This document shows, piece by piece, positions 1 to 64,000 of a stretch of DNA of 64,000 nucleotides; the first letter of the stretch is position 1, and each line of letters begins with the position of its first letter. A model generated the notes under the pieces. That model saw only the letters and a list, made by a program, of their open reading frames with translations. It searched no databases and was not told the DNA's origin. The translations under genes and the position numbers were made by a program. The stretch comes from Comamonadaceae bacterium. GTDB lineage: Bacteria; Pseudomonadota; Gammaproteobacteria; Burkholderiales; Burkholderiaceae_C. The stretch is from the NCBI GenBank assembly GCA_027485285.1, contig JAIXRH010000123.1:47632-111631 (forward strand), given 5' to 3'.

Positions 1-265
1 CGAGGATGTGAAAGAACGCTTGCTGTGTTTGTCAGACCACCGCATCACCAATGAGGGTGTGGTGGTCATCAAATCACAAGAGCACCGTAGCCAAGACATG
101 AACCGCATGGAGGCGTTTGCGCGTTTGCATGATTTGGTGCAAAGCGTGGCCAAACCGCCTAAAAAACGCAAACCCACCAAGCCCACGTATGCGTCTCAGT
201 TGCGTCGCTTAGACAGCAAGAAAAAGACCTCGGCGATCAAGTCAAACCGAGGTCGGGTGCTTTAG
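1..265 (+). CDS. arfB: Alternative ribosome-rescue factor ArfB / peptide chain release factor-like, C-terminal part (5' end outside window)
   Basis: Frame open to window start; ...NEGVVVIKSQEHRSQDMNRMEAFARLHDLV...PPKKRKPTKPT, basic tail typical of ArfB/YaeJ. Confidence 0.75.
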   Translation, partial: EDVKERLLCLSDHRITNEGVVVIKSQEHRSQDMNRMEAFARLHDLVQSVAKPPKKRKPTKPTYASQLRRLDSKKKTSAIKSNRGRVL

Positions 266-284
266 TCAGGTTCGCTGTTGTGTC

Positions 285-1169
285 TCAGCGATGCACCGGC
301 GCGAGTTCTTTCAACCATTTCTCTGCGGGCAAAGACCAACGGGTTTGAATCATTTGCGCCCGAGATCGCAAGGCTTGTGGGTCCCAAGCGCGAGGTGTGC
401 GAAACGCCAACACAATGGTGTTGCCGGCTGAGGTGGGCTTGAAGGCCCACACGGCTTCTTGGCCAAATGCTTTGGCGATGCGTTGCAAGCTGGTTTCTAA
501 GCTCGAACGGCGGCCATACAGATTGACGGTCATGCAGCCTTGGGGTGTGAGCAGTTGGTGGCAGTCGGCATAAAAAGCTTCGCTGTCCAGCGCAGGGCAG
601 GCGGCCTCTTGGTCATACAGGTCAACTTGCAACACATCGACTTTGCCCTGCCATGCCGCGCTCTTGGCGATGTCCGCAGCGTCGGCCAGTAGCACGTGCA
701 AGTTGACGTTGTCTTGGGGCAGATTGAACCAACGCCTGCAAGCGTCAATCACATGTGGGTTAAGTTCAACAGCCGTGGTGGGCATGCCCAATTGAAGATG
801 ACAAAACTTGGTCAGCGATGCAGCACCCAAGCCCAGTTGCATCGCTTGCAAGCGCGGTAGTTGATCCAAGTCGGTCACCAGCAACCAGGCCATCATGCGC
901 TGCACGTATTCAAGATGAATTTCAGTTGGCTGGCTGATTCTCATCGAGCCCTGCACCCAGGGGGTGCCCAAGTGCAAAAACCGCATGTCGCCGTAGTCCA
1001 CGTGGTTGACCCATGGCAGGTCACCTGGCTTGTGTGCGCCAATAACGCCTTGGGGGGTGAAGGTGCGTGCTTGTCGCCTGGCCAGCAAAGTCCCTATCCC
1101 AACCGCCAAGACGCAGGCCAACAGGCCGACGATCAGCTCCATGGAGGACAAACCAAGGTTCATAGGCAA
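285..1169 (-). CDS. Spermidine synthase-like SAM-dependent methyltransferase fold protein
   Basis: 294 aa, LGLGAASLTKFCH...VELNPHVIDACRRWF...VDLYDQEA pattern of spermidine-synthase fold; N-terminal hydrophobic segment. Confidence 0.7.
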   Translation of the reverse strand: MPMNLGLSSMELIVGLLACVLAVGIGTLLARRQARTFTPQGVIGAHKPGDLPWVNHVDYGDMRFLHLGTPWVQGSMRISQPTEIHLEYVQRMMAWLLVTDLDQLPRLQAMQLGLGAASLTKFCHLQLGMPTTAVELNPHVIDACRRWFNLPQDNVNLHVLLADAADIAKSAAWQGKVDVLQVDLYDQEAACPALDSEAFYADCHQLLTPQGCMTVNLYGRRSSLETSLQRIAKAFGQEAVWAFKPTSAGNTIVLAFRTPRAWDPQALRSRAQMIQTRWSLPAEKWLKELAPVHR

Positions 1170-1172
1170 CTC

Positions 1173-1637
1173 TCAGTGGGGCAAAGGTAGTGCGGTTTTG
1201 TAGCGCACTTGTTTGAGTGCAAAGCTAGAGCGAATTTTCTCGATGCCTGGAATGGGGGTGAGCTGTTCGAGAATGAATTTTTCAAGAGCCGTGATGTCAG
1301 CCACCGCGATACGAATTAAATAGTCGCTGTCTCCTGTCATGAGGTAGCACTCCATGACTTCGTCGTGTTCGGCAATGCGTTGTTCAAATTCCGCCAATGC
1401 CGATTTGGACTGCTCCTTCAAACTGATGGAGATAAACACCGATAAATTCAATCCCAATGCTTTGGGGTTGAGCAGGGTGACATAACGCGCAATGATGCCG
1501 TTCGCCTCTAAGGCTTTGACGCGCGTCAAGCACGGGGAAGGGGACAAGTGCACCCGCTTTGCCAGTTCAATATTGGTCAATGAACTGTCCTGCTGCAGCT
1601 CAGTCAATATGCGTAGATCAGTGCTGTCAAGTTTCAT
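1173..1637 (-). CDS. Lrp/AsnC family transcriptional regulator
   Basis: [49 protein letters not shown], classic Lrp HTH plus AsnC ligand domain. Confidence 0.93.
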
Positions 1638-1741
1638 TTATGCTTTAAAAGAGGAATTAATAACAATTTTATGCTGTTTTATCTTCAATTCATTGAAGAA
1701 ACGATAGCCTATTTGGATCTGTTTTTTTTAAAGTCAGTGCG

Positions 1742-4372
1742 ATGACAGATCCCCACCTTACCCCTTTTTTAGCCATTCCCAGCGGCGACCTAGACCCGCT
1801 TGAAACCGCCGAGTGGCGAGACGCGTTTTTATCGCTTGTGGCCACCGAGGGCCCGTCGCGCGCTTGCTTCATTTTGGACGCCTTGGTGCAGCTGGCCTAT
1901 GCTGGCAATGTGCCATGGCAGCCTGAGTTAGCAACGCCTTACGTCAACAGTGTTGCGGTGGCACAGCAGCCCGCATTTCCCGGCGACTTGGCCATGGAAG
2001 AGCGTCTGGGCTCGCTGATACGCTGGAACGCGCTGGCCATGGTGGCGCGTGCCAATGCGGCCTATGGCGAGTTGGGTGGGCACATCTCAAGTTACGCCAG
2101 TGCGGCAGACTTGTTTGAGGTGGGCTTCAATCATTTTTTCCATGCGCGCAATGAACAGCATGGCGGAGACTTGGTCTTTTTTCAGCCCCATAGCGCGCCC
2201 GGTGTTTACGCACGCGCCTTTTTGGAGGGCCGTTTGAGTGAGGCCGATTTGTCGCATTACCGCCAAGAAATTACTGCACCCGAAGGCGTGCAGGGCTTGA
2301 GCAGTTACCCGCACCCTTGGCTGATGCCAGACTTTTGGCAGTTCCCCACGGGATCCATGGGCATCGGCCCTATCAGCTCCATCTATCACGCGCGTTTCAT
2401 GCGCTACCTGACCCACCGACAGCTGCAAAACTGCGATGGCCGAAAGGTGTGGGGTGTGTTTGGCGACGGCGAGATGGACGAGCCCGAGAGCATGAGCGCT
2501 TTGACATTGGCGTCGCGTGAAAAGCTTGACAACTTGGTGTGGGTGGTGAACTGCAATTTGCAGCGCTTGGATGGCCCCGTTCGAGGCAACGGGCGCATCA
2601 TTGACGAGTTGGAGCGCTTGTTCCGCGGCGCCGGATGGAACGTCATCAAACTGGTCTGGGGCAGCGATTGGGACGGCTTGTTTGCCCGTGATGTGACGGG
2701 TGCTTTGGTCAAGGCGTTTGCCCAAACCGTGGATGGTCAGATGCAAACCTTTGCTGCCAAAGATGGGCGCTTTAACAGAGACACATTTTTTGGACAAAAC
2801 GAAGCCTTGGCCCATTTGGCCCAAGGCATGACTGACGAACAGATTGACCGCCTCAAGCGCGGGGGCCATGATTTGGTGAAGATTTATGCCGCCTACGCTG
2901 CAGCGGCCAAGCACCAAGGGCAACCGACGGTGATCTTGGCGCACACCAAAAAAGGCTATGGCATGGGCGAGGCAGGTCAGGGAAAAATGACCACGCACAG
3001 CCAAAAGAAGCTCGACGAGACGGCCCTGATTGGATTTAGAAACCGTTTCAACCTACCGTTGACCGATGCCCAAGCGACGCAGCTGCAGTTCTTCAAACCT
3101 GCGGATGACAGCGATGAAATTCGTTACCTGAATGCCCAGCGCCAACGCTTGGGGGGCCACTTGCCTAAGCGATACACGCAAGCAGATGTTGTTCCTGTCC
3201 CCGCTGTCGCGGATTACGCCAGTTTTGCTGTGAACGCCGCTGGCAAAGACATGTCCACCACCATGGCCTTTGTGCGTTTGTTGGGCAACTTACTCAAAGA
3301 CTCTCAGTTGGGGCCGCGCATCGTGCCCATCGTGGCTGATGAGGCGCGAACATTTGGCATGGCCAACTTGTTCAAACAGGTTGGTATTTATTCCAGTGTG
3401 GGCCAACGATACGAGCCCGAGGATATTGGTTCTGTGTTGAGTTACCGCGAGGCCTTAGAGGGGCAAATTTTGGAAGAGGGCATCAGCGAAGCCGGCGCCA
3501 TCGCCAGTTGGACAGCTGCAGCTACCAGCTATAGCGTGCATGGTTTGGCCATGTTGCCGTTCTACATTTACTACTCTATGTTCGGCTTCCAACGTGTGGG
3601 TGACGCAATATGGGCCGCAGCAGATCAACGCGCGCGAGGTTTTTTGTTGGGTGCAACATCTGGACGCACCACTTTGGGCGGGGAAGGCTTGCAGCACCAA
3701 GACGGAAGCAGTCATTTGGTGGCTGCCACCATACCCAACTGCCGCGCCTATGACCCCGCCTATGCGGGTGAAATGGCAGTCATTGTTGACCATGGCATGC
3801 GTGAAATCCTGGTTGAGCAACGTGATGTTTTTTACTACGTGACCTTGATGAACGAAAACTATGCACAACCCGATTTGCCCGCGGGTGTTGCGTCTGAAGT
3901 GATCAAAGGTTGTTACAAGCTGAAGACGGTGGATGCTGCGCCATCAGAGCGGCAGCGCGTGACGTTGATGGGCTCGGGAGCCATCTTGACGGAGGTGGTG
4001 AAAGCCGCCGAACAACTGGCTGCACAAGGGATTGCCAGTGATGTGTTTAGCGTGACGAGTTGGAGCGAGTTGGCACGCGATGGCATGGCCTGCGAGATGT
4101 CTGCGTTGACGGGGCAGGGTATCTCCAGCGTGCCATTTGTTCAGCAGCAGTTGTCACGCAGCCAAGGCCCTATCGTGGCGGCCACCGATTACGTGCGGGC
4201 CGTTCCTGAAAGCGTTCGGGCCTACTTACCGCCAGGGCGACGTTACATGTGCTTGGGCACGGATGGGTTTGGCCGCAGCGACACGCGGGCTGCTTTGAGG
4301 GCGTTTTTTCAGGTGGATGCCGCCAGCATTGTGAAGGCGGCTTTGCACGCGCTGAGCAATGAACCCAAGTAG
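1742..4372 (+). CDS. Homodimeric (AceE-type) 2-oxoacid dehydrogenase E1 component
   Basis: 876 aa; WQFPTGSMGIGPISSIYHARFMRYL, VFGDGEMDEPES, NLQRLDGPVRGNGRIIDELE typical of AceE/MdeB. Confidence 0.9.
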   Translation: MTDPHLTPFLAIPSGDLDPLETAEWRDAFLSLVATEGPSRACFILDALVQLAYAGNVPWQPELATPYVNSVAVAQQPAFPGDLAMEERLGSLIRWNALAMVARANAAYGELGGHISSYASAADLFEVGFNHFFHARNEQHGGDLVFFQPHSAPGVYARAFLEGRLSEADLSHYRQEITAPEGVQGLSSYPHPWLMPDFWQFPTGSMGIGPISSIYHARFMRYLTHRQLQNCDGRKVWGVFGDGEMDEPESMSALTLASREKLDNLVWVVNCNLQRLDGPVRGNGRIIDELERLFRGAGWNVIKLVWGSDWDGLFARDVTGALVKAFAQTVDGQMQTFAAKDGRFNRDTFFGQNEALAHLAQGMTDEQIDRLKRGGHDLVKIYAAYAAAAKHQGQPTVILAHTKKGYGMGEAGQGKMTTHSQKKLDETALIGFRNRFNLPLTDAQATQLQFFKPADDSDEIRYLNAQRQRLGGHLPKRYTQADVVPVPAVADYASFAVNAAGKDMSTTMAFVRLLGNLLKDSQLGPRIVPIVADEARTFGMANLFKQVGIYSSVGQRYEPEDIGSVLSYREALEGQILEEGISEAGAIASWTAAATSYSVHGLAMLPFYIYYSMFGFQRVGDAIWAAADQRARGFLLGATSGRTTLGGEGLQHQDGSSHLVAATIPNCRAYDPAYAGEMAVIVDHGMREILVEQRDVFYYVTLMNENYAQPDLPAGVASEVIKGCYKLKTVDAAPSERQRVTLMGSGAILTEVVKAAEQLAAQGIASDVFSVTSWSELARDGMACEMSALTGQGISSVPFVQQQLSRSQGPIVAATDYVRAVPESVRAYLPPGRRYMCLGTDGFGRSDTRAALRAFFQVDAASIVKAALHALSNEPK

Positions 4373-4523
4373 GACCCAGATCTAACTTTTGTGATGCTTC
4401 CAAAAGTAGGTCATAAAAAATACACAAAGCCATAGTAAAAATGTGTGTCTTGGGTGACCCCTGAGGCATTCACGTGTGAAGTCTGAATGATTGAAAGTTG
4501 CACATTCCACAAGGAGGTTGCCA

Positions 4524-4844
4524 ATGGACACGTCAGTTATTTCTATCGAAGCATTGGCCAAAGAGTTTGGCCATTCCTTGTTTGAAAGAGGATTCTCCCG
4601 CGGCGTCCTCAGGAGCCTCAAGCCTCAGCAATGCAGTGGTGTATTGGAGAGTGAACACGCTGTACTTGGGTTGGTGCTCTCTGGAGAGCTCTTGATTGAG
4701 CTTCCCGAATGCCTATTGCTCAACGGGGTAGGCGACGAGTTTTTCCTGCCTCCCAACACCTACTTTCAAGCGACCGCTGGTGAGCAAGGCGCGCAGTTCT
4801 TGTTTGCCAAGCGAAGCGGTCTTGCCACTGTCTGTTCAGCTTAA
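4524..4844 (+). CDS. Small cupin-like protein
   Basis: In-frame ATG at 4524 preceded by AAGGAGG; SGELLIELPECLLLNGVGDEFFLPPNTYFQA resembles a cupin core. Confidence 0.5.
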   Translation: MDTSVISIEALAKEFGHSLFERGFSRGVLRSLKPQQCSGVLESEHAVLGLVLSGELLIELPECLLLNGVGDEFFLPPNTYFQATAGEQGAQFLFAKRSGLATVCSA

Positions 4845-4873
4845 GTCAGGGTTGGCTTGGCGAGGAATGAGGG

Positions 4874-5467
4874 TTAGGCCTTTTCCTCGGCCACACGCTC
4901 GAGTTTCCTGCTCAGGATCCACGAGAGTGCCAGGAAAACGATCAGCATCACCATGCCAAGACCAGAGAAGGCATTGCTCATGAGCTTTTCGGAGGCTTGG
5001 CCAAACGCATGGCCAGCTGAAAGAATCGCACCCGACCAAAGCCCTGCCGCAACGAAATTGAAAGCCATGAAGGTTGGCCACGGGAGTCGCGACATGCCGT
5101 AGGCAAAACCGGCGACGCCGCGAATGCCGTGTGGATAACGATGAAACAAAATCAGCCACACGTAGTAATGGTCCACTAACCGCACCACGATTTGGCTGGT
5201 GCGGTAAAGCCTTGGGAAAGGTGAAAGCCATTGGTTGCCAAAGCAACGTCCGATGACGAAGCGGATCGCATCACCCAGAAAACTGCCCGCCCAAACGACG
5301 GCGACGAGGGTGCCCAAATCAAGCGCCCCTGAACTGGAGGCGTATCCAGCAAACAGCGTGAGCAGCAGACTGTGGGAGGCCGCGAAGGCAAAGATCAGGC
5401 CATAGGCCTCATCACCATGCAGTCGCAACAGCTCGAGGAAAGAGGCCAAGTCGGTTGGATAGATCAC
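4874..5467 (-). CDS. DedA family membrane protein
   Basis: Hydrophobic 197 aa with FLGDAIRFVIGR and FHRYPHGIRGVAGFAYGMSRLPWPTF DedA-type motifs. Confidence 0.8.
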   Translation of the reverse strand: MIYPTDLASFLELLRLHGDEAYGLIFAFAASHSLLLTLFAGYASSSGALDLGTLVAVVWAGSFLGDAIRFVIGRCFGNQWLSPFPRLYRTSQIVVRLVDHYYVWLILFHRYPHGIRGVAGFAYGMSRLPWPTFMAFNFVAAGLWSGAILSAGHAFGQASEKLMSNAFSGLGMVMLIVFLALSWILSRKLERVAEEKA

Positions 5468-5744
5468 TTATAAACACCTAAATTGAGTCATCACAAGTTG
5501 CCGATTTTGTCCCATCGCTTGGCAATGGCGGGTATTGCACGATTTAAAGTGCTTCAAGTGTTGGGGGAACGCCAGTCGTATTTTTTCAAATGATTCGGCT
5601 GTCGCCGACCTTGGCTTGAACGGTGCCAATGTTTTTCTAAATAGCACCCCTTCATGTCGTCTGTGCGCTTACCAAGGTATTTGTGTGGTGTTCACCAAAA
5701 CCGCCCTGCGAGCGCCCCCGTCTATTTAAAGGTAAGCTGTTTCT

Positions 5745-8459
5745 ATGAAAATTTTTACCAATTTCTGCATCGTCCTGTGTGTTGTTATGTCAGGCACTGT
5801 CTTTGCCGGGTCAGCCACCCCTCATCAAAAATTGATCGAAGAAAAGGCGGCAGGCATTGCCTCTTACAAGTTGGCAAACGGCTTCAAAATCATTCTTATT
5901 CCATATCCTTCAGCTGCCAATGCCCGCATTGAACTGATGGTGAGAACTGGCAGCAAACTTGAAGGTTATGGAGAGACAGGCATGGCGCACTTGCTTGAGC
6001 ACATGTTGTTCAAGGGGGCTGGTGAGCGTCAAAACATCAAAGATGATTTAACCAGGCTCGGTGCGCGTTACAACGGGACAACGTCGCAGGATCGAACAAA
6101 CTACTTTGAAACGGTAGACGCTGACCCGAAAAAGATTGACGAACTCTTAAAACTCGAAGCAGATCGTTTCATCCGTGCACGATTTACCGCGGCAGATTTA
6201 GCCAGTGAAATGACGGTGGTGCGGAATGAACTTGAGAACTCAGAGAAAGAACCCTCCCAACTTGTGCTCAGTGCGCTTGCCCGACATGGTTTTAACTGGC
6301 ACGGCTATTCGCGTTCAACCATTGGCGCGCGCAGCGATATCGAAGGCGCTTCTTTTGCAGCATTGCAAGCATTTCACAAAAAGCATTACCGTCCAGATAA
6401 CGCTGCGCTCATCGTCTCTGGTAACTTTGACTCGGCCAGAGTTTTGGCATTGGCTAGCAAGCTGTTTGCCGTCGCTCAAAACCCATCCACTGAAAAGCCA
6501 TCGAACTGGACTCTGGAGAGCCCGCAGGCAATGACCAACAAAACAGAGCTTGTTTCATCCGCTGGCACCACAGTTGTCGCAAGTGCTTGGAAACTGCCAG
6601 GCATGAAAGAGCGAGATGCGCATGCCCTTGCGCTTGCTGCAGCATCTATTTGCGATTCTGATTGGGGGAGTTTGCGAAAAGACATCGTGCTCGATCGCAA
6701 GTTGGCAGTGTCTGCCAATTGTTTCACTTGGCATCAGACCGACTATGGGCGGTTCATTGCGTTTGCACGCGCAGATCAAAAAGCTGATGCGCATGCGCTT
6801 TCCCATGAGGTGGTCAAACACATTCAAGAGGCTGCTGCGCGAGGTGTGTCAACGGCTCAACTCGAAAGAGCGCGTTTGTCTGAGCTCAACAGTTTTCAAA
6901 AATCCCTCGATTCGCATGAGGCTGTTGCTGGCTTGGTCTCTCGGTCTGAAGCCGCAGGTGATTGGCGTTTGTTTTTGTGGGAGCGTGATGTGGTGTCATC
7001 CGTCACGCTTGAAGAAGCCAATGACGCTTTAAAAAAGTGGGTGGTGTCGCTGAATAGAAATGATGTGGTTTTAAGGCACGTCGATAACGCTTCGCCTTTA
7101 GTGTTTCCTAAGCCGACTGACGCTGAATCAAGAGTCAAGGGGCAGGTGTGGGCGAACTTTATTTCTTCTGCCGATGCTGCGCCCACAAGTCTTTTGGCCA
7201 TCTCAACATCCACCGTGAAGTTCAATCTGAACAACGAAAGAGTCCAAGTTGCTTTGATCAAGAGGAAAACTCAGGGCGACAAGGTCTGGTTAGCGTTAGA
7301 AAACGACTATGGAAATCCTGCCCAACTGAAGCACAGAAAAGTCTCCTGTGATGCAGCTAGCGCCTTGATGGGCTTCGGCGGCAACGGATTGAGCCGTGAT
7401 GCGCTCAGTGCGCGCATGGAGGGGTTGCAAGCAATTTGGCAGATCAATCTCGCTGGTGTTTATCTTGAAGTCCCACGACAAAACTTCATGGAAGCATTCA
7501 ATGTTTTGATTTCAACATGGGCAAAGCCTCTGATGCCCGTCGTTGAGTTTGAGCGCTATAAAGCTTCCAGAATCGCCGCACTCGAGGCTGCCGTGACAGA
7601 TCCAATTCAGGTGTCAGCCAATGAGGTGCGATTGCGATTTGACAACTATCCCGAAGGTCACTGGGGTCAACCCAAGGCATTTTCTGAGTTGATGGCGCAG
7701 ACTCAAAACCTCGCTTATGAGGATGTGCTCAAGTGCAGCCAAGACTTCGCCAAACTGTCCCAGGTCCGAATGGGTGTGGTTGGAAACATCAATGCGGAAG
7801 TCATCCAGGACGCGTGGACCAAGGCTGATCTGGTCCATTCGGGGCCATCCACTTATGCGCGAGTGCCGACGCCTGTCGCACCTGTGAGCGTCGACACGAC
7901 CCCAATCCATGTCACGATCCCGGGAAAAACCAATGCAAGGGTGACGGGCACAACCGTTGTGCCTATCCACTCTAAGTCAGATGATTTTCCAGCGCTGCAA
8001 CTTGCTGTGTACGCTTTGGGTGGTAATTCAAGCAGTTTGATTTGGCTGCAGTTGCGTGAGACACAGGGGCTGGCTTACTCTTCAGGCATGCAGATTTCCC
8101 CATCTGCATTCGATGACCGCTCAACGATTCAGCTCTTTGCCACTGCCTCAAGTTCCAATGCTGACAAAGCGCTGGGTAGTCTTCAATCGGTGCTGATGAA
8201 GGTTCTTGCCGAGGGTTTCACACCTGAGCAGATTGACAGAGCCAAATCAGCTTGGATACAAAAACGCAAGGCCTCACTGGGGGATGAAAGGGGCTTTGCG
8301 TCAATTCTCGTCAACGCTTTGTACGACGGTCACGATTTTGAAGCGATGGAAGCGCTTGACCAAAAGATCAAAGCTGTCGATCACAAACTGGCCACTGCTG
8401 TTTTGAAAAAGTACGTGACCGAGTCCAACATTGTGTGGGCTGTAGGCAAAGGTCTTTGA
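5745..8459 (+). CDS. M16 family zinc metallopeptidase (two-half, exported)
   Basis: Signal peptide MKIFTNFCIVLCVVMSGTVFA; HLLEHMLFKG (HxxEH) zinc motif; 904 aa with both M16 halves. Confidence 0.9.
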   Translation: MKIFTNFCIVLCVVMSGTVFAGSATPHQKLIEEKAAGIASYKLANGFKIILIPYPSAANARIELMVRTGSKLEGYGETGMAHLLEHMLFKGAGERQNIKDDLTRLGARYNGTTSQDRTNYFETVDADPKKIDELLKLEADRFIRARFTAADLASEMTVVRNELENSEKEPSQLVLSALARHGFNWHGYSRSTIGARSDIEGASFAALQAFHKKHYRPDNAALIVSGNFDSARVLALASKLFAVAQNPSTEKPSNWTLESPQAMTNKTELVSSAGTTVVASAWKLPGMKERDAHALALAAASICDSDWGSLRKDIVLDRKLAVSANCFTWHQTDYGRFIAFARADQKADAHALSHEVVKHIQEAAARGVSTAQLERARLSELNSFQKSLDSHEAVAGLVSRSEAAGDWRLFLWERDVVSSVTLEEANDALKKWVVSLNRNDVVLRHVDNASPLVFPKPTDAESRVKGQVWANFISSADAAPTSLLAISTSTVKFNLNNERVQVALIKRKTQGDKVWLALENDYGNPAQLKHRKVSCDAASALMGFGGNGLSRDALSARMEGLQAIWQINLAGVYLEVPRQNFMEAFNVLISTWAKPLMPVVEFERYKASRIAALEAAVTDPIQVSANEVRLRFDNYPEGHWGQPKAFSELMAQTQNLAYEDVLKCSQDFAKLSQVRMGVVGNINAEVIQDAWTKADLVHSGPSTYARVPTPVAPVSVDTTPIHVTIPGKTNARVTGTTVVPIHSKSDDFPALQLAVYALGGNSSSLIWLQLRETQGLAYSSGMQISPSAFDDRSTIQLFATASSSNADKALGSLQSVLMKVLAEGFTPEQIDRAKSAWIQKRKASLGDERGFASILVNALYDGHDFEAMEALDQKIKAVDHKLATAVLKKYVTESNIVWAVGKGL

Positions 8460-8478
8460 ACCGAATTGGCGCTGGTGT

Positions 8479-9576
8479 TTATTTGCTTTGACAAACAACC
8501 TGTTGTGCTTGTGATGGGTTTCGCAGATGTGTCTGAGGCATTTTTTGAATCCATTGGGTGATGTCTTCCAAAGTTTCTCGGGCGCTCAGTTGGCGCGTCA
8601 GCATATGCCAACCCTCTTTGTAAATGAGGGTGTCGGTTTGATGCGTCACAGATGCAGCGCCATTTAAGTGGGTCAACCAGTCGCACACCGGTTGCGGCGG
8701 AATTATTTTGTCGCGCAAACCGTACAACAACAAGGTGCGCTGAGGAGGGAATTTAGTTTGGTTTTGGGCGCGCCCCATGAGTTCGGTCAGCCCAGCCAAG
8801 CCGCTAACTCGGGCAGCTTTGATGACCAACGGGTCGCGGCTGAGATCGCGAGAGACTTCGGGGTCATCGGTGGGACGAATGCCTAGCGAGGGCAGGCCAC
8901 GGCCCGTCAAGCTCATGTCTGGTGCGATCAGATTCATGGTGTACAGGCTCAGGCGTTGGTACAAGGGCATGCTTTGAGCCCCCCAGACAGCAGGGGCTTT
9001 GAGGATGAGTTGGTCTGCCGCAAGGCCAGGTGTTTCGCTGGCCGCCACCAGCAACACAGCGCCTCCCATGCTTTCGCCGATCACCGTCAAAGGGAAATCA
9101 GGATGGCGCTCATGCAGTTGTGCGGCGATGTGGCGCAAATCGTCGACCAACGCTTGAGATCCAGGCCAAACTCCAGGCAGTCGGTTGGCACCAAAGCCGC
9201 GTTGATCATAGGCATACACCGTGGCCTGAGTTTCAGCGCTCAGGTGCTGCGCCAAGCGCTCAAACGATTTGCTGTAGTCGTTAAAGCCATGCACCCCAAG
9301 CACGATGTGCTGAGGCTTGTCGTGGTGCCAGATGCGTGCTGCCAGTTTGGAGCCATCCGCAACATTGAAGTGCGAGAGGCGAGGTGGCTGAGGACTGCTT
9401 GGTGTGGATTTGTCAGCAGCCAAGGCTTGCGATGAAGGCGCAAAGTAAACCGCCACCACAGAGATCAATGCTGTGGCGAACCAATGCTTGAGCCTCATCC
9501 CCAAACGGGTTTGACACAAGCATTGGGGTCGTTTGCTCCGTTCTGTGTGCGGTGTTTGCTTCAATGCTGCGTTCAA
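8479..9576 (-). CDS. Alpha/beta hydrolase (lysophospholipase-like), probably exported; start may be 9498
   Basis: GVHGFNDYSKSF, VIGESMGGAVLL nucleophile elbow; internal MRLKHWFATALISVVAVYFAPSSQALAA signal-peptide-like. Confidence 0.8.
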   Translation of the reverse strand: MNAALKQTPHTERSKRPQCLCQTRLGMRLKHWFATALISVVAVYFAPSSQALAADKSTPSSPQPPRLSHFNVADGSKLAARIWHHDKPQHIVLGVHGFNDYSKSFERLAQHLSAETQATVYAYDQRGFGANRLPGVWPGSQALVDDLRHIAAQLHERHPDFPLTVIGESMGGAVLLVAASETPGLAADQLILKAPAVWGAQSMPLYQRLSLYTMNLIAPDMSLTGRGLPSLGIRPTDDPEVSRDLSRDPLVIKAARVSGLAGLTELMGRAQNQTKFPPQRTLLLYGLRDKIIPPQPVCDWLTHLNGAASVTHQTDTLIYKEGWHMLTRQLSARETLEDITQWIQKMPQTHLRNPSQAQQVVCQSK

Positions 9577-9585
9577 TGATGCCTA

Positions 9586-12003
9586 TCAGCGTAGCTTACC
9601 CAAAGCGCGCAGCACCTTTTGTGGTGTGATGGGCTGAGAGAACACATGTGCGTCAAAGGGTGACATCGCATCGTTGATGGCATTCATCACAGCTGCAGGC
9701 GCGCCGGCGGTGCCCGCTTCACCGGCGCCCTTGGCGCCTAGTTTGGATGTGGCAGTTGGGGTCTGAACGTGTGCCACCTCAATGTCGGGCATCTCTGCAG
9801 ACATGGGCACCAAATAATCGGCCATGCTGGCATTGACCATCAAACCGCTGTCATCGTAAAGACATTCCTCGAGCAATGCGCCGCCTATGCCTTGCACGAT
9901 CGCACCTCGCATTTGTTCATCAACCAGCATCGGGTTGAGTACGCGACCGCAGTCCTCGACGGCCCAGTGCTTGAGCAATTTGACAAAGCCTGTTTCCACG
10001 TCCACTTCAACGTAAGACGCCTGCACGCCGTTTGTAAAGATGAAAGGGAAGTCTCGCTGTGCGTAATGCCGCGTGACCATGAGCTCTGGCGTGAAGTCCG
10101 CCGGGAGGGTGTCGGATCGAAAATAGGCGACACGCCCCAACTCAGCCAAGGGTAGGAGATCTTGCCCACTGCTCGCGTCAACAACCCTGTCGCGTCGCAC
10201 CGCCAAAGTATTGCTGTCGCGCTTGAGGATGACGGCAGCCACTTTGAGAATGTTGTCTCTCAGCGCTTGCCCTGCTAGCAACACAGCTTCGCCTCCAATA
10301 CCGGCTCCGCGGGAGGCCCAAGTGCCGCCGCCATAAGGCGTGGCGTCCGTGTCGCCCGTGACCACGCGGACTTTGCTGATATCGACCCCGACGGCATCGG
10401 CAGCGATCTGCTGATAAATGCCCTCAGTGCCTTGGCCTTGCTCGCCCACACCAATCAGAACCGTGATGTGACCCTCTGGATCTAGGCGAATCGTCGCGCC
10501 GTCTTGGGAGGCAATGCGGGCACCACCGACGCCGTAAAAAGCAGCGCTCGGGTTGGTGAGCTCAATGACTGTGGCAAAGCCAATGCCTCTGAATACGCCT
10601 TGCTTGCGCAATGCGGCCTGTTCTACCCGAAGCGCGTCATAGTTCATGAGCTCACGAAGCTTTTGAAGGCAGGCCTCATGGGAAAGAATTTCCAACTTGA
10701 TGCCCGAGATACCAGCAGTTGGATAGGCATTGTCGGGAATCACATTGAGTTCACGAATCCGTAAGGGGTCCATGCCGATTTTTTGTGCTGCTAAGTCCAC
10801 CAGAGCTTCGGTCACCGCGCAGGCGATAGGGTGCCCCACGCCGCGGTACTGGCAGGTGGGCGTTTTGTTTTGGAACACGACATCGAGCTTGGCTCGGTAA
10901 TGCTTGTGCTTGTATGGCCCTCCCACCAGATTGACCACTTGGTTGCCTTCAATGGCGCTGGTGCGCGGGAACATGGAGTAGGGCCCAATGCCTGTGAGAT
11001 CCTGCATGTCAAAGCCCAAAATTTCACCGTCGCGGTTCACCGCAATGCGAGCTTGGATGAAGTGGTGCCTTGCATGTATATCGCTGGTAAAGCTTTCCAG
11101 TCGATCGGCCACAAATTTGACCGGACGGCCCAAGATGATGGAAAGCGCCACAGTCGCAAAATCGTCTGGATAAGCATGAACTTTGATGCCAAAGGAGCCG
11201 CCGACATCCTTGCACACGACGCGAATGGCGCTGGCGGGCAAATTGAATTGGCGACCGTAAAGGTCTTGCATCATGTGCGGGGCTTGGCACGAGTGGTACA
11301 CCGTCAAGCGCTGTTCCGCTGGACTCCAATGTGCGATTTGCGCGCGGGGTTCTAGCGTCACACCCGTGTGGCGTCCAAACTCAAAATCAATTGCCGCGAC
11401 GACGTCAGCCTTGGCAAAAGTCTCATCGACTTGACCCACATCGAGAGAGCGTGTGAAACACAGGTTATCGCCAAGCTCTGGATGGATCAAGGGCGTGGAA
11501 GGCTCCAAGGCGCGTTGCATGTCAGTGGCAGCTGGCAACTCTTCCCAGTCGACCTCCACATAAGCCAAAGCGTCCTCTGCTTGGGCTCGCGATTCTGCAA
11601 CCACCGCCACCACGGGCTCACCCTGCCAGCAGGCGCGTTCTAGCGCGAGAGGGTATTGCGGTGCCGATTTCATGCCGGCCAAGTGGCTCAGGGTTGCTAC
11701 CCAAGGTTGGCAGACCTTGGCCAAGTCTTGTCCGTCCGCCACCAGCAGCACGCCGGGCATGGCACGCGCAAACTCTGAGTTCACAGACTTGATCCGCATG
11801 TGCGCAACTGGGCTGCGCCAGAACACCACATGCCCCATGCGCGGTAACTCAATGTCGTCCAGGTACTGGCCCAAACCTTGGGTCAGCCGTTCAATGCCAC
11901 CTCGGGGAACTGAGGTACCGATGTAGCGCTGGTCATCACTGACAGGGGATAGCGGTGACGTGTGGTCCACGCTGGGTTCAAGGTTGACGGTATCGCGCTT
12001 CAT
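9586..12003 (-). CDS. Xanthine dehydrogenase/CoxL-family molybdopterin-binding large subunit
   Basis: 805 aa; GGSFGIK, GEQGQGTEGIYQQIAADAVG, KGAGEAGTAGAPAAVMNAI (GAGE). Confidence 0.92.
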   Translation of the reverse strand: MKRDTVNLEPSVDHTSPLSPVSDDQRYIGTSVPRGGIERLTQGLGQYLDDIELPRMGHVVFWRSPVAHMRIKSVNSEFARAMPGVLLVADGQDLAKVCQPWVATLSHLAGMKSAPQYPLALERACWQGEPVVAVVAESRAQAEDALAYVEVDWEELPAATDMQRALEPSTPLIHPELGDNLCFTRSLDVGQVDETFAKADVVAAIDFEFGRHTGVTLEPRAQIAHWSPAEQRLTVYHSCQAPHMMQDLYGRQFNLPASAIRVVCKDVGGSFGIKVHAYPDDFATVALSIILGRPVKFVADRLESFTSDIHARHHFIQARIAVNRDGEILGFDMQDLTGIGPYSMFPRTSAIEGNQVVNLVGGPYKHKHYRAKLDVVFQNKTPTCQYRGVGHPIACAVTEALVDLAAQKIGMDPLRIRELNVIPDNAYPTAGISGIKLEILSHEACLQKLRELMNYDALRVEQAALRKQGVFRGIGFATVIELTNPSAAFYGVGGARIASQDGATIRLDPEGHITVLIGVGEQGQGTEGIYQQIAADAVGVDISKVRVVTGDTDATPYGGGTWASRGAGIGGEAVLLAGQALRDNILKVAAVILKRDSNTLAVRRDRVVDASSGQDLLPLAELGRVAYFRSDTLPADFTPELMVTRHYAQRDFPFIFTNGVQASYVEVDVETGFVKLLKHWAVEDCGRVLNPMLVDEQMRGAIVQGIGGALLEECLYDDSGLMVNASMADYLVPMSAEMPDIEVAHVQTPTATSKLGAKGAGEAGTAGAPAAVMNAINDAMSPFDAHVFSQPITPQKVLRALGKLR

Positions 12004-12485
12004 GCCAGTGCCTCCTGACGTTGCTGCAGGACGTCACAGATGGCGTCTACGATGGCTTGGTAGCCGGTACAGCGACAGTAATTGCCTGAAATCCAATCAC
12101 GCACCTCGCCGCGCGTGGCGTTTGGAAGGGTCTCCAGCAGCTCTTTGGCTGCCATCAGCATGCCCGATGTGCAAAAGCCACATTGCAAAGCGTTGCGACG
12201 GACAAAAGCTTCTTGCAGATCGCGGATGATGCCCGTCGCGCTCAGGCCCTCAATGGTCTGCACCTGCCCACCGTCGGCTTGGACGGCCAAGGTCAGGCAG
12301 CCACGCACAATCTTGCCGTCGAGTTCAACCGTGCAGGCGCCGCAAACGCCGTGTTCGCAGCCCAAGTGGCTGCCTTTGAGTCCCAGGTCATCGCGCAAGA
12401 AATCCACCAGATGGGTACGTGGCTGCACACTGCATTGGTGCGCTTTGCCGTTGACAGTGACTTTGATGGGGTAGAGATCAGCCAT
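12000..12485 (-). CDS. 2Fe-2S subunit of Mo-hydroxylase (CoxS-like)
   Basis: CEHGVCGACTVELDGK, CGFCTSGM, YCRCTGY cluster motifs; 4-nt overlap with large subunit. Confidence 0.93.
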   Translation of the reverse strand: MADLYPIKVTVNGKAHQCSVQPRTHLVDFLRDDLGLKGSHLGCEHGVCGACTVELDGKIVRGCLTLAVQADGGQVQTIEGLSATGIIRDLQEAFVRRNALQCGFCTSGMLMAAKELLETLPNATRGEVRDWISGNYCRCTGYQAIVDAICDVLQQRQEALA

Positions 12486-12503
12486 GGTTATTTCCTTGTC
12501 GGC

Positions 12504-13361
12504 TTAGACGTTAACGGAATGGGGCAGCATGCGCTGCAACAGCACACCGATCAGGTGACGTTTGGTGTCTGGCGTGTTGGTGAGGTCGGGCAGCGGATCG
12601 ACTTCCTCACGCAGGCATGCCACGGCATCCGCCACCAGGTTGGCGTCCAGCGCGCGGCCTTCAAGCAGCGCCTCGGTTTTGCGTGCACGCAGTGGGGTAG
12701 CGTCCAAACCCAGAAGCGCAATGCGTAAGCCGCGCAGCGCAGCGCCTTCACGGCGTGCCGTAGCGGCCATGCCAACGATGGCGTAATCGCCGTGGCGGCG
12801 CGCCAATTCGCTGAAGCCAAACCAATGGTCTTTTTGCGCCAACGGGAGTTCGCAAGCGATCAGCAGCTCGTCGGGCTGCAGGGCAGTGCTGTAGAGGCCC
12901 GTGAAAAAATCGTCAGACGCAATTCGGCGTTCGCCTTGCGGCCCTTGTGCGATCACGGTACCACCCAAAGCCAGCAAGCAGGTGGGCCATTCAGCGGCCG
13001 GGTCGGCATAGGCAATGGAGCCACCCCAAGTTCCGCTGTTGCGAATGGCACGGTGTGCAATGTGGGGCGCTGCCGCCTTCAAAAGAGGGGCGTGTTGCGC
13101 CACCAATTCGCTGAACTCAATCTCGGTATGCGTGACCAAGGCACCTATGCGCAGTGCATCGCCGTGCAAGCGGATCCCTTTCAGTGACTCAATACCCGTG
13201 ATATCAATCACCCACTGGGGCTCAGACAAGCGCATGTTGAGGGTGGCCATGAGCGTTTGGCCGCCGGCGAGCAGGCGGGCGTCATCGCCATGCGCTTGCA
13301 GCAAATCAATGACCTGACTGATTGCTTTGGGCTTGATGTAGTCAAAAGAAGCTGCTTTCAT
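12504..13361 (-). CDS. FAD-binding subunit of Mo-hydroxylase (CoxM-like)
   Basis: AGGQTLMATLNMRLSEPQWVIDI and TWGGSIAYADPAAEWP FAD-binding motifs. Confidence 0.9.
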   Translation of the reverse strand: MKAASFDYIKPKAISQVIDLLQAHGDDARLLAGGQTLMATLNMRLSEPQWVIDITGIESLKGIRLHGDALRIGALVTHTEIEFSELVAQHAPLLKAAAPHIAHRAIRNSGTWGGSIAYADPAAEWPTCLLALGGTVIAQGPQGERRIASDDFFTGLYSTALQPDELLIACELPLAQKDHWFGFSELARRHGDYAIVGMAATARREGAALRGLRIALLGLDATPLRARKTEALLEGRALDANLVADAVACLREEVDPLPDLTNTPDTKRHLIGVLLQRMLPHSVNV

Positions 13362-13389
13362 TGGGGCGCACTTTCAAGAAGTCAATAAA

Positions 13390-14025
13390 TCAGGAGCCGA
13401 GCAAGGAGCCTAGCCAAACGCCGAAACCTGTAGATAAGGCACCTAAAACAAACCACAGAACCCGTGTGGCCTCAATGCTAGACGCCGATGGGCTTGCAGC
13501 AGCGGGGGCAGGAGAGTTGGTGGCGACTGAAGCTGCTTCGCTCTTGGGGCCCGCTTGGCTCGCATGGGCCAAATCTGGGGCTGCACCGTCCGCCATCTGC
13601 TCATTGAAAGCCTTGAAAAACTGGTCGGCCATTTGTTTGGCCGCGGCGTCGATCATGCGGCCACCCACCAGACCCAGCTTTCCGCCAATTGCGGCCTGAG
13701 CGGTGTAGCGCAAACGCGTGCCGTCTGATTCGTCGGTCAGTTCAACATTGGAATGGCCCTTCGCCATGCCAGCTGCTCCCCCTGAGCCTTGGAAGCGCAA
13801 AACGCAGCCTTCATTGGGACGAATGTCTTCCATACGCACGTGACCCACAAAGCGAGCACGCACGGGACCAACTTTGACGGCTACACGTGCTGTCCGCTCG
13901 GTAGGGCTGGTGGCCTCCATGCCCTCACAACCTGGGATGCAACGCGTCAAGACAGCGGGGTCGTTAAGTCCAGCCCACACCTTGTCTCGTGGCGCATTGA
14001 TCAGAATGTCTCCACTTAATTCCAT
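13390..14025 (-). CDS. CoxG-like SRPBCC protein with C-terminal TM anchor
   Basis: MELSGDILINAPRDKVWAGLNDPAVLTRCIPGCEGME; C-terminal hydrophobic helix. Confidence 0.88.
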   Translation of the reverse strand: MELSGDILINAPRDKVWAGLNDPAVLTRCIPGCEGMEATSPTERTARVAVKVGPVRARFVGHVRMEDIRPNEGCVLRFQGSGGAAGMAKGHSNVELTDESDGTRLRYTAQAAIGGKLGLVGGRMIDAAAKQMADQFFKAFNEQMADGAAPDLAHASQAGPKSEAASVATNSPAPAAASPSASSIEATRVLWFVLGALSTGFGVWLGSLLGS

Positions 14026-14186
14026 GCCATCAATCCTCGAGTTTTCAGGTTTTTTTATTGATGCAACAGTTTAGTTTGTGAGGAGGCCCATCGCCATAGG
14101 TGTGTCCACTGAGCGTCCCTTGTTTTGAGGCTTGAGTTTCTCAAAAGTTGCGGGTAAAGCCCGATTAAATTACATAAATCATCATG

Positions 14187-15521
14187 TTAAGCGTCTACTT
14201 GATACGACTTGAGACGGTCTAGCGTTTTATGAAATCTCAACAAAAGCTCATGTACTTCGGCCTCAGAAATGATCAGTGGAGGGCAAAAGGCAATGGTGTC
14301 GCCAATGGCACGCACAATCAATCCTTCTGACTCTGCAATGCGCGCACATTCTCGACCATACTTTGGCAAAAGTTCGACCCCTGCTAACAGTCCGATCCCT
14401 CGAACCTCTTTGACCAAAGGGTGATTCTGAAGTTGTTTCAGCCCGTTCAATAGGCTTGGACCCACCTGTTGCACATGAGCGACGATATTGAGTTCTTCAT
14501 AGATTTTGAGGGTCTCTAAGGCGACGGCTGACGCTACCGGATGGCCTGAATAAGTCATGGTCAATCCAAACAGACCTAGCTCACCACTTTGGCGCTCAAT
14601 GGCCTCATAAACACGGGGGCCGATCATGAGTGCCGAAATGGGAATGTAGGCACTTGATAAGGCTTTTGCGCAGATCAAAAGATCCGGTTGAAGCTTCATG
14701 GTGGTCGAGCCAAACATCTCCCCGGTTCGCCCAAATGCTGTGACGACCTCGTCGCACACCAACAAGATGTCGTGTTTTTTCAAAAGTAATTGCAGTTGCT
14801 CGTAATAACGAGCGGGCGGCACAACAATGCCCCCTGCGGCCATCACGGGCTCAACAAAAAATGCCGCGATGGTGTTGGCACCTTCCGTATCGATGAGGCG
14901 TTCAATATCGGCAATCAGCCGATCGCTGAAGGTTTCTTCGGATTCACCTTGTGTCGCATTGCGCGTGAAGTGCGGCGTTGTCACATGCAAAAAACCTGGC
15001 AACGGTAGATTGAATTTGTCATGTGCGTAGCTAGCCCCTGTCAGGCTTGCTGCAGCAATCGTGTTGCCGTGATAAGCCAGATGGTGAGAGATAAATTTCT
15101 TTTTTGCAGGCTGCCCCAATGCGTTCCAAAAATACCAACTGAGACGCGCCGCACAGTCAATAGCCTCAGACCCAGTGCTCGCAAACCAAATTCTGGACAT
15201 GGGCGCTGGCGCCATAGATAAAAGCTTTTCGGCCAAAGCGATCACTGGCGGGTGACTCTTATGGTTCGTCAGTGGGTAATAAGCGAGCGTCATCATTTGT
15301 TGATGAGCCACATCGGCAAGACGTTGATTGCCATACCCCAGAGCGATGCACCACAAGCCAGACATGGCCTCGATGTATTCGCGCCCATGAATATCTCGAA
15401 CCCATACGCCTTTGCCAGACTCAATCACGCTGGCGCCGCGCTTGGCATGCAACGATAGATCCGTCAGACCATGCACAACGGCCTGGGCATCTCTGGCTTG
15501 AAGAGAGTCGATGTCCGACAT
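14187..15521 (-). CDS. Class III (omega) aminotransferase
   Basis: 444 aa; GREYIEAMSGLWCIALGYGN, LLVCDEVVTAFGRTGEMFG, LLICAKALSSAYIP (PLP Lys). Confidence 0.92.
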   Translation of the reverse strand: MSDIDSLQARDAQAVVHGLTDLSLHAKRGASVIESGKGVWVRDIHGREYIEAMSGLWCIALGYGNQRLADVAHQQMMTLAYYPLTNHKSHPPVIALAEKLLSMAPAPMSRIWFASTGSEAIDCAARLSWYFWNALGQPAKKKFISHHLAYHGNTIAAASLTGASYAHDKFNLPLPGFLHVTTPHFTRNATQGESEETFSDRLIADIERLIDTEGANTIAAFFVEPVMAAGGIVVPPARYYEQLQLLLKKHDILLVCDEVVTAFGRTGEMFGSTTMKLQPDLLICAKALSSAYIPISALMIGPRVYEAIERQSGELGLFGLTMTYSGHPVASAVALETLKIYEELNIVAHVQQVGPSLLNGLKQLQNHPLVKEVRGIGLLAGVELLPKYGRECARIAESEGLIVRAIGDTIAFCPPLIISEAEVHELLLRFHKTLDRLKSYQVDA

Positions 15522-15582
15522 GAGCGGCCTTTCAATATTGGCTATGTTTTAGAACTTTTTTAAGTTTAGGGTCGTCAAAAAT

Positions 15583-16491
15583 TTAGCTTTTGGAGCGTGT
15601 GATGCCGTTGCGGTGTTCCATCACTGCACAGACCGAAGCGGTGTCTTGCATTTCAAACCCTTGCTCAATCGCTTCGTCATGGATCTTGGCGGCCAGATGA
15701 AACAAGGGCGTATCTGCTGCAAGCGTGTCGATGTACCCACTGATGATCGAAATGTCTTTGTGCATCAGGCGGTGGGTGGCCGAGAGCCCAGTTTGGTAAT
15801 CCCCAGCCACCATCATTGGCCCCCTCACTTCTAGGATGCGTGAGCTGCCGGCACCGCCAAAGAGCGCCTTGTAGGCTGACTCTGGCGTGATGCCAGCCTT
15901 CTGCGCAAAGGCAAACGCTTCAGCGGTGGACACATTGTGGATGGTCACCAGCAGGTTGGCGACGTACTTCATCTTTGAGCCGTTGCCAAAAGCCCCCAGA
16001 TCATGGGTGAGGCGACCAATGCCTGCGAAGACCGGCATCATCCTCTCCACGCCCTGTGCGTCACCGCTGGCAAACACAATCAGGTCGCCCTTGGCCGCTT
16101 GCGCACCGGTTCCACTGACGGGGGAGTCCAGCAAGGTGCCGCCCGCCGCTTGCAGGGTTTGCATGGCCTGCACTTTGTCTTTCATGGCCAGCGTGCAGGT
16201 GTCAGCCACCACAATTTCCCGAAGTCGCGGACCCAGCCCCGCCAACTCGGTCATCACTTGATGCAAAGCCTGTGGACTTGGTAATGACGTGATGATTTCT
16301 GTGCACAGTGATGCCACGTCTACCGCTGATTTTCCGGGCTGCATGCCCTCAGCCTGAAGCTCTTGAACTCGCGCGGTGTCCAGGTCATAGCCGACCACCT
16401 GAAAGCCATTTTTTAATAAATTACGGACATAGGCTGAGCCCATGATTCCCAGACCGATGACGCCGACTGTTTTCAATTGAAGCTCCTTCAC
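15583..16491 (-). CDS. 3-hydroxyisobutyrate dehydrogenase-family NAD(P)-dependent oxidoreductase
   Basis: GVIGLGIMGSAYVRNLL, DSPVSGTGAQAAKGDL, GNGSKMKYVANLL. Confidence 0.9.
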   Translation of the reverse strand: MKELQLKTVGVIGLGIMGSAYVRNLLKNGFQVVGYDLDTARVQELQAEGMQPGKSAVDVASLCTEIITSLPSPQALHQVMTELAGLGPRLREIVVADTCTLAMKDKVQAMQTLQAAGGTLLDSPVSGTGAQAAKGDLIVFASGDAQGVERMMPVFAGIGRLTHDLGAFGNGSKMKYVANLLVTIHNVSTAEAFAFAQKAGITPESAYKALFGGAGSSRILEVRGPMMVAGDYQTGLSATHRLMHKDISIISGYIDTLAADTPLFHLAAKIHDEAIEQGFEMQDTASVCAVMEHRNGITRSKS

Positions 16492-16532
16492 GGTTGCCAG
16501 TTTTACAAGTTAAATCTTAAGCAAGGGCAACA

Positions 16533-18845
16533 TCAGACCTTGATCTCGATGTCGCACAGCAACGGGTCGCCCGCCAGCGCCACTTCGTTTTCAATGAGAC
16601 GGCCACAGCCTGGGCAGAAAAACTGTCGGAACACGGGCTCGTCATCAATGTAGCGGCGATAGTCGCCCACCAAGGGGTTCGATGCGGTGATCGGTGACGT
16701 CTCCATGGCGCAGCCCAACTTGTAGTTTTGCTGCAGCGGGCCGAGGTCGGTGGCGCAGCCAAGGCAGCACCAACGCTTGCGATCTTTCGCTGGCGCCTTA
16801 GGGTCCAGTCGAACGCCCAGATTGGCGGTGGCCTCGCGCAGCAATTTGCCATCCAGTTGTCGCAGTGCAGGGGCTTTCGCGCTTCGCGGATGCTTCTTGC
16901 GCGCCTGCTGCCGCTTGCTGCGCAGTTGCTCGGTTGCTGGCGCATCAAGGCTGCCATCTGCCGCGATGACGACGCCGTAGATCTGGTGCGCAGCCTCGGC
17001 AGAGACGGCCATGTTTTCGGTCACGTCGAACGCCACTTGGGCGGGGTCTCGTTCGAGCGGATCGCCAAAACCGCCGCCGCCTGTCCAAGTCACCGAATAC
17101 ACATCCTTGGGGTTTTGGGTGAAGTTCTGCTGGCGCAGTCCCAGTGTTTCTTCGCGACCGCCAACTTCGTTGATGTCACCCGGCAAGGTGCTGCGCTTGA
17201 ACATTTGATCAATGTCGCTGTCGCGGTGGAACTTATAAATGTTGACCGACGCGGGGTAGCCGCCCATCATGCCGGTGGATGTGGGAATCGCATTGCCCGA
17301 CGACAACGTGTCATGGGTGATGGCCGTTGTGCCGTGCGGAATGAAACACGATTCGGCCGACATGCCCCCACGGAACTGTCCCGCGCCACCCGAGTCAACC
17401 ACTTCTTTGCGGTAGAGGAACAGCAGGGGGAAGGTTTGCTCGGTGTGCTCGATGTTGGGCAGTTTGCAAATCGGGGTGCGCGACTGGCCGCCGGTAGAAA
17501 TGCCATCTGCGCCGGCAAAAGCCCCAATGGCGCCGCCAATCGGGTCAACCAATATGTAGCCATAGGGGTCACCCCATTGGTCGGTCCCACGAAAGATCGT
17601 CGCAGGCCACTGGCTGGTGCCACCAATACACATGATGTCATGGCGCATTTTTTCATCGCCAAAGATCATTTTGCTCAGCACGTTGTAGGTGGGGTAGAGT
17701 GAAATCTCCATCGCTTGCACGGGTGCGGTGGACACCGATGCCGGAAAGTTTGCGCTGTTCATGGTGCCTGGCGTCGCATCGTAAGTGACATGTCGCAAGG
17801 CCCCGCCGATGGCAAAGTACTGATCCCAGCACAACAGCTGGTTGAGCGCCACCATGATCGAGCCTCGCCAACCTGAGAAGGTGGCGTTCATGGCCCCATC
17901 TTGTTCGGCGGTTCCTTCATTGCGGAAAATCAGTTGGTCACCCTTTTTTTCCAGGCTCAGCATGACCCGGTGCGAGCGGCGGTCGCCAGGCCGACAGCAC
18001 TCCACATAGGTTCGATCGCGCCAGATGCCATCAGGCAGACGTTTCATTTTTTCCAAAAATGCGTGCTCGCCATCGTTGAGAATTTTGCGCATCACCGCTT
18101 TCACAACGTCAGCGCCGTAGCGTTTGAGGAGCGCCTCTACGCGCGCTTTGGCGGTGTTGTTGCCCGCCAGCTGTGCGCGGAAATCCAGCGCCACGGCTTC
18201 AGGCTTGCGTGAGGCACGCAGATACAGCTCTTCGATGTCACGGCGAATTTCCCCACCCTCGATGATCTTGACAGGGGGCAGCAAGATGCCTTCTTCGTAG
18301 GCACTTTCCGCCGCCAAACAAAAGCTGGAGGGAGTGATGCCACCAATGTCGTACTGGTGCAGACAGTTGGTGACCCAGCAAAACAGCTCGCCCTCGTGGA
18401 AGACTGGGCAAATCAGCATCACGTCTTGCTGGTGTGCCGCACCCACCCAAGGATCGTTGGCCAAAAACATGTCGCCGTCGCGGATACCCGGGTTGTCCGA
18501 TCGGTTCTCCAAGATCCACTTCACCTGCGTGTCAGTGACGCCGGACATGTACTGCATGTAGGGGCCGAAAAAGACAAACTCACCGTCTTCGGTCAGGATG
18601 GACGGGTTGAGGTCGAGCGCATACATGGCCACCGGTGAACCCGACAAACGTTGGATGGTGGCGCCATGCTCCTCATTGATGTTCCACAGGCTGTGGCGCA
18701 CCACCTCGTAGGTGATAGGGTCAACCTTGTTGCTGGCCTTGCGGTGCAGCTTGAGCTTGGGCGAGATGGTGAGTTTTTCGGGCGGAATGTAGCCGCCCTT
18801 GATGGCATCAAAGCCGCGACGTTGGGTGCTGGTGCTCTGGGTCAT
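16533..18845 (-). CDS. Hydantoinase B/oxoprolinase (acetone carboxylase alpha-like) with fused Cys-rich gamma-like C-terminal domain
   Basis: 770 aa HyuB core (LANDPWVGAAHQQDVM, GGAGQFRGGMSAE) plus C-terminal CCLGC...FCPGCGRLIENEVAL. Confidence 0.87.
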   Translation of the reverse strand: MTQSTSTQRRGFDAIKGGYIPPEKLTISPKLKLHRKASNKVDPITYEVVRHSLWNINEEHGATIQRLSGSPVAMYALDLNPSILTEDGEFVFFGPYMQYMSGVTDTQVKWILENRSDNPGIRDGDMFLANDPWVGAAHQQDVMLICPVFHEGELFCWVTNCLHQYDIGGITPSSFCLAAESAYEEGILLPPVKIIEGGEIRRDIEELYLRASRKPEAVALDFRAQLAGNNTAKARVEALLKRYGADVVKAVMRKILNDGEHAFLEKMKRLPDGIWRDRTYVECCRPGDRRSHRVMLSLEKKGDQLIFRNEGTAEQDGAMNATFSGWRGSIMVALNQLLCWDQYFAIGGALRHVTYDATPGTMNSANFPASVSTAPVQAMEISLYPTYNVLSKMIFGDEKMRHDIMCIGGTSQWPATIFRGTDQWGDPYGYILVDPIGGAIGAFAGADGISTGGQSRTPICKLPNIEHTEQTFPLLFLYRKEVVDSGGAGQFRGGMSAESCFIPHGTTAITHDTLSSGNAIPTSTGMMGGYPASVNIYKFHRDSDIDQMFKRSTLPGDINEVGGREETLGLRQQNFTQNPKDVYSVTWTGGGGFGDPLERDPAQVAFDVTENMAVSAEAAHQIYGVVIAADGSLDAPATEQLRSKRQQARKKHPRSAKAPALRQLDGKLLREATANLGVRLDPKAPAKDRKRWCCLGCATDLGPLQQNYKLGCAMETSPITASNPLVGDYRRYIDDEPVFRQFFCPGCGRLIENEVALAGDPLLCDIEIKV

Positions 18846-18848
18846 GGT

Positions 18849-20972
18849 TCATTTCCCGAAGTGAAGTTCAAAATTACCCAGTGCATCGACCTGCAGCACT
18901 TGCTGCGGTTGCACCACGATGTTGGTGTCGGTGGTTTCCACCACCGCTGGTCCTTTGACCTCTTGGCCAAAGCTGATTTGGGCACCGTCATAAATCGGTG
19001 TCTTGACAGACTTGCCCAGGTCGCTCCAGTACACCGTTCGGTGACCGGTGCGTGCCGCCGATGCATCGGCGGGCTTGCGCTTGACTTTTCGGCGTAACTT
19101 GAGCGATTGGGTCGCGCTGCGAGCTCGCACGCGGAAGGTCACCATCTCCAAGCGGGCATCGCCATAAGACGAGCCCTTGCCGTAAATGGTTTCGTAGCGT
19201 GTGTAGAACGCCTGCTCCAGTTGTGCCAGCAGGGCCAAGGTGAGGCGGGGCGAGCTGCGGTCGACCGCGGTGGGCAATTCGACCTCCACCTCGTTCATCT
19301 GGCCGCGGTGGCGCATGTCGATCGAGAAACGCAGCTGTACCGCCGCGGGCTTGATACCGTCGCGTTTCATCTGGTCCATGGCCCGCTTGCTCAGACCGGT
19401 CAGCACGCGGTTCACTCGGGCCAGCTCGAAGGTGGAGCTCTGGATTTCTACCTGCTCATGCACGTGCAGGATGTCAGCCGTGGCCGCGCCAAAAGCACAC
19501 CAGGTCGACGCGATGCGGTTCAAGGGAATCAGCACTTTTTGAACGCCCAATTCGCGGGCAAACACACCCGCGTGAACGGGCCCAGCGCCACCAAAAGCAA
19601 ACACGGTGAAGTCGCGTGGGTCCAGGCCTTTTTCCACTGTGGTTTTGCGGATGATGTCGGCCATCTTGAACTCAGCGATCTTGGCAATACCCGCCGCCGT
19701 CTGCATCAGGCTCAGTCCGATCTCGCGGGCGACCTTTTCGACGGCTTGTACCGACTTTTCGCGGTCTAGCTTGATGCGTCCACCCAAGAAATTATCTGGA
19801 TCGATATAGCCCAGCACCACATCGGCATCGGTCACGGTAGGCACGGTGTTGCCCTTGCCATAACAGGCGGGGCCTGGGTCGGCGCCCGCCGATTCAGGAC
19901 CCACCCGCAAGGTGTGCGTCACCGCATCGACCCGCGCTAGCGAACCGCCGCCCGAGCCGATGGCCTGGATGTCGACCTTGGGAATGAAATATTCATACTG
20001 CGCCACATTCGCCACGGAGTTGTAAGCGGGTCTGCCTCCGGCGATCACGCCCACGTCAAAGCTGGTGCCCCCCATGTCGGTGGTGATGATGTCGGGACAG
20101 CCAATCAGTTGGCCCAAGTACTGCGAAGCAGTCACGCCTGAAACTGGGCCTGAGTCGAGCGTGAGCAGGGGTGCTTCAATCGCACGGTCTACCGAAATTG
20201 AGCCGCCGCCGCACGAGGTGATTTGCAAAGGATGGCGGTAGCCGGCCTTTTTGAGCTGTTCGACCAATTGGCGCAAATAATTGGAGGTGACAGGGCCGAT
20301 ATAGGCATTCAATGCGGCGGCTGTCAACCGCTCGTACTCACCCCACTTGGGTGCCAGCTCCACCGAGCAGCTGATGAAGGCATGCGGTGCGCGCTTTTGA
20401 ATGATCTGCTTGATACGTAGCTCGTGTTCTGGGTGCTTGAACGACCACAGCAAGCATACGGCGAAGGACTCCACGCCCAAAGCGAGCAACTCGTCCACGC
20501 AGCGTTCGACCTCTTTTTCGTTCAACTCAACCACCACATCGCCCATGCAGTCAACACGCTCGGAAACCCCTCGGATGTAACGCTTGGGCACGATGGGTAT
20601 GGGTTTTTGACTTTCTGGGAAATGCACCAATTGGTTCAGATGGCGAGAGTCAATCCCCCGCGAACCCCGCATGATGTGAATGATGTCCTCATGGCCCTTC
20701 GTCGTGATCAGTCCTACTCGGGCCCCACGACGCTGGATCAAGGCGTTGGTGCCCACCGTGGTACCGTGGGTCAACAGCCGTATGCGGCTGCAAAACTCGG
20801 CAAAGGGCAGACCTAGGCGCTCGGCCACGGCTGCCATCGAATTCAGCATGCCCTGGGCAAAATGGGGGGGTGTTGAGGGTGATTTTGCCGCCACCAACTC
20901 ACCGGCGTCAGTGATCACGACGCAATCGGTGAAGGTACCGCCAATGTCTACCCCGACTTGGAAACTCTCCAT
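18849..20972 (-). CDS. Hydantoinase A/oxoprolinase (acetone carboxylase beta-like)
   Basis: VDIGGTFTDCVVI, HGTTVGTNALIQRRGARVGLITTKG, TTDMGGTSFDVGVI. Confidence 0.92.
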   Translation of the reverse strand: MESFQVGVDIGGTFTDCVVITDAGELVAAKSPSTPPHFAQGMLNSMAAVAERLGLPFAEFCSRIRLLTHGTTVGTNALIQRRGARVGLITTKGHEDIIHIMRGSRGIDSRHLNQLVHFPESQKPIPIVPKRYIRGVSERVDCMGDVVVELNEKEVERCVDELLALGVESFAVCLLWSFKHPEHELRIKQIIQKRAPHAFISCSVELAPKWGEYERLTAAALNAYIGPVTSNYLRQLVEQLKKAGYRHPLQITSCGGGSISVDRAIEAPLLTLDSGPVSGVTASQYLGQLIGCPDIITTDMGGTSFDVGVIAGGRPAYNSVANVAQYEYFIPKVDIQAIGSGGGSLARVDAVTHTLRVGPESAGADPGPACYGKGNTVPTVTDADVVLGYIDPDNFLGGRIKLDREKSVQAVEKVAREIGLSLMQTAAGIAKIAEFKMADIIRKTTVEKGLDPRDFTVFAFGGAGPVHAGVFARELGVQKVLIPLNRIASTWCAFGAATADILHVHEQVEIQSSTFELARVNRVLTGLSKRAMDQMKRDGIKPAAVQLRFSIDMRHRGQMNEVEVELPTAVDRSSPRLTLALLAQLEQAFYTRYETIYGKGSSYGDARLEMVTFRVRARSATQSLKLRRKVKRKPADASAARTGHRTVYWSDLGKSVKTPIYDGAQISFGQEVKGPAVVETTDTNIVVQPQQVLQVDALGNFELHFGK

Positions 20973-21024
20973 CCTTGGTACTCCTGGTGATTGTCGAGAC
21001 GCCCCGCCCGGCGGGCGTTTGGCT

Positions 21025-21064
21025 TGACTCGAGTCACTTCATTTGAGCGTATGCTTGCGCTCAA
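21025..21064. promoter_or_regulatory. Two dyads (TGACTCGAGTCA and TTGAGCG-N8-CGCTCAA) upstream of hyuA-like gene; candidate operators
   Basis: Perfect 12-bp palindrome 21025-21036 and 7-bp arms 21043-21049/21058-21064 between the LysR 3' end and hyuA start. Confidence 0.5.
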
Positions 21065-21152
21065 GATCATGTCCAAGAGGCATAGGTCCCATGCCATCGT
21101 TGTCATGCCTCAGCGGATGACGTTGGTGCTCAGAGGCTCAAAAATCGCATCC

Positions 21153-22076
21153 TCAGGGCAGGCAGCGGGCGCCGGGCCATTGGCCAGATCGGACTTGAGT
21201 GCCACAGATTTCAGCAAGTTTGTCGCGCAGTTTGTGCCCGGCCAACGACAGGCTTTGATCCCGTTGCGTCACCAGTGTCCAAGTGATAGACAAATTTTCA
21301 ATCGGTGCGATGGTCACCCTACCTTGCCGATGGGCCAGGGCCACGGCGCTGAAGGGAAGCACGGTGAACCCCTGTCCTTCCACGACCAATTCCAGCAGCA
21401 TGCGCGCCGAGTTGGTTTCTAAGGCCGGCAACAACTTGCGCTGTAATTGCGCCAGTGACTGGTCGATGATCCGGCGCATCGCATTGGGTCGGCTGGTCAA
21501 GATCATGCGACGCTCAAGCAAGCACTCGGCGCTGACCGGTTTGTCCGCACTGAGGCGGCCCTTGGCTGGCCCCACCAGTAACAGTGGTTCTTGCAAAACG
21601 GGTCGGCTGATCAACATGTCCAAGGGCTCGGCATCGGAGACTAAAGCCGTATCGAGTCGGCCGGTCAGCACACCTTCGTGAAGCCAGGCGCTCAGGCCTT
21701 CTTGCACATGAACTCTGACCTCGGGGTAGCTGCGGCAATAGGCGTCTACCAGGGGCACACTCACAAGCTCAAAAAGTGACGGGGGCAAACCCAGTCGCAG
21801 CTCGCCTTGAGGCCGGTGCGCATACATACCAATGTCATCCTGCAACTGACGCATTTGCTGCAACACCGTACGCGAGCGTTCCAGCAGCGCTATTCCAGCA
21901 GGTGTCAATTGCACGCCCTTGTCAGAACGCAGAAAAAGCAAAACGCCAAGCTCTTTTTCAAGCGCTTGCATTTGCCTTGTCAACAAGGGTTGGGAGACGT
22001 GCAGCACGCTGGCTGCACGGGTCATGCTGCCCAGCTCCGCGATGTGCTGAAACAGCGTCAGTTGCTTGAGATTCAA
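21153..22076 (-). CDS. LysR family transcriptional regulator
   Basis: MNLKQLTLFQHIAELGSMTRAASVLHVSQPLLTRQMQALEKELG LysR HTH. Confidence 0.93.
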   Translation of the reverse strand: MNLKQLTLFQHIAELGSMTRAASVLHVSQPLLTRQMQALEKELGVLLFLRSDKGVQLTPAGIALLERSRTVLQQMRQLQDDIGMYAHRPQGELRLGLPPSLFELVSVPLVDAYCRSYPEVRVHVQEGLSAWLHEGVLTGRLDTALVSDAEPLDMLISRPVLQEPLLLVGPAKGRLSADKPVSAECLLERRMILTSRPNAMRRIIDQSLAQLQRKLLPALETNSARMLLELVVEGQGFTVLPFSAVALAHRQGRVTIAPIENLSITWTLVTQRDQSLSLAGHKLRDKLAEICGTQVRSGQWPGARCLP

Positions 22077-22190
22077 CGTCTACTGCCTTGTGTGAAAAGT
22101 CAAATCAGTATGGCATGTGCGCCATCCCAAAAAGTCAGTGAATTCCCCAGTCTATGAGGGATACGACTTGATCACTGCAAGGCAATTCGC

Positions 22191-22925
22191 TTAATGGCTG
22201 CCGCCTAAGTAGAAGCTCTTGACAAGATCGTTTTCTTTCAAAGCAGCGACATCGCTGTGAAACACGATCTCTCCATGAACAATGATGTAGCCGTAATCAG
22301 CCACGCGCATCGCTTGGTTGAAATTTTGTTCGGCCATCAATACTGTCAACTGATAGCGGTCTTTGAGCTCTTTGAGTTTGGTGATGGTTTGAGACACCAA
22401 CAGAGGCGACAAACCTACCGAAGGCTCATCCACCAACAACAAACGCGGCGAGGACATCAGAGCGCGCGCAATGGCCAACATTTGTTGTTGCCCACCAGAC
22501 ATCGAGCCCGCTAACTGCTTGCGCCGCTCAGCCAAAACTGGAAATGCTTCAAAACTGAAGGCCAAGTTGTCGGCGATCTGTGAGCGAGCCTGTTCGCGAT
22601 AAGCGCCTAAAAGCAGGTTCTCCTCCACTGTCAGCTTGGGGAACAAACGACGACCCTCAGGCACCAAGGCAACGCCTAAGTTGACAATTTCTTGGGTAGA
22701 AAGTTGGGTCAGATCATGTGTTTGACCATCGATCTCTAAATGGATAGAGCCACGCGAAGGACGAACCATGCCCATCACACACTTCATGAGCGTGCTTTTG
22801 CCATTGCCATTGGTACCGAGCAACGCCACGGTTTGTCCTTGGCTGAGATTCAAGCTCACGCTGTGAAGCGCGCGCACTGCACCATAGCTGGCAGCAATAT
22901 CTTTGATGTCTAATTTAATCGCCAA
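22191..22925 (-). CDS. livF: Branched-chain amino acid-type ABC transporter ATPase (LivF)
   Basis: GTNGNGKST Walker A, SGGQQQMLAIARALM, LLLVDEPSVGLSPLLV. Confidence 0.9.
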   Translation of the reverse strand: MAIKLDIKDIAASYGAVRALHSVSLNLSQGQTVALLGTNGNGKSTLMKCVMGMVRPSRGSIHLEIDGQTHDLTQLSTQEIVNLGVALVPEGRRLFPKLTVEENLLLGAYREQARSQIADNLAFSFEAFPVLAERRKQLAGSMSGGQQQMLAIARALMSSPRLLLVDEPSVGLSPLLVSQTITKLKELKDRYQLTVLMAEQNFNQAMRVADYGYIIVHGEIVFHSDVAALKENDLVKSFYLGGSH

Positions 22926-23631
22926 GGTAAGCCCTTTGAACTTGTGGATTAGCTACAACGGATTTAGGGTCACCATCACAGATGATTTGCCCTGCGTCCA
23001 AACACACGAGACGTTCTGAGAAGCGCATCACGGCCTGCATGATGTGCTCAATCATGATGATGGTGATGCCTTGCTTGTTCAGCTTGATCAAGATGTCCAA
23101 CACGTCATCGCATTCGCTGCCTGACAGACCTGCCATGGCTTCGTCAGAAATCAGCAGTTGCGGTTTGGCGGCCATGGCACGTGCCAACTCCATCTTTCGC
23201 AACTCGACTTGCGACAGCGACGAGGAACCGGCGTGCGCTTTGTCTGCCAAACCCATTTCAGTCAAAATCTCAAGCGCCTGATCACGTGCTTTGGCACCAC
23301 TGACGCCTCCTACATAGGCCAAGGGCACCATGAGATTTTCTAAAACGGTCATGCTGTGAAATGGACGTGGGATCTGAAAACTACGCGCTATCCCCAGACG
23401 TGTACGCGCATAGGCAGGCAAGCTGTGAATGGCTTTGCCGTTGAACACAATATCGCCCAAGTCATTTTGCAAGGCACCAGAGATGCAACTGATCAAGGTG
23501 GTTTTTCCAGAACCATTGGGGCCAATCAGGCCTAGGCGCTCACCTTTGCGAATGGACAAGTTCACCCCGCTGAGCGCGGTGAAGCCACCAAAGTTTTTGC
23601 CTACGCCCTTTACTTCGAGGATGTTTTCCAT
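22915..23631 (-). CDS. livG: Branched-chain amino acid-type ABC transporter ATPase (LivG)
   Basis: GPNGSGKTTL Walker A; family length and position; signature region LSQVELRKMELARAM. Confidence 0.9.
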   Translation of the reverse strand: MENILEVKGVGKNFGGFTALSGVNLSIRKGERLGLIGPNGSGKTTLISCISGALQNDLGDIVFNGKAIHSLPAYARTRLGIARSFQIPRPFHSMTVLENLMVPLAYVGGVSGAKARDQALEILTEMGLADKAHAGSSSLSQVELRKMELARAMAAKPQLLISDEAMAGLSGSECDDVLDILIKLNKQGITIIMIEHIMQAVMRFSERLVCLDAGQIICDGDPKSVVANPQVQRAYLGD

Positions 23632-24548
23632 TTTTTAATCAATCCAATCACGCCATCAGGGGCGGCAACCACGAACACAACAAGCAAGACACCGACCACC
23701 AACACGTTGAGCTCACTCGAAATAGTGACCGTCACGATTTGCTGCAAGGTTCCCAAAATCAAAGCGCCAATCAAGGGCCCCGACCAATGAGAAGTACCCC
23801 CAATGATCGGCATGGCAAGCGCAATCACTGCGTAGTGCAAATTGAATGTGGATGCAGGTTCGATATAGCTCAAATACATGGGCATCGGGGCACCTGCGAC
23901 GCCCAACAGCGCACCAGAAATGGCACATGCAATCAGTTTGAGTTTCAACGTCGGCACACCTGAACAGTCAGCGGCTTCTTCAGAATCACGCACCGCGCGC
24001 AAACCTTGACCGATGTGAGAGTTTTGTACATAACGTGCAATGGAAACGGCCAACACTGCCATCAAGGTCATGACGACAAACAACATGCGCGTGTAGGAGT
24101 CAAACAACCAAACCTCGCCGGGTCGCGTGAGCTGTAAACCAGTGGCGCCTCCCAAGAAGCGTGTGTTCATCACAACCGCTTCAAGGATGAAGACCACCGC
24201 CACAGTGGCGATAGAGAAGAAAATACCTCGCAGACGCAGTGTCAGCATACCCACTGCCAATCCGAGCAAGCCAGCCATGACCGCCCCTGCCAAAATCTGC
24301 ACCATGATGGGCGCGTTGAACAGCAGGTGAACAGCGAGTGCACTGTAAGCACCCACCCCCACAAAGCCAGGAACGCCGAAGTTCACGTAGCCGGCGTAAC
24401 CCCCCAAGATATTCCATGCTGTGGCCAAAACAATGGCTTGAAGAACCACAAAGCCAGCAAAAAAAACATACTCATTGACACCCGAGAGTGCCAACGCAGT
24501 GGCCGCCACAATTGCCAAAGCCGAAACAAACCAGTATTTCATGTTCAC
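23610..24548 (-). CDS. livM: Branched-chain amino acid-type ABC permease (LivM)
   Basis: Polytopic; NILGGYAGYVNFGVPGFVGVGAYSALAV, LRAVRDSEEAADCSGV. Confidence 0.9.
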   Translation of the reverse strand: MNMKYWFVSALAIVAATALALSGVNEYVFFAGFVVLQAIVLATAWNILGGYAGYVNFGVPGFVGVGAYSALAVHLLFNAPIMVQILAGAVMAGLLGLAVGMLTLRLRGIFFSIATVAVVFILEAVVMNTRFLGGATGLQLTRPGEVWLFDSYTRMLFVVMTLMAVLAVSIARYVQNSHIGQGLRAVRDSEEAADCSGVPTLKLKLIACAISGALLGVAGAPMPMYLSYIEPASTFNLHYAVIALAMPIIGGTSHWSGPLIGALILGTLQQIVTVTISSELNVLVVGVLLVVFVVAAPDGVIGLIKKWKTSSK

Positions 24549-25424
24549 TTACCTGCCAAAAAGGCCTTGTGGCCGAATCCCGAGCATCAATAGCAACAAA
24601 CCGAATGCGACGGCAGTTGCCCAAGATGCACCAAACATTGTGAGCACAATTGACTCTGCCACACCCAAAACCAAACCAGCAACCAAGGTGCCGCTCATGC
24701 TGCCCATACCCGCCAGCACCACCACACAAAACGTTCGACCAATATAAATGCGGTCCATCGTGGGATCGACGGGGCTGACAATAATCAACATCGCACCGGC
24801 CAGCGCATTCACCGAAGTTGCAATGCCAAATGCAAGTTGCTTGATCTTGACGGGGTCAGCGCCCATCAAGCGCAGTGCACCTTCGTCTTGACCGACGGCT
24901 TTGATGGCGCGGCCAACAAAGGTGCGAGAGAAAAAGTTTGTCAATACCACGGTCAATAACAAAGCCACCGCAGCAGCCACTACCAAACGGTAAGGAATAC
25001 GCAGCTCACCGACGCGCAAACTTGCACCAATGTAGTCGGCCTCCGCAGAACGCTGGTCAACACCGAAAGCGAGCACCAGCAAAACTTCCACAATGAAAGC
25101 AATGCCAAAGAAAAAGGCCAGCCCGTTGACACCTGACGCGCTGCCACGACTCTCAAAGGTTTCGTAGTAAAAGCGATACAGCAACATGCCAACCAGAAAA
25201 AATACCGGCATGAGCAGCAATCCTGAAATCAAGGGATCAAGACCCCAGCCGCCCAGTAAATAAGCCCCATATGAGCCAACTATCAGCAACGCTGGGTGCG
25301 CCACATGAGGCACATCTAGCAAACCAAAAGCCACTGATAACCCTAAGCTGACAGCGGCGTAAAAACACCCCAGCAGCAGGCCAAATATGACTGCTTCATA
25401 CAGAAGCTCGAATGAGAACATCAT
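24549..25424 (-). CDS. livH: Branched-chain amino acid-type ABC permease (LivH)
   Basis: Polytopic; FGLLLGCFYAAVSLGLSVAFG, GRAIKAVGQDEGALRLMG. Confidence 0.9.
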   Translation of the reverse strand: MMFSFELLYEAVIFGLLLGCFYAAVSLGLSVAFGLLDVPHVAHPALLIVGSYGAYLLGGWGLDPLISGLLLMPVFFLVGMLLYRFYYETFESRGSASGVNGLAFFFGIAFIVEVLLVLAFGVDQRSAEADYIGASLRVGELRIPYRLVVAAAVALLLTVVLTNFFSRTFVGRAIKAVGQDEGALRLMGADPVKIKQLAFGIATSVNALAGAMLIIVSPVDPTMDRIYIGRTFCVVVLAGMGSMSGTLVAGLVLGVAESIVLTMFGASWATAVAFGLLLLMLGIRPQGLFGR

Positions 25425-25443
25425 TGTTTATCAACCAAAACGA

Positions 25444-25472
25444 GTCGAGGGTTGTGGTGCACAACCCTCGAC
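25444..25472 (-). promoter_or_regulatory. Intercistronic hairpin between substrate-binding protein and livH
   Basis: GTCGAGGGTTGTG-GTG-CACAACCCTCGAC: perfect 13-bp stem, no U-tract. Confidence 0.7.
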
Positions 25473-25496
25473 ATGGGCCAAACCAAGCTGAGCAAG

Positions 25497-26753
25497 TTAC
25501 TTTGCTTCGGCTGCTTTTAGATAAGGCGAAATAAAGTCGCCTGTTTTGTCTGCAACTGGTGAAAGAATCACTTGTCTGGCTGGACTGCGGAACTGCTCTT
25601 GGTCCTTGTCTTTCAGACCACGGAACTGAGCTGTGACCAAACGCACGTTGGCACGTTCACCGTTTTCGTCAAAACGAATTGGCCCCACGATGGTTTTCAT
25701 TTCATTCTTACGCAAGTAATCCGCCAGTTTGCGGTCGTCAATGCTCTTCGTGGCATTGATGGCCTGCTCCAGCATTTCACCAATCGCGTAGTTGAAAGGG
25801 GACAGGTAGAAGCCGAGTTCGTCTGTGTTTTCAGCCTTCGCGCGGACGGTGTAGCGCTTCAAGAAAGCTTCCACACCTGGCAATGGCATACCAGGCACAT
25901 AAGAGTGGAAGTTGGTGATGCCGTTGAGCTTGCTACCCAAGTTCACAGCGATGGGCGTGAATTGCAAGCCCACCATGGCGCCACCCACGATCTTCACCTG
26001 AGAACCCAAACCGATCTCGCTGATCGAGTTGACGATGGCCGCTGATGCGCCAGGGTAAGAAGCCACGAAGACGATCTCAGCATTCGAGGCACGAATGGCG
26101 CGGATCAAAGATGAGAAGTCTTTGGTGGTAGGGGGGTAGTTTTGATCGTAAACAATGTTCAAGCCCAATGACTTGAAATAAGGGCGAGCACCATCAGCCA
26201 AGTTTTGTGCAAACTCGCCGTCTTCTGCCAAGATCGCAACTGTTTTGGCACCTGTGGAGCGTCCAGCCTCCATGAAGCCCTTGGCCCAACCTTCAGCCGT
26301 ATTCCAAGGCGCATTGTTGAACCACATGTCGTGTTTGGTTTTCGCATTGACTTGGAATGAGAAGTTACCCATCAACAGTTTTTGTCTTTGCTTGACCAGC
26401 GGCATGATTGGCGCGGTCGGGCCAGTGGCGTAAGGCGCAATCAACAAATCAACTTTGTCCACGTCGAGCAGTTTGGTGTAGATGCCGGGTGTGTTTGCAG
26501 GGTTGCTTTGGTCGTCGTAATAAATGAATTCAACTTTACGGCCAAGCAATCCACCTTTGGCGTTGACATCTTCAACCCACATGCGAATGGCCAAAAGCGC
26601 AGCTTTGCCGCCACCTCCCAAGCCACCCGTTTGGGGCATGCTCATACCGATTTTGATAGGGTCAGCGGCAATGGCATTTCCACTTGCGGCCAGACCTCCA
26701 GTCAACGCAACTGCCGATGCAGTGCCCAACAGTTTGCGACGAATTGAATCCAT
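25497..26753 (-). CDS. ABC transporter substrate-binding protein (LivJ/K-like)
   Basis: Start chosen at MDSIRRKLLGTASAVALTGGLAASGNAIAADPIKIGMSMPQTG with AGGAGA upstream; type I PBP sequence. Confidence 0.9.
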   Translation of the reverse strand: MDSIRRKLLGTASAVALTGGLAASGNAIAADPIKIGMSMPQTGGLGGGGKAALLAIRMWVEDVNAKGGLLGRKVEFIYYDDQSNPANTPGIYTKLLDVDKVDLLIAPYATGPTAPIMPLVKQRQKLLMGNFSFQVNAKTKHDMWFNNAPWNTAEGWAKGFMEAGRSTGAKTVAILAEDGEFAQNLADGARPYFKSLGLNIVYDQNYPPTTKDFSSLIRAIRASNAEIVFVASYPGASAAIVNSISEIGLGSQVKIVGGAMVGLQFTPIAVNLGSKLNGITNFHSYVPGMPLPGVEAFLKRYTVRAKAENTDELGFYLSPFNYAIGEMLEQAINATKSIDDRKLADYLRKNEMKTIVGPIRFDENGERANVRLVTAQFRGLKDKDQEQFRSPARQVILSPVADKTGDFISPYLKAAEAK

Positions 26754-26965
26754 GGTTGTCTCCTTAAGATTTTTTTGATCGATCATTTTGCTAACGCAAA
26801 CCGAGTATTCCGTAGAATATTTTTTAGTTTGTAACGTGTGTGACATTCCATGAAAAATATAGGTCTAATTTCATTCGTCATGCACTCGCGGATCATGGTT
26901 TGTCGGCATCAAAACGTCTATGCATGGAAACCCTTAAGCGTCGTTTGCTTAGCAGAATGAGCGCT

Positions 26966-27880
26966 TTATTTTTTTACCATTTGACGGCCAGGTATGAGAA
27001 CAATGGCCATTGCCAAGATGATCAACAACAACGCCACGATGTCAGCGACCGCCACCACCTCGTCGAGCATCCAGTAGCCGCCGATGAGCCCCATCATGGG
27101 CACCAACATGATTGACAAACCGCTTGCCACGGGCGTCAATTTTCGAGCGACGTGAATCCATGCCACATAGCTGATGGCGAAGGTGACAGAACCTGCATAA
27201 AAAATAGCTGCAAATTGAATCCAAGTTGGCCAAGTCCAGCGTTCTTGTTCAAAAACAAGCGCCAAAACGATGAAACAAATGGAGGCCAACAACAGCATCC
27301 AAAAGGTCAATGTCAAGCTGGAAATACTGATCTTGCAGTTTTTCAGCATGGCGTTGCCCACGCCCCAAGACATGGCCGCGGCGAGGGTGCAGACCAGGCC
27401 AAGCGGATGTCCTGCAAAATTTGTCACCTCGTCTCTTGCCAATAAAAACGTGGCTAACAAAGAGCAGATCACACCCAGCATGCCGCGCAGCGTGAATGCA
27501 TTTTTGAACATCACAACACTTGCCAAAAGCGCCCAAACTGGCATGGTGTAACCCACAATGGCTGCTCGACCTGAGTTGAGCAAGGTCAACCCATAAATCA
27601 AACCAAGATGCCACAGCACCATGTTGGGCATGCCCAATTTAAAAACCAGCCAACGCTCGGCCACTGGAATGTGCAGGGACTCGCCACGTCGCAGCGCATA
27701 AGCGCCCAGCAGCACACAACCAATGGTGAAGGTGAAGGCTCGAAATGTCAGAGGTGGATAAGAAGTGATCACAAATTTCATGATTGGATAATTCAATCCC
27801 CATGAAACCGTGACCAACACAATCAAGAACAGGTCTAAGCTATTGATTTCACTCGCGGTAGATGCTTCGCTTTTAGACAT
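26966..27880 (-). CDS. EamA/DMT family transporter
   Basis: 304 aa, about 10 hydrophobic helices, VTVSWGLNYPIMKF, NSGRAAIVGYTMPVW. Confidence 0.85.
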   Translation of the reverse strand: MSKSEASTASEINSLDLFLIVLVTVSWGLNYPIMKFVITSYPPLTFRAFTFTIGCVLLGAYALRRGESLHIPVAERWLVFKLGMPNMVLWHLGLIYGLTLLNSGRAAIVGYTMPVWALLASVVMFKNAFTLRGMLGVICSLLATFLLARDEVTNFAGHPLGLVCTLAAAMSWGVGNAMLKNCKISISSLTLTFWMLLLASICFIVLALVFEQERWTWPTWIQFAAIFYAGSVTFAISYVAWIHVARKLTPVASGLSIMLVPMMGLIGGYWMLDEVVAVADIVALLLIILAMAIVLIPGRQMVKK

Positions 27881-27959
27881 TGTTTTGCAACTTCGGCATT
27901 TTTATTTTCAGCATGGTACTGGGCCCGCGCCCTAGACAGCAGCGTGGGAAGCTCACCCG

Positions 27960-27989
27960 CAAGTTGGCAAACGGCTTCAAGATCATTCT
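27960..27989 (+). repeat. 30-nt sequence matching 5867-5896 of the M16 gene at 29/30 positions
   Basis: caagttggcaaacggcttcaagatcattct vs caagttggcaaacggcttcaaaatcattct; both read KLANGFKIIL. Confidence 0.75.
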
Positions 27990-28003
27990 GAAATATGAGC
28001 CCA

Positions 28004-28552
28004 CTAGATGTCGCCGGTGTACTCGCCACGCGCGGGGTAGTCTTTCTGGATGGCGAAGTCAACAGCAGCCAGCAGATCGGTGAATGAAGGTCGCGCAAAT
28101 GGCATAGTTTGCGTTGAACCATAGTAGAGCGTTTGATCAGGTTTGATCAGAAAGACCCCGGGCTCGCTGAACAGCGCTGGTTCTTCTAGTCCGATGGATG
28201 TCTTTCCTTTCGATGCGCTGATGTACAAACCCCATCGCCTCGCCATGCCCAAATCCAGTCCGTATGCAAATTCAATGCGTTGGGCTTTGACCTTGTCAGC
28301 CATGGCCTGGCCACGCGTGACTTCATCGCTGCTGATGGCGATGATCCGAACACCTCGCTTTTTGAAATCTTCGCCCAAGCGTTCGAGCTCTGACAAATAT
28401 TTGGCGCAGATAGGGCAATGCAAGCCACGATAAAAAACCAATAAATCGAAACTCTCTCCCGGCTGCTGACCTCCAACATAGCGACCACCAGTTGTCAAAG
28501 GCAGGTCGAGTGAAGGCACTTGTTGACGAGGCATCAGCGTTAAAGGGTGCAT
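28004..28552 (-). CDS. Peroxiredoxin-like (AhpC/TSA) thioredoxin-fold protein
   Basis: LLVFYRGLHCPICAKYLSELERLGEDFKKRGVRIIAISSD. Confidence 0.82.
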   Translation of the reverse strand: MHPLTLMPRQQVPSLDLPLTTGGRYVGGQQPGESFDLLVFYRGLHCPICAKYLSELERLGEDFKKRGVRIIAISSDEVTRGQAMADKVKAQRIEFAYGLDLGMARRWGLYISASKGKTSIGLEEPALFSEPGVFLIKPDQTLYYGSTQTMPFARPSFTDLLAAVDFAIQKDYPARGEYTGDI

Positions 28553-28826
28553 GGCAACTCCAGATTCTTTGTGAATACAGTCAAAAGTCAAAGTGATGAA
28601 GGACCGATTTAAACCGCTTTAGGGGCTGGTTTGCAATCGGTTCATTCGAACGAAGAAAAGGTGAAGACATCATTCGAGGTGAAAACCATGCATTTGATTG
28701 TCTAATTGGGCGCACTTCTTAGGCTGCTGCTAAGGTGTGAACGACGCGACTCGGAGCCACGCTGGCGTTTTGGATTAATTTAAAATTAAACACAAACAGC
28801 AGGCCGCACCTCTCTTTGGAGTTCAG

Positions 28827-29135
28827 ATGAAAAAACTATTTGTGACTTACCAGGTGAAAGATGCTGACTGGTGGCTTTTGAACAATAAGCTTGAAGAAAC
28901 CGTGGGTCATTTGGGTTGGCGGTTTGAATTTTTCAGAAAACAAAATAGCAATCTAGTTGGCTACATCGTCGACATACCAAATGAAGATGATTTGAAAGAT
29001 ATTTTGCTCAACTCAGCACTTGTTTCGACAAGGTTAAAAGAGCACGGCGTTCTCTTTGAAACCATTGAGGTGCTTGAGGCCGTGACTGACAGGGTCAAAC
29101 CAGAGGTGACTCAGTTACTCAAAAATTTTTCCTGA
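28827..29135 (+). CDS. Hypothetical protein (102 aa)
   Basis: Complete ORF in a gap between neighbours with upstream noncoding region; no family recognised. Confidence 0.5.
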   Translation: MKKLFVTYQVKDADWWLLNNKLEETVGHLGWRFEFFRKQNSNLVGYIVDIPNEDDLKDILLNSALVSTRLKEHGVLFETIEVLEAVTDRVKPEVTQLLKNFS

Positions 29136-29196
29136 AGTAGAGAAGGCGCTTTGCCGCGGAGTTCACTGTCCGTAGGATTCAACCATTCATCTCTGG

Positions 29197-30054
29197 TCAT
29201 GACTCGTATTGCTGTCCTCGGGTTAGCAATTCTGGCGTCCCAATGACAGCGTTCAAGCCATCAAAGTCAAGCATCTGGTGTTGCCAAGGTAAGGTGGTTT
29301 GGTGCTGGTGCAGACTTGCATAGTAGCGTTGGAGAGTACTTGCAACAGCACGCGTAGTCCCCCCTGGAAAAATCACAATCTTGTAGCCGCGATGTCCTAA
29401 GGCATCAGCACCTTGCACTGGCGTTTTTCCGCCCTCTACCATGTTGGCCAACATGGGCACGCGGTGCGCAAACTGTTGACAAGCGATGTCCATGTGTTCG
29501 GGCGTGCGAACGGCCTCAATGAACAAAGCATCCACCCCGCACGCCAAGTAACGCTCAGCACGGTGCAGTGCTGCTTCAAAGCCCTCGACAGCCACCGCAT
29601 CGGTGCGCGCCAAGATCAAGGTGTTGGATGAGTGTCGTGCATCCAGCGCTGCGCGCAATTTGCCCTCCATCTCCGCAACCGGCACCACCCCCTTGCCATC
29701 TAAATGGCCACAGCGTTTGGGAAAGGTCTGGTCCTCCAGCTGAATCATCGCGGCCCCCGCACGCTCAAAGTCACGCACTGTGCGTTGCGTGTTCAAGGCA
29801 TTGCCAAAGCCGGTGTCCGCATCCACGATGACCGGTACCTGCACGCGATCGGTGATGCGCGCCAAGGTTGTCGCCACCTCGGTGGCTGTGGTCAAACCAA
29901 TGTCCGAACGCCCCAATGCTGTGTAAGCAATCGACGCACCTGACAAATACAGCGCCTCAAAACCTGCCTGTTCGGCGATCAATGCGCTGAAGGCATCGTA
30001 CACCCCGGGTGCCAGCAACACCTCGGGTTGGTTCAAACGGTCTTTCAAATTCAT
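29197..30054 (-). CDS. Isocitrate lyase/PEP mutase superfamily, lyase-type (2-methylisocitrate / 2,3-dimethylmalate lyase-like)
   Basis: APGVYDAFSALIAEQAGFEALYLSG, VDADTGFGN, FPKRCGHLDGK (catalytic-Cys loop KRCGH). Confidence 0.88.
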   Translation of the reverse strand: MNLKDRLNQPEVLLAPGVYDAFSALIAEQAGFEALYLSGASIAYTALGRSDIGLTTATEVATTLARITDRVQVPVIVDADTGFGNALNTQRTVRDFERAGAAMIQLEDQTFPKRCGHLDGKGVVPVAEMEGKLRAALDARHSSNTLILARTDAVAVEGFEAALHRAERYLACGVDALFIEAVRTPEHMDIACQQFAHRVPMLANMVEGGKTPVQGADALGHRGYKIVIFPGGTTRAVASTLQRYYASLHQHQTTLPWQHQMLDFDGLNAVIGTPELLTRGQQYES

Positions 30055-30064
30055 GGGGTGTCCC

Positions 30065-31465
30065 TCAGGTTTGGGTCGCGGTCAAGGGGGCAGAGTGGGC
30101 TGCAGTATGTGCGGCGATGTAACCCCCTGCAATGGCACTCAACAAACCATTGCCTGACAAATAGCCCCAGACTGCATCGCCAGACACACCGCGTGCTGCG
30201 CCACCTGCTGCCAGCAAATTGGGCAAGCAAGTGCCATCTGGGCGTAGCACTTGACACTGGGCATTGATGTCCAGTCCGCCTTGTGTATGGAACAAAGCAC
30301 CCGTCACGCGAATGGCATGAAACGGGGCCATCAAGCTGCGTTTGAAATGGCGGCCTGTGGTCGGCTCCAATCCCTCTTGCACGCTGGCCAAGGTTTGGCG
30401 CAGGGCATCCTCCGCGCAACCGATGTGCTGTGCCAACGACGCCACGTCGGAAAAACTGTGCACCGCCCCCGTGGCTTGTGCGTCACAAAAGTCTGGGAAC
30501 TCTTGGGCGAAGGTGAGCAAGGTGTTGTCAAACACATTCCACGCGGTGCCACCTTGCTGCGCCAGCACATGCACAGCGGCTTCTGAGTAGCCTTGGGTTT
30601 CGTCGTGAAAGCGTTGTCCTTGGGCGTTGATTTGCACCGCACCTTCCATCATCAAGGCCCACGAAATCAACGCGCCCTGTGGCACGGCCCAAGAGCCATG
30701 GCCCTGGTAGCCGCCCAAATCGGCCAACTGGGCACCGAGTTGTTGGCCCCACGCAATGGCGCTGCCATCATTGCCCGTGTGACCCGCATACAAAGCATCA
30801 GCCATCTCAGGCAGCAAGGTGCGCACCAACGACGTATTGCCGCCAAAACCATTGCACGCGAGCAACACGGCGTCGCAGCTGAGTTGCTCCAACTGCCCAT
30901 CAGGTCGCACAAACCCGAGGCCCAAAATTTGATCGGAAGGGGTCACATACAGCACGCTCACCTGTGCTTCGGTCAGCACCACCACGCCTGCAGCTTCGGC
31001 CGCATTGTGCAAACGCATCATCAAGCCAGCACCGGTTTTTTCAGGCACAGCATGCATGCGGTGCACGCTGTGGCCAGGGTACAAAAACGTGTCGAGCACC
31101 TGCCAAGGCACACCGTGGTGTTGCCCCAAGGCGTCCATGGCGGGGCCAATGGCACGGCTGTAGGCCTCGACCAACACGGGCGAAGCGCGGCCATGGGCCT
31201 TGGCCTGAATGTCTTGTGCGAACAGAGCAGCCGAATCGCTGATGCCTTGCACCTGCTGGGCTTGCGTGCTCGCAGCGGGCACAAAGCCAGACGACAAAGC
31301 GGTCGATCCTGTGGGCAACGCATCGCGCTCCAACACCACGCAGTCCACACCCAACTGGCTCAGGGTCAGCGCCGCTGTCAAGCCACAGGCGCCGCCTCCC
31401 ACGATTGCGACCGCCGTGTGAACGGGGGCGCTGAAACTGACCACACGTTCAACCGTGGGTTTCAT
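30065..31465 (-). CDS. FAD-dependent oxidoreductase, fumarate reductase flavoprotein-like
   Basis: VAIVGGGACGLTAALTLSQLGVDCVVLE; TQGGLDINAQCQVLRPDG; LLAAGGAARGVSG. Confidence 0.85.
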   Translation of the reverse strand: MKPTVERVVSFSAPVHTAVAIVGGGACGLTAALTLSQLGVDCVVLERDALPTGSTALSSGFVPAASTQAQQVQGISDSAALFAQDIQAKAHGRASPVLVEAYSRAIGPAMDALGQHHGVPWQVLDTFLYPGHSVHRMHAVPEKTGAGLMMRLHNAAEAAGVVVLTEAQVSVLYVTPSDQILGLGFVRPDGQLEQLSCDAVLLACNGFGGNTSLVRTLLPEMADALYAGHTGNDGSAIAWGQQLGAQLADLGGYQGHGSWAVPQGALISWALMMEGAVQINAQGQRFHDETQGYSEAAVHVLAQQGGTAWNVFDNTLLTFAQEFPDFCDAQATGAVHSFSDVASLAQHIGCAEDALRQTLASVQEGLEPTTGRHFKRSLMAPFHAIRVTGALFHTQGGLDINAQCQVLRPDGTCLPNLLAAGGAARGVSGDAVWGYLSGNGLLSAIAGGYIAAHTAAHSAPLTATQT

Positions 31466-32076
31466 AGCGTGGCTAAGAATTGGGCGCAGGTCATCACCTC
31501 GGCCACCGACGCCATGTCGGTCAGCGCGGCTTGGTGAGCAGCGTCAGAAAAAGTTGCGCAGCCATCGCTCAGCACCACGGTGTGGTAGTCACGCATGTGG
31601 GCATCGCGCACCGTGCTGGCGACACCCCCGTTGGTGACGATGCCGCACACGACCACCGTGTCTACGCCAGCGCGACGCAGCACCCAGTCGAGTTGGGTGT
31701 TGAAGAAAGCCGAATACGCCACCTTGCACACCGACACATCCACCCAAGGCGCGATGCCGTCCACATTGGCTTGCCCCCAACTGCCAGGCGCAAAATCACC
31801 CGCGCGAAGAAATGGACGACGCGCCAGCAGGTGTGGAGAAATCATGGGCTGACCGTCGGCATCGGGCCACAAAGTGAACAAGCTCGCAGCCACCAAACCC
31901 TGTTGGTGCTTGACCGCTTCGGCCACCGGTGCCACACGCGCGGGCAACAGCAAGGCCTCAGGGCTGACAGTTTGGCCACGCGCATACGCGCCCTCAGGGG
32001 ACAAAAAGTCGTTTTGTAAATCCACGATCACCAAGCCTACGCGTCGTGGTTTGGCCAATGTTGGGCTCACGCTCAT
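31462..32076 (-). CDS. Isochorismatase-fold hydrolase
   Basis: LVIVDLQNDFL...VCKVAYSAFFNTQLDWVLRRAGVDTVVVCGIVTNGGVASTVRDA. Confidence 0.88.
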   Translation of the reverse strand: MSVSPTLAKPRRVGLVIVDLQNDFLSPEGAYARGQTVSPEALLLPARVAPVAEAVKHQQGLVAASLFTLWPDADGQPMISPHLLARRPFLRAGDFAPGSWGQANVDGIAPWVDVSVCKVAYSAFFNTQLDWVLRRAGVDTVVVCGIVTNGGVASTVRDAHMRDYHTVVLSDGCATFSDAAHQAALTDMASVAEVMTCAQFLATL

Positions 32077-34178
32077 GACGACGCCCTTTCCACCAGCAAG
32101 TTACCCAGCGTGTCAACGCGGGCGATGAAGCCTGGCTCTAGCCACACGGTGGTGTCGGCCTGCTCCAAAATGGCGGGGCCTTGTACTTGCGCACCAACCG
32201 GCAATTCCAAACGCGCATAGCGCAGGGCGTCCCACCATTGACCGGCGTGGTACACACGCTGTACACCCAACGACATGGTGCTGCCTGAGCCCTTCGGGGC
32301 CAGGACGGCCAAATCAAATTTAGGGCGCACACCAATGCGCGCGTAACGCAAGTTCATCACCCGAATCGTCAGGCCTGTGAGCACGCGGCCAAACGAAGCG
32401 GCATAAGCTTTTTCAAACGCGGCTTGAATGCTGTCTCGGCTGATGTCAGACGGATTCAAAGGCACTTGCAAGGTGTGTGTCTGCCCCAGGTAGAGCATGT
32501 CCAGCGCCAGCAGTTCTTGCACACGTTCAAAACGCACGCCGGCGGAGTCGAGGCGCTTTTGGCACGCTTGTGCCAAGTCACCCAAACGCGAGTTGAGCTG
32601 CGCCAAGTCCAAGTCGACCAAGGACTTGTTCAAGGTCTGCACCGCGTCATGGCGCATGTCGGCCATCACGCAGCCCAGCGCGGAGGTCACGCCGGGGTAA
32701 CGCGGCACGATGCCGGTGGTCACACCCACCTCACGCATCATGGCGCACACATGCAAGGCACCACCGCCACCAAAAGGCATGTAAGCAAACTGACGGGGGT
32801 CATGGCCGCGCTCGATCGACACCACGCGAATGGCACCCGCCATCTTGGCGTTGGCCACCGTCAACATTGCCTCGGCGGCGGCCAAGGCAGTTAGGCCCAA
32901 AGGTGTGGCCACATGGGTTTGAATGGCCAGCTCAGCCGCCTTGGCGTCCAAGGCTTGCAACAAGCCGCCACCCAAAGGACGGTCTGCGGCAATGCGGCCC
33001 AAGACCACATTGGCATCGGTCACCGTGGGTCGGGTGTTGCCACGGCCGTAACACACAGGGCCCGGGTTGCTGCCCGCCGACTCGGGGCCGACTTGCAACA
33101 TGCCACTGGCATCCACCGAGGCAATCGAGCCGCCACCCGCACCGATGGTTTCAATTTGAATCATGGGCGAGCGCACCACCAAGCCAAACTCGATCGAAGT
33201 TTGGGCCGCCAGCGAAGCTTCGCCCTCGGCCACCAGCGACACGTCAAACGAGGTGCCGCCCATGTCGCCCGTGATCACATTGGGGTATCCCGACGCGCGT
33301 GCCACCGCGGCACAGGCAATCACGCCAGCGGCAGGGCCCGACAACGCGGTGCGCACAGGCACATCGCAGGCGGTCTCGCGCGACATCACGCCGCCGTTGC
33401 TTTGCACAATCAGGAGTTCACCGCGAAAGCCTTGGCTGCGCAAATCGTTTTCCAACTTGGCCAAATAGCTGCCTACCACGGGTTGCAGCGCCGCATTCAA
33501 GGTGGCGGTGGAGCAGCGCTCGAACTCACGAATCTCGGGCAAGACCTCGCAGGCCGAGGTCACATAGGGGTTGGGCCACATGGCGCGCACGGCGGCCACG
33601 GCCTGTTGTTCGTTCACGGGGTTGGCATAGGCGTTGATGAAAAACACACACACCGCTTCGCAGCCCGCGTCCAACAGCGCTTGAGTTTGGGCGCGCACTT
33701 GCTCCAAGTCGACGGCCGTATGCAAACTGCCATCGGCCAGCACCCGCTCGTCTACTTCGAGGCGCAGGTCACGAGGCACCACAGGGCTGAAGCTGCCACG
33801 CAGGCCCCATGTTTGAGGCCGGTCGCGACGACGCATTTCCAGCACATCGCGAAAACCACGCGTGGTGATGATGCCGGTGCGTGCCACCTTGCGCTCTAAC
33901 AAAGCGTTGGTGCCCACGGTGGTGCCATGCACGATGGTGGCCAACGTAGACGCCACGCCTTGAGTTGGCGCTTCACTTGCGGCTGAGTCAGAGACCTGGC
34001 CTTCGCTGACCCGAACCACGCCATTCATGAAACCACGTGCCTCTTCTCCACGGGTCGACGGCACTTTGACAATGCGAACCGAACCATCGCGCTCGTCCAG
34101 CACAAACAAATCGGTGAACGTACCGCCCACGTCCACACCGACCACCAAATGGGGCGTCACAGGGTGTTGCGTACTCAT
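32073..34178 (-). CDS. Hydantoinase/oxoprolinase HyuA family
   Basis: VDVGGTFTDLFVLDERDGSVRIVKVPST, HGTTVGTNALLERK, TGDMGGTSFDVSLV. Confidence 0.92.
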   Translation of the reverse strand: MSTQHPVTPHLVVGVDVGGTFTDLFVLDERDGSVRIVKVPSTRGEEARGFMNGVVRVSEGQVSDSAASEAPTQGVASTLATIVHGTTVGTNALLERKVARTGIITTRGFRDVLEMRRRDRPQTWGLRGSFSPVVPRDLRLEVDERVLADGSLHTAVDLEQVRAQTQALLDAGCEAVCVFFINAYANPVNEQQAVAAVRAMWPNPYVTSACEVLPEIREFERCSTATLNAALQPVVGSYLAKLENDLRSQGFRGELLIVQSNGGVMSRETACDVPVRTALSGPAAGVIACAAVARASGYPNVITGDMGGTSFDVSLVAEGEASLAAQTSIEFGLVVRSPMIQIETIGAGGGSIASVDASGMLQVGPESAGSNPGPVCYGRGNTRPTVTDANVVLGRIAADRPLGGGLLQALDAKAAELAIQTHVATPLGLTALAAAEAMLTVANAKMAGAIRVVSIERGHDPRQFAYMPFGGGGALHVCAMMREVGVTTGIVPRYPGVTSALGCVMADMRHDAVQTLNKSLVDLDLAQLNSRLGDLAQACQKRLDSAGVRFERVQELLALDMLYLGQTHTLQVPLNPSDISRDSIQAAFEKAYAASFGRVLTGLTIRVMNLRYARIGVRPKFDLAVLAPKGSGSTMSLGVQRVYHAGQWWDALRYARLELPVGAQVQGPAILEQADTTVWLEPGFIARVDTLGNLLVERASS

Positions 34179-35893
34179 GGTTTGACCTTTGAAGAAGTGG
34201 TGATCGCATCGCTGACATAACCCAAGGCCACGTCATGTTGACGCAAGGCCTTGTCACGTCCTGTCGCAGGGCCCCAGCCGCCACCGCCGGGTGTTTCCAA
34301 GCGCACGCGCTCGCCTTTTTTGAGATGGATGCCCAACATCTTGGACACCATCGGTGGCTTGCACCATTGGCCGTTGTGCTGGTAGGAGAACACGTTGGGC
34401 AAAGCCTCGCTGCCGCCCGCAATGCCCTTGGGTGCGGCTTTGCCACGCTCACCAAAGATGAAGGCTTCTGCACTGTTTTCCAGCAACTCAATTTCATAGA
34501 CCGCACCCAAGCCGCCTCGGTGTGTGCCATCGCCGCCCGAGTTGGGGCGCAAGGACCATTCGGTGAAACGCACCGGGTAGGCCGCTTCCAAAATTTCCAA
34601 AGGGGGAATGGTGGCGGTTGAAATGGGCGCGTTGCTGTGGCTCAAGCCGTCGCCCGTGCTGTGGCCGCCATGACCGCCGCCAAAGAAGCTGAACATCACC
34701 CAGCGCTGGCCTTTGCGTGCGGCATCGGTGCGGTGGCCAGCGATGGACAAGGCATTGATGGTGCCGTAGGCATGGGCCACCGCACGGTTCGGATCGGCCA
34801 AGGCGGTGGCGCTGAAGATCACATCAATCATGCGCAAAATGGTTTCGGTGTAACCCCCCACCGGACGCGGGCGCTCGGCAGTGATGACCAAGCCCTCGGG
34901 CATCACAAAGTCCACCGCATCCAACACACCGGCGTTGGCTGGCACATCGGGGAACACATGTTTGAGGGCCACATAGCAAGCCGCGACCGCCGTGGCACGC
35001 GAAATATTCACAGGCCCCGCGCACTGCGGGGAGGTGCGAGAAAAGTCGAGCGTCATGCGGTCACCGTGTACCGTCATGTCCAAGGCGATGCTCAGCAACT
35101 CGTCTTTCACACCGTCGTTGTCGAGCACGTCTTCAAAGCTGTAGCAGCCATCGGGCAAGTTCTGAATGTGGGCGCGCATCAACACCAAAGCACGTTTGCG
35201 CAACTCGCCCATGGCTTGCAGCACCACGGCGTCGCCGTATTCATCGAGCAAGCCGTCCAGCCGTTTCACGCCCAATTCCAAGGCGGCGAGCTGGCCGTTC
35301 AAGTCGCCCCACAAGCTGTCGGGCAAACGCGTGTTCGCACGCAAGATGGCTAGCACGTCGCCATCCAATTGGCCTTGACGCACGATGCGCACCGGCGGAA
35401 TTTGTACCGCCTCTTGCCAACATTCTGTGGCGGCGGGGTTGTAATTGCCGGGCACGGCACCGCCCACGTCATGCCAATGCGCGGCAGAGGCCAAGTAACA
35501 AAACAACTGTCCGTGACGGAAGAAGGGGCGTACCAGCTTGAAGTCGTTGGCGTGGGTGCCGCCTTCGTAGGGGTCATTGAACAACCAGGTGTCGCCATCG
35601 ACCATGCCACCGCGCTCTTGTGCCACACGCGCTGCCGCGCGCACGGCAAACGCCATGGCCCCCACAAACACGGGCAAGCCCGATTTGCCTTGCACCAAGG
35701 TGTCACCACTTTGGGCATCGTACAAACCGTGGCAAGCGTCGTGTGCCTCGGCAATGATGGGGTTGAACGCGCTGCGGTAGAGCGTGGCGTCCATCTCGTC
35801 GGCAATTTGTTCCAGTCGCCCTTTGAGCACGGCCAGCGTGACAGGGTCTAAGGTGACGGGTTTTGGGGTGGCAGCGGCGAGGGCGTCACTCAT
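34175..35893 (-). CDS. Hydantoinase/oxoprolinase HyuB family
   Basis: 572 aa; LFNDPYEGGTHANDFKLVRPFF, GGHGGHSTGDGLSHSNAPI, NSGGDGTHRGGLGAVYEI. Confidence 0.92.
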   Translation of the reverse strand: MSDALAAATPKPVTLDPVTLAVLKGRLEQIADEMDATLYRSAFNPIIAEAHDACHGLYDAQSGDTLVQGKSGLPVFVGAMAFAVRAAARVAQERGGMVDGDTWLFNDPYEGGTHANDFKLVRPFFRHGQLFCYLASAAHWHDVGGAVPGNYNPAATECWQEAVQIPPVRIVRQGQLDGDVLAILRANTRLPDSLWGDLNGQLAALELGVKRLDGLLDEYGDAVVLQAMGELRKRALVLMRAHIQNLPDGCYSFEDVLDNDGVKDELLSIALDMTVHGDRMTLDFSRTSPQCAGPVNISRATAVAACYVALKHVFPDVPANAGVLDAVDFVMPEGLVITAERPRPVGGYTETILRMIDVIFSATALADPNRAVAHAYGTINALSIAGHRTDAARKGQRWVMFSFFGGGHGGHSTGDGLSHSNAPISTATIPPLEILEAAYPVRFTEWSLRPNSGGDGTHRGGLGAVYEIELLENSAEAFIFGERGKAAPKGIAGGSEALPNVFSYQHNGQWCKPPMVSKMLGIHLKKGERVRLETPGGGGWGPATGRDKALRQHDVALGYVSDAITTSSKVKP

Positions 35894-36375
35894 GGCTTTT
35901 TTCCTTGGCTGCGTTGTTTCAAGACATTCATCAAACCTCCAGCATGGACCATGTCCATCAAAAAATCGGGGATCGGTTGGCAGGGCAGCACGGTGCCGTC
36001 GGCGACTTGCACCCCTGCGGGCACGAGCGTCACCGCATCGCCTTCTTGCAATTGCTCAGCCTTGGCACAGGTCAGCAACAGCAGCCCGAGGTTGAAGGCA
36101 TTGCGGAAAAACAAACCGCTGAACGACGGCGCAATGACGGCGCGCACACCCAAGTGCACCAGCGCTCCGGCGGCCTGTTCGCGCGAGGAGCCAATGCCAA
36201 AGTTGGGGCCAGCCACCAACACGTCGCCGAATTGCACACCGGCGGCAAAGTCGGGACGCAAGGCTTCAAGGCAGTGCTGGGCAATCACGTCAATGCCGTT
36301 TTTCATGAAGGCCCCGGGTGCCAGCGCATCGGTGTCCACATCGGCTCCGAGTTTCCACACACGTGAGGTCGTCAT
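35890..36375 (-). CDS. LeuD-like small subunit of aconitase-family hydro-lyase
   Basis: Start chosen at MTTSRVWKLGADVDTDALAPGAF; GPNFGIGSSREQAAGALVHLGVRAVIAPSFSGLFFRNAFN. Confidence 0.9.
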   Translation of the reverse strand: MTTSRVWKLGADVDTDALAPGAFMKNGIDVIAQHCLEALRPDFAAGVQFGDVLVAGPNFGIGSSREQAAGALVHLGVRAVIAPSFSGLFFRNAFNLGLLLLTCAKAEQLQEGDAVTLVPAGVQVADGTVLPCQPIPDFLMDMVHAGGLMNVLKQRSQGKKP

Positions 36376-37664
36376 AGCAACTCCCGCACATCGCTGATGC
36401 GGCCGCGCAAGGCGGAGGCGGCCACGGTCCAAGGGGATGCCAAATAAACTTGCACACTGGCGGGGCCCATGCGGCCTTTGAAATTGCGTGCGGTGCTGGA
36501 GATGACGCGTGCGCCTTCATCAAAAGTCCCGCCATACCCCGCGCAGGCGCCACAGCTGTTGGGCAAGACTTGCGCGCCCGCGTCGCGCAGCACTTGCATC
36601 ACGCCTTCGCGTTCGGCCTGAGCTTGGTCGCGAGCGCTGGCTGGGGCCACCAACAAACGCATGCCTTGCGCCACGCGTTGGCCGCGCAGCACCTGGGCGG
36701 CCGCCCGCAAGTCTTCGAGTTTGGCACCGGTGCAAGCACCAATGTAGGCCACATCCAAGGCCACGTCGGCATAGTCACCCACCGCGCGCGTGTTGGCAGG
36801 GCTGTGGGGTGCGGCCACTTGGGGGCTCAAGCTGGTGGCGTCAAAGTCAAAGTCTTCGCAGTCAGCGCCGGCATCGGTGTGCCAGCTGAGTGCGTGTTGC
36901 AAAGCGTCTTGGGGGACACCCACGCTGCGCAGGTAATCGCACGTGGTGTTGTCCGCCGCAATCAGGCCCGCTTGGGCGCCCATTTCGGCGCTCATGTTGG
37001 AGAGCGTCATGCGCTCTTGCATGCCCAAGGCCATCACTGCCTCACCGGCAAACTCCACCGCTTGGTATTGGCCACCGTTCATGCCAAAGCGCGCAATCAT
37101 GTGCAGCATCATGTCTTTGGCGCACACACCGGCAGCCAACTGTCCAGACCACCGCATGCGCAAGGTACGGGGCACCTGTACCCAAATCTCGCCCGTCACC
37201 ACCACGCCCAGCATTTCGGTGGCGCCAATACCAAACATGTAAGTGCCAAACGCACCGCCCGTGGGCGAGTGCGAGTCACCCCCCACGCACAACATGCCGG
37301 GGCGCAAATGGCCCCGCTCTGGCAACACCACATGGCAAATGCCCTCGGAGTCAATCACGTGAGGGAGTCGCCATTCGCGTGCGGTGTCGCGCGCCATTTG
37401 CACAATGCGTTGGGCATCGGCGTCTTGCGCGGGCACATAGTGGTCCATCACCAGCACGACTTTGGTCGGGTTCCAAATCTGGGCTCCCAAGTCGTCGAGC
37501 ATGGGCTTTAAGCGGCGCGGGCCCGAGGAGTCGTGGAACATGGCCAAATCGACTTGGCAGGTCACCACGTCGCCCACCGCCACCTGGGCACGGCCAGCAG
37601 CACGAGCGATCAGTTTTTGTGCCAGCGTTTGGGGCTCATGCACCGTCGAAACAATGGCGGTCAT
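36372..37664 (-). CDS. LeuC-like large subunit of aconitase-family hydro-lyase
   Basis: GGDSHSPTGGAFGTYMFGIGATEM, YIGACTGAKLEDLRAAAQVL, NSCGACAGYGG (4Fe-4S Cys), STARNFKGRMG. Confidence 0.92.
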   Translation of the reverse strand: MTAIVSTVHEPQTLAQKLIARAAGRAQVAVGDVVTCQVDLAMFHDSSGPRRLKPMLDDLGAQIWNPTKVVLVMDHYVPAQDADAQRIVQMARDTAREWRLPHVIDSEGICHVVLPERGHLRPGMLCVGGDSHSPTGGAFGTYMFGIGATEMLGVVVTGEIWVQVPRTLRMRWSGQLAAGVCAKDMMLHMIARFGMNGGQYQAVEFAGEAVMALGMQERMTLSNMSAEMGAQAGLIAADNTTCDYLRSVGVPQDALQHALSWHTDAGADCEDFDFDATSLSPQVAAPHSPANTRAVGDYADVALDVAYIGACTGAKLEDLRAAAQVLRGQRVAQGMRLLVAPASARDQAQAEREGVMQVLRDAGAQVLPNSCGACAGYGGTFDEGARVISSTARNFKGRMGPASVQVYLASPWTVAASALRGRISDVRELL

Positions 37665-37767
37665 TTGGGTTGGGTTCTCGCGTGCTGAACCACATTCCGC
37701 CAGCGCAGCATGTTGGCCGAACACACAAAAGAATCACTCACAAAAGATTGGCGTCGCATCTGTGAAC

Positions 37768-38478
37768 TCAAACGCCCAAGTAGGCTTGACGCAAGGTATC
37801 GCTGGCCAATAGCTCAGCAGACGTGCCCGAAAAGCGGATGCTGCCGTTCTCCATCACGTAGGCGCGGTCGGCGATCTCCAGCGACTGTCCGACGTTTTGT
37901 TCTACCAACAACACGGCCAAGCCATCCGCACGCAACTGCGCAATGAGGGCGAACAGTTCTTCCACCAACAGGGGCGACAGCCCCAGCGAAGGCTCATCCA
38001 AGATTAACAGCTTGGGCTCGGCCATCAGGCCACGGCCAATTGCCAGCATTTGCTGTTCGCCGCCGCTCATGGTGCCCGCGAGTTGCGCCTGGCGTTCGCG
38101 CAAACGGGGAAAGGTGTCAAACACACGCACCAAGTTTTCGGCACGGCGTGCGCGAGCGCGGGTGAAGGCACCGAGTTCTAAATTTTCAAGCACGCTGAGG
38201 TTGGGGAAGACCTTGCGGCCTTCGGGCACTTGAATCAAACCCGCTTGCACCACGCGTCGGTAGTGAGAGCCGGTGAGGTCTTGTCCGTCAAACAACACGC
38301 GCCCAGCCCACGCAGGAACCAAACCTGAGATGACCGAGTTGAGGGTGGTTTTGCCAGCGCCGTTGCTGCCGAGCAAGGCCACCAATTCGCCTGGGGCGAT
38401 GTGCAAATCGACGCCACGCAAGACCTCCACAGCACCATAGCCTGCGCGCAGACCTTCAAGCGAAAGCAAATGGGTCAT
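37768..38478 (-). CDS. livF: Branched-chain amino acid-type ABC ATPase (LivF)
   Basis: GSNGAGKTTL, SGGEQQMLAIGRGLM, LILDEPSLGLSPLLV. Confidence 0.9.
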   Translation of the reverse strand: MTHLLSLEGLRAGYGAVEVLRGVDLHIAPGELVALLGSNGAGKTTLNSVISGLVPAWAGRVLFDGQDLTGSHYRRVVQAGLIQVPEGRKVFPNLSVLENLELGAFTRARARRAENLVRVFDTFPRLRERQAQLAGTMSGGEQQMLAIGRGLMAEPKLLILDEPSLGLSPLLVEELFALIAQLRADGLAVLLVEQNVGQSLEIADRAYVMENGSIRFSGTSAELLASDTLRQAYLGV

Positions 38479-39227
38479 GTGTCCTCCTGCTGGGCTTTGC
38501 GCAAACGCGCAGCGGTGCCGTGGCCCAAGTAGGCTTCAATCACCTGCGGGTTTTGCGTCACCTCGTTGGGTGCGCCTTGGGCGATCAGCTGTCCTTGAGC
38601 CAACACCCACACATGCTCGGCCAAGTTCATCACGGCTTGCATGACGTGCTCAATCATGAGGACCGTCACACCACCCGCCACCAAGCCGCGTACCACGGGC
38701 AACATGTCTTGAATTTCTTGCGGGTTCAAACCTGCCAGCACCTCGTCAAGCAGCAGCAGCTTGGGCTGGGTGGCCAAGGCACGCGCCAATTCCAAGCGTT
38801 TGCGGCCTGCCACGGTCAAGTCACCCGCTGGTTTGTCGAGCTGCGCATACAAGCCCACGCGCTCGGCCACGGCCTCGGCAGCATGAAGGGCATCGCGCCG
38901 TTTGGCGTGCTTCAGATGCGCCCCGACCGCGATGTTTTCACGCACGGTTTGGGACGCAAAGGGTTGCACGATTTGGAACGTCCGTGTCAGACCGACAGCC
39001 GCGTTGAGGTGTGGTGCGCGACCCGTGATGTCCAGACCGTCAAAAGTGACACGTCCTGCATCGGGCACGAGAAAGCCTGACATCAAGGCAAAGAGCGTGG
39101 TTTTGCCGGCGCCATTGGGGCCAATCAGGGCCGTCAAACTGCCAGCAGGCACCTCCAAGCTCACATCTTGCACCGCACGCAAGCCCCCAAAGGCACGCGA
39201 CACATGGCTGATCTGTAACAAGCTCAT
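38475..39227 (-). CDS. livG: Branched-chain amino acid-type ABC ATPase (LivG)
   Basis: GPNGAGKTTLFALMSG, LLLLDEVLAGLNPQE, LMIEHVMQAVMNLAEHVWVL. Confidence 0.9.
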   Translation of the reverse strand: MSLLQISHVSRAFGGLRAVQDVSLEVPAGSLTALIGPNGAGKTTLFALMSGFLVPDAGRVTFDGLDITGRAPHLNAAVGLTRTFQIVQPFASQTVRENIAVGAHLKHAKRRDALHAAEAVAERVGLYAQLDKPAGDLTVAGRKRLELARALATQPKLLLLDEVLAGLNPQEIQDMLPVVRGLVAGGVTVLMIEHVMQAVMNLAEHVWVLAQGQLIAQGAPNEVTQNPQVIEAYLGHGTAARLRKAQQEDT

Positions 39228-40201
39228 GCACCCTCCTTGTTGTTCGGTGCACTTGCCTTGCCACGCTTGAGCCAGCGCTGCCCAATGCCGCCCACGCCGC
39301 GGGGTAAGAACATCACGATCAACACCAACACGCCGCCGTAAACCACCATGTTGATGCCTGGCAATTGGCCAAACAAATTGCGTGTCACATCAGCCAACAC
39401 ATGCAAGGCCAAGGCGCCCACGACAGGACCCCACAGCGTTCCCATGCCGCCCACAATGGCACCGACCAAGGCCTCCACCGAGGTGTGTGGCCCAAACGCC
39501 AGACCCGGGTCGATATACTGAAACACCTGCACATAAAACGCACCACCCGCGCCCATCAAACCGCCAGAGAGTAAGGTGGCCCAGAGCTTGACCCAAAAGG
39601 GGTTGACGCCAATGGCGCGTGCAGCGTCTTCGTTGTCACGCACAGCCTGCAAATAAGCGCCAAAGCGTGAGTGACGCAGCCACGCAGTGACGCACAAGGC
39701 GACCGTCACCAAACCCAAAATCAACCACAGATAGCCAGCCCGCGAGGCAAACTGCATATTGCTCACCGACTCTTGCAGCGGCAGCATCAAGCCCACGCCA
39801 GCCCCTGTGAAGGGGACCGAGAGCGCGACGATGCGAAATACCTCCGCAAATGCCAAGGTCACCAAGGCAAAGTAAGACCCCTTGAGGCCATAGCGAAATG
39901 ACAAAGCGCCCACAAACCCGCCAACTGCTGCGCTCACGGCGATGGCCAACACGAGGGTGAACCAAGGGTTCCAACCAGCATGTACTTGGGCCATGACTTG
40001 AACATAAGCGCCGGTACCAAAAAACAGCGCATGGCCAAACGAAAACTGGCCCCCAAACCCACCTAACACGTTCCATGCTTGCGCCAACAAGCAGGCGTAC
40101 AAAGCCATCATCACAAAGTTCAGCACAACACCCGAATCGGTCAAAACCGGGATGCTGCCCACCAAAAGCACAAACAACGCAATGGCGCGGATATCTCTCA
40201 T
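39224..40201 (-). CDS. livM: Branched-chain amino acid-type ABC permease (LivM)
   Basis: Polytopic; AWNVLGGFGGQFSFGHALFFGTGAYV, LQAVRDNEDAARAIGV. Confidence 0.9.
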   Translation of the reverse strand: MRDIRAIALFVLLVGSIPVLTDSGVVLNFVMMALYACLLAQAWNVLGGFGGQFSFGHALFFGTGAYVQVMAQVHAGWNPWFTLVLAIAVSAAVGGFVGALSFRYGLKGSYFALVTLAFAEVFRIVALSVPFTGAGVGLMLPLQESVSNMQFASRAGYLWLILGLVTVALCVTAWLRHSRFGAYLQAVRDNEDAARAIGVNPFWVKLWATLLSGGLMGAGGAFYVQVFQYIDPGLAFGPHTSVEALVGAIVGGMGTLWGPVVGALALHVLADVTRNLFGQLPGINMVVYGGVLVLIVMFLPRGVGGIGQRWLKRGKASAPNNKEGA

Positions 40202-41070
40202 GCGCGTGCCCCAAAGAAACCTTGTGGACGGAACAACAGCACCGCAATAAAGATGGCAAAAATGCCAACTTGCCCTAAAGACTCACCCAAATACAAACCG
40301 CCGATAGACTCGACCACGCCAATCAGCAAACCGCCCACCAACGCGCCAACAAAACTGCCCATGCCGCCCAACACCACGATGGTGAAAGCCACCAGCACAA
40401 AACCACTGCCCACCAAGGGGTTGACGTAATAGGCGGGTAACAAGAAGCACGCGGCAGCCCCCAAGCAGGCCAAGCCGATGCCAAAGCACATGGCATACAC
40501 ATGGTCCACATCAATGCCCATCAATCGGGCGCCGTGTTTTTCTTTAGCCACGGCGCGGATTGCGCGTCCGAGGTCGGTGTAGCGCATCACCGCCAAAAGC
40601 ACAGCAGACACCACCAGCGCGCCAACAAACGACACCAGTTTGGGCAGCGAAATCATGGCGGGGCCAATGCTCACGGTGGTCAAGGTGTAAGCGGTCTCTA
40701 TGTTGCGCGTGTCAGATTTGAAAAAGAGCAAGGCTAAGTTTTCCAAAATGATGGACAGGCCAAGTGTGACCAACAGAATGTTCTCGTCTTTGCCGTGGCT
40801 GGCGCGGTTGATCACACCGCGCTGCAACATGTAACCCAATGCAAACATGGACGGCACCATGATGGGCAAGGCCAAGTAGGGATCAATGCCCAGCTTTTCT
40901 TTTAAAAAATACACACCATACAAAGCCACCATCAACGACGCCCCGTGGGCGAAGTTGATGATGTGCAGCACGCCATAGATCAAGGTCAGCCCCAGCGCGA
41001 TCAACGCATAGACAGCACCCGTGGTGATGCCGTTGAGGACTGAGGCAAATAAGATAGACAGATCAAACAT
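40198..41070 (-). CDS. livH: Branched-chain amino acid-type ABC permease (LivH)
   Basis: Polytopic; GITTGAVYALIALGLTLIYGVLHIINFAHG. Confidence 0.92.
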   Translation of the reverse strand: MFDLSILFASVLNGITTGAVYALIALGLTLIYGVLHIINFAHGASLMVALYGVYFLKEKLGIDPYLALPIMVPSMFALGYMLQRGVINRASHGKDENILLVTLGLSIILENLALLFFKSDTRNIETAYTLTTVSIGPAMISLPKLVSFVGALVVSAVLLAVMRYTDLGRAIRAVAKEKHGARLMGIDVDHVYAMCFGIGLACLGAAACFLLPAYYVNPLVGSGFVLVAFTIVVLGGMGSFVGALVGGLLIGVVESIGGLYLGESLGQVGIFAIFIAVLLFRPQGFFGARA

Positions 41071-41091
41071 GGCGTGTGTCGAAGGGCCAGC

Positions 41092-42294
41092 TTAGGCTTT
41101 TAAGGGGAAGATGGGTTCGACTTCACGGTAATCGCGAGGAATGATCACCTTGATGTCGCCCTTCACCACTTGGGTCATCAAAGGCTGAGCACCCATGTTT
41201 TGGCCATTCACAAACTGAGTGGTGCCGTACGGCATGATGTGGTCTGAGAAGGTGCTCTTGCCCAAGGCGTCGATGATGGCGGCACGGTCAGTCGACTTGG
41301 CGTTCTCAATGGCATCACCCAACAATCGCATCGCCGTGTAAGCCATGAACACTTCGTAGCTGAAGAACAAGCCTTTGGCTTCCACACGCTTTTTGAGTTC
41401 AATCGAACGCTTGTCACGCGGGTTGAACCAGTGGTTGCAGTCGATGATGCCGTTGGCCGCGTCTGGGAACTCTTTGACAAACTTGTAGCTCGACGCTGCA
41501 CCACCCAATACCGAATAAATTGCTTTGGGTGTGACCTTTTGCTGCTGCATGGTGCGCACCAACAGGGCGTACTCGTTGTAGTAATTGGCCGGAATCACGA
41601 TGTCCGGGTTGATTTGTTTCATGCGCAACACAATGTTGTTGAAGTCACGCGTTGGGTTGGCATGTTTGACCACTTCTTTGACCTCGTAGCCATAGCCGGG
41701 TAGCTCGCGGGACAACAAGTTGGCAGTGCCTGTGCCAAACAAAGACTCTTCGTGGATGATCATCACTGTGCGCGCTGGCTTGCCTGCCGCAGTGTTGAGC
41801 ACATGCAAGTTGGCGACCGCAATTTCCGCGCATTTCTTGTAGCCTGGTCCAAAGCGGAAGGTATTTTTCAAACCGCGTTCGACAATTTGATCCGCCACAC
41901 CCACATCCACGACGTGAGGCAAGTTGTATTTGGCCGCCGCTTGCGTGGTGGCCAAGCAAATGGCGGAAGCAAAAGCGCCGACGATGGCGCTCACGCCAGC
42001 TTCGTTCATTTTTTCAACTTCAGCGGCACCTGCTTGTGGGGTGGACTGTGCGTCACCCAGCAAAGCTTCTATCTTGGCACCCCCCAGCGACTTGATGCCA
42101 CCGGCTTTGTTGATGTCTTCAATCGCCATCATCACGCCTTCGCGGCATTGTTGGCCTGAATAGGCCAAAGCACCCGTGACAGGGTGCAATACGCCCACCT
42201 TCACGGGTTTAGGCTGTGCGCCTCCTACCAAGGGAAATGCCAAAGCCGAAGCTGCGGCAGCCGATTGACCCATAAACTGACGACGTGAAGTCAT
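41092..42294 (-). CDS. ABC transporter substrate-binding protein (LivJ/K-like)
   Basis: Start chosen at MTSRRQFMGQSAAAASALAFPLVGGAQPKPVKVGVLHPVTGALAYSG (Tat/Sec-like leader). Confidence 0.9.
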   Translation of the reverse strand: MTSRRQFMGQSAAAASALAFPLVGGAQPKPVKVGVLHPVTGALAYSGQQCREGVMMAIEDINKAGGIKSLGGAKIEALLGDAQSTPQAGAAEVEKMNEAGVSAIVGAFASAICLATTQAAAKYNLPHVVDVGVADQIVERGLKNTFRFGPGYKKCAEIAVANLHVLNTAAGKPARTVMIIHEESLFGTGTANLLSRELPGYGYEVKEVVKHANPTRDFNNIVLRMKQINPDIVIPANYYNEYALLVRTMQQQKVTPKAIYSVLGGAASSYKFVKEFPDAANGIIDCNHWFNPRDKRSIELKKRVEAKGLFFSYEVFMAYTAMRLLGDAIENAKSTDRAAIIDALGKSTFSDHIMPYGTTQFVNGQNMGAQPLMTQVVKGDIKVIIPRDYREVEPIFPLKA

Positions 42295-42313
42295 GATGTG
42301 CTCCTTTAAAAAA

Positions 42314-43111
42314 TCAATGAAAGTTGGCTGATAACTCTTTGCTGACCCAAACCTTGGCATCAATGCTGCCAACGCGTGACAACTGCATTTGGTATTCGTA
42401 ACGGTCCGGACGGTAAAGTCCGTGCAACCACTGGATGGGTTTGTCTTCAGTGTCGTAAATCAGGCGATTGACCGACAGCAACGCTGACCCAACAGAGACG
42501 TCCAAATGTTGGGCCATATTGGCATCGGTCAATTTGGCAGAAATGCTTTGTTGGGCTCGACCTACTTTGACGCCTGATTCTTCCAGCAGCAACAGGATAG
42601 GTTTTTTTGCCAATTCTTTCGGGCCAAAACCTTTGGCGATGCGCTCAGGAACCCAAGTGGTGATGTGGGACAGAGGCCCTTCGTTTGTGTAACGAACACG
42701 CTGGGCTTTTTGCACCATGTCACGCTCTTGCAGTTGCAGCGACATGGCCACATCATGCGGGGCCAGCATGCGTTCGACTGACAGCACTTTGACGGTGGTC
42801 CGTAGACCCATGCTGACTAGGTTTTCCAACAAACCGGTCAGGCGTGCGCGTTGTGCTTTAGGTGCCGCAGCATCTACCTTTATCGCCCCATGCTGCAACA
42901 ACGAACGTGTGCCACGTCCAGGTTCGCGACTGATTAAACCTTCTTGTGCCAATTGGGCTAACGCATGACGCACCGTGACGCGAGCGACTGAGAATTGCTG
43001 CATCAATGCCAGTTCACCAGGCAGACCTTTTGAAAACATGCCTTCGAGCAACTGCTCACGCAGCACCAAATAAACTTGGTGATATTTAGGAAGGGGCATG
43101 ACGCTGCTCAT
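42314..43111 (-). CDS. GntR family (HutC/UTRA-type) transcriptional regulator
   Basis: LALMQQFSVARVTVRHALAQLAQEGLISREPGRGT wHTH plus UTRA-like C-terminal domain. Confidence 0.92.
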   Translation of the reverse strand: MSSVMPLPKYHQVYLVLREQLLEGMFSKGLPGELALMQQFSVARVTVRHALAQLAQEGLISREPGRGTRSLLQHGAIKVDAAAPKAQRARLTGLLENLVSMGLRTTVKVLSVERMLAPHDVAMSLQLQERDMVQKAQRVRYTNEGPLSHITTWVPERIAKGFGPKELAKKPILLLLEESGVKVGRAQQSISAKLTDANMAQHLDVSVGSALLSVNRLIYDTEDKPIQWLHGLYRPDRYEYQMQLSRVGSIDAKVWVSKELSANFH

Positions 43112-43133
43112 GAGAAAGAATGGTGAATTAGTT

Positions 43134-43151
43134 CTATTGACCTGTCAATAG
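43134..43151. promoter_or_regulatory. Perfect dyad CTATTGAC-CT-GTCAATAG, candidate GntR operator
   Basis: 8-bp inverted repeat, 22 bp upstream of the gntR-type start codon. Confidence 0.55.
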
Positions 43152-43241
43152 GACAAATACCAGTGCAATCACATATGGGACTTTTTCTGCGACATGAATT
43201 TTTTTACATTACATCCATCGTCGAAATTTATATCAATTGAA

Positions 43242-44144
43242 CTATGGGCGTGTGCTGTGTTCTAACAGCCAAGCCTTGAAATGCTGGAGTATCTCGCGCG
43301 GTTGATCGACTTGAGGCTCAATCAAATAATAGGCACGTAGCCCAGTAATTGGACGTTCGCACGCCACCACCAGTTCTCCGCTTTTGAGTTCGGCTGAAAT
43401 GAACAGCCTGGGCATCAACGAGACACCCATGCCGCATCGCGCCGCAGCCACCTGCATTGAGAAAAGCTCATACCTAGAGCCTGCCATCGCACGCGGCGCA
43501 TCTTGGCCTTGTGCATCAAACCACTGACGCCAAGCTTCTGGACGGGTAGATTGTTGAAGCAGGGGCAGCTCCATCAACTGCTTGGGCGTCAGGGCCTTGT
43601 TTTTCTTGAGCAATGCCGGGCTGCAGACGGGGATGACTTCCTCGTCAAACAATTTCGTTGCTTGGGTTCCTGCCCATTGGCTCACTTGTGCTGGAGTTCC
43701 GGCATACAGCGCTGCATCGATGCCGGTGTCGCTGAACATGAACGGACGGGTGCGAGTTTCGATGTGAACTTGGGTTTGAGGAAATCTTTGTGTGAATGAA
43801 GGCAGGCGAGGAATCAGCCACTGTGATGAAAATGTTGGCACTGCGGCTAGGACAAGACTTTCGCCTTGTCCTTGGTTGCCAATTAAATCGAGTGCGTCAC
43901 GCTCCAAGCTGTCAAGTCTGGCGCGAACTTGCCGTGCATAGCTTTGTCCAGAGGCCGTGAGTTGTATGCCGTGCTGCCCACGCTTGAAGAGGGACACGCC
44001 AAGCATGTCCTCGAGCGCTGCGACTTGGCGCGAGACAGCCCCTTGGGTTAAGGCAAGTTCTTGTGCGGCTTTGGTGAAGCTGGCTTGTCGCGCAGCTGCT
44101 TCAAAGCAGATCAAGGATTGCGTGGATGGGAGTCTGCGACGCAT
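43242..44144 (-). CDS. LysR family transcriptional regulator (GcvA-like)
   Basis: MRRRLPSTQSLICFEAAARQASFTKAAQELALTQGAVSRQVAALEDMLG. Confidence 0.92.
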   Translation of the reverse strand: MRRRLPSTQSLICFEAAARQASFTKAAQELALTQGAVSRQVAALEDMLGVSLFKRGQHGIQLTASGQSYARQVRARLDSLERDALDLIGNQGQGESLVLAAVPTFSSQWLIPRLPSFTQRFPQTQVHIETRTRPFMFSDTGIDAALYAGTPAQVSQWAGTQATKLFDEEVIPVCSPALLKKNKALTPKQLMELPLLQQSTRPEAWRQWFDAQGQDAPRAMAGSRYELFSMQVAAARCGMGVSLMPRLFISAELKSGELVVACERPITGLRAYYLIEPQVDQPREILQHFKAWLLEHSTRP

Positions 44145-44276
44145 GAGAAGTTACCAATGGATGAATTGTCTAGATAATACAAAAATGCATAACTGAGTGC
44201 GAAACAATCGTTTGATGGTGAAGGCTTTCGCATTTAAGATTTTGTTATCTAATTTTTGTCATTGAAAGAAATCACC

Positions 44277-45461
44277 ATGAGTTCTAGCCATCCTTTTTCT
44301 TGGTCTGACCCGTTTCAACTGGATTCGCAATTGACTGCCGACGAGCGTCAGATCAAAGATGCTGCCGCTGCCTATTGCCAAGATCGCTTGGCCCCGCGTG
44401 TGCTGGAGGCGTTCCGACATGAAAAAACAGACGTCACCATCTTTCGTGAAATGGGGGAGTTGGGGTTGTTGGGCCCCACCATCCCAGAAGCCTACGGCGG
44501 CGCTGGCCTGAATTACGTGAGCTACGGACTGGTAGCCCGCGAAGTGGAGCGCGTGGACTCGGGTTACCGCTCCATGATGAGCGTGCAGTCCTCGCTGGTG
44601 ATGCTGCCGATTTTTGAGTTTGGCAGCGAAGCGCAAAAGCAAAAGTACCTGCCCAAGCTGGCCACGGGTGAGTGGATTGGTTGCTTTGGTTTGACCGAAC
44701 CCAACTATGGCTCAGACCCCGGCAGCATGATCACGCGTGCCAAAAAAGTGGCAGGCGGCTATTCACTCTCAGGCTCAAAGATGTGGATCACCAACAGCCC
44801 CATTGCCGATGTGTTTGTGGTGTGGGCCAAAGACGACGAGGGCGCGATTCGCGGCTTTGTGTTGGAGAAAGGCTGGAGAGGCTTGAGCGCCCCCGCCATT
44901 CACGGCAAGGTGGGTTTGCGCGCGTCCATCACGGGCGAGATTGTCATGGATGAGGTGTTTGTGCCAGAAGACAACGCTTTTCCTGAGGTGCGTGGACTCA
45001 AAGGCCCATTCACTTGTTTGAACAGCGCACGCTACGGGATTGCATGGGGGACCTTGGGCGCTGCTGAAGATTGCTTTAGCCGCGCACGCCAATACGTGAT
45101 GGATCGCCAGCAGTTTGGCCGACCGCTCGCTGCCAACCAGTTGATTCAAAAGAAACTGGCCGACATGATGACGGATATTTCGTTGGGTCTGCAAGGCTGC
45201 TTGCGCTTGGGCCGCATGAAAGACGAGGGGACGGCTTCGGTGGACATCACGTCTATCTTGAAGCGCAACAGTTGCGGCAAAGCGCTGGACATTGCACGCA
45301 TGGCGCGTGACATGATGGGTGGCAATGGCATTTCGGATGAGTTTGGTGTGGCCCGGCATTTGGTCAATTTGGAGGTGGTCAACACTTATGAGGGCACGCA
45401 CGATGTGCATGCCTTGATCTTGGGGCGAGCCATCACGGGTATTGCCGCGTTTTCAAACTGA
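44277..45461 (+). CDS. gcdH: Glutaryl-CoA dehydrogenase
   Basis: [72 protein letters not shown]. Confidence 0.92.
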
Positions 45462-45477
45462 TCTTGGGGTAAGCGCC

Positions 45478-46665
45478 GTGGCTGCATTTCCTAACCCAAC
45501 GCCACCAAAGCCTTTGGCTGGTGTTCGTGTGCTTGATTTGTCTCGGGTATTGGCGGGACCTTGGGCTGGCCAGATGCTGGCAGATTACGGCGCTGACGTG
45601 ATCAAAGTAGAGCGTCCTGGCGTAGGTGATGACACGCGCACGTGGGGGCCGCCTTGGTGGGGTGAGGGCGATCAGCGTGTGGCTGCTTACTTTTTGTGTG
45701 CGAATCGCGGTAAACGTTCAATTGCCGTAGACATTGCGAGCGCTGAAGGTATTGCACAGATCAAGCAGTTGGCTGCTGAAGCGGATGTGTTGATCGAAAA
45801 CTACAAAGTGGGTCAGTTGGCTAAATATGGTCTTGACGCAGTCAGTTTGCAAAAATTAAATCCTGGTTTGATTTACTGCTCCATCACTGGTTATGGGCAG
45901 CAAGGTCCGCTTTCTCACAAAGCAGGTTACGACTTTGCGATTCAGGCCGAAGCTGGGTTGATGAGCGTTACTGGCGAAAAAGGTGGAGAGCCTCAAAAAG
46001 TCGGTGTTGCCGTGACCGACCTCATGACTGGCGTTTATGCGACCACCGCGATTCTTGCAGCAATGCATGAACGAAACAGCTCAGGTTTAGGCCGCCACAT
46101 CGATGCATCATTGTTTGATGTGCAGGTTGCGATGCTCGCCAATCAAGCCAGTAATGAGTTGGTGGGGCATACGCACCCCACGCGCATGGGTAATGCACAC
46201 CCCAACATCGTGCCGTATCAGGTTTTTCCAACACGTGATGGTCACATCGTGCTGGCTGTGGGTAACGATGCTCAGTTTGAGCGTTTCTGTCTCGCTGCTG
46301 GACATCCGGAAGTTGCTGCTGATCCAGCTTACAAAACGAATCCGGCGCGTGTACAAAACCGTCAAGCCTTGGTGCTGACGCTCACGAGTTGGATGATGCG
46401 GCTTGATACAGCCGAATGGGGTCGGTTACTAGACAGTGCGAATGTGCCGTGCTCTCCCATTTTGGATGTAGAGCAGGTGATGGAGCACCCACATTTGCTG
46501 GCAAGAGGAATGAAGCTCACTTCTAGCGATCCGAACGTGCCACCCATGATTGCGCAGCCAATGCTGATGGATGGCCAGCGCATGACTTCAGAACTTGCGC
46601 CTCCTGCTTTGGGAGCTTTCGAGGCTGCGTGGCATGAGAAAAGTGGAGTGCCTGAGATTTTTTAG
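45478..46665 (+). CDS. CaiB/BaiF family CoA-transferase (likely glutarate CoA-transferase; GTG start proposed)
   Basis: PLAGVRVLDLSRVLAGPWAGQMLADYGADVIKVERPGVGDDTR; immediately downstream of gcdH. Confidence 0.88.
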   Translation: MAAFPNPTPPKPLAGVRVLDLSRVLAGPWAGQMLADYGADVIKVERPGVGDDTRTWGPPWWGEGDQRVAAYFLCANRGKRSIAVDIASAEGIAQIKQLAAEADVLIENYKVGQLAKYGLDAVSLQKLNPGLIYCSITGYGQQGPLSHKAGYDFAIQAEAGLMSVTGEKGGEPQKVGVAVTDLMTGVYATTAILAAMHERNSSGLGRHIDASLFDVQVAMLANQASNELVGHTHPTRMGNAHPNIVPYQVFPTRDGHIVLAVGNDAQFERFCLAAGHPEVAADPAYKTNPARVQNRQALVLTLTSWMMRLDTAEWGRLLDSANVPCSPILDVEQVMEHPHLLARGMKLTSSDPNVPPMIAQPMLMDGQRMTSELAPPALGAFEAAWHEKSGVPEIF

Positions 46666-46753
46666 CGATCCCTATCAAGTGAAACACTAGATGGATGAAG
46701 ATTTATTTTTAGACAGAGTCACTCAATCCATCAATATCTAAAAAGGATTTTGG

Positions 46754-47299
46754 ATGCCAGTTATTTCAGTCACTTTGTTACCCGGCTATCCAACTGAGGT
46801 TCAAGAGCGGTTGGTTCAAAGAATTGCAATTGCCGCTCGCTCAGTCATTTCCGCTGCACCCGCCGGAACGACAGTCTTTGTCAACGAAGCCAGCACCTAT
46901 CAACGCGACAATCAGTCTTTTACGAAGGGCGGTCCATCGAGACCTGTTGCATCGGAATTGGTGCTTTCTTTTCTAAGCGCAATCCAAGAAAGAAATTTAG
47001 AAAAAGCAAAAAATTTTTTAGCACCTGATTTTTCTATGTGTTTTCCGACTGGTGTGCGGATGACCCAATTGCATGAATTGATTCAATGGGGACAGTCACG
47101 TTATAAAAAAATCGAAAAAATTTTTGAAACAATCGATGAATGCTGGACAGGTGAAGGCGCCGTCGTTTTTTGCTCTGGCACTTTAAGTGGAGTTTTTAAT
47201 GACGATCAACCATTTGAAAAAATACGATTTATAGATCGCTTTGAAGTGGTTGATGGACTTATCTTGAAGCAAGATGTTTGGAATGATCTACGACCTTAA
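46754..47299 (+). CDS. 4-oxalocrotonate tautomerase-like domain fused to SnoaL/NTF2-like domain
   Basis: MPVISVTLLPGYPTEVQERLVQRIA (Pro after Met) then ELVLSFLSAIQERNLEKAKNFLAPDFSM...RFIDRFEVVDGLILKQDVWND. Confidence 0.75.
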   Translation: MPVISVTLLPGYPTEVQERLVQRIAIAARSVISAAPAGTTVFVNEASTYQRDNQSFTKGGPSRPVASELVLSFLSAIQERNLEKAKNFLAPDFSMCFPTGVRMTQLHELIQWGQSRYKKIEKIFETIDECWTGEGAVVFCSGTLSGVFNDDQPFEKIRFIDRFEVVDGLILKQDVWNDLRP

Positions 47300-47403
47300 T
47301 TTTTTCAGAGCGAGTTCTTCGTAAACGGCCAGGACTTTGCGATGCCTGGGGTCACTGAGGCGGCGCAGGTGAGCTTTTTTTCATCTGTTGAACCAAGCGT
47401 CCA

Positions 47404-47441
47404 GCTCTGGACGGGCAGGGGGCGTTAAGAATCTTGACGGT
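47404..47441 (+). repeat. 38-bp hairpin-containing repeat, copy 1
   Basis: gctctggacgggcagggggcgttaagaatcttgacggt; 34/38 identical to copy 2 at 56010-56047. Confidence 0.85.
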
Positions 47442-47479
47442 CGGTAGTGACTGACTCAAGACTTCAATTCCATGCCTAG

Positions 47480-48430
47480 TTAAGTGTGAGCTTTGACGAT
47501 GGTCGTGGTCAATGTTTTATCCAATGTTCCCTGGCTAAAAAGTTGATGGATCACCTGCCGAAGCCAAATGTGTGCTGAATCTTTGTGAAATCTCTGATGC
47601 CAGAAAAGATGTACATCGATGATGGGTGATTTCATGGGTGTAGGGACATAACGCACTTCACCGTGTTGAACGAAGAAATCAGCGAGATCTTTCGGGACCG
47701 TAGCAATCAAGTTGGACGTTTCGATGATTGGCAATAAGCTCATGAAGTGAGAGAGCTCCACGACAACGCGTCTTTTGATTTTTTTGCTTTGCAAAAATTG
47801 TTCGAATACATGCTCTCTGCCATCTGGCTTGACAACTGCATGTGATGCTTTTGCAAACTGCGCCAGTGTTAGTTTTTCTGCGACATCTGGATGGTTTTTT
47901 CGAATCAAACAAACATGCGAGCTGCTAATTAACTTCTGTTGAAAGAATCCTGCCTTGTGCAAATCTGGAAAGTAACCAATTGCCATCTCTGCACTGCCTG
48001 CCTCTAGTGCGTTGGCTGCCGCCTCTCTAGGCATGGCAAGGGTCTTCAGGCTAATGTGGGGAGATTTTTCAGCAAGCGTCGACAGCAATCGAGGCAAAAA
48101 ATTCACCTCAGCAATGTCTGGTGTCACCAACGTGAATATGCGATCGCTACGAGACGGATCAAAACTCTTCGGTTGCAGGATGTCGTTTTGGATAGTTTGG
48201 ACAACCGATCGAATGCTCAGGCTCAAAGCTTGCGCTTTGGGTGTGGGTGCCATGCCAGCACCTGTGCGAACAAATAATGGGTCGTCAAAGAGTGTCCTGA
48301 GTCTTGAAATGGCGGCACTCATCGCAGGCTGACTCAACTTGATTGCTTCGGCTGCCTTGGTGACATTCTGGTGTTTGAGCATGGCGTCAAACACGACCAA
48401 CAAATTCAAGTCTAAAGATCGAATATCCAT
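47480..48430 (-). CDS. LysR family transcriptional regulator
   Basis: MDIRSLDLNLLVVFDAMLKHQNVTKAAEAIKLSQPAMSAAISRLRTLFDDPLFVR. Confidence 0.94.
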   Translation of the reverse strand: MDIRSLDLNLLVVFDAMLKHQNVTKAAEAIKLSQPAMSAAISRLRTLFDDPLFVRTGAGMAPTPKAQALSLSIRSVVQTIQNDILQPKSFDPSRSDRIFTLVTPDIAEVNFLPRLLSTLAEKSPHISLKTLAMPREAAANALEAGSAEMAIGYFPDLHKAGFFQQKLISSSHVCLIRKNHPDVAEKLTLAQFAKASHAVVKPDGREHVFEQFLQSKKIKRRVVVELSHFMSLLPIIETSNLIATVPKDLADFFVQHGEVRYVPTPMKSPIIDVHLFWHQRFHKDSAHIWLRQVIHQLFSQGTLDKTLTTTIVKAHT

Positions 48431-48442
48431 ATGGTGGATATT
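48422..48442. promoter_or_regulatory. Dyad AATATCCA-TATGG-TGGATATT over the LysR start codon
   Basis: Perfect 8-bp arms, 5-nt spacer, in the divergent LysR/amidohydrolase region. Confidence 0.55.
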
Positions 48443-48549
48443 ATGTATTCAAATAATTATCTAGACGAATGGTTGCCTGATCCCTAGACTCGCTCACACA
48501 AAACACATCAAGCGCCTCAGAGCTTGATAAGTACACCGGAGACGAAGTC

Positions 48550-49602
48550 ATGCAACAGATGTATTGCGGCCAAAGCACAGTGATGCCTTGTTGCTGTGGT
48601 GTTGACGTTCATGCGCACGTCATTCCGGGAGAGTTTCCAAAATACCTAGGGGGTGCGACGCCCTCTGGATGGCCCTCGATGGCTCCGGCTGATGCTTGCC
48701 ATCGTCATGTCATGATTGATGGGAAGAACTACAGAACAGTGTCTGACAAGTGTTGGACCCCATCGCATCGATTGGCAGATTTTCAAGAGATGGGCTTGCA
48801 ACTGCAGGCCATTTCGCCCATGCCTGAGTTGCTGTCTTATTGGCTTTCTCCCGCCGATGGTTCCCAGTTGGTTAGATTCTTGAATGAACAAATTGCTTCC
48901 ATGGTCAACGAGTCCGGAGGCAAGATCGTGGGCCTTGGTGCCGTTCCATTACAAGATTTGACACTTGCCATCAAAGAGTTGCACTACATCAAGCACACCT
49001 TGGGTCTTTGCGGTGTGGAAGTAGGAAGCAACATCAATGGCGTCGTGATTGGAGACCCCAAGCTTGATCCATTTTTTGAAGCTTGCGTTGCGCTGGATAT
49101 GCCGGTGTTTGTGCATGCCTTGAGGCCTGTTGGCATGGATCGGTTGGTGGGGCCTGCACCCTTGCAACAGGTGTTGGCGTATCCCACCGATGTAGGTTTG
49201 GCTGCGGCATCGGTCTTGACTGGCAACCTGATGCATCGTTATCCTAAGTTGCGAATTGCATTCAGTCATGGTGGCGGAACTTTGGCCATGCTGTTGCCTC
49301 GGTTGCAACAAGCCATGTCTGTTTTTCCGGCCCTGCGGGAGAGTGTGCATTCATCTCCGTTCGAACAAGTCAGGGCGTTGTATTTCGATACCTTGGTTTT
49401 TGATACGCAGACCCTGCGTCATCTGGTTCATACATTTGGCTCGTCGCAGTTGATGATCGGGACCGATTACCCGTTTAACTTTCATGACAAACACCCTGTT
49501 GAGCGAATCAAAGAAGCTGGATTTGACGCCCAGGTCACCGAGCAATTGACGTCTACAAATGCCAAAAGATTTCTTGGTATTGAAAACATGAATTTGGAGT
49601 AA
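48550..49602 (+). CDS. Amidohydrolase family protein (ACMSD-like decarboxylase/hydrolase)
   Basis: CGVDVHAHVIPGEFP (HxH), RIAFSHGGGTLAMLLPRL, MIGTDYPFNF. Confidence 0.87.
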   Translation: MQQMYCGQSTVMPCCCGVDVHAHVIPGEFPKYLGGATPSGWPSMAPADACHRHVMIDGKNYRTVSDKCWTPSHRLADFQEMGLQLQAISPMPELLSYWLSPADGSQLVRFLNEQIASMVNESGGKIVGLGAVPLQDLTLAIKELHYIKHTLGLCGVEVGSNINGVVIGDPKLDPFFEACVALDMPVFVHALRPVGMDRLVGPAPLQQVLAYPTDVGLAAASVLTGNLMHRYPKLRIAFSHGGGTLAMLLPRLQQAMSVFPALRESVHSSPFEQVRALYFDTLVFDTQTLRHLVHTFGSSQLMIGTDYPFNFHDKHPVERIKEAGFDAQVTEQLTSTNAKRFLGIENMNLE

Positions 49603-49605
49603 AAC

Positions 49606-50508
49606 ATGACGCATTCATCTTCACTTGTAAGCGCTTTGCGCAGCGTTTCGCTCACCGTTCCTGATTTGGTGGCTGCTGAACATTTCTACACATCGATTTG
49701 GCATTTGGATGTAGTTGCCAAGACCGAGCAGGCCATTTATTTGCGCGGTACAGGGGCCGATCATCACTTGCTTGAACTGCATCAAGCGGATGGGTCGGCG
49801 AAGATTCGATGCGTCACTTTGCGTGTCCGAGATCTGTCTGCTTTGGAAAAAGTTGCAACCGCAGCGGTTGTTGCTGGAGGCAAAGTGCTCAAGCCCATTG
49901 CCGAAGTCACTGAGCCTGGGGGAGGGCAATCCGTGACGGTGATCGATCCCGACGGTCGCGTGTTTCAACTGGTCTTCGGGGATGCCATACATGCAGATGC
50001 CCATGAGGCGCAGGACAGACCCATTCGATTGGCCCATGCTGTGCTGAATAGTCATGATGTGGAATCCACCCGTACTTTCATGGAGTCTGTGCTTGATTTT
50101 TCGTTGTCTGACCGGACACGCATCATGGCCTTTATGCGTTGTAACAGTGATCATCACAGCATTGCGCTTGGTGATTCAGACAACAACGCACTTAACCATA
50201 TTGCATTTTTGATGCCTGATGTGGATTCGGTCATGCGAGGCGGGGGGCGTATGCGTGATGCGGGCTACGGCATTGAGTGGGGTCCCGGCCGTCATGGCCC
50301 AGGCGACAACGCTTTCAACTATTTTGTTGGCCCCTTTGATGTCGTCATTGAGTACACCGCCGAGGTTCAGCAGATCGATGACAGCTACAAATCAGGTCAG
50401 CCCACTGATTGGACCTGGCCCCCTGGTCGCGTTGATCAATGGGGCATTTCTGCGCCACCGAGTCCTCGACTCAAAGATGCGCAAAAAGCAGTTGTTTTTG
50501 TTTCTTAA
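49606..50508 (+). CDS. Two-domain VOC protein, extradiol ring-cleavage dioxygenase-like
   Basis: C-terminal metal ligands LAHAVL, LNHIAF, VIEYTAE (2-His-1-Glu) preserved. Confidence 0.82.
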   Translation: MTHSSSLVSALRSVSLTVPDLVAAEHFYTSIWHLDVVAKTEQAIYLRGTGADHHLLELHQADGSAKIRCVTLRVRDLSALEKVATAAVVAGGKVLKPIAEVTEPGGGQSVTVIDPDGRVFQLVFGDAIHADAHEAQDRPIRLAHAVLNSHDVESTRTFMESVLDFSLSDRTRIMAFMRCNSDHHSIALGDSDNNALNHIAFLMPDVDSVMRGGGRMRDAGYGIEWGPGRHGPGDNAFNYFVGPFDVVIEYTAEVQQIDDSYKSGQPTDWTWPPGRVDQWGISAPPSPRLKDAQKAVVFVS

Positions 50509-50518
50509 AGGATTCAGT

Positions 50519-51382
50519 ATGAAATTCACGACATTTCACAAAGATGGACAAGATCGATTTGGATTGATCGATGGCGATCACGTGATCGACTTCAACAAAG
50601 CGCAGCCCCAAGTCGATGCAGATCTTCGTTTGGCATTGAAGTCGGGTGTGGATTTGGCAGCTGCGGCTCAAAATGCGCTGAGTTCAAACGCTGAACGTTT
50701 GCCCATGGCGAGCTTGCAAATCTCAGCCCTCATTCCAGAACCTGGAAAGATCATTTGTTTGGGCTTGAATTATTTTGATCACGCGAAAGAGGGGGGGCGT
50801 GATAAACCTGAATACCCGTGGTTTTTTCTGCGCTCTGCCACGTCTTTGCTTGCACCTAATGAGGACGCCATTCTTCCGAAAGTCTCAGAGCGTTTGGATT
50901 ACGAAGCCGAGTTAGCTGTTGTGATTGGCAAGACCGTCAAGCATGCAACGATTGAAAACGCGTTGGACTGTGTGTTTGGCTACAGTTGTTTTAACGATAT
51001 TTCAGTCCGCGACTATCAAAAGAAAACGCCACAGTGGTCGATTGGTAAAAACTTTGACAAGACCGGTGGATTTGGCCCTGTGCTGGTCACAGCCGATGAG
51101 TTGCCCGCTGGTGCAGAGGGTTTATTGATTCAATCGCGTCTCAATGGCCAGGTGATGCAAAGCGCAAACACGCGCGACATGATTTGGGGTGTCGCTGAAA
51201 CCATCCAGTTGTTGACTGAATGTGTGACGCTTGAACCTGGTGACGTGATCGCTATGGGTACGCCCGCTGGCGTTGGTCAGGCGCGAACGCCTCCAGTTTG
51301 GATGAGGCACGATGACACCATTGAAATCGAAATTGAAAATATTGGCTTGCTTCGTAACAAGATCAAGGCTGAGGTCAACTGA
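50519..51382 (+). CDS. Fumarylacetoacetate hydrolase family protein
   Basis: KIICLGLNYFDHAKEGG, RLDYEAELAVVIGK, SIGKNFDKTGGFGPVLV, GDVIAMGTPAGVG. Confidence 0.9.
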   Translation: MKFTTFHKDGQDRFGLIDGDHVIDFNKAQPQVDADLRLALKSGVDLAAAAQNALSSNAERLPMASLQISALIPEPGKIICLGLNYFDHAKEGGRDKPEYPWFFLRSATSLLAPNEDAILPKVSERLDYEAELAVVIGKTVKHATIENALDCVFGYSCFNDISVRDYQKKTPQWSIGKNFDKTGGFGPVLVTADELPAGAEGLLIQSRLNGQVMQSANTRDMIWGVAETIQLLTECVTLEPGDVIAMGTPAGVGQARTPPVWMRHDDTIEIEIENIGLLRNKIKAEVN

Positions 51383-51384
51383 TC

Positions 51385-52974
51385 ATGGGTTCAGAGATCA
51401 GTCCAGAACTGTTCGACGTTGCCATTGTTGGATTTGGTCCAACTGGCGCTATCGCCGCGGGCTTGCTGGGTAAGCAAGGCATTCGAACCTTTGTGTGCGA
51501 GAAGTCGCATGAGGTCTATGACAAACCCCGTGCGATTGCCTTAGACCACGAGATTTCGCGTGTGTTTCAGCAAATGGGGGTGGCTAAAAAAATAAAGCCC
51601 TTCCTTGAACCCTTCACCGACTCGGTTTTTTACGGGGTGGACGGGCAGGTGATTAAACGCATGTCTACGGTGGCCGCTCCTTACCCGCTTTCACATACCC
51701 CATCCGTGGTGTTTACCCAACCGCCAGTCGAAGAGATTTTGCGAGACTACGCTGGCTCTCACCCGTCAGTCACCTGTCAACTGGGTATGACGGTGACGGA
51801 CTTGACGCAAGACGCGGACCTCGCTACCTTGACCCTTCATAACGAACAAGGCCAACCCTCACAGGTCAAGGCGCGTTACGTGATCGGGTGTGACGGGGCC
51901 AGCAGCGCAATTCGGTCTTTGGCAGGCATTCAGCTTGAAGACTTAGGATTTGATGAGCCTTGGCTTGTGGTGGATGTGCGTGTGAACGAACATGGACTGG
52001 CCAAATTGCCGATCACGAGCGTGCAGTATTGCAACCCTGAGCGGCCTTCGACGTATGTGATTGGCCCTGGCAACCACAGGCGCTGGGAGATCTCGATCAA
52101 TGAAGGTGAAGACCCCAAAGTGCTGGCTACGCCAGAGGGTACATGGAAACTCTTAGCGCCTTGGTTGACACCCGCGGATGGCGAACTGTGGCGTCAAGCC
52201 ACTTACCGCTTTCATGCCTTGGTCGCTGACCATTGGCGCAAAGGGCGCGTTTTTGTTGCTGGTGATGCTGCCCATCAGCAACCACCGTTTCTCGGTCAAG
52301 GCATGTGTCAAGGCGTGCGTGATGCCGTCAACCTGTGCTGGCGTTTGACGTCGGTGTTGCAAGAGGGGGCGGCAGAGACGCTGCTTGACTCATACGGCAC
52401 AGAGCGCAAAGCCCATGTGACGGAATTAACCACACGCATCAAGGGCATTGGCAAGATCATCACCGAACGCGATGTGGCGAAAGCCCGTGCGCGCGATGAA
52501 AAACTTTTGGCCGATGCTGGAGGTGTGGTTAAACCCATGCCACGCCAAGATGTTCAGCCCGCTTTGTCTGTTGGCTTGTTGGGTTCGGTGGTCCATCCAG
52601 CGAGAGGCACGATCTTTCCGCAACCGTTGCTGATGCTCAGTAATGGAGAGAAGGTGCGCATGGATGACATCCATCATGCGGGCTGGAAGATCGTGTTCAG
52701 CGCTACTGCAAACGATGAATTCGCACAAGCTGCAAAACACCACCATTTGCCAGCTCTGCTGTCCTTGAAACTGGGGACATTGGCTTTAACGGAGGCCGAG
52801 GGCGTCTTGCAGCTGTGGTTTGAAAAGCATGGCATACAGGCAGCCATTGTTCGTCCAGATCATTACATCTATGGTGTTTGTCTAACACCACAAGATGTTT
52901 CGCATCAACTCGGTTTGTTGAAATTGGTTGAAAGCAAGTCATCCCTCATCACTGGAGATACACATGGAACGTAG
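51385..52974 (+). CDS. FAD-dependent aromatic monooxygenase (MhpA-like)
   Basis: VAIVGFGPTGAIAAGLLGKQGI; GCDGASSAIRSL; VFVAGDAAHQQPPFLGQGMCQGVRDAVNL. Confidence 0.9.
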   Translation: MGSEISPELFDVAIVGFGPTGAIAAGLLGKQGIRTFVCEKSHEVYDKPRAIALDHEISRVFQQMGVAKKIKPFLEPFTDSVFYGVDGQVIKRMSTVAAPYPLSHTPSVVFTQPPVEEILRDYAGSHPSVTCQLGMTVTDLTQDADLATLTLHNEQGQPSQVKARYVIGCDGASSAIRSLAGIQLEDLGFDEPWLVVDVRVNEHGLAKLPITSVQYCNPERPSTYVIGPGNHRRWEISINEGEDPKVLATPEGTWKLLAPWLTPADGELWRQATYRFHALVADHWRKGRVFVAGDAAHQQPPFLGQGMCQGVRDAVNLCWRLTSVLQEGAAETLLDSYGTERKAHVTELTTRIKGIGKIITERDVAKARARDEKLLADAGGVVKPMPRQDVQPALSVGLLGSVVHPARGTIFPQPLLMLSNGEKVRMDDIHHAGWKIVFSATANDEFAQAAKHHHLPALLSLKLGTLALTEAEGVLQLWFEKHGIQAAIVRPDHYIYGVCLTPQDVSHQLGLLKLVESKSSLITGDTHGT

Positions 52975-53941
52975 ACAATTTATTGAAATGGTGGCAGTCG
53001 GTGCTGTTTCTGTTGGCACCCCTGCATGGGCACAGAACAGCGTTTGGCCCGACAAAGCTATCAAGTTTATTTTGTCGCAGCCCGCTGGTTCGGGGCCTGA
53101 CAATGTGGCGCGCTTGTTAGGAGACCGTTTAGGCACTGCATTGGGGCAGCCCGTGGTGATTGACAACAAGCCTGGCGGTCAAAACGTGATTGGGGCCCAA
53201 GCCGCAGCCCGATCGGCACCTGATGGCTACACATTTTATTTTGCAACAACTGCCGCTCTGATAACCAACACCTTGCTGTTCAAGCAGTTGGCCTACGATG
53301 TGCAAAAAGACTTTGTGCCTGTGGCTTTCATTGCGCGCAGCCCGTTTGCCATTTTGGTGGATGCCAATTCACCCATTCAAAGCATTGACGATTTGATTGC
53401 GAAATCCAAAGCGTCCAACGGTCAGTTTTCGATCGGTAACGAAGGCCCGCGGACCTTCAGCGGCATGATCGCGCGTTTATTCAACGCCAGGTCCAAAGCA
53501 GCCGCCAATCTGGTTCCCTATGCCAACGTGGGCGTGGGCTCACAGAACTTAATGGGCGGCCATGTGGATGCCCTGGTGGCTGATTTGGCCTCCACCGCGC
53601 AGTTGGCTAAACAGGGCAAGCTGCGTGTCATCGCCACAACAGCAGCCAAGCGTGTGCCTGGGTGGGAAAACGTGCCCGCTCTGTCTGAAAAACTGGGCGT
53701 CTTCGACATGGTGGGTTGGTTTGCGATTGTGGCGCCCAGGGGGACGCCAGCGCAGGCCATCACCAAGCTCAACCGGGAGGTAAATGTGCTGTTGGCGGAT
53801 AAAGAGCTCTCTGGGCGTATTGCCAGCATTGGGCCTTTGACGGATGCCACGATGTCTGAAGAGGATGTACGCAAGTTCTTATTAGCCGAGCTCGCACGCT
53901 GGACCGAGGTGACCAAAGAAATCGGTGTGTTGCCCGAATAA
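52964..53941 (+). CDS. TctC/Bug-type tripartite tricarboxylate transporter substrate-binding protein
   Basis: Leader MERRQFIEMVAVGAVSVGTPAWAQ; QPAGSGPDNVARLLGDRLGTALGQPVVIDNKPGGQNVIGA. Confidence 0.92.
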   Translation: MERRQFIEMVAVGAVSVGTPAWAQNSVWPDKAIKFILSQPAGSGPDNVARLLGDRLGTALGQPVVIDNKPGGQNVIGAQAAARSAPDGYTFYFATTAALITNTLLFKQLAYDVQKDFVPVAFIARSPFAILVDANSPIQSIDDLIAKSKASNGQFSIGNEGPRTFSGMIARLFNARSKAAANLVPYANVGVGSQNLMGGHVDALVADLASTAQLAKQGKLRVIATTAAKRVPGWENVPALSEKLGVFDMVGWFAIVAPRGTPAQAITKLNREVNVLLADKELSGRIASIGPLTDATMSEEDVRKFLLAELARWTEVTKEIGVLPE

Positions 53942-53962
53942 CGTTCATTTCAGGAGTCAATG

Positions 53963-54934
53963 ATGCAGCATATGTATAAAGTTTTGCTCAGCCTTTTGCT
54001 CGGTGTGCAATCTGTGTCTGTTTTTGCGCAAGTGGCCGACTTCCCCTCAAAGCCCATCCGGGTCTATGTGGGGCAGGGGGCTGGCGGCGGCATGGACACA
54101 CAGGCACGTATCGTGGCTCAACGCTTGAGTGAAAAACTCGGGCAGGCGGTGGTGGTGGAAAACAAAGTTGGCGCTGGCGGCATCATCGCGACCGAATTTG
54201 TGGCCCGCGCAGCACCGGACGGTTATAGCTTGTTGATGGCACCCATCGGCAATATGGTCTTCACCCCCATTCTGAATCCCAAGTTGAAGTATTCGCCCAC
54301 CAAAGACTTTGTCCCCGTGTCCTTGGTGGCCACGTTCCCTTTGGTGTTGGTGGTCAATTCCAAGTCCAAAATTAATACGGTGGCTGATCTGGTGGCCTTC
54401 ATGAAAACCAATCCTGAGAAGTCCAACTATGGCGGGTCAGGCGCGGCTTTTCAGTTCGCTAACGAATTGTTTAAATTACAGACAGGTGCACCTGGCGAGT
54501 TCATTCAATACAAAAGCATGAGCGAAACCATCACCGCTTTGTTATCCGGTGACTTGGTGATGTCCATGGTCGACACAGGACCTGCCACCTCGCACATCAA
54601 TTCAGGCAGTTTGCGTGCCTTGGCTGTGACGTCGCCTCAGCGATTGGCCAGCATGCCGCAGGTGCCTACGATGACGGAGTTGGGCTTTCGCGACATTGAG
54701 TTTCGTTATTGGAGTGGGTTCTTTGCGCCTGCAGGCACGCCTAAGCCAGTGATTAAAAAGTTGGAGGCTGACATGAATCAAATTTTGAAGCAGCCCGATG
54801 TCATTGCACAAATGGCGACTAATCAGGTTGCGGCGACTGGCAGCACCTCAGAGGAACTCAGCAAGCTGGTCGCTACCGATCTGGTGCGTTGGGGTGCCGT
54901 CGCGGACAGCGCCAAGATGCCTAAGCAAGATTGA
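53963..54934 (+). CDS. TctC/Bug-type substrate-binding protein
   Basis: Signal peptide; FPSKPIRVYVGQGAGGGMDTQARIVAQRLSEKLGQAVVVENKVGAGG. Confidence 0.92.
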   Translation: MQHMYKVLLSLLLGVQSVSVFAQVADFPSKPIRVYVGQGAGGGMDTQARIVAQRLSEKLGQAVVVENKVGAGGIIATEFVARAAPDGYSLLMAPIGNMVFTPILNPKLKYSPTKDFVPVSLVATFPLVLVVNSKSKINTVADLVAFMKTNPEKSNYGGSGAAFQFANELFKLQTGAPGEFIQYKSMSETITALLSGDLVMSMVDTGPATSHINSGSLRALAVTSPQRLASMPQVPTMTELGFRDIEFRYWSGFFAPAGTPKPVIKKLEADMNQILKQPDVIAQMATNQVAATGSTSEELSKLVATDLVRWGAVADSAKMPKQD

Positions 54935-54948
54935 TCGGTAGAAAAGCC

Positions 54949-55926
54949 ATGCATTCAAAAAGTCCGGTGATTGATTTCCATGTTCATGCCTTGGAGCCCA
55001 CGGTCTTTCAAAGTTCGACCAACAAAACAGTCTTTACTGGGTTTGGTGCGAATCCGGTCACCGAGCCCAGGCCGGGTGCCAAGGCCTTGATTGACCGCAT
55101 GTTTGATGCGAAAACCATCATCGAGGACATGGATGTGCGAGGTATCGATAGATCGGTGGTGACCTCCAGCACGGTGTTGCAAGGTACCTCTTGGGCAGAA
55201 GCTCAATTGGATTTGTCGTTGTGCCAGCGTTGCAATGACCAAGCGGCTGCTTGGGTGACAGCGCATCCCACACGCATGGTCGGCAGCATGGTGTTGCCGC
55301 TGCAAGATGTGGGTCTGGCGTTGCAAGAGTTACGACGCGCACACGAGCAGTTGGGCTTGCAAGTCGTCAATGCCTCGTCGAGCTACAAAGGGATCTACTT
55401 GGGTGATGCACAGTTCGATGCTTTTTGGGATGAAGTCGCGGGAAGAGGCCTGACCGTTTGGGTACATCCGGAGGGGGTGGAAGACCCTTGGTTTCAAAGT
55501 TACGGCTTATGGAATTCCTTGGGTCAGTCAATTGAAGAAACCAAATGCATGGCTTCGCTGATTTACAGCGGCGTGATGGCCCGGTATGACAGCTTGAAAG
55601 TGGTGATGGCACATGGTGGTGGTTATTTTCCGCACTACCTTGGACGAATTGATCGCAATGCCGTGAACCGTCCGGATACCGTTAAAAACTTGGATGGCAA
55701 GACGCCGCGTGACTTTTTGAAGAGCTTCTACTACGACACCTGCGTGTATGACCCGCGCGTGCTGGAAGCACTGATCTCGCTGGTGGGGACAGAGCGATTG
55801 GTCATGGGCAGCGACTACCCCGTAGGCGAGAAAACCCCCGTACAGTGGCTTCAGCAGGCGGGGTTAGAAGGTGAGGCCTTGGCCGCAGTTGCGGGTGGGA
55901 ATGCCGCCAATTTATTGGGTCTCTAA
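54949..55926 (+). CDS. Amidohydrolase family protein (ACMSD-like)
   Basis: VIDFHVHALEP, VVMAHGGGYFPHYLGRIDR, LVMGSDYPVGEK; start chosen at MHSKSPVIDFHVH. Confidence 0.88.
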   Translation: MHSKSPVIDFHVHALEPTVFQSSTNKTVFTGFGANPVTEPRPGAKALIDRMFDAKTIIEDMDVRGIDRSVVTSSTVLQGTSWAEAQLDLSLCQRCNDQAAAWVTAHPTRMVGSMVLPLQDVGLALQELRRAHEQLGLQVVNASSSYKGIYLGDAQFDAFWDEVAGRGLTVWVHPEGVEDPWFQSYGLWNSLGQSIEETKCMASLIYSGVMARYDSLKVVMAHGGGYFPHYLGRIDRNAVNRPDTVKNLDGKTPRDFLKSFYYDTCVYDPRVLEALISLVGTERLVMGSDYPVGEKTPVQWLQQAGLEGEALAAVAGGNAANLLGL

Positions 55927-56009
55927 CTCAATCGCCAATTTGCTATTGAGTCCATGTGTATTTAAAAGGCGCTGCTCTTGACTATTAACTTAGTCCGGAC
56001 GCTCGCTGT

Positions 56010-56047
56010 GCTCTGGACGGGCAGGGAGCGTCAAGAGCCTTGACGGT
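56010..56047 (+). repeat. 38-bp hairpin-containing repeat, copy 2
   Basis: gctctggacgggcagggagcgtcaagagccttgacggt; contains CGTCAAG-AGC-CTTGACG. Confidence 0.85.
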
Positions 56048-56072
56048 TGAAGCTGCATTTAATCTAAAAACT

Positions 56073-56480
56073 TTAAGGTTTTAGAGGACTGGGAGCTATC
56101 GTTAAACCATTGATCTTCATTAGCAAATAAATATATTGAAGTTCTGCTTTCTCGCAGTCTGGAGCGCCAACCCAACGGGCTAAAGAATGAGCTGGAATTT
56201 GTAAGCGCTTTCCTTCTATTTCAACTTCTACGCGGAAATAGCAGGGATTATGTTCGTGGAATGCAATGACTTTGCCCCACCGACCAATTGGCCAAGGTTT
56301 ACGGATTACAACAACTTGCTCTCCCGGGCGTGCCAAGCAATCTAAGTTGTCCTCATAGGCTTGCTGGATTTCAACGCTAGAAGTTTTTGCATTCGCTTTG
56401 GCAAATTCATTCGCAGATTCTATAAATTGTTCAGCTTTCATACCTATAGATTCGGCTCGAAGTTGTCTATGCTTTAGCAA
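56073..56480 (-). CDS. Hypothetical protein (135 aa)
   Basis: Complete ORF; PGEQVVVIRKPWPIGRWGKVIAFHEHNPCYFRVEVEIEGKRLQIPAHSLARWVG; no family recognised. Confidence 0.55.
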   Translation of the reverse strand: MLKHRQLRAESIGMKAEQFIESANEFAKANAKTSSVEIQQAYEDNLDCLARPGEQVVVIRKPWPIGRWGKVIAFHEHNPCYFRVEVEIEGKRLQIPAHSLARWVGAPDCEKAELQYIYLLMKINGLTIAPSPLKP

Positions 56481-56528
56481 TTACAAATCTTTATCTTCAC
56501 CTTTCCTGACGTTTTTCGGCTGGAATTT

Positions 56529-56819
56529 TTAAACACCTTCAATGATTCGGATGTCTCGATCGGCGCCATCGCCGAGAGCAGCCAAGGCTGCCTGGTAAGC
56601 GGGGCAGTCATGGGCAGCCACTGCCTGTTCAACACTATCAAATTCGAGCAATACGGTGCGTTGCTTCAATCCAAGTTCATAGGCCATATAGGGTTCACCA
56701 CGCGCTAGGAATCGACCACCTGCTGCTGTTAGCGCAGGCCCTGCGAGCTTTGCATAGGCTGCAACCTTTTGTTCATCCTTGATTGCGCGATATGTGGAAA
56801 TCCAATAACTTTTAGACAT
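56529..56819 (-). CDS. DUF1330 family protein
   Basis: SYWISTYRAIKDEQKVAAYAKLAGPALTAAGGRFLARG...LLEFDSVEQAVAAHDCPAYQAALAAL. Confidence 0.87.
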   Translation of the reverse strand: MSKSYWISTYRAIKDEQKVAAYAKLAGPALTAAGGRFLARGEPYMAYELGLKQRTVLLEFDSVEQAVAAHDCPAYQAALAALGDGADRDIRIIEGV

Positions 56820-56882
56820 GTGCTCTTTCTTGTGTGAGTGATGATCTTTTTTATTCAAAAAACTTAGATGCAAAAACAGGAC

Positions 56883-57740
56883 TTAATTTGGAGAACCACT
56901 CTTTTTTAAAACGCTAGTCATGAAATCACTCAACACGACGGCAAGTGTTTCTTCATGTGGTTCCCAGTCCGAGAACGGAAGCAATGCAATATCTTGGTCC
57001 TCGATCGGCAATTTATACAAAATGCTATTGGGGATTAAATTAGCAGCAGCGATGCCATTGGCTGAAGCGTGAGTATTGTCGTTTCCTGGAACTACGATGG
57101 TGGGCACTCGAATTGCGCGCAACACATCGTCTTCCATTCCAAGTACCGGTTTGCGTGGTCCTTTCAAGAAAATGGACAACCAGTGCTCCATGACTCGGAT
57201 GTATTCTTTGGGGTCCATTGCCATGAGTCGAGGCAAATTTGAGGGATTTGCTTGTATTCGCTCAAGGTACTGCTCGGTTTCACAAACAGCTTTCATACCA
57301 CCTTGCTGGGCGGCGCGAATAAATTGCCCGTAATACATTTCGGGTAGACGACCCGCTGCAAAGTCGCCGCCAGTCACGCGCATCAACATCAGTCCTTTGA
57401 CTTTTTCTGGGTGTCGTTGGTTGTAGAGCATTGACAACCGAGCACCAGAGGAAGTGCCCCCAATGAATGCTGAGGTTGCACCAAGTTCATCAAGCAGTAT
57501 GTCCAAGTCATCAGCCCAAATCTCTTCCTCGCCATCTTGTCCAGCAATCAGAACATCTGATGCGCCTGTGTTACGGCGGTCATGAAGTAAAACTTGAAAC
57601 CCCTTGGCGGCAATTTTCTCTGCAAATCCAATGAACTCATTGAATCCACGACGTCCCCCTGTGATCAGGACTAGCCATGGGCCTGTTTCGCCAAAAACGC
57701 GGTAATGAATGTTGACATCGCGGATCTTGATAAGTGGCAT
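56883..57740 (-). CDS. Alpha/beta hydrolase
   Basis: NIHYRVFGETGPWLVLITGG; FIGGTSSGARLSMLYNQRHPEKVKGLML. Confidence 0.87.
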   Translation of the reverse strand: MPLIKIRDVNIHYRVFGETGPWLVLITGGRRGFNEFIGFAEKIAAKGFQVLLHDRRNTGASDVLIAGQDGEEEIWADDLDILLDELGATSAFIGGTSSGARLSMLYNQRHPEKVKGLMLMRVTGGDFAAGRLPEMYYGQFIRAAQQGGMKAVCETEQYLERIQANPSNLPRLMAMDPKEYIRVMEHWLSIFLKGPRKPVLGMEDDVLRAIRVPTIVVPGNDNTHASANGIAAANLIPNSILYKLPIEDQDIALLPFSDWEPHEETLAVVLSDFMTSVLKKSGSPN

Positions 57741-57761
57741 GTTGTTCTCTTTGTATATCGA

Positions 57762-58256
57762 TTAACCAAAGGCCGTTAAAACCTTACCGCCAGCTTCAAC
57801 TGGGTTCGAGTGGATAAGAATGACAGCCAATACGCAAGACTCAGTGCCTCTGTTGATCCAGTTGTGAACTGTGCCGCGTTGCACCATGACATCCCCTGCT
57901 TTGAGGTGAACTTCATTGCCAGCCTCAAGCTCCATGTCAATCTCTCCCGACATCACCACGATGTAATCAATCGTGTCTGTCCGGTGAACGCGCTGTTCAA
58001 CCCCAGGTTTAAATTCAATGATTCGAAAAACGCTACCGTTTTCGATCATTGTGAATTTGCCCTCACGCTTGCCATCATCGTTCTGTCCTGAATTGTTAGC
58101 AGGTGCAGAGTCTGTCGTCCAAACATTGCAAATCTGCGCGCCAGGTCGTCCTTCTCTGAAGTGGTTGCAAGTCTCGTCAATTTTTACAATCGCTTTACCT
58201 TCAGCGTCATGACCTGTGATGACGCGGCGAATCGTGGGAGTAGTCATGTTTATCAC
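57762..58256 (-). CDS. Cupin domain protein
   Basis: RVHRTDTIDYIVVMSGEIDMELEAGNEVHLKAGDVMVQRGTVHNWINRG. Confidence 0.9.
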   Translation of the reverse strand: MINMTTPTIRRVITGHDAEGKAIVKIDETCNHFREGRPGAQICNVWTTDSAPANNSGQNDDGKREGKFTMIENGSVFRIIEFKPGVEQRVHRTDTIDYIVVMSGEIDMELEAGNEVHLKAGDVMVQRGTVHNWINRGTESCVLAVILIHSNPVEAGGKVLTAFG

Positions 58257-59206
58257 TCAGGTTTGATGTTGAGTTGCTTGATGAGTTTTGCTTTCTCGTC
58301 GAAGTCAGCTCGTAACCTCTTATCGAAATCTCGTCGACCCAAAAAAGAGACCCTCTGGTTTAAACGTGAGGCTGCAGTGCGAAAACCTTCTGAGGATGTC
58401 ACTTCAGCGCAGGTTTTTTCCAAGCTGGCCAACACCGGCTCAGGTGTACCTCGGGGAGCGAACATGCCGTTTAAGCCGGGTACGCCTGCAGAGTGTCCGA
58501 GTTCAGCCATTGTTGGGACATCCGGGTAGGCGAAGTGGCGCTGTTCCGCAAACACTGCCAGTGGGCGAACGCCTTTGCCAGCCATGCCTGAGATTGATGC
58601 AGCTGAAAAAGTGATTTCGTTGCTAATTAATTGAGGCAAGATCTGCGGCTCGCCCCTGAACGGCACGTGAACTGCGTCAAGCCCAGCGGTTGCCAACCAA
58701 GCTGATGCTGAAAGATGCGGAACCGATCCAACACCAGTTGTCCCCCAACTGAGTTTGCCGGGCTGCGATTTGCCTGCTGCCACCAATTCTTGATAGGTTT
58801 TATAAGGTGATGCAGATCCAACAAACAGAGCCATCACGTTTTCAAAGCTCTGACAAACAGGGACAAATGAATCGTATGTGTATGCAACGCTTTTGATGAT
58901 GTGAGGAGCAATCGTCAATGGGGTATTGGGCGAGATCGCTACCGTATAACCATCCGGTTTTGCAGCAGCCAAAGCAGCAAAACCAATTGTTGCAGCAGCA
59001 CCTTCACGGTTGACGATTGGAAAGGCTTGACCTGTAACTTTTGAAAACTCAGATGCCAAAGCTCTTGCCATGAGATCAACACCATGTCCTGCTTGAAATG
59101 GCACGATCACAGTCACTGCGCGTGACGGATAAGCATCCTGTGAAAGAGCTGAAAAATTGATAAAACCGACGCATGCAGTCATAAATGTGGTTAGCAGTTT
59201 CGTCAT
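58253..59206 (-). CDS. TctC/Bug-type substrate-binding protein
   Basis: YPSRAVTVIVPFQAGHGVDLMARALASEFSKVTGQAFPIVNREGAAATIG. Confidence 0.9.
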   Translation of the reverse strand: MTKLLTTFMTACVGFINFSALSQDAYPSRAVTVIVPFQAGHGVDLMARALASEFSKVTGQAFPIVNREGAAATIGFAALAAAKPDGYTVAISPNTPLTIAPHIIKSVAYTYDSFVPVCQSFENVMALFVGSASPYKTYQELVAAGKSQPGKLSWGTTGVGSVPHLSASAWLATAGLDAVHVPFRGEPQILPQLISNEITFSAASISGMAGKGVRPLAVFAEQRHFAYPDVPTMAELGHSAGVPGLNGMFAPRGTPEPVLASLEKTCAEVTSSEGFRTAASRLNQRVSFLGRRDFDKRLRADFDEKAKLIKQLNIKPE

Positions 59207-59280
59207 AGAAAATCCTTGTTTTGAATTGATCTCACTTTACCCATGAACGTGTAATTCTTCATGTGACTCACCGACAGTAT

Positions 59281-59294
59281 CAGATTGCAATCTG
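59281..59294. promoter_or_regulatory. Perfect 14-bp palindrome CAGATTGCAATCTG in divergent intergenic region
   Basis: Self-complementary, between divergently transcribed TctC genes. Confidence 0.5.
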
Positions 59295-59615
59295 CACATC
59301 ACTTTAGTGGATTTTGCTCTCAGCGCTGTCATCGTGCAGGTCAACAGTTAGGCGCTGGCTTGGGGCCCGAACTGAAAAGGCAAATGCTCGCGTACATGCA
59401 CTGACCGTGACGGCCCAAAATGTTCAAGATCAATTTTGGTCGTCGAATGGCATGATTTTTCCAACGGTTAAAGATTTAGCAGTAAATACTGCTTATAGGT
59501 TTGGGCCATCCCATCTGCTAGGTCAACAAAGTATGGACTTTTGTAGGTTTTCTCTTAACAATAAAACCAATTCAATGGTGTTTTTTAAATTTTTTTAGGA
59601 ACAAGGAGACACGTC

Positions 59616-60593
59616 ATGTTGACAAATTTTTCTAAAGGACTTGCCATTGTTTTGGCTCTTGGGTTGTCTTCAGCGACTTGGGCGCAGGGGGCGTATCCTC
59701 AAAAACCTGTCACCTTGATCGTGCCATTTCCTGCCGGTGGTATCGCTGATTTGTCGGCCCGTGCCCTCAAGCCCTCTTTAGATAAAGCTTTGGGCCAACC
59801 GGTTTTGATCGTGAACCGGCCAGGTGCCTCCGGCGCCATTGGTGCGGTTGCAGTCGCCAATGCCAGTGCCGACGGTTACACACTGATGTACACCCTGTCG
59901 AGTGTGGCCAGCGTTCCAGAACAAGCGGTGCTCAATGGTCAAAAGCCACCCTTCACGCTGGACCAATTCGTGCCCGTGGCTCGGGTCACCGTGGATGTGG
60001 TCAGCTTGGTGGTGCGTGCGGACAGCCCTTACAAAACCTATCAGGACTTTGCGGCTGCTTTGAAGGCCAACCCCAAAGGCATGACGTATTCCTCCAGCGG
60101 CAACTACGGCATCAGCCATTTCCCCGCCGAGATGCTGCTGGCGGCCACGCAAACCGAGGCGCGTCACATTCCTTACGCGGGTGGGGCGCCCATGTTGACG
60201 GCTTTGATGGGCGGGCAGGTTGATTTCAACATACCCGTTCGCACGCTCGCCTTGCCGCACGTGCAAAGCGGTCGCCTGCGTTATTTGGCCATGTACGGTG
60301 CCAAGCGCTGGGCTCAGGCACCAGATGTACCGACGCTCTCGGAATTGGGTGTGTCGATCGACTTTGTGCCTTGGACGGGTTTGTTTGCACCTGCAGGCAC
60401 ACCCGCAGATGTTCTGGCCACTTTGCGTCGGGCCTTGCGTGCGGCATCTCAGGACAACCAATTCGTCGAGACGGTCGGTAAAAGCTCCGCCGGAGAAATT
60501 GCTTACCTGGATGGCAGCGAACTGGAGGCCTTCTGGAAGGCCGATCTGGCCCGCACATCCGTCACCATTCAGCGCATCGGACGCATCCAATGA
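59616..60593 (+). CDS. TctC/Bug-type substrate-binding protein
   Basis: Signal peptide; YPQKPVTLIVPFPAGGIADLSARALKPSLDKALGQPVLIVNRPGASGAIGA. Confidence 0.92.
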   Translation: MLTNFSKGLAIVLALGLSSATWAQGAYPQKPVTLIVPFPAGGIADLSARALKPSLDKALGQPVLIVNRPGASGAIGAVAVANASADGYTLMYTLSSVASVPEQAVLNGQKPPFTLDQFVPVARVTVDVVSLVVRADSPYKTYQDFAAALKANPKGMTYSSSGNYGISHFPAEMLLAATQTEARHIPYAGGAPMLTALMGGQVDFNIPVRTLALPHVQSGRLRYLAMYGAKRWAQAPDVPTLSELGVSIDFVPWTGLFAPAGTPADVLATLRRALRAASQDNQFVETVGKSSAGEIAYLDGSELEAFWKADLARTSVTIQRIGRIQ

Positions 60594-62779
60594 CGGCAGC
60601 GGCCCCGCGAGGGTTTACCTTTGACCGCAATGACGGTCGTGCGGTGCTGCCCGGCAATTTGCACACCAACCGCCAATTGGCGCAATGGCTTGATTTTTCG
60701 CTGCCAGGTCAGGTGCGTGTTTTCACAGGCAAGGTGGAATTGGGGCAGGGCATTTTGACGGCCTTGTCCATCATTGCGGCCGATGAACTCGATGTGGGGT
60801 TGGATCAGGTGCACATCGTCAGTGCCAGCACCGTGGAAGGTCCTGATGAGGGCATGACCAGCAGCAGCATTTCAGTCCAGGATTCCGGATCGGCCATTCG
60901 CCACGCCTGTGCCGAAGTGCGTTTTTTGGCCCTCCAGCAAGCGGCCCGTCACCATGGCTTGCCCGCCGACGCCTTGCGCGTTGAGCAAGGGCGATTCACC
61001 GACGCCCAAGGGCGCGCGCTGGGGGATTATTGGGATTGGCTCAAGGGCATCAGTCTGGACCGGGAATACGAGGGATTGGCTCAGCCCAAGCCTGTGGGGG
61101 CGCTCAAGCTGCACGGTCACGGCAAGGTCCGCCGCATTGACCTGTCTGAAAAGATCATGGGGCAGCCCCGATTCATCCACGATTTGCGCATGCCTCACAT
61201 GCGCCATGGGCGGGTCCTGCGTGCACCCTCGTTGACGGCCCAATTGGCCCATCCCGATCAACCCGTGCCGATGGATGTGTTGGATGCCATGTCCCAGTCG
61301 GGCATTGACTTGGTGGTGGATGGGCGCTTTATTGGCGTCGTGGCCGCCTCCGAGCGCGAGGCGGATGCCGCACTGGCTCGGCTGCAAGCGCAAGTGGCCT
61401 GGCGCGAGTCGGCTGCTTTGCCCGACATGCATGCCTTGGCCGACTTCCTGCGCAGCGCCCCGCATGAAACCACTTACCCCATTCAAAAAGGGGAAGACCT
61501 TGGCGATGACGCTGACGGGGTGAGCCTGTCGCACGAGTACCTCAAGCCTTACATTGCCCACGCCTCGATTGGTCTTTGCTGCGCACTGGCCCAATGGGAT
61601 GGCCAGACCTTGCAGGTCTGGACCCACAGCCAAGGCATCCAGAATCTGCGCGATGACCTGACCAAGGCATTGGGTCTGCACAAGCAGGCGATCGTGATGC
61701 GGCATGTGGAAGGGGCCGGTTGTTATGGTCACAACGGTGCCGACGATGTGGCGTTTGATGCGGCCCTGTTGGCGATGGCCCAGCCGGGTGACCCTGTGCG
61801 GGTCGTCTGGTCTCGGGCGGACGAGCTGTCGCAAGCGCCGTTGGGCAGCGCCCACTTGGTCTCGCTCAGGGCCCGTTTGAACGACCAGGGGCGCATCAGC
61901 CACTGGCACCACGAGCTGTGGGCCAACGGGTACAGCTCCCGGCCGGGTCGCTCCTTGATTCCCACCTTGTTGGGTGCGTCGCAGCGCGCCCAAGGGCAGC
62001 CCGCGCCTATTGCCATCAACCCGCCGCTGGCCGCTGGCGGGGGCTCGGACCGCAATGCCATTCCAGGTTATTCGTTTGACAACGCCCATGTGGTGAACCA
62101 CCGGCTGACGGTTATGCCGATTCGAACCTCGGCCATGCGGGCACTGGGGGCATTTGCCAATGTGTTCGCCATCGAGTCCTTCATGGACGAGCTGGCCCAT
62201 GCCAGTGGACAAGACCCCTTGCAGTTTCGAAAATTGCACATCGAGGACCCCAGAAGTCTGGCCGTTTTGAATGCCGTGGTCGACCGCAGCACCTGGTGGC
62301 ACCAGCCCAAAGCCGAGGGCGTGGGCCACGGCGTGGCCTGGGCCCGCTACAAAAACACTTCTGCTTGGTGCGCTGTGCTGGCACGCGTGCAAGCAGGCGA
62401 GACGCTGCGTGTGTTGCAGCTCGATGTGGCCGTCGATGTGGGCCGTGTGGTGGACTTGGACGGTGTGATCAACCAGACCGAAGGCGGTGCCTTACAAGGC
62501 ATGAGCTGGGCCCTGAAAGAGGCCGTTCAGTTTGACCGCACGCGCATCACGACCCAGAGCTGGACAGATTATCCGATCTTGCGTTTCAGCGAAGTGCCCG
62601 AATTGACCATCCATGTGCTGGACCAGCCAGAGCAGCCGTCGCTGGGGGCGGGCGAATCGGTGCAAGCCCCCGTGGCCGCCGCTTTGGGCAATGCCTTGTT
62701 CGATGCCCTTGGGGTGCGTGTTCGCCACTTGCCCTTGTCGCAAGACCACATCCTTCAGGCGCTGAACGCGTTGCAATGA
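60590..62779 (+). CDS. Xanthine dehydrogenase-family molybdopterin-binding subunit (IorB/nicotinate-dehydrogenase-B-like)
   Basis: VFTGKVELGQGILTALSIIAADELDV; GAGCYGHNGADDVAFDAALLA; GAGESVQAPVAAALGNALFDALGV. Confidence 0.9.
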   Translation: MTAAAPRGFTFDRNDGRAVLPGNLHTNRQLAQWLDFSLPGQVRVFTGKVELGQGILTALSIIAADELDVGLDQVHIVSASTVEGPDEGMTSSSISVQDSGSAIRHACAEVRFLALQQAARHHGLPADALRVEQGRFTDAQGRALGDYWDWLKGISLDREYEGLAQPKPVGALKLHGHGKVRRIDLSEKIMGQPRFIHDLRMPHMRHGRVLRAPSLTAQLAHPDQPVPMDVLDAMSQSGIDLVVDGRFIGVVAASEREADAALARLQAQVAWRESAALPDMHALADFLRSAPHETTYPIQKGEDLGDDADGVSLSHEYLKPYIAHASIGLCCALAQWDGQTLQVWTHSQGIQNLRDDLTKALGLHKQAIVMRHVEGAGCYGHNGADDVAFDAALLAMAQPGDPVRVVWSRADELSQAPLGSAHLVSLRARLNDQGRISHWHHELWANGYSSRPGRSLIPTLLGASQRAQGQPAPIAINPPLAAGGGSDRNAIPGYSFDNAHVVNHRLTVMPIRTSAMRALGAFANVFAIESFMDELAHASGQDPLQFRKLHIEDPRSLAVLNAVVDRSTWWHQPKAEGVGHGVAWARYKNTSAWCAVLARVQAGETLRVLQLDVAVDVGRVVDLDGVINQTEGGALQGMSWALKEAVQFDRTRITTQSWTDYPILRFSEVPELTIHVLDQPEQPSLGAGESVQAPVAAALGNALFDALGVRVRHLPLSQDHILQALNALQ

Positions 62780-62780
62780 C

Positions 62781-63542
62781 ATGGCTGCATTGACCTCGAC
62801 CCTGGTGGACATTTGCAGTGCTGGCGCTGGGCGCGTTTGGCTAGACCAATGCCTGGCCCTGCCGCAGTGGGCGCAAATGGCGCAGTACCGCACACGCTTT
62901 GCGGCTTTGCAAAGCACGCTCGATGAAGTGAACCGCCGCCTGGAAGAGGGGCAAGACTGTCACCTGTGCGTGCTCACCCCCGATGCCATCCGCAGTCTGC
63001 AAAGCCGCTGGCCTGCGCGCATCGACTGGATTGGGTCTTTAGGCCAAGCCGAGACCGGCTGGGTAAGTCTGGCCGGCGATGGCCAGTCCTACAGTGTCGC
63101 CACCGTCCAAGCTTTGCGCCAGACCCTCATGTCCCTCGACGTGTTGCTGGTGCCGGATCTGCAGCAGTCTTCTGGCGGGCGGCACTTGCAGCGTGTGCTC
63201 GACCAACTGGCTATTCCTGAAGCGGACATGCCCGCCGTGCAGTCCTACGCCGGCGGCGCGCAAGCGGTGGCAGCCTTGTCTGCCCATACCGGTCAGCGTG
63301 TGATGGCCTGCGCCCAGTCCACCGAGGTTCAAGCGGCGTCTCACGCCCTTTACCTCGGCCCTTTTCCGGCCCCGCATGGGCTGTTCACCGAATACGCTGT
63401 GGCAGCTGTGCGACCTCATCCAGACAACCAAGACCCCGAGGCACAAACGGCCTGGTCGCTGGCCTGCGATTTGGCACGTTACCTGTGCGCCCCGAGTCAG
63501 CAAGCCCAGCGCCTAGCGCTGGGATTTGTTGGATTGTCCTGA
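62781..63542 (+). CDS. ModA-like periplasmic-binding-protein-fold protein without obvious signal peptide
   Basis: SAGAGRVWLDQCL...VLTPDAIRSL...GGRHLQRVLDQLAIPEADMPAVQSYAGGAQAV...YLGPFPAP. Confidence 0.65.
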   Translation: MAALTSTLVDICSAGAGRVWLDQCLALPQWAQMAQYRTRFAALQSTLDEVNRRLEEGQDCHLCVLTPDAIRSLQSRWPARIDWIGSLGQAETGWVSLAGDGQSYSVATVQALRQTLMSLDVLLVPDLQQSSGGRHLQRVLDQLAIPEADMPAVQSYAGGAQAVAALSAHTGQRVMACAQSTEVQAASHALYLGPFPAPHGLFTEYAVAAVRPHPDNQDPEAQTAWSLACDLARYLCAPSQQAQRLALGFVGLS

Positions 63543-63560
63543 CAGAAACCGAGACAGACC

Positions 63561-64000
63561 ATGATCACCATCAATGCCAAGAACATCGCCCTAACAGCGC
63601 CCGACAAAACCCCTTTGCTCAGCCTCTTACGCGATGAGTTGGGCTTGTCGGGTCCCAAATTGGGCTGCGGTGAAGGCGAATGCGGCGCTTGCATGGTGCT
63701 GGTGGATGGGCGTCCGCAAACGTCCTGCAATTTGCCACTGTGGGCGGTGAAAGGACATGACGTGACCACGCTCGAAGGCTTGGGCACGGCGGGACAACCT
63801 CATGCTTTGCAACAAGCTTTTATAGAAGAAAACGCAGGCCAGTGCGGCTATTGCCTTAGTGGCATTTTGGTCAGTGCCAGTGCCTTGTTGGCGCACACCC
63901 CCGAGCCGACTCGGGCACAGATTTGTGAGGCCTTGGACAAACACCTATGCCGCTGCGGGGCGCATGATCGCATCATCCGCGCTGTCCTTCGTGCCTCAGC
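63561..64000 (+). CDS. 2Fe-2S subunit of Mo-hydroxylase (truncated by window end)
   Basis: MITINAKNIALTAPDKTPLLSLLRDELGLSGPKLGCGEGECGACMVLVDG...CGYCLSGIL...LCRCGAHDRI; no stop before 64000. Confidence 0.92.
   Translation, partial: MITINAKNIALTAPDKTPLLSLLRDELGLSGPKLGCGEGECGACMVLVDGRPQTSCNLPLWAVKGHDVTTLEGLGTAGQPHALQQAFIEENAGQCGYCLSGILVSASALLAHTPEPTRAQICEALDKHLCRCGAHDRIIRAVLRAS

Follow-up and report, generated by a model that had tools for sequence, protein, structure and literature searches.

Identification of a gamma-type domain in the long HyuB protein

The window, the whole 64,000-nucleotide stretch of DNA analysed here, encodes two HyuB proteins of different lengths, 770 aa (ORF 16533..18845, minus strand) and 572 aa (ORF 34175..35893, minus strand), as the initial annotation had recorded. 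That annotation noted an extra C-terminus with a Cys-rich motif in the longer protein, likened it to the gamma subunit of acetone carboxylase, and read the product as a carboxylase or ring-opening hydrolase. The locus raises the questions of whether the tail is a gamma domain and which chemistry the enzyme would perform.

The Cys-rich motif is present at the C-terminus. Pfam analysis of the 770-aa protein identified a Hydantoinase_B domain (PF02538; E value, 1.4e-102) at residues 42–596 (17058..18722, minus strand), assigned as the metal-site subunit by its sequence and fold match to chain 5l9w_A. An Acetone_carb_G domain (PF08882; E value, 2.7e-10) was found at residues 687–769 with 40.9 bits against a cut-off of 21, which bears out the likeness to the gamma subunit. 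The gamma domain proper occupies 16539..16787 on the minus strand, so the range first given for it, 16536-16800, was essentially right. Residues 597–686 (16788..17057, minus strand), delimited by the domain borders, form a C-terminal arm and linker with pLDDT mostly about 90 or higher. The gene at 16533..18845 thus combines a beta-type metal subunit with a gamma-type zinc subunit, whereas the 572-aa HyuB matched Hydantoinase_B only, without Acetone_carb_G, in the Pfam search.

The NCBIfam model for ApcB, the acetophenone carboxylase small subunit, also matched at residues 688–770 (E value, 8e-10), below its equivalog cut-off. Among solved chains, the nearest to the tail by sequence was 5l9w_C, the small zinc subunit of acetophenone carboxylase (Apc; E value, 1.9e-11), followed by acetone carboxylase gamma chains with weak E values. 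A PF08882 search of the whole genome (98% complete) returned the fused gene's own domain as its single match and found no separate gamma gene, so the earlier remark that none lies nearby holds genome-wide. PF02538 genes number three in the genome. Located 3 bp upstream of the fused gene, hyuA (18849..20972, minus strand) encodes a 707-aa ASKHA-type ATP-binding subunit with PF05378, PF01968, and PF19278. A HyuA-like ATP-binding subunit (PF01968) and a HyuB-like metal subunit (PF02538) are thus encoded together, as expected of the hydantoinase/ketone carboxylase superfamily.

Metal site, zinc cysteines, and predicted structure

Alignment to 5l9w_A matched Asp78, His138, Asp141, and His163 of the fused protein (predicted ligands; codon span 18357..18614, minus strand) with Asp65, His123, Asp126, and His148, which bind the metal in Apc; the Asp-His-Asp-His site is intact. 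Likewise, Cys694, Cys697, Cys744, and Cys747 (codon span 16605..16766, minus strand) align with Cys22, Cys25, Cys75, and Cys78 of the Apc gamma subunit, and all four zinc cysteines are intact; the Apc positions were taken from the structural study (PMC5214803). All eight residues were invariant in an alignment of 36 relatives, and both sites were exactly kept in 90 of the 99 proteins examined.

The AlphaFold model of the fused chain averaged a pLDDT of 75.4, and most of the gamma region scored above 85. In Foldseek searches, the HyuB part matched 5l9w_A (E value, 8.0e-36), acetone carboxylase alpha, N-methylhydantoinase, and CapB, and the gamma chains 5m45_C and 5l9w_C ranked after these matches when the fused chain was the query. 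The gamma domain modelled alone reached a pLDDT of 91.2 and gave E values of 0.001 or lower only for gamma chains of acetone and acetophenone carboxylases. Judged by its sequence, metal ligands, and predicted fold, the tail is a true gamma domain, and an unrelated tail is excluded on the same three counts.

Departures from these sites were observed in some relatives. In Rhodococcus fused proteins (L120, 8998-11307; L140), the gamma-like C-terminus stays in the chain with most or all of the zinc cysteines gone; R. opacus retains one cysteine, and R. koreensis has apparently undergone the same loss with the domain retained. In the protein from a Mycobacterium branderi plasmid (L119, 8917-11247), the fourth metal position was aligned as Gln, not His. 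Natural proteins with and without the gamma zinc cysteines make the role of the domain testable.

Distribution of the fusion

PF08882 was present in 19 of 300 genomes of the same order. About a dozen of the matches in that order, including that of the window, lie in open frames of at least 770 aa, as a fusion would give, and tblastn identified most of these order-level matches as fused HyuB proteins. Across a phylum-wide spread of 399 genomes, eight others carried a PF08882 match, none of them fused, in open frames of 124–269 aa. A scan of GTDB yielded 120 stretches with confirmed relatives, from which 80 loci (62–82% identical) were kept, mostly from beta-, gamma-, and alphaproteobacterial metagenome bins. 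Nearly all encode a single chain with gamma, usually adjoining a HyuA gene, and this conserved partner was seen at 72 of the 80 loci. The HyuB-gamma fusion is a real, conserved domain fusion.

The rarity implied by the initial annotation was not borne out. Public genomes and metagenome bins already contain the fused form in abundance under a generic name, and a published description of it was not found among open-licence papers. Entries named 'hydantoinase B/oxoprolinase family protein' could possibly be re-examined as carboxylases. Among 40 relatives, the full fused protein was missing from the 24 congeners searched and turned up solely in a single, less closely related genome of the order, which indicates patchy presence; another genome of the order carries a divergent fused protein of about 30% identity (L031). 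Plasmid records contained both fused and split forms in haloarchaea, and further fused forms in M. branderi and Rhodococcus.

Several loci deserve separate mention. The fused gene lacks an adjoining hyuA of its type in L105, L067, and L104, and the gene preceding it in L105 is dihydrolipoamide-dehydrogenase-like. One fused gene is degraded to fragments (L037, 9996-10926), and another is interrupted by a broken frame (L028, 9835-11966). The neighbours of the M. branderi plasmid gene (L119) are cytochrome P450 genes and a member of the 2,4'-dihydroxyacetophenone dioxygenase family. The fused environmental gene cluster is also found on contigs titled 'MAG: Klebsiella pneumoniae' (L055, L074, L081, and L095), and these bins look mislabelled.

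Phylogenetic position of the HyuA/HyuB-gamma pair

In a HyuB tree of 42 rows, a branch with 100/99 support parted 29 gamma-bearing proteins (20 fused and 9 split, including 5l9w_A of Apc and the acetone carboxylases, Acx) from 13 gamma-less proteins, among them CapB, N-methylhydantoinase, and the window's second HyuB; 5-oxoprolinase was left out. On this tree, the presence of gamma changes once, and the fused or split state changes three times. The HyuA tree reproduced the gamma division with 99/95 support, bar one row (L096_none), whose motif is of the HyuA1 type and which clusters among the HyuA partners of the fused proteins. This row was wrongly labelled gamma-less, so the number of gamma changes in the HyuA tree, two with the original label, should be one.

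The window HyuA (18849-20972) was placed on the carboxylase side of its tree. In both trees, the window pair sits outside the group of Apc plus Acx, which are nested in a separate subgroup. According to these phylogenies, the pair belongs by descent to the carboxylase lineage and not to the ring-opening hydrolase lineage; the earlier 'carboxylase or ring-opening hydrolase' is still correct, with the phylogeny tilting toward the carboxylase side. The fusion marks an uncharacterised branch on that side of the family.

Since gamma, fused or split, divides the sampled HyuB and HyuA proteins cleanly in both trees, it could serve as a simple marker distinguishing carboxylase-lineage from hydrolase-lineage HyuAB pairs if a wider sample agrees. 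The Apc structural paper reported that carboxylases could not be separated from hydrolases by a substrate-site consensus sequence (PMC5214803). The R/KERiDsxG carboxylase fingerprint in HyuA was dropped as a diagnostic, a similar motif being present in gamma-less HyuA proteins (second copies in L117 and L123).

A fused ancestor costs three changes on the HyuB tree and a split ancestor five, and the fused ancestor needed fewer changes in 298 of the 300 bootstrap trees, all on a sample guided by similarity to the fused query, rooted with the gamma-less outgroup, and containing long branches. A fused ancestral state is the cheaper reading of the tree and is suggestive only. We tentatively propose that the fused proteins might represent a third, widespread branch of biotin-free ATP-dependent carboxylases, in which fusion is ancestral and the separate gamma of Apc and Acx arose by gene fission.

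Comparison with characterised enzymes

To our knowledge, Apc and Acx are the only characterised enzymes that bear gamma. ApcD (5l9w_A) of the Aromatoleum aromaticum enzyme (PDB 5l9w) is the best match to the HyuB part in both sequence and fold, and ApcB (5l9w_C) is the top sequence match to the gamma domain, with zinc cysteines and metal ligands conserved. However, identity in the HyuB part is only about 24%, and NCBIfam scores of the window proteins fall far below the Apc equivalog cut-offs. Apc has a separate gamma gene and additional alpha-prime (a second HyuA-like) and epsilon subunits, whereas in the window operon, with its one HyuA and fused gamma, neither an alpha-prime nor an epsilon subunit to activate bicarbonate was identified. 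Assignment as Apc proper was rejected on subunit make-up and tree position.

Acx of Xanthobacter (PDB 5svb/5m45) combines single HyuA-like, HyuB-like, and gamma components, and its gamma fold was matched. It differs in making gamma as a subunit of its own, about 168 aa long, and in having Glu89 at the first metal position, compared with Asp78 in the fused protein. These differences, and a position outside the Acx branch in both trees, led us to reject Acx proper.

ATP-dependent hydantoinases, CapAB (6yra), N-methylhydantoinase (7hk5), and 5-oxoprolinase share the HyuA/HyuB core, the ATP motifs, and the Asp-His-Asp-His site but have no gamma domain, and the 100/99 branch separates CapB and N-methylhydantoinase from the fused protein. 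A two-component, gamma-less hydantoinase or caprolactamase with a HyuB of about 570 aa does not describe a 770-aa protein with gamma. The nearest relatives with unfused gamma are uncharacterised haloarchaeal triplets (Natronosalvus, L118; Haloterrigena, L123; Natrinema, L125), 40–45% identical in HyuB; the order hyuA-hyuB-gamma is annotated in L118 and L123. Hpe, the acetovanillone carboxylase, was inapplicable as a model because it is biotin-dependent (PMC9618137).

Gene content of the operon and of related loci

The fused gene lies in a run of genes in one direction, in the order ABC importer, LysR, hyuA, hyuB-gamma, HIBDH-like, class III aminotransferase, coxG, coxM, coxS, coxL, and alpha/beta hydrolase-like, the last named from sequence only. 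All are on the minus strand: the branched-chain-amino-acid-type importer (livF, G, M, H, and binding protein) at 22191..26846, the LysR-type regulator upstream of hyuA at 21153..22076, the 3-hydroxyisobutyrate-dehydrogenase-like (HIBDH-like) gene 41 bp downstream of hyuB-gamma at 15583..16491, the aminotransferase (Pfam, NCBIfam) at 14187..15521, the CoxG-like protein (Pfam) at 13390..14025, and the coxM, coxS, and coxL-like molybdenum hydroxylase subunits at 9586..13361.

Parts of this arrangement recur. Regulators 55–56% identical adjoin two fused loci (L038 and L039), class III aminotransferases follow the fused genes in L093 and L105, and CoxL large subunits 59–67% identical adjoin eight other fused genes. 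Of the 19 beta-type loci flanked by 8 kb or more of sequence, 5 had Cox genes and 8 a HIBDH-like gene, compared with 0 and 1, respectively, of 37 other fused loci. The beta-type loci L041-L049 carry luciferase-like and FAD monooxygenases, a flavin reductase, a PuuE/polysaccharide-deacetylase-like hydrolase, and an FAA hydrolase.

Neighbour clusters vary among subclades of fused genes. Other subclades adjoin enoyl-CoA hydratase, CoA transferase, CoA ligase, thiolase, or BKACE genes, of which BKACE and thiolase, as well as aminotransferase, were confirmed by Pfam and the rest named from sequence. R. opacus shows the row SDR - hyuA - hyuB/gamma - SDR - acyl-CoA ligase, an arrangement that resembles the apc-bal operon (PMC4729919). 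The haloarchaeal split relatives neighbour an AMP-binding (CoA) ligase, an acyl-CoA dehydrogenase, a thiolase, or an acetoacetate decarboxylase family protein. In L110, L111, L112, and L115, a beta-keto acid cleavage enzyme gene adjoining a LysR gene is divergent from the fused hyuAB.

A second HyuAB cluster lies at 29197-35893 in the window and consists of a PEP mutase/ICL family gene, FAD oxidoreductase, isochorismatase, HyuA, and the gamma-less HyuB; its HyuAB genes are 11 kb from the fused pair. In a Xanthobacteraceae bin (L075), relatives of this set, 50–63% identical, lie about 2 kb from the fused hyuAB. As this locus carries both sets close together, the two systems may share one pathway.

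Proposed function and alternative explanations

With slightly more confidence than doubt, we consider HyuA/HyuB-gamma to be a ketone carboxylase, ATP-dependent and biotin-free, in which gamma is an integral structural domain. This reading is drawn from the gamma domain, from the division of the trees into gamma-bearing proteins, including Apc and Acx, and gamma-less ones, and from the resemblance of relatives' loci (R. opacus, haloarchaea, and the BKACE loci) to ketone pathways. The carboxylase chemistry of the fused branch would be an extrapolation from Apc and Acx.

By homology with the mechanisms of those enzymes (PMC5214803, PMC5543143), HyuA and HyuB-gamma would form an (alpha, beta-gamma)2 complex in which HyuA phosphorylates an enolisable ketone, as its enol, and bicarbonate with ATP. 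An internal channel would lead the intermediates to the metal held by Asp-His-Asp-His in HyuB, where they would couple into a beta-keto acid. Gamma would act as a structural clamp bracing HyuB beside the HyuA interface and not as a catalytic site, in keeping with its persistence without the zinc cysteines in R. opacus and apparently R. koreensis and with the position of gamma far from the active site in Apc (PMC5214803). Fusion would presumably fix the stoichiometry and spare one assembly step. The operon's gene content suggests that the substrate is a ketone connected with some amine or aldehyde, handled by the aminotransferase, the HIBDH-like dehydrogenase, and the molybdenum hydroxylase. 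Against a carboxylase, no CoA ligase or thiolase adjoins hyuAB in the window operon, and the bicarbonate-activating alpha-prime and epsilon subunits were not identified there.

A serious rival is an ATP-dependent lactam or imide hydrolase that happens to carry gamma. CoxMSL would oxidise an N-heterocycle to a lactam, HyuA/HyuB-gamma would use ATP to open the lactam ring, giving an amino acid, the class III aminotransferase would yield a semialdehyde, and the HIBDH-like enzyme would interconvert semialdehyde and hydroxy acid. The CoxMSL, aminotransferase, and HIBDH-like genes fit this lactam-to-amino-acid route as well as the carboxylase reading, and the rival keeps about a third of our confidence because oxidation of a heterocycle, opening of its ring, transamination, and reduction make a natural reading of the gene set. 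The monooxygenases, flavin reductase, and PuuE-like and FAA hydrolases of L041-L049 are also consistent with it, as are the nearby gamma-less HyuAB and the joint occurrence of both clusters in L075. By NCBIfam score, HyuA is nearest to the caprolactamase CapA (567 bits, vs 437 bits for Apc). On the other hand, the pair falls among the gamma-bearing proteins in both trees, apart from CapAB, N-methylhydantoinase, and the second HyuAB; relatives elsewhere adjoin CoA ligases, thiolases, or BKACE; and the family's characterised hydrolases all lack a gamma subunit (PMC5214803).

It is improbable that gamma is only an assembly or regulatory module in an enzyme that uses ATP for some third type of chemistry, such as the activation of a compound other than a ketone or lactam. 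The retention of a cysteine-poor gamma-like domain in some Rhodococcus proteins, the few fused genes without an adjoining hyuA (L105 and L067), and the heterogeneity of neighbourhoods across the clade would agree with such a role, but the joint retention of metal site and zinc cysteines in 90 of 99 proteins argues for conserved chemistry. Read-through of two adjacent genes, an assembly artefact, or chance likeness of a cysteine-rich tail is scarcely credible and was rejected: although the split arrangement exists in haloarchaea, the frame is uninterrupted in the window and in nearly all of the 80 other loci, the gamma fold is predicted at high confidence, and the Pfam match exceeds its cut-off.
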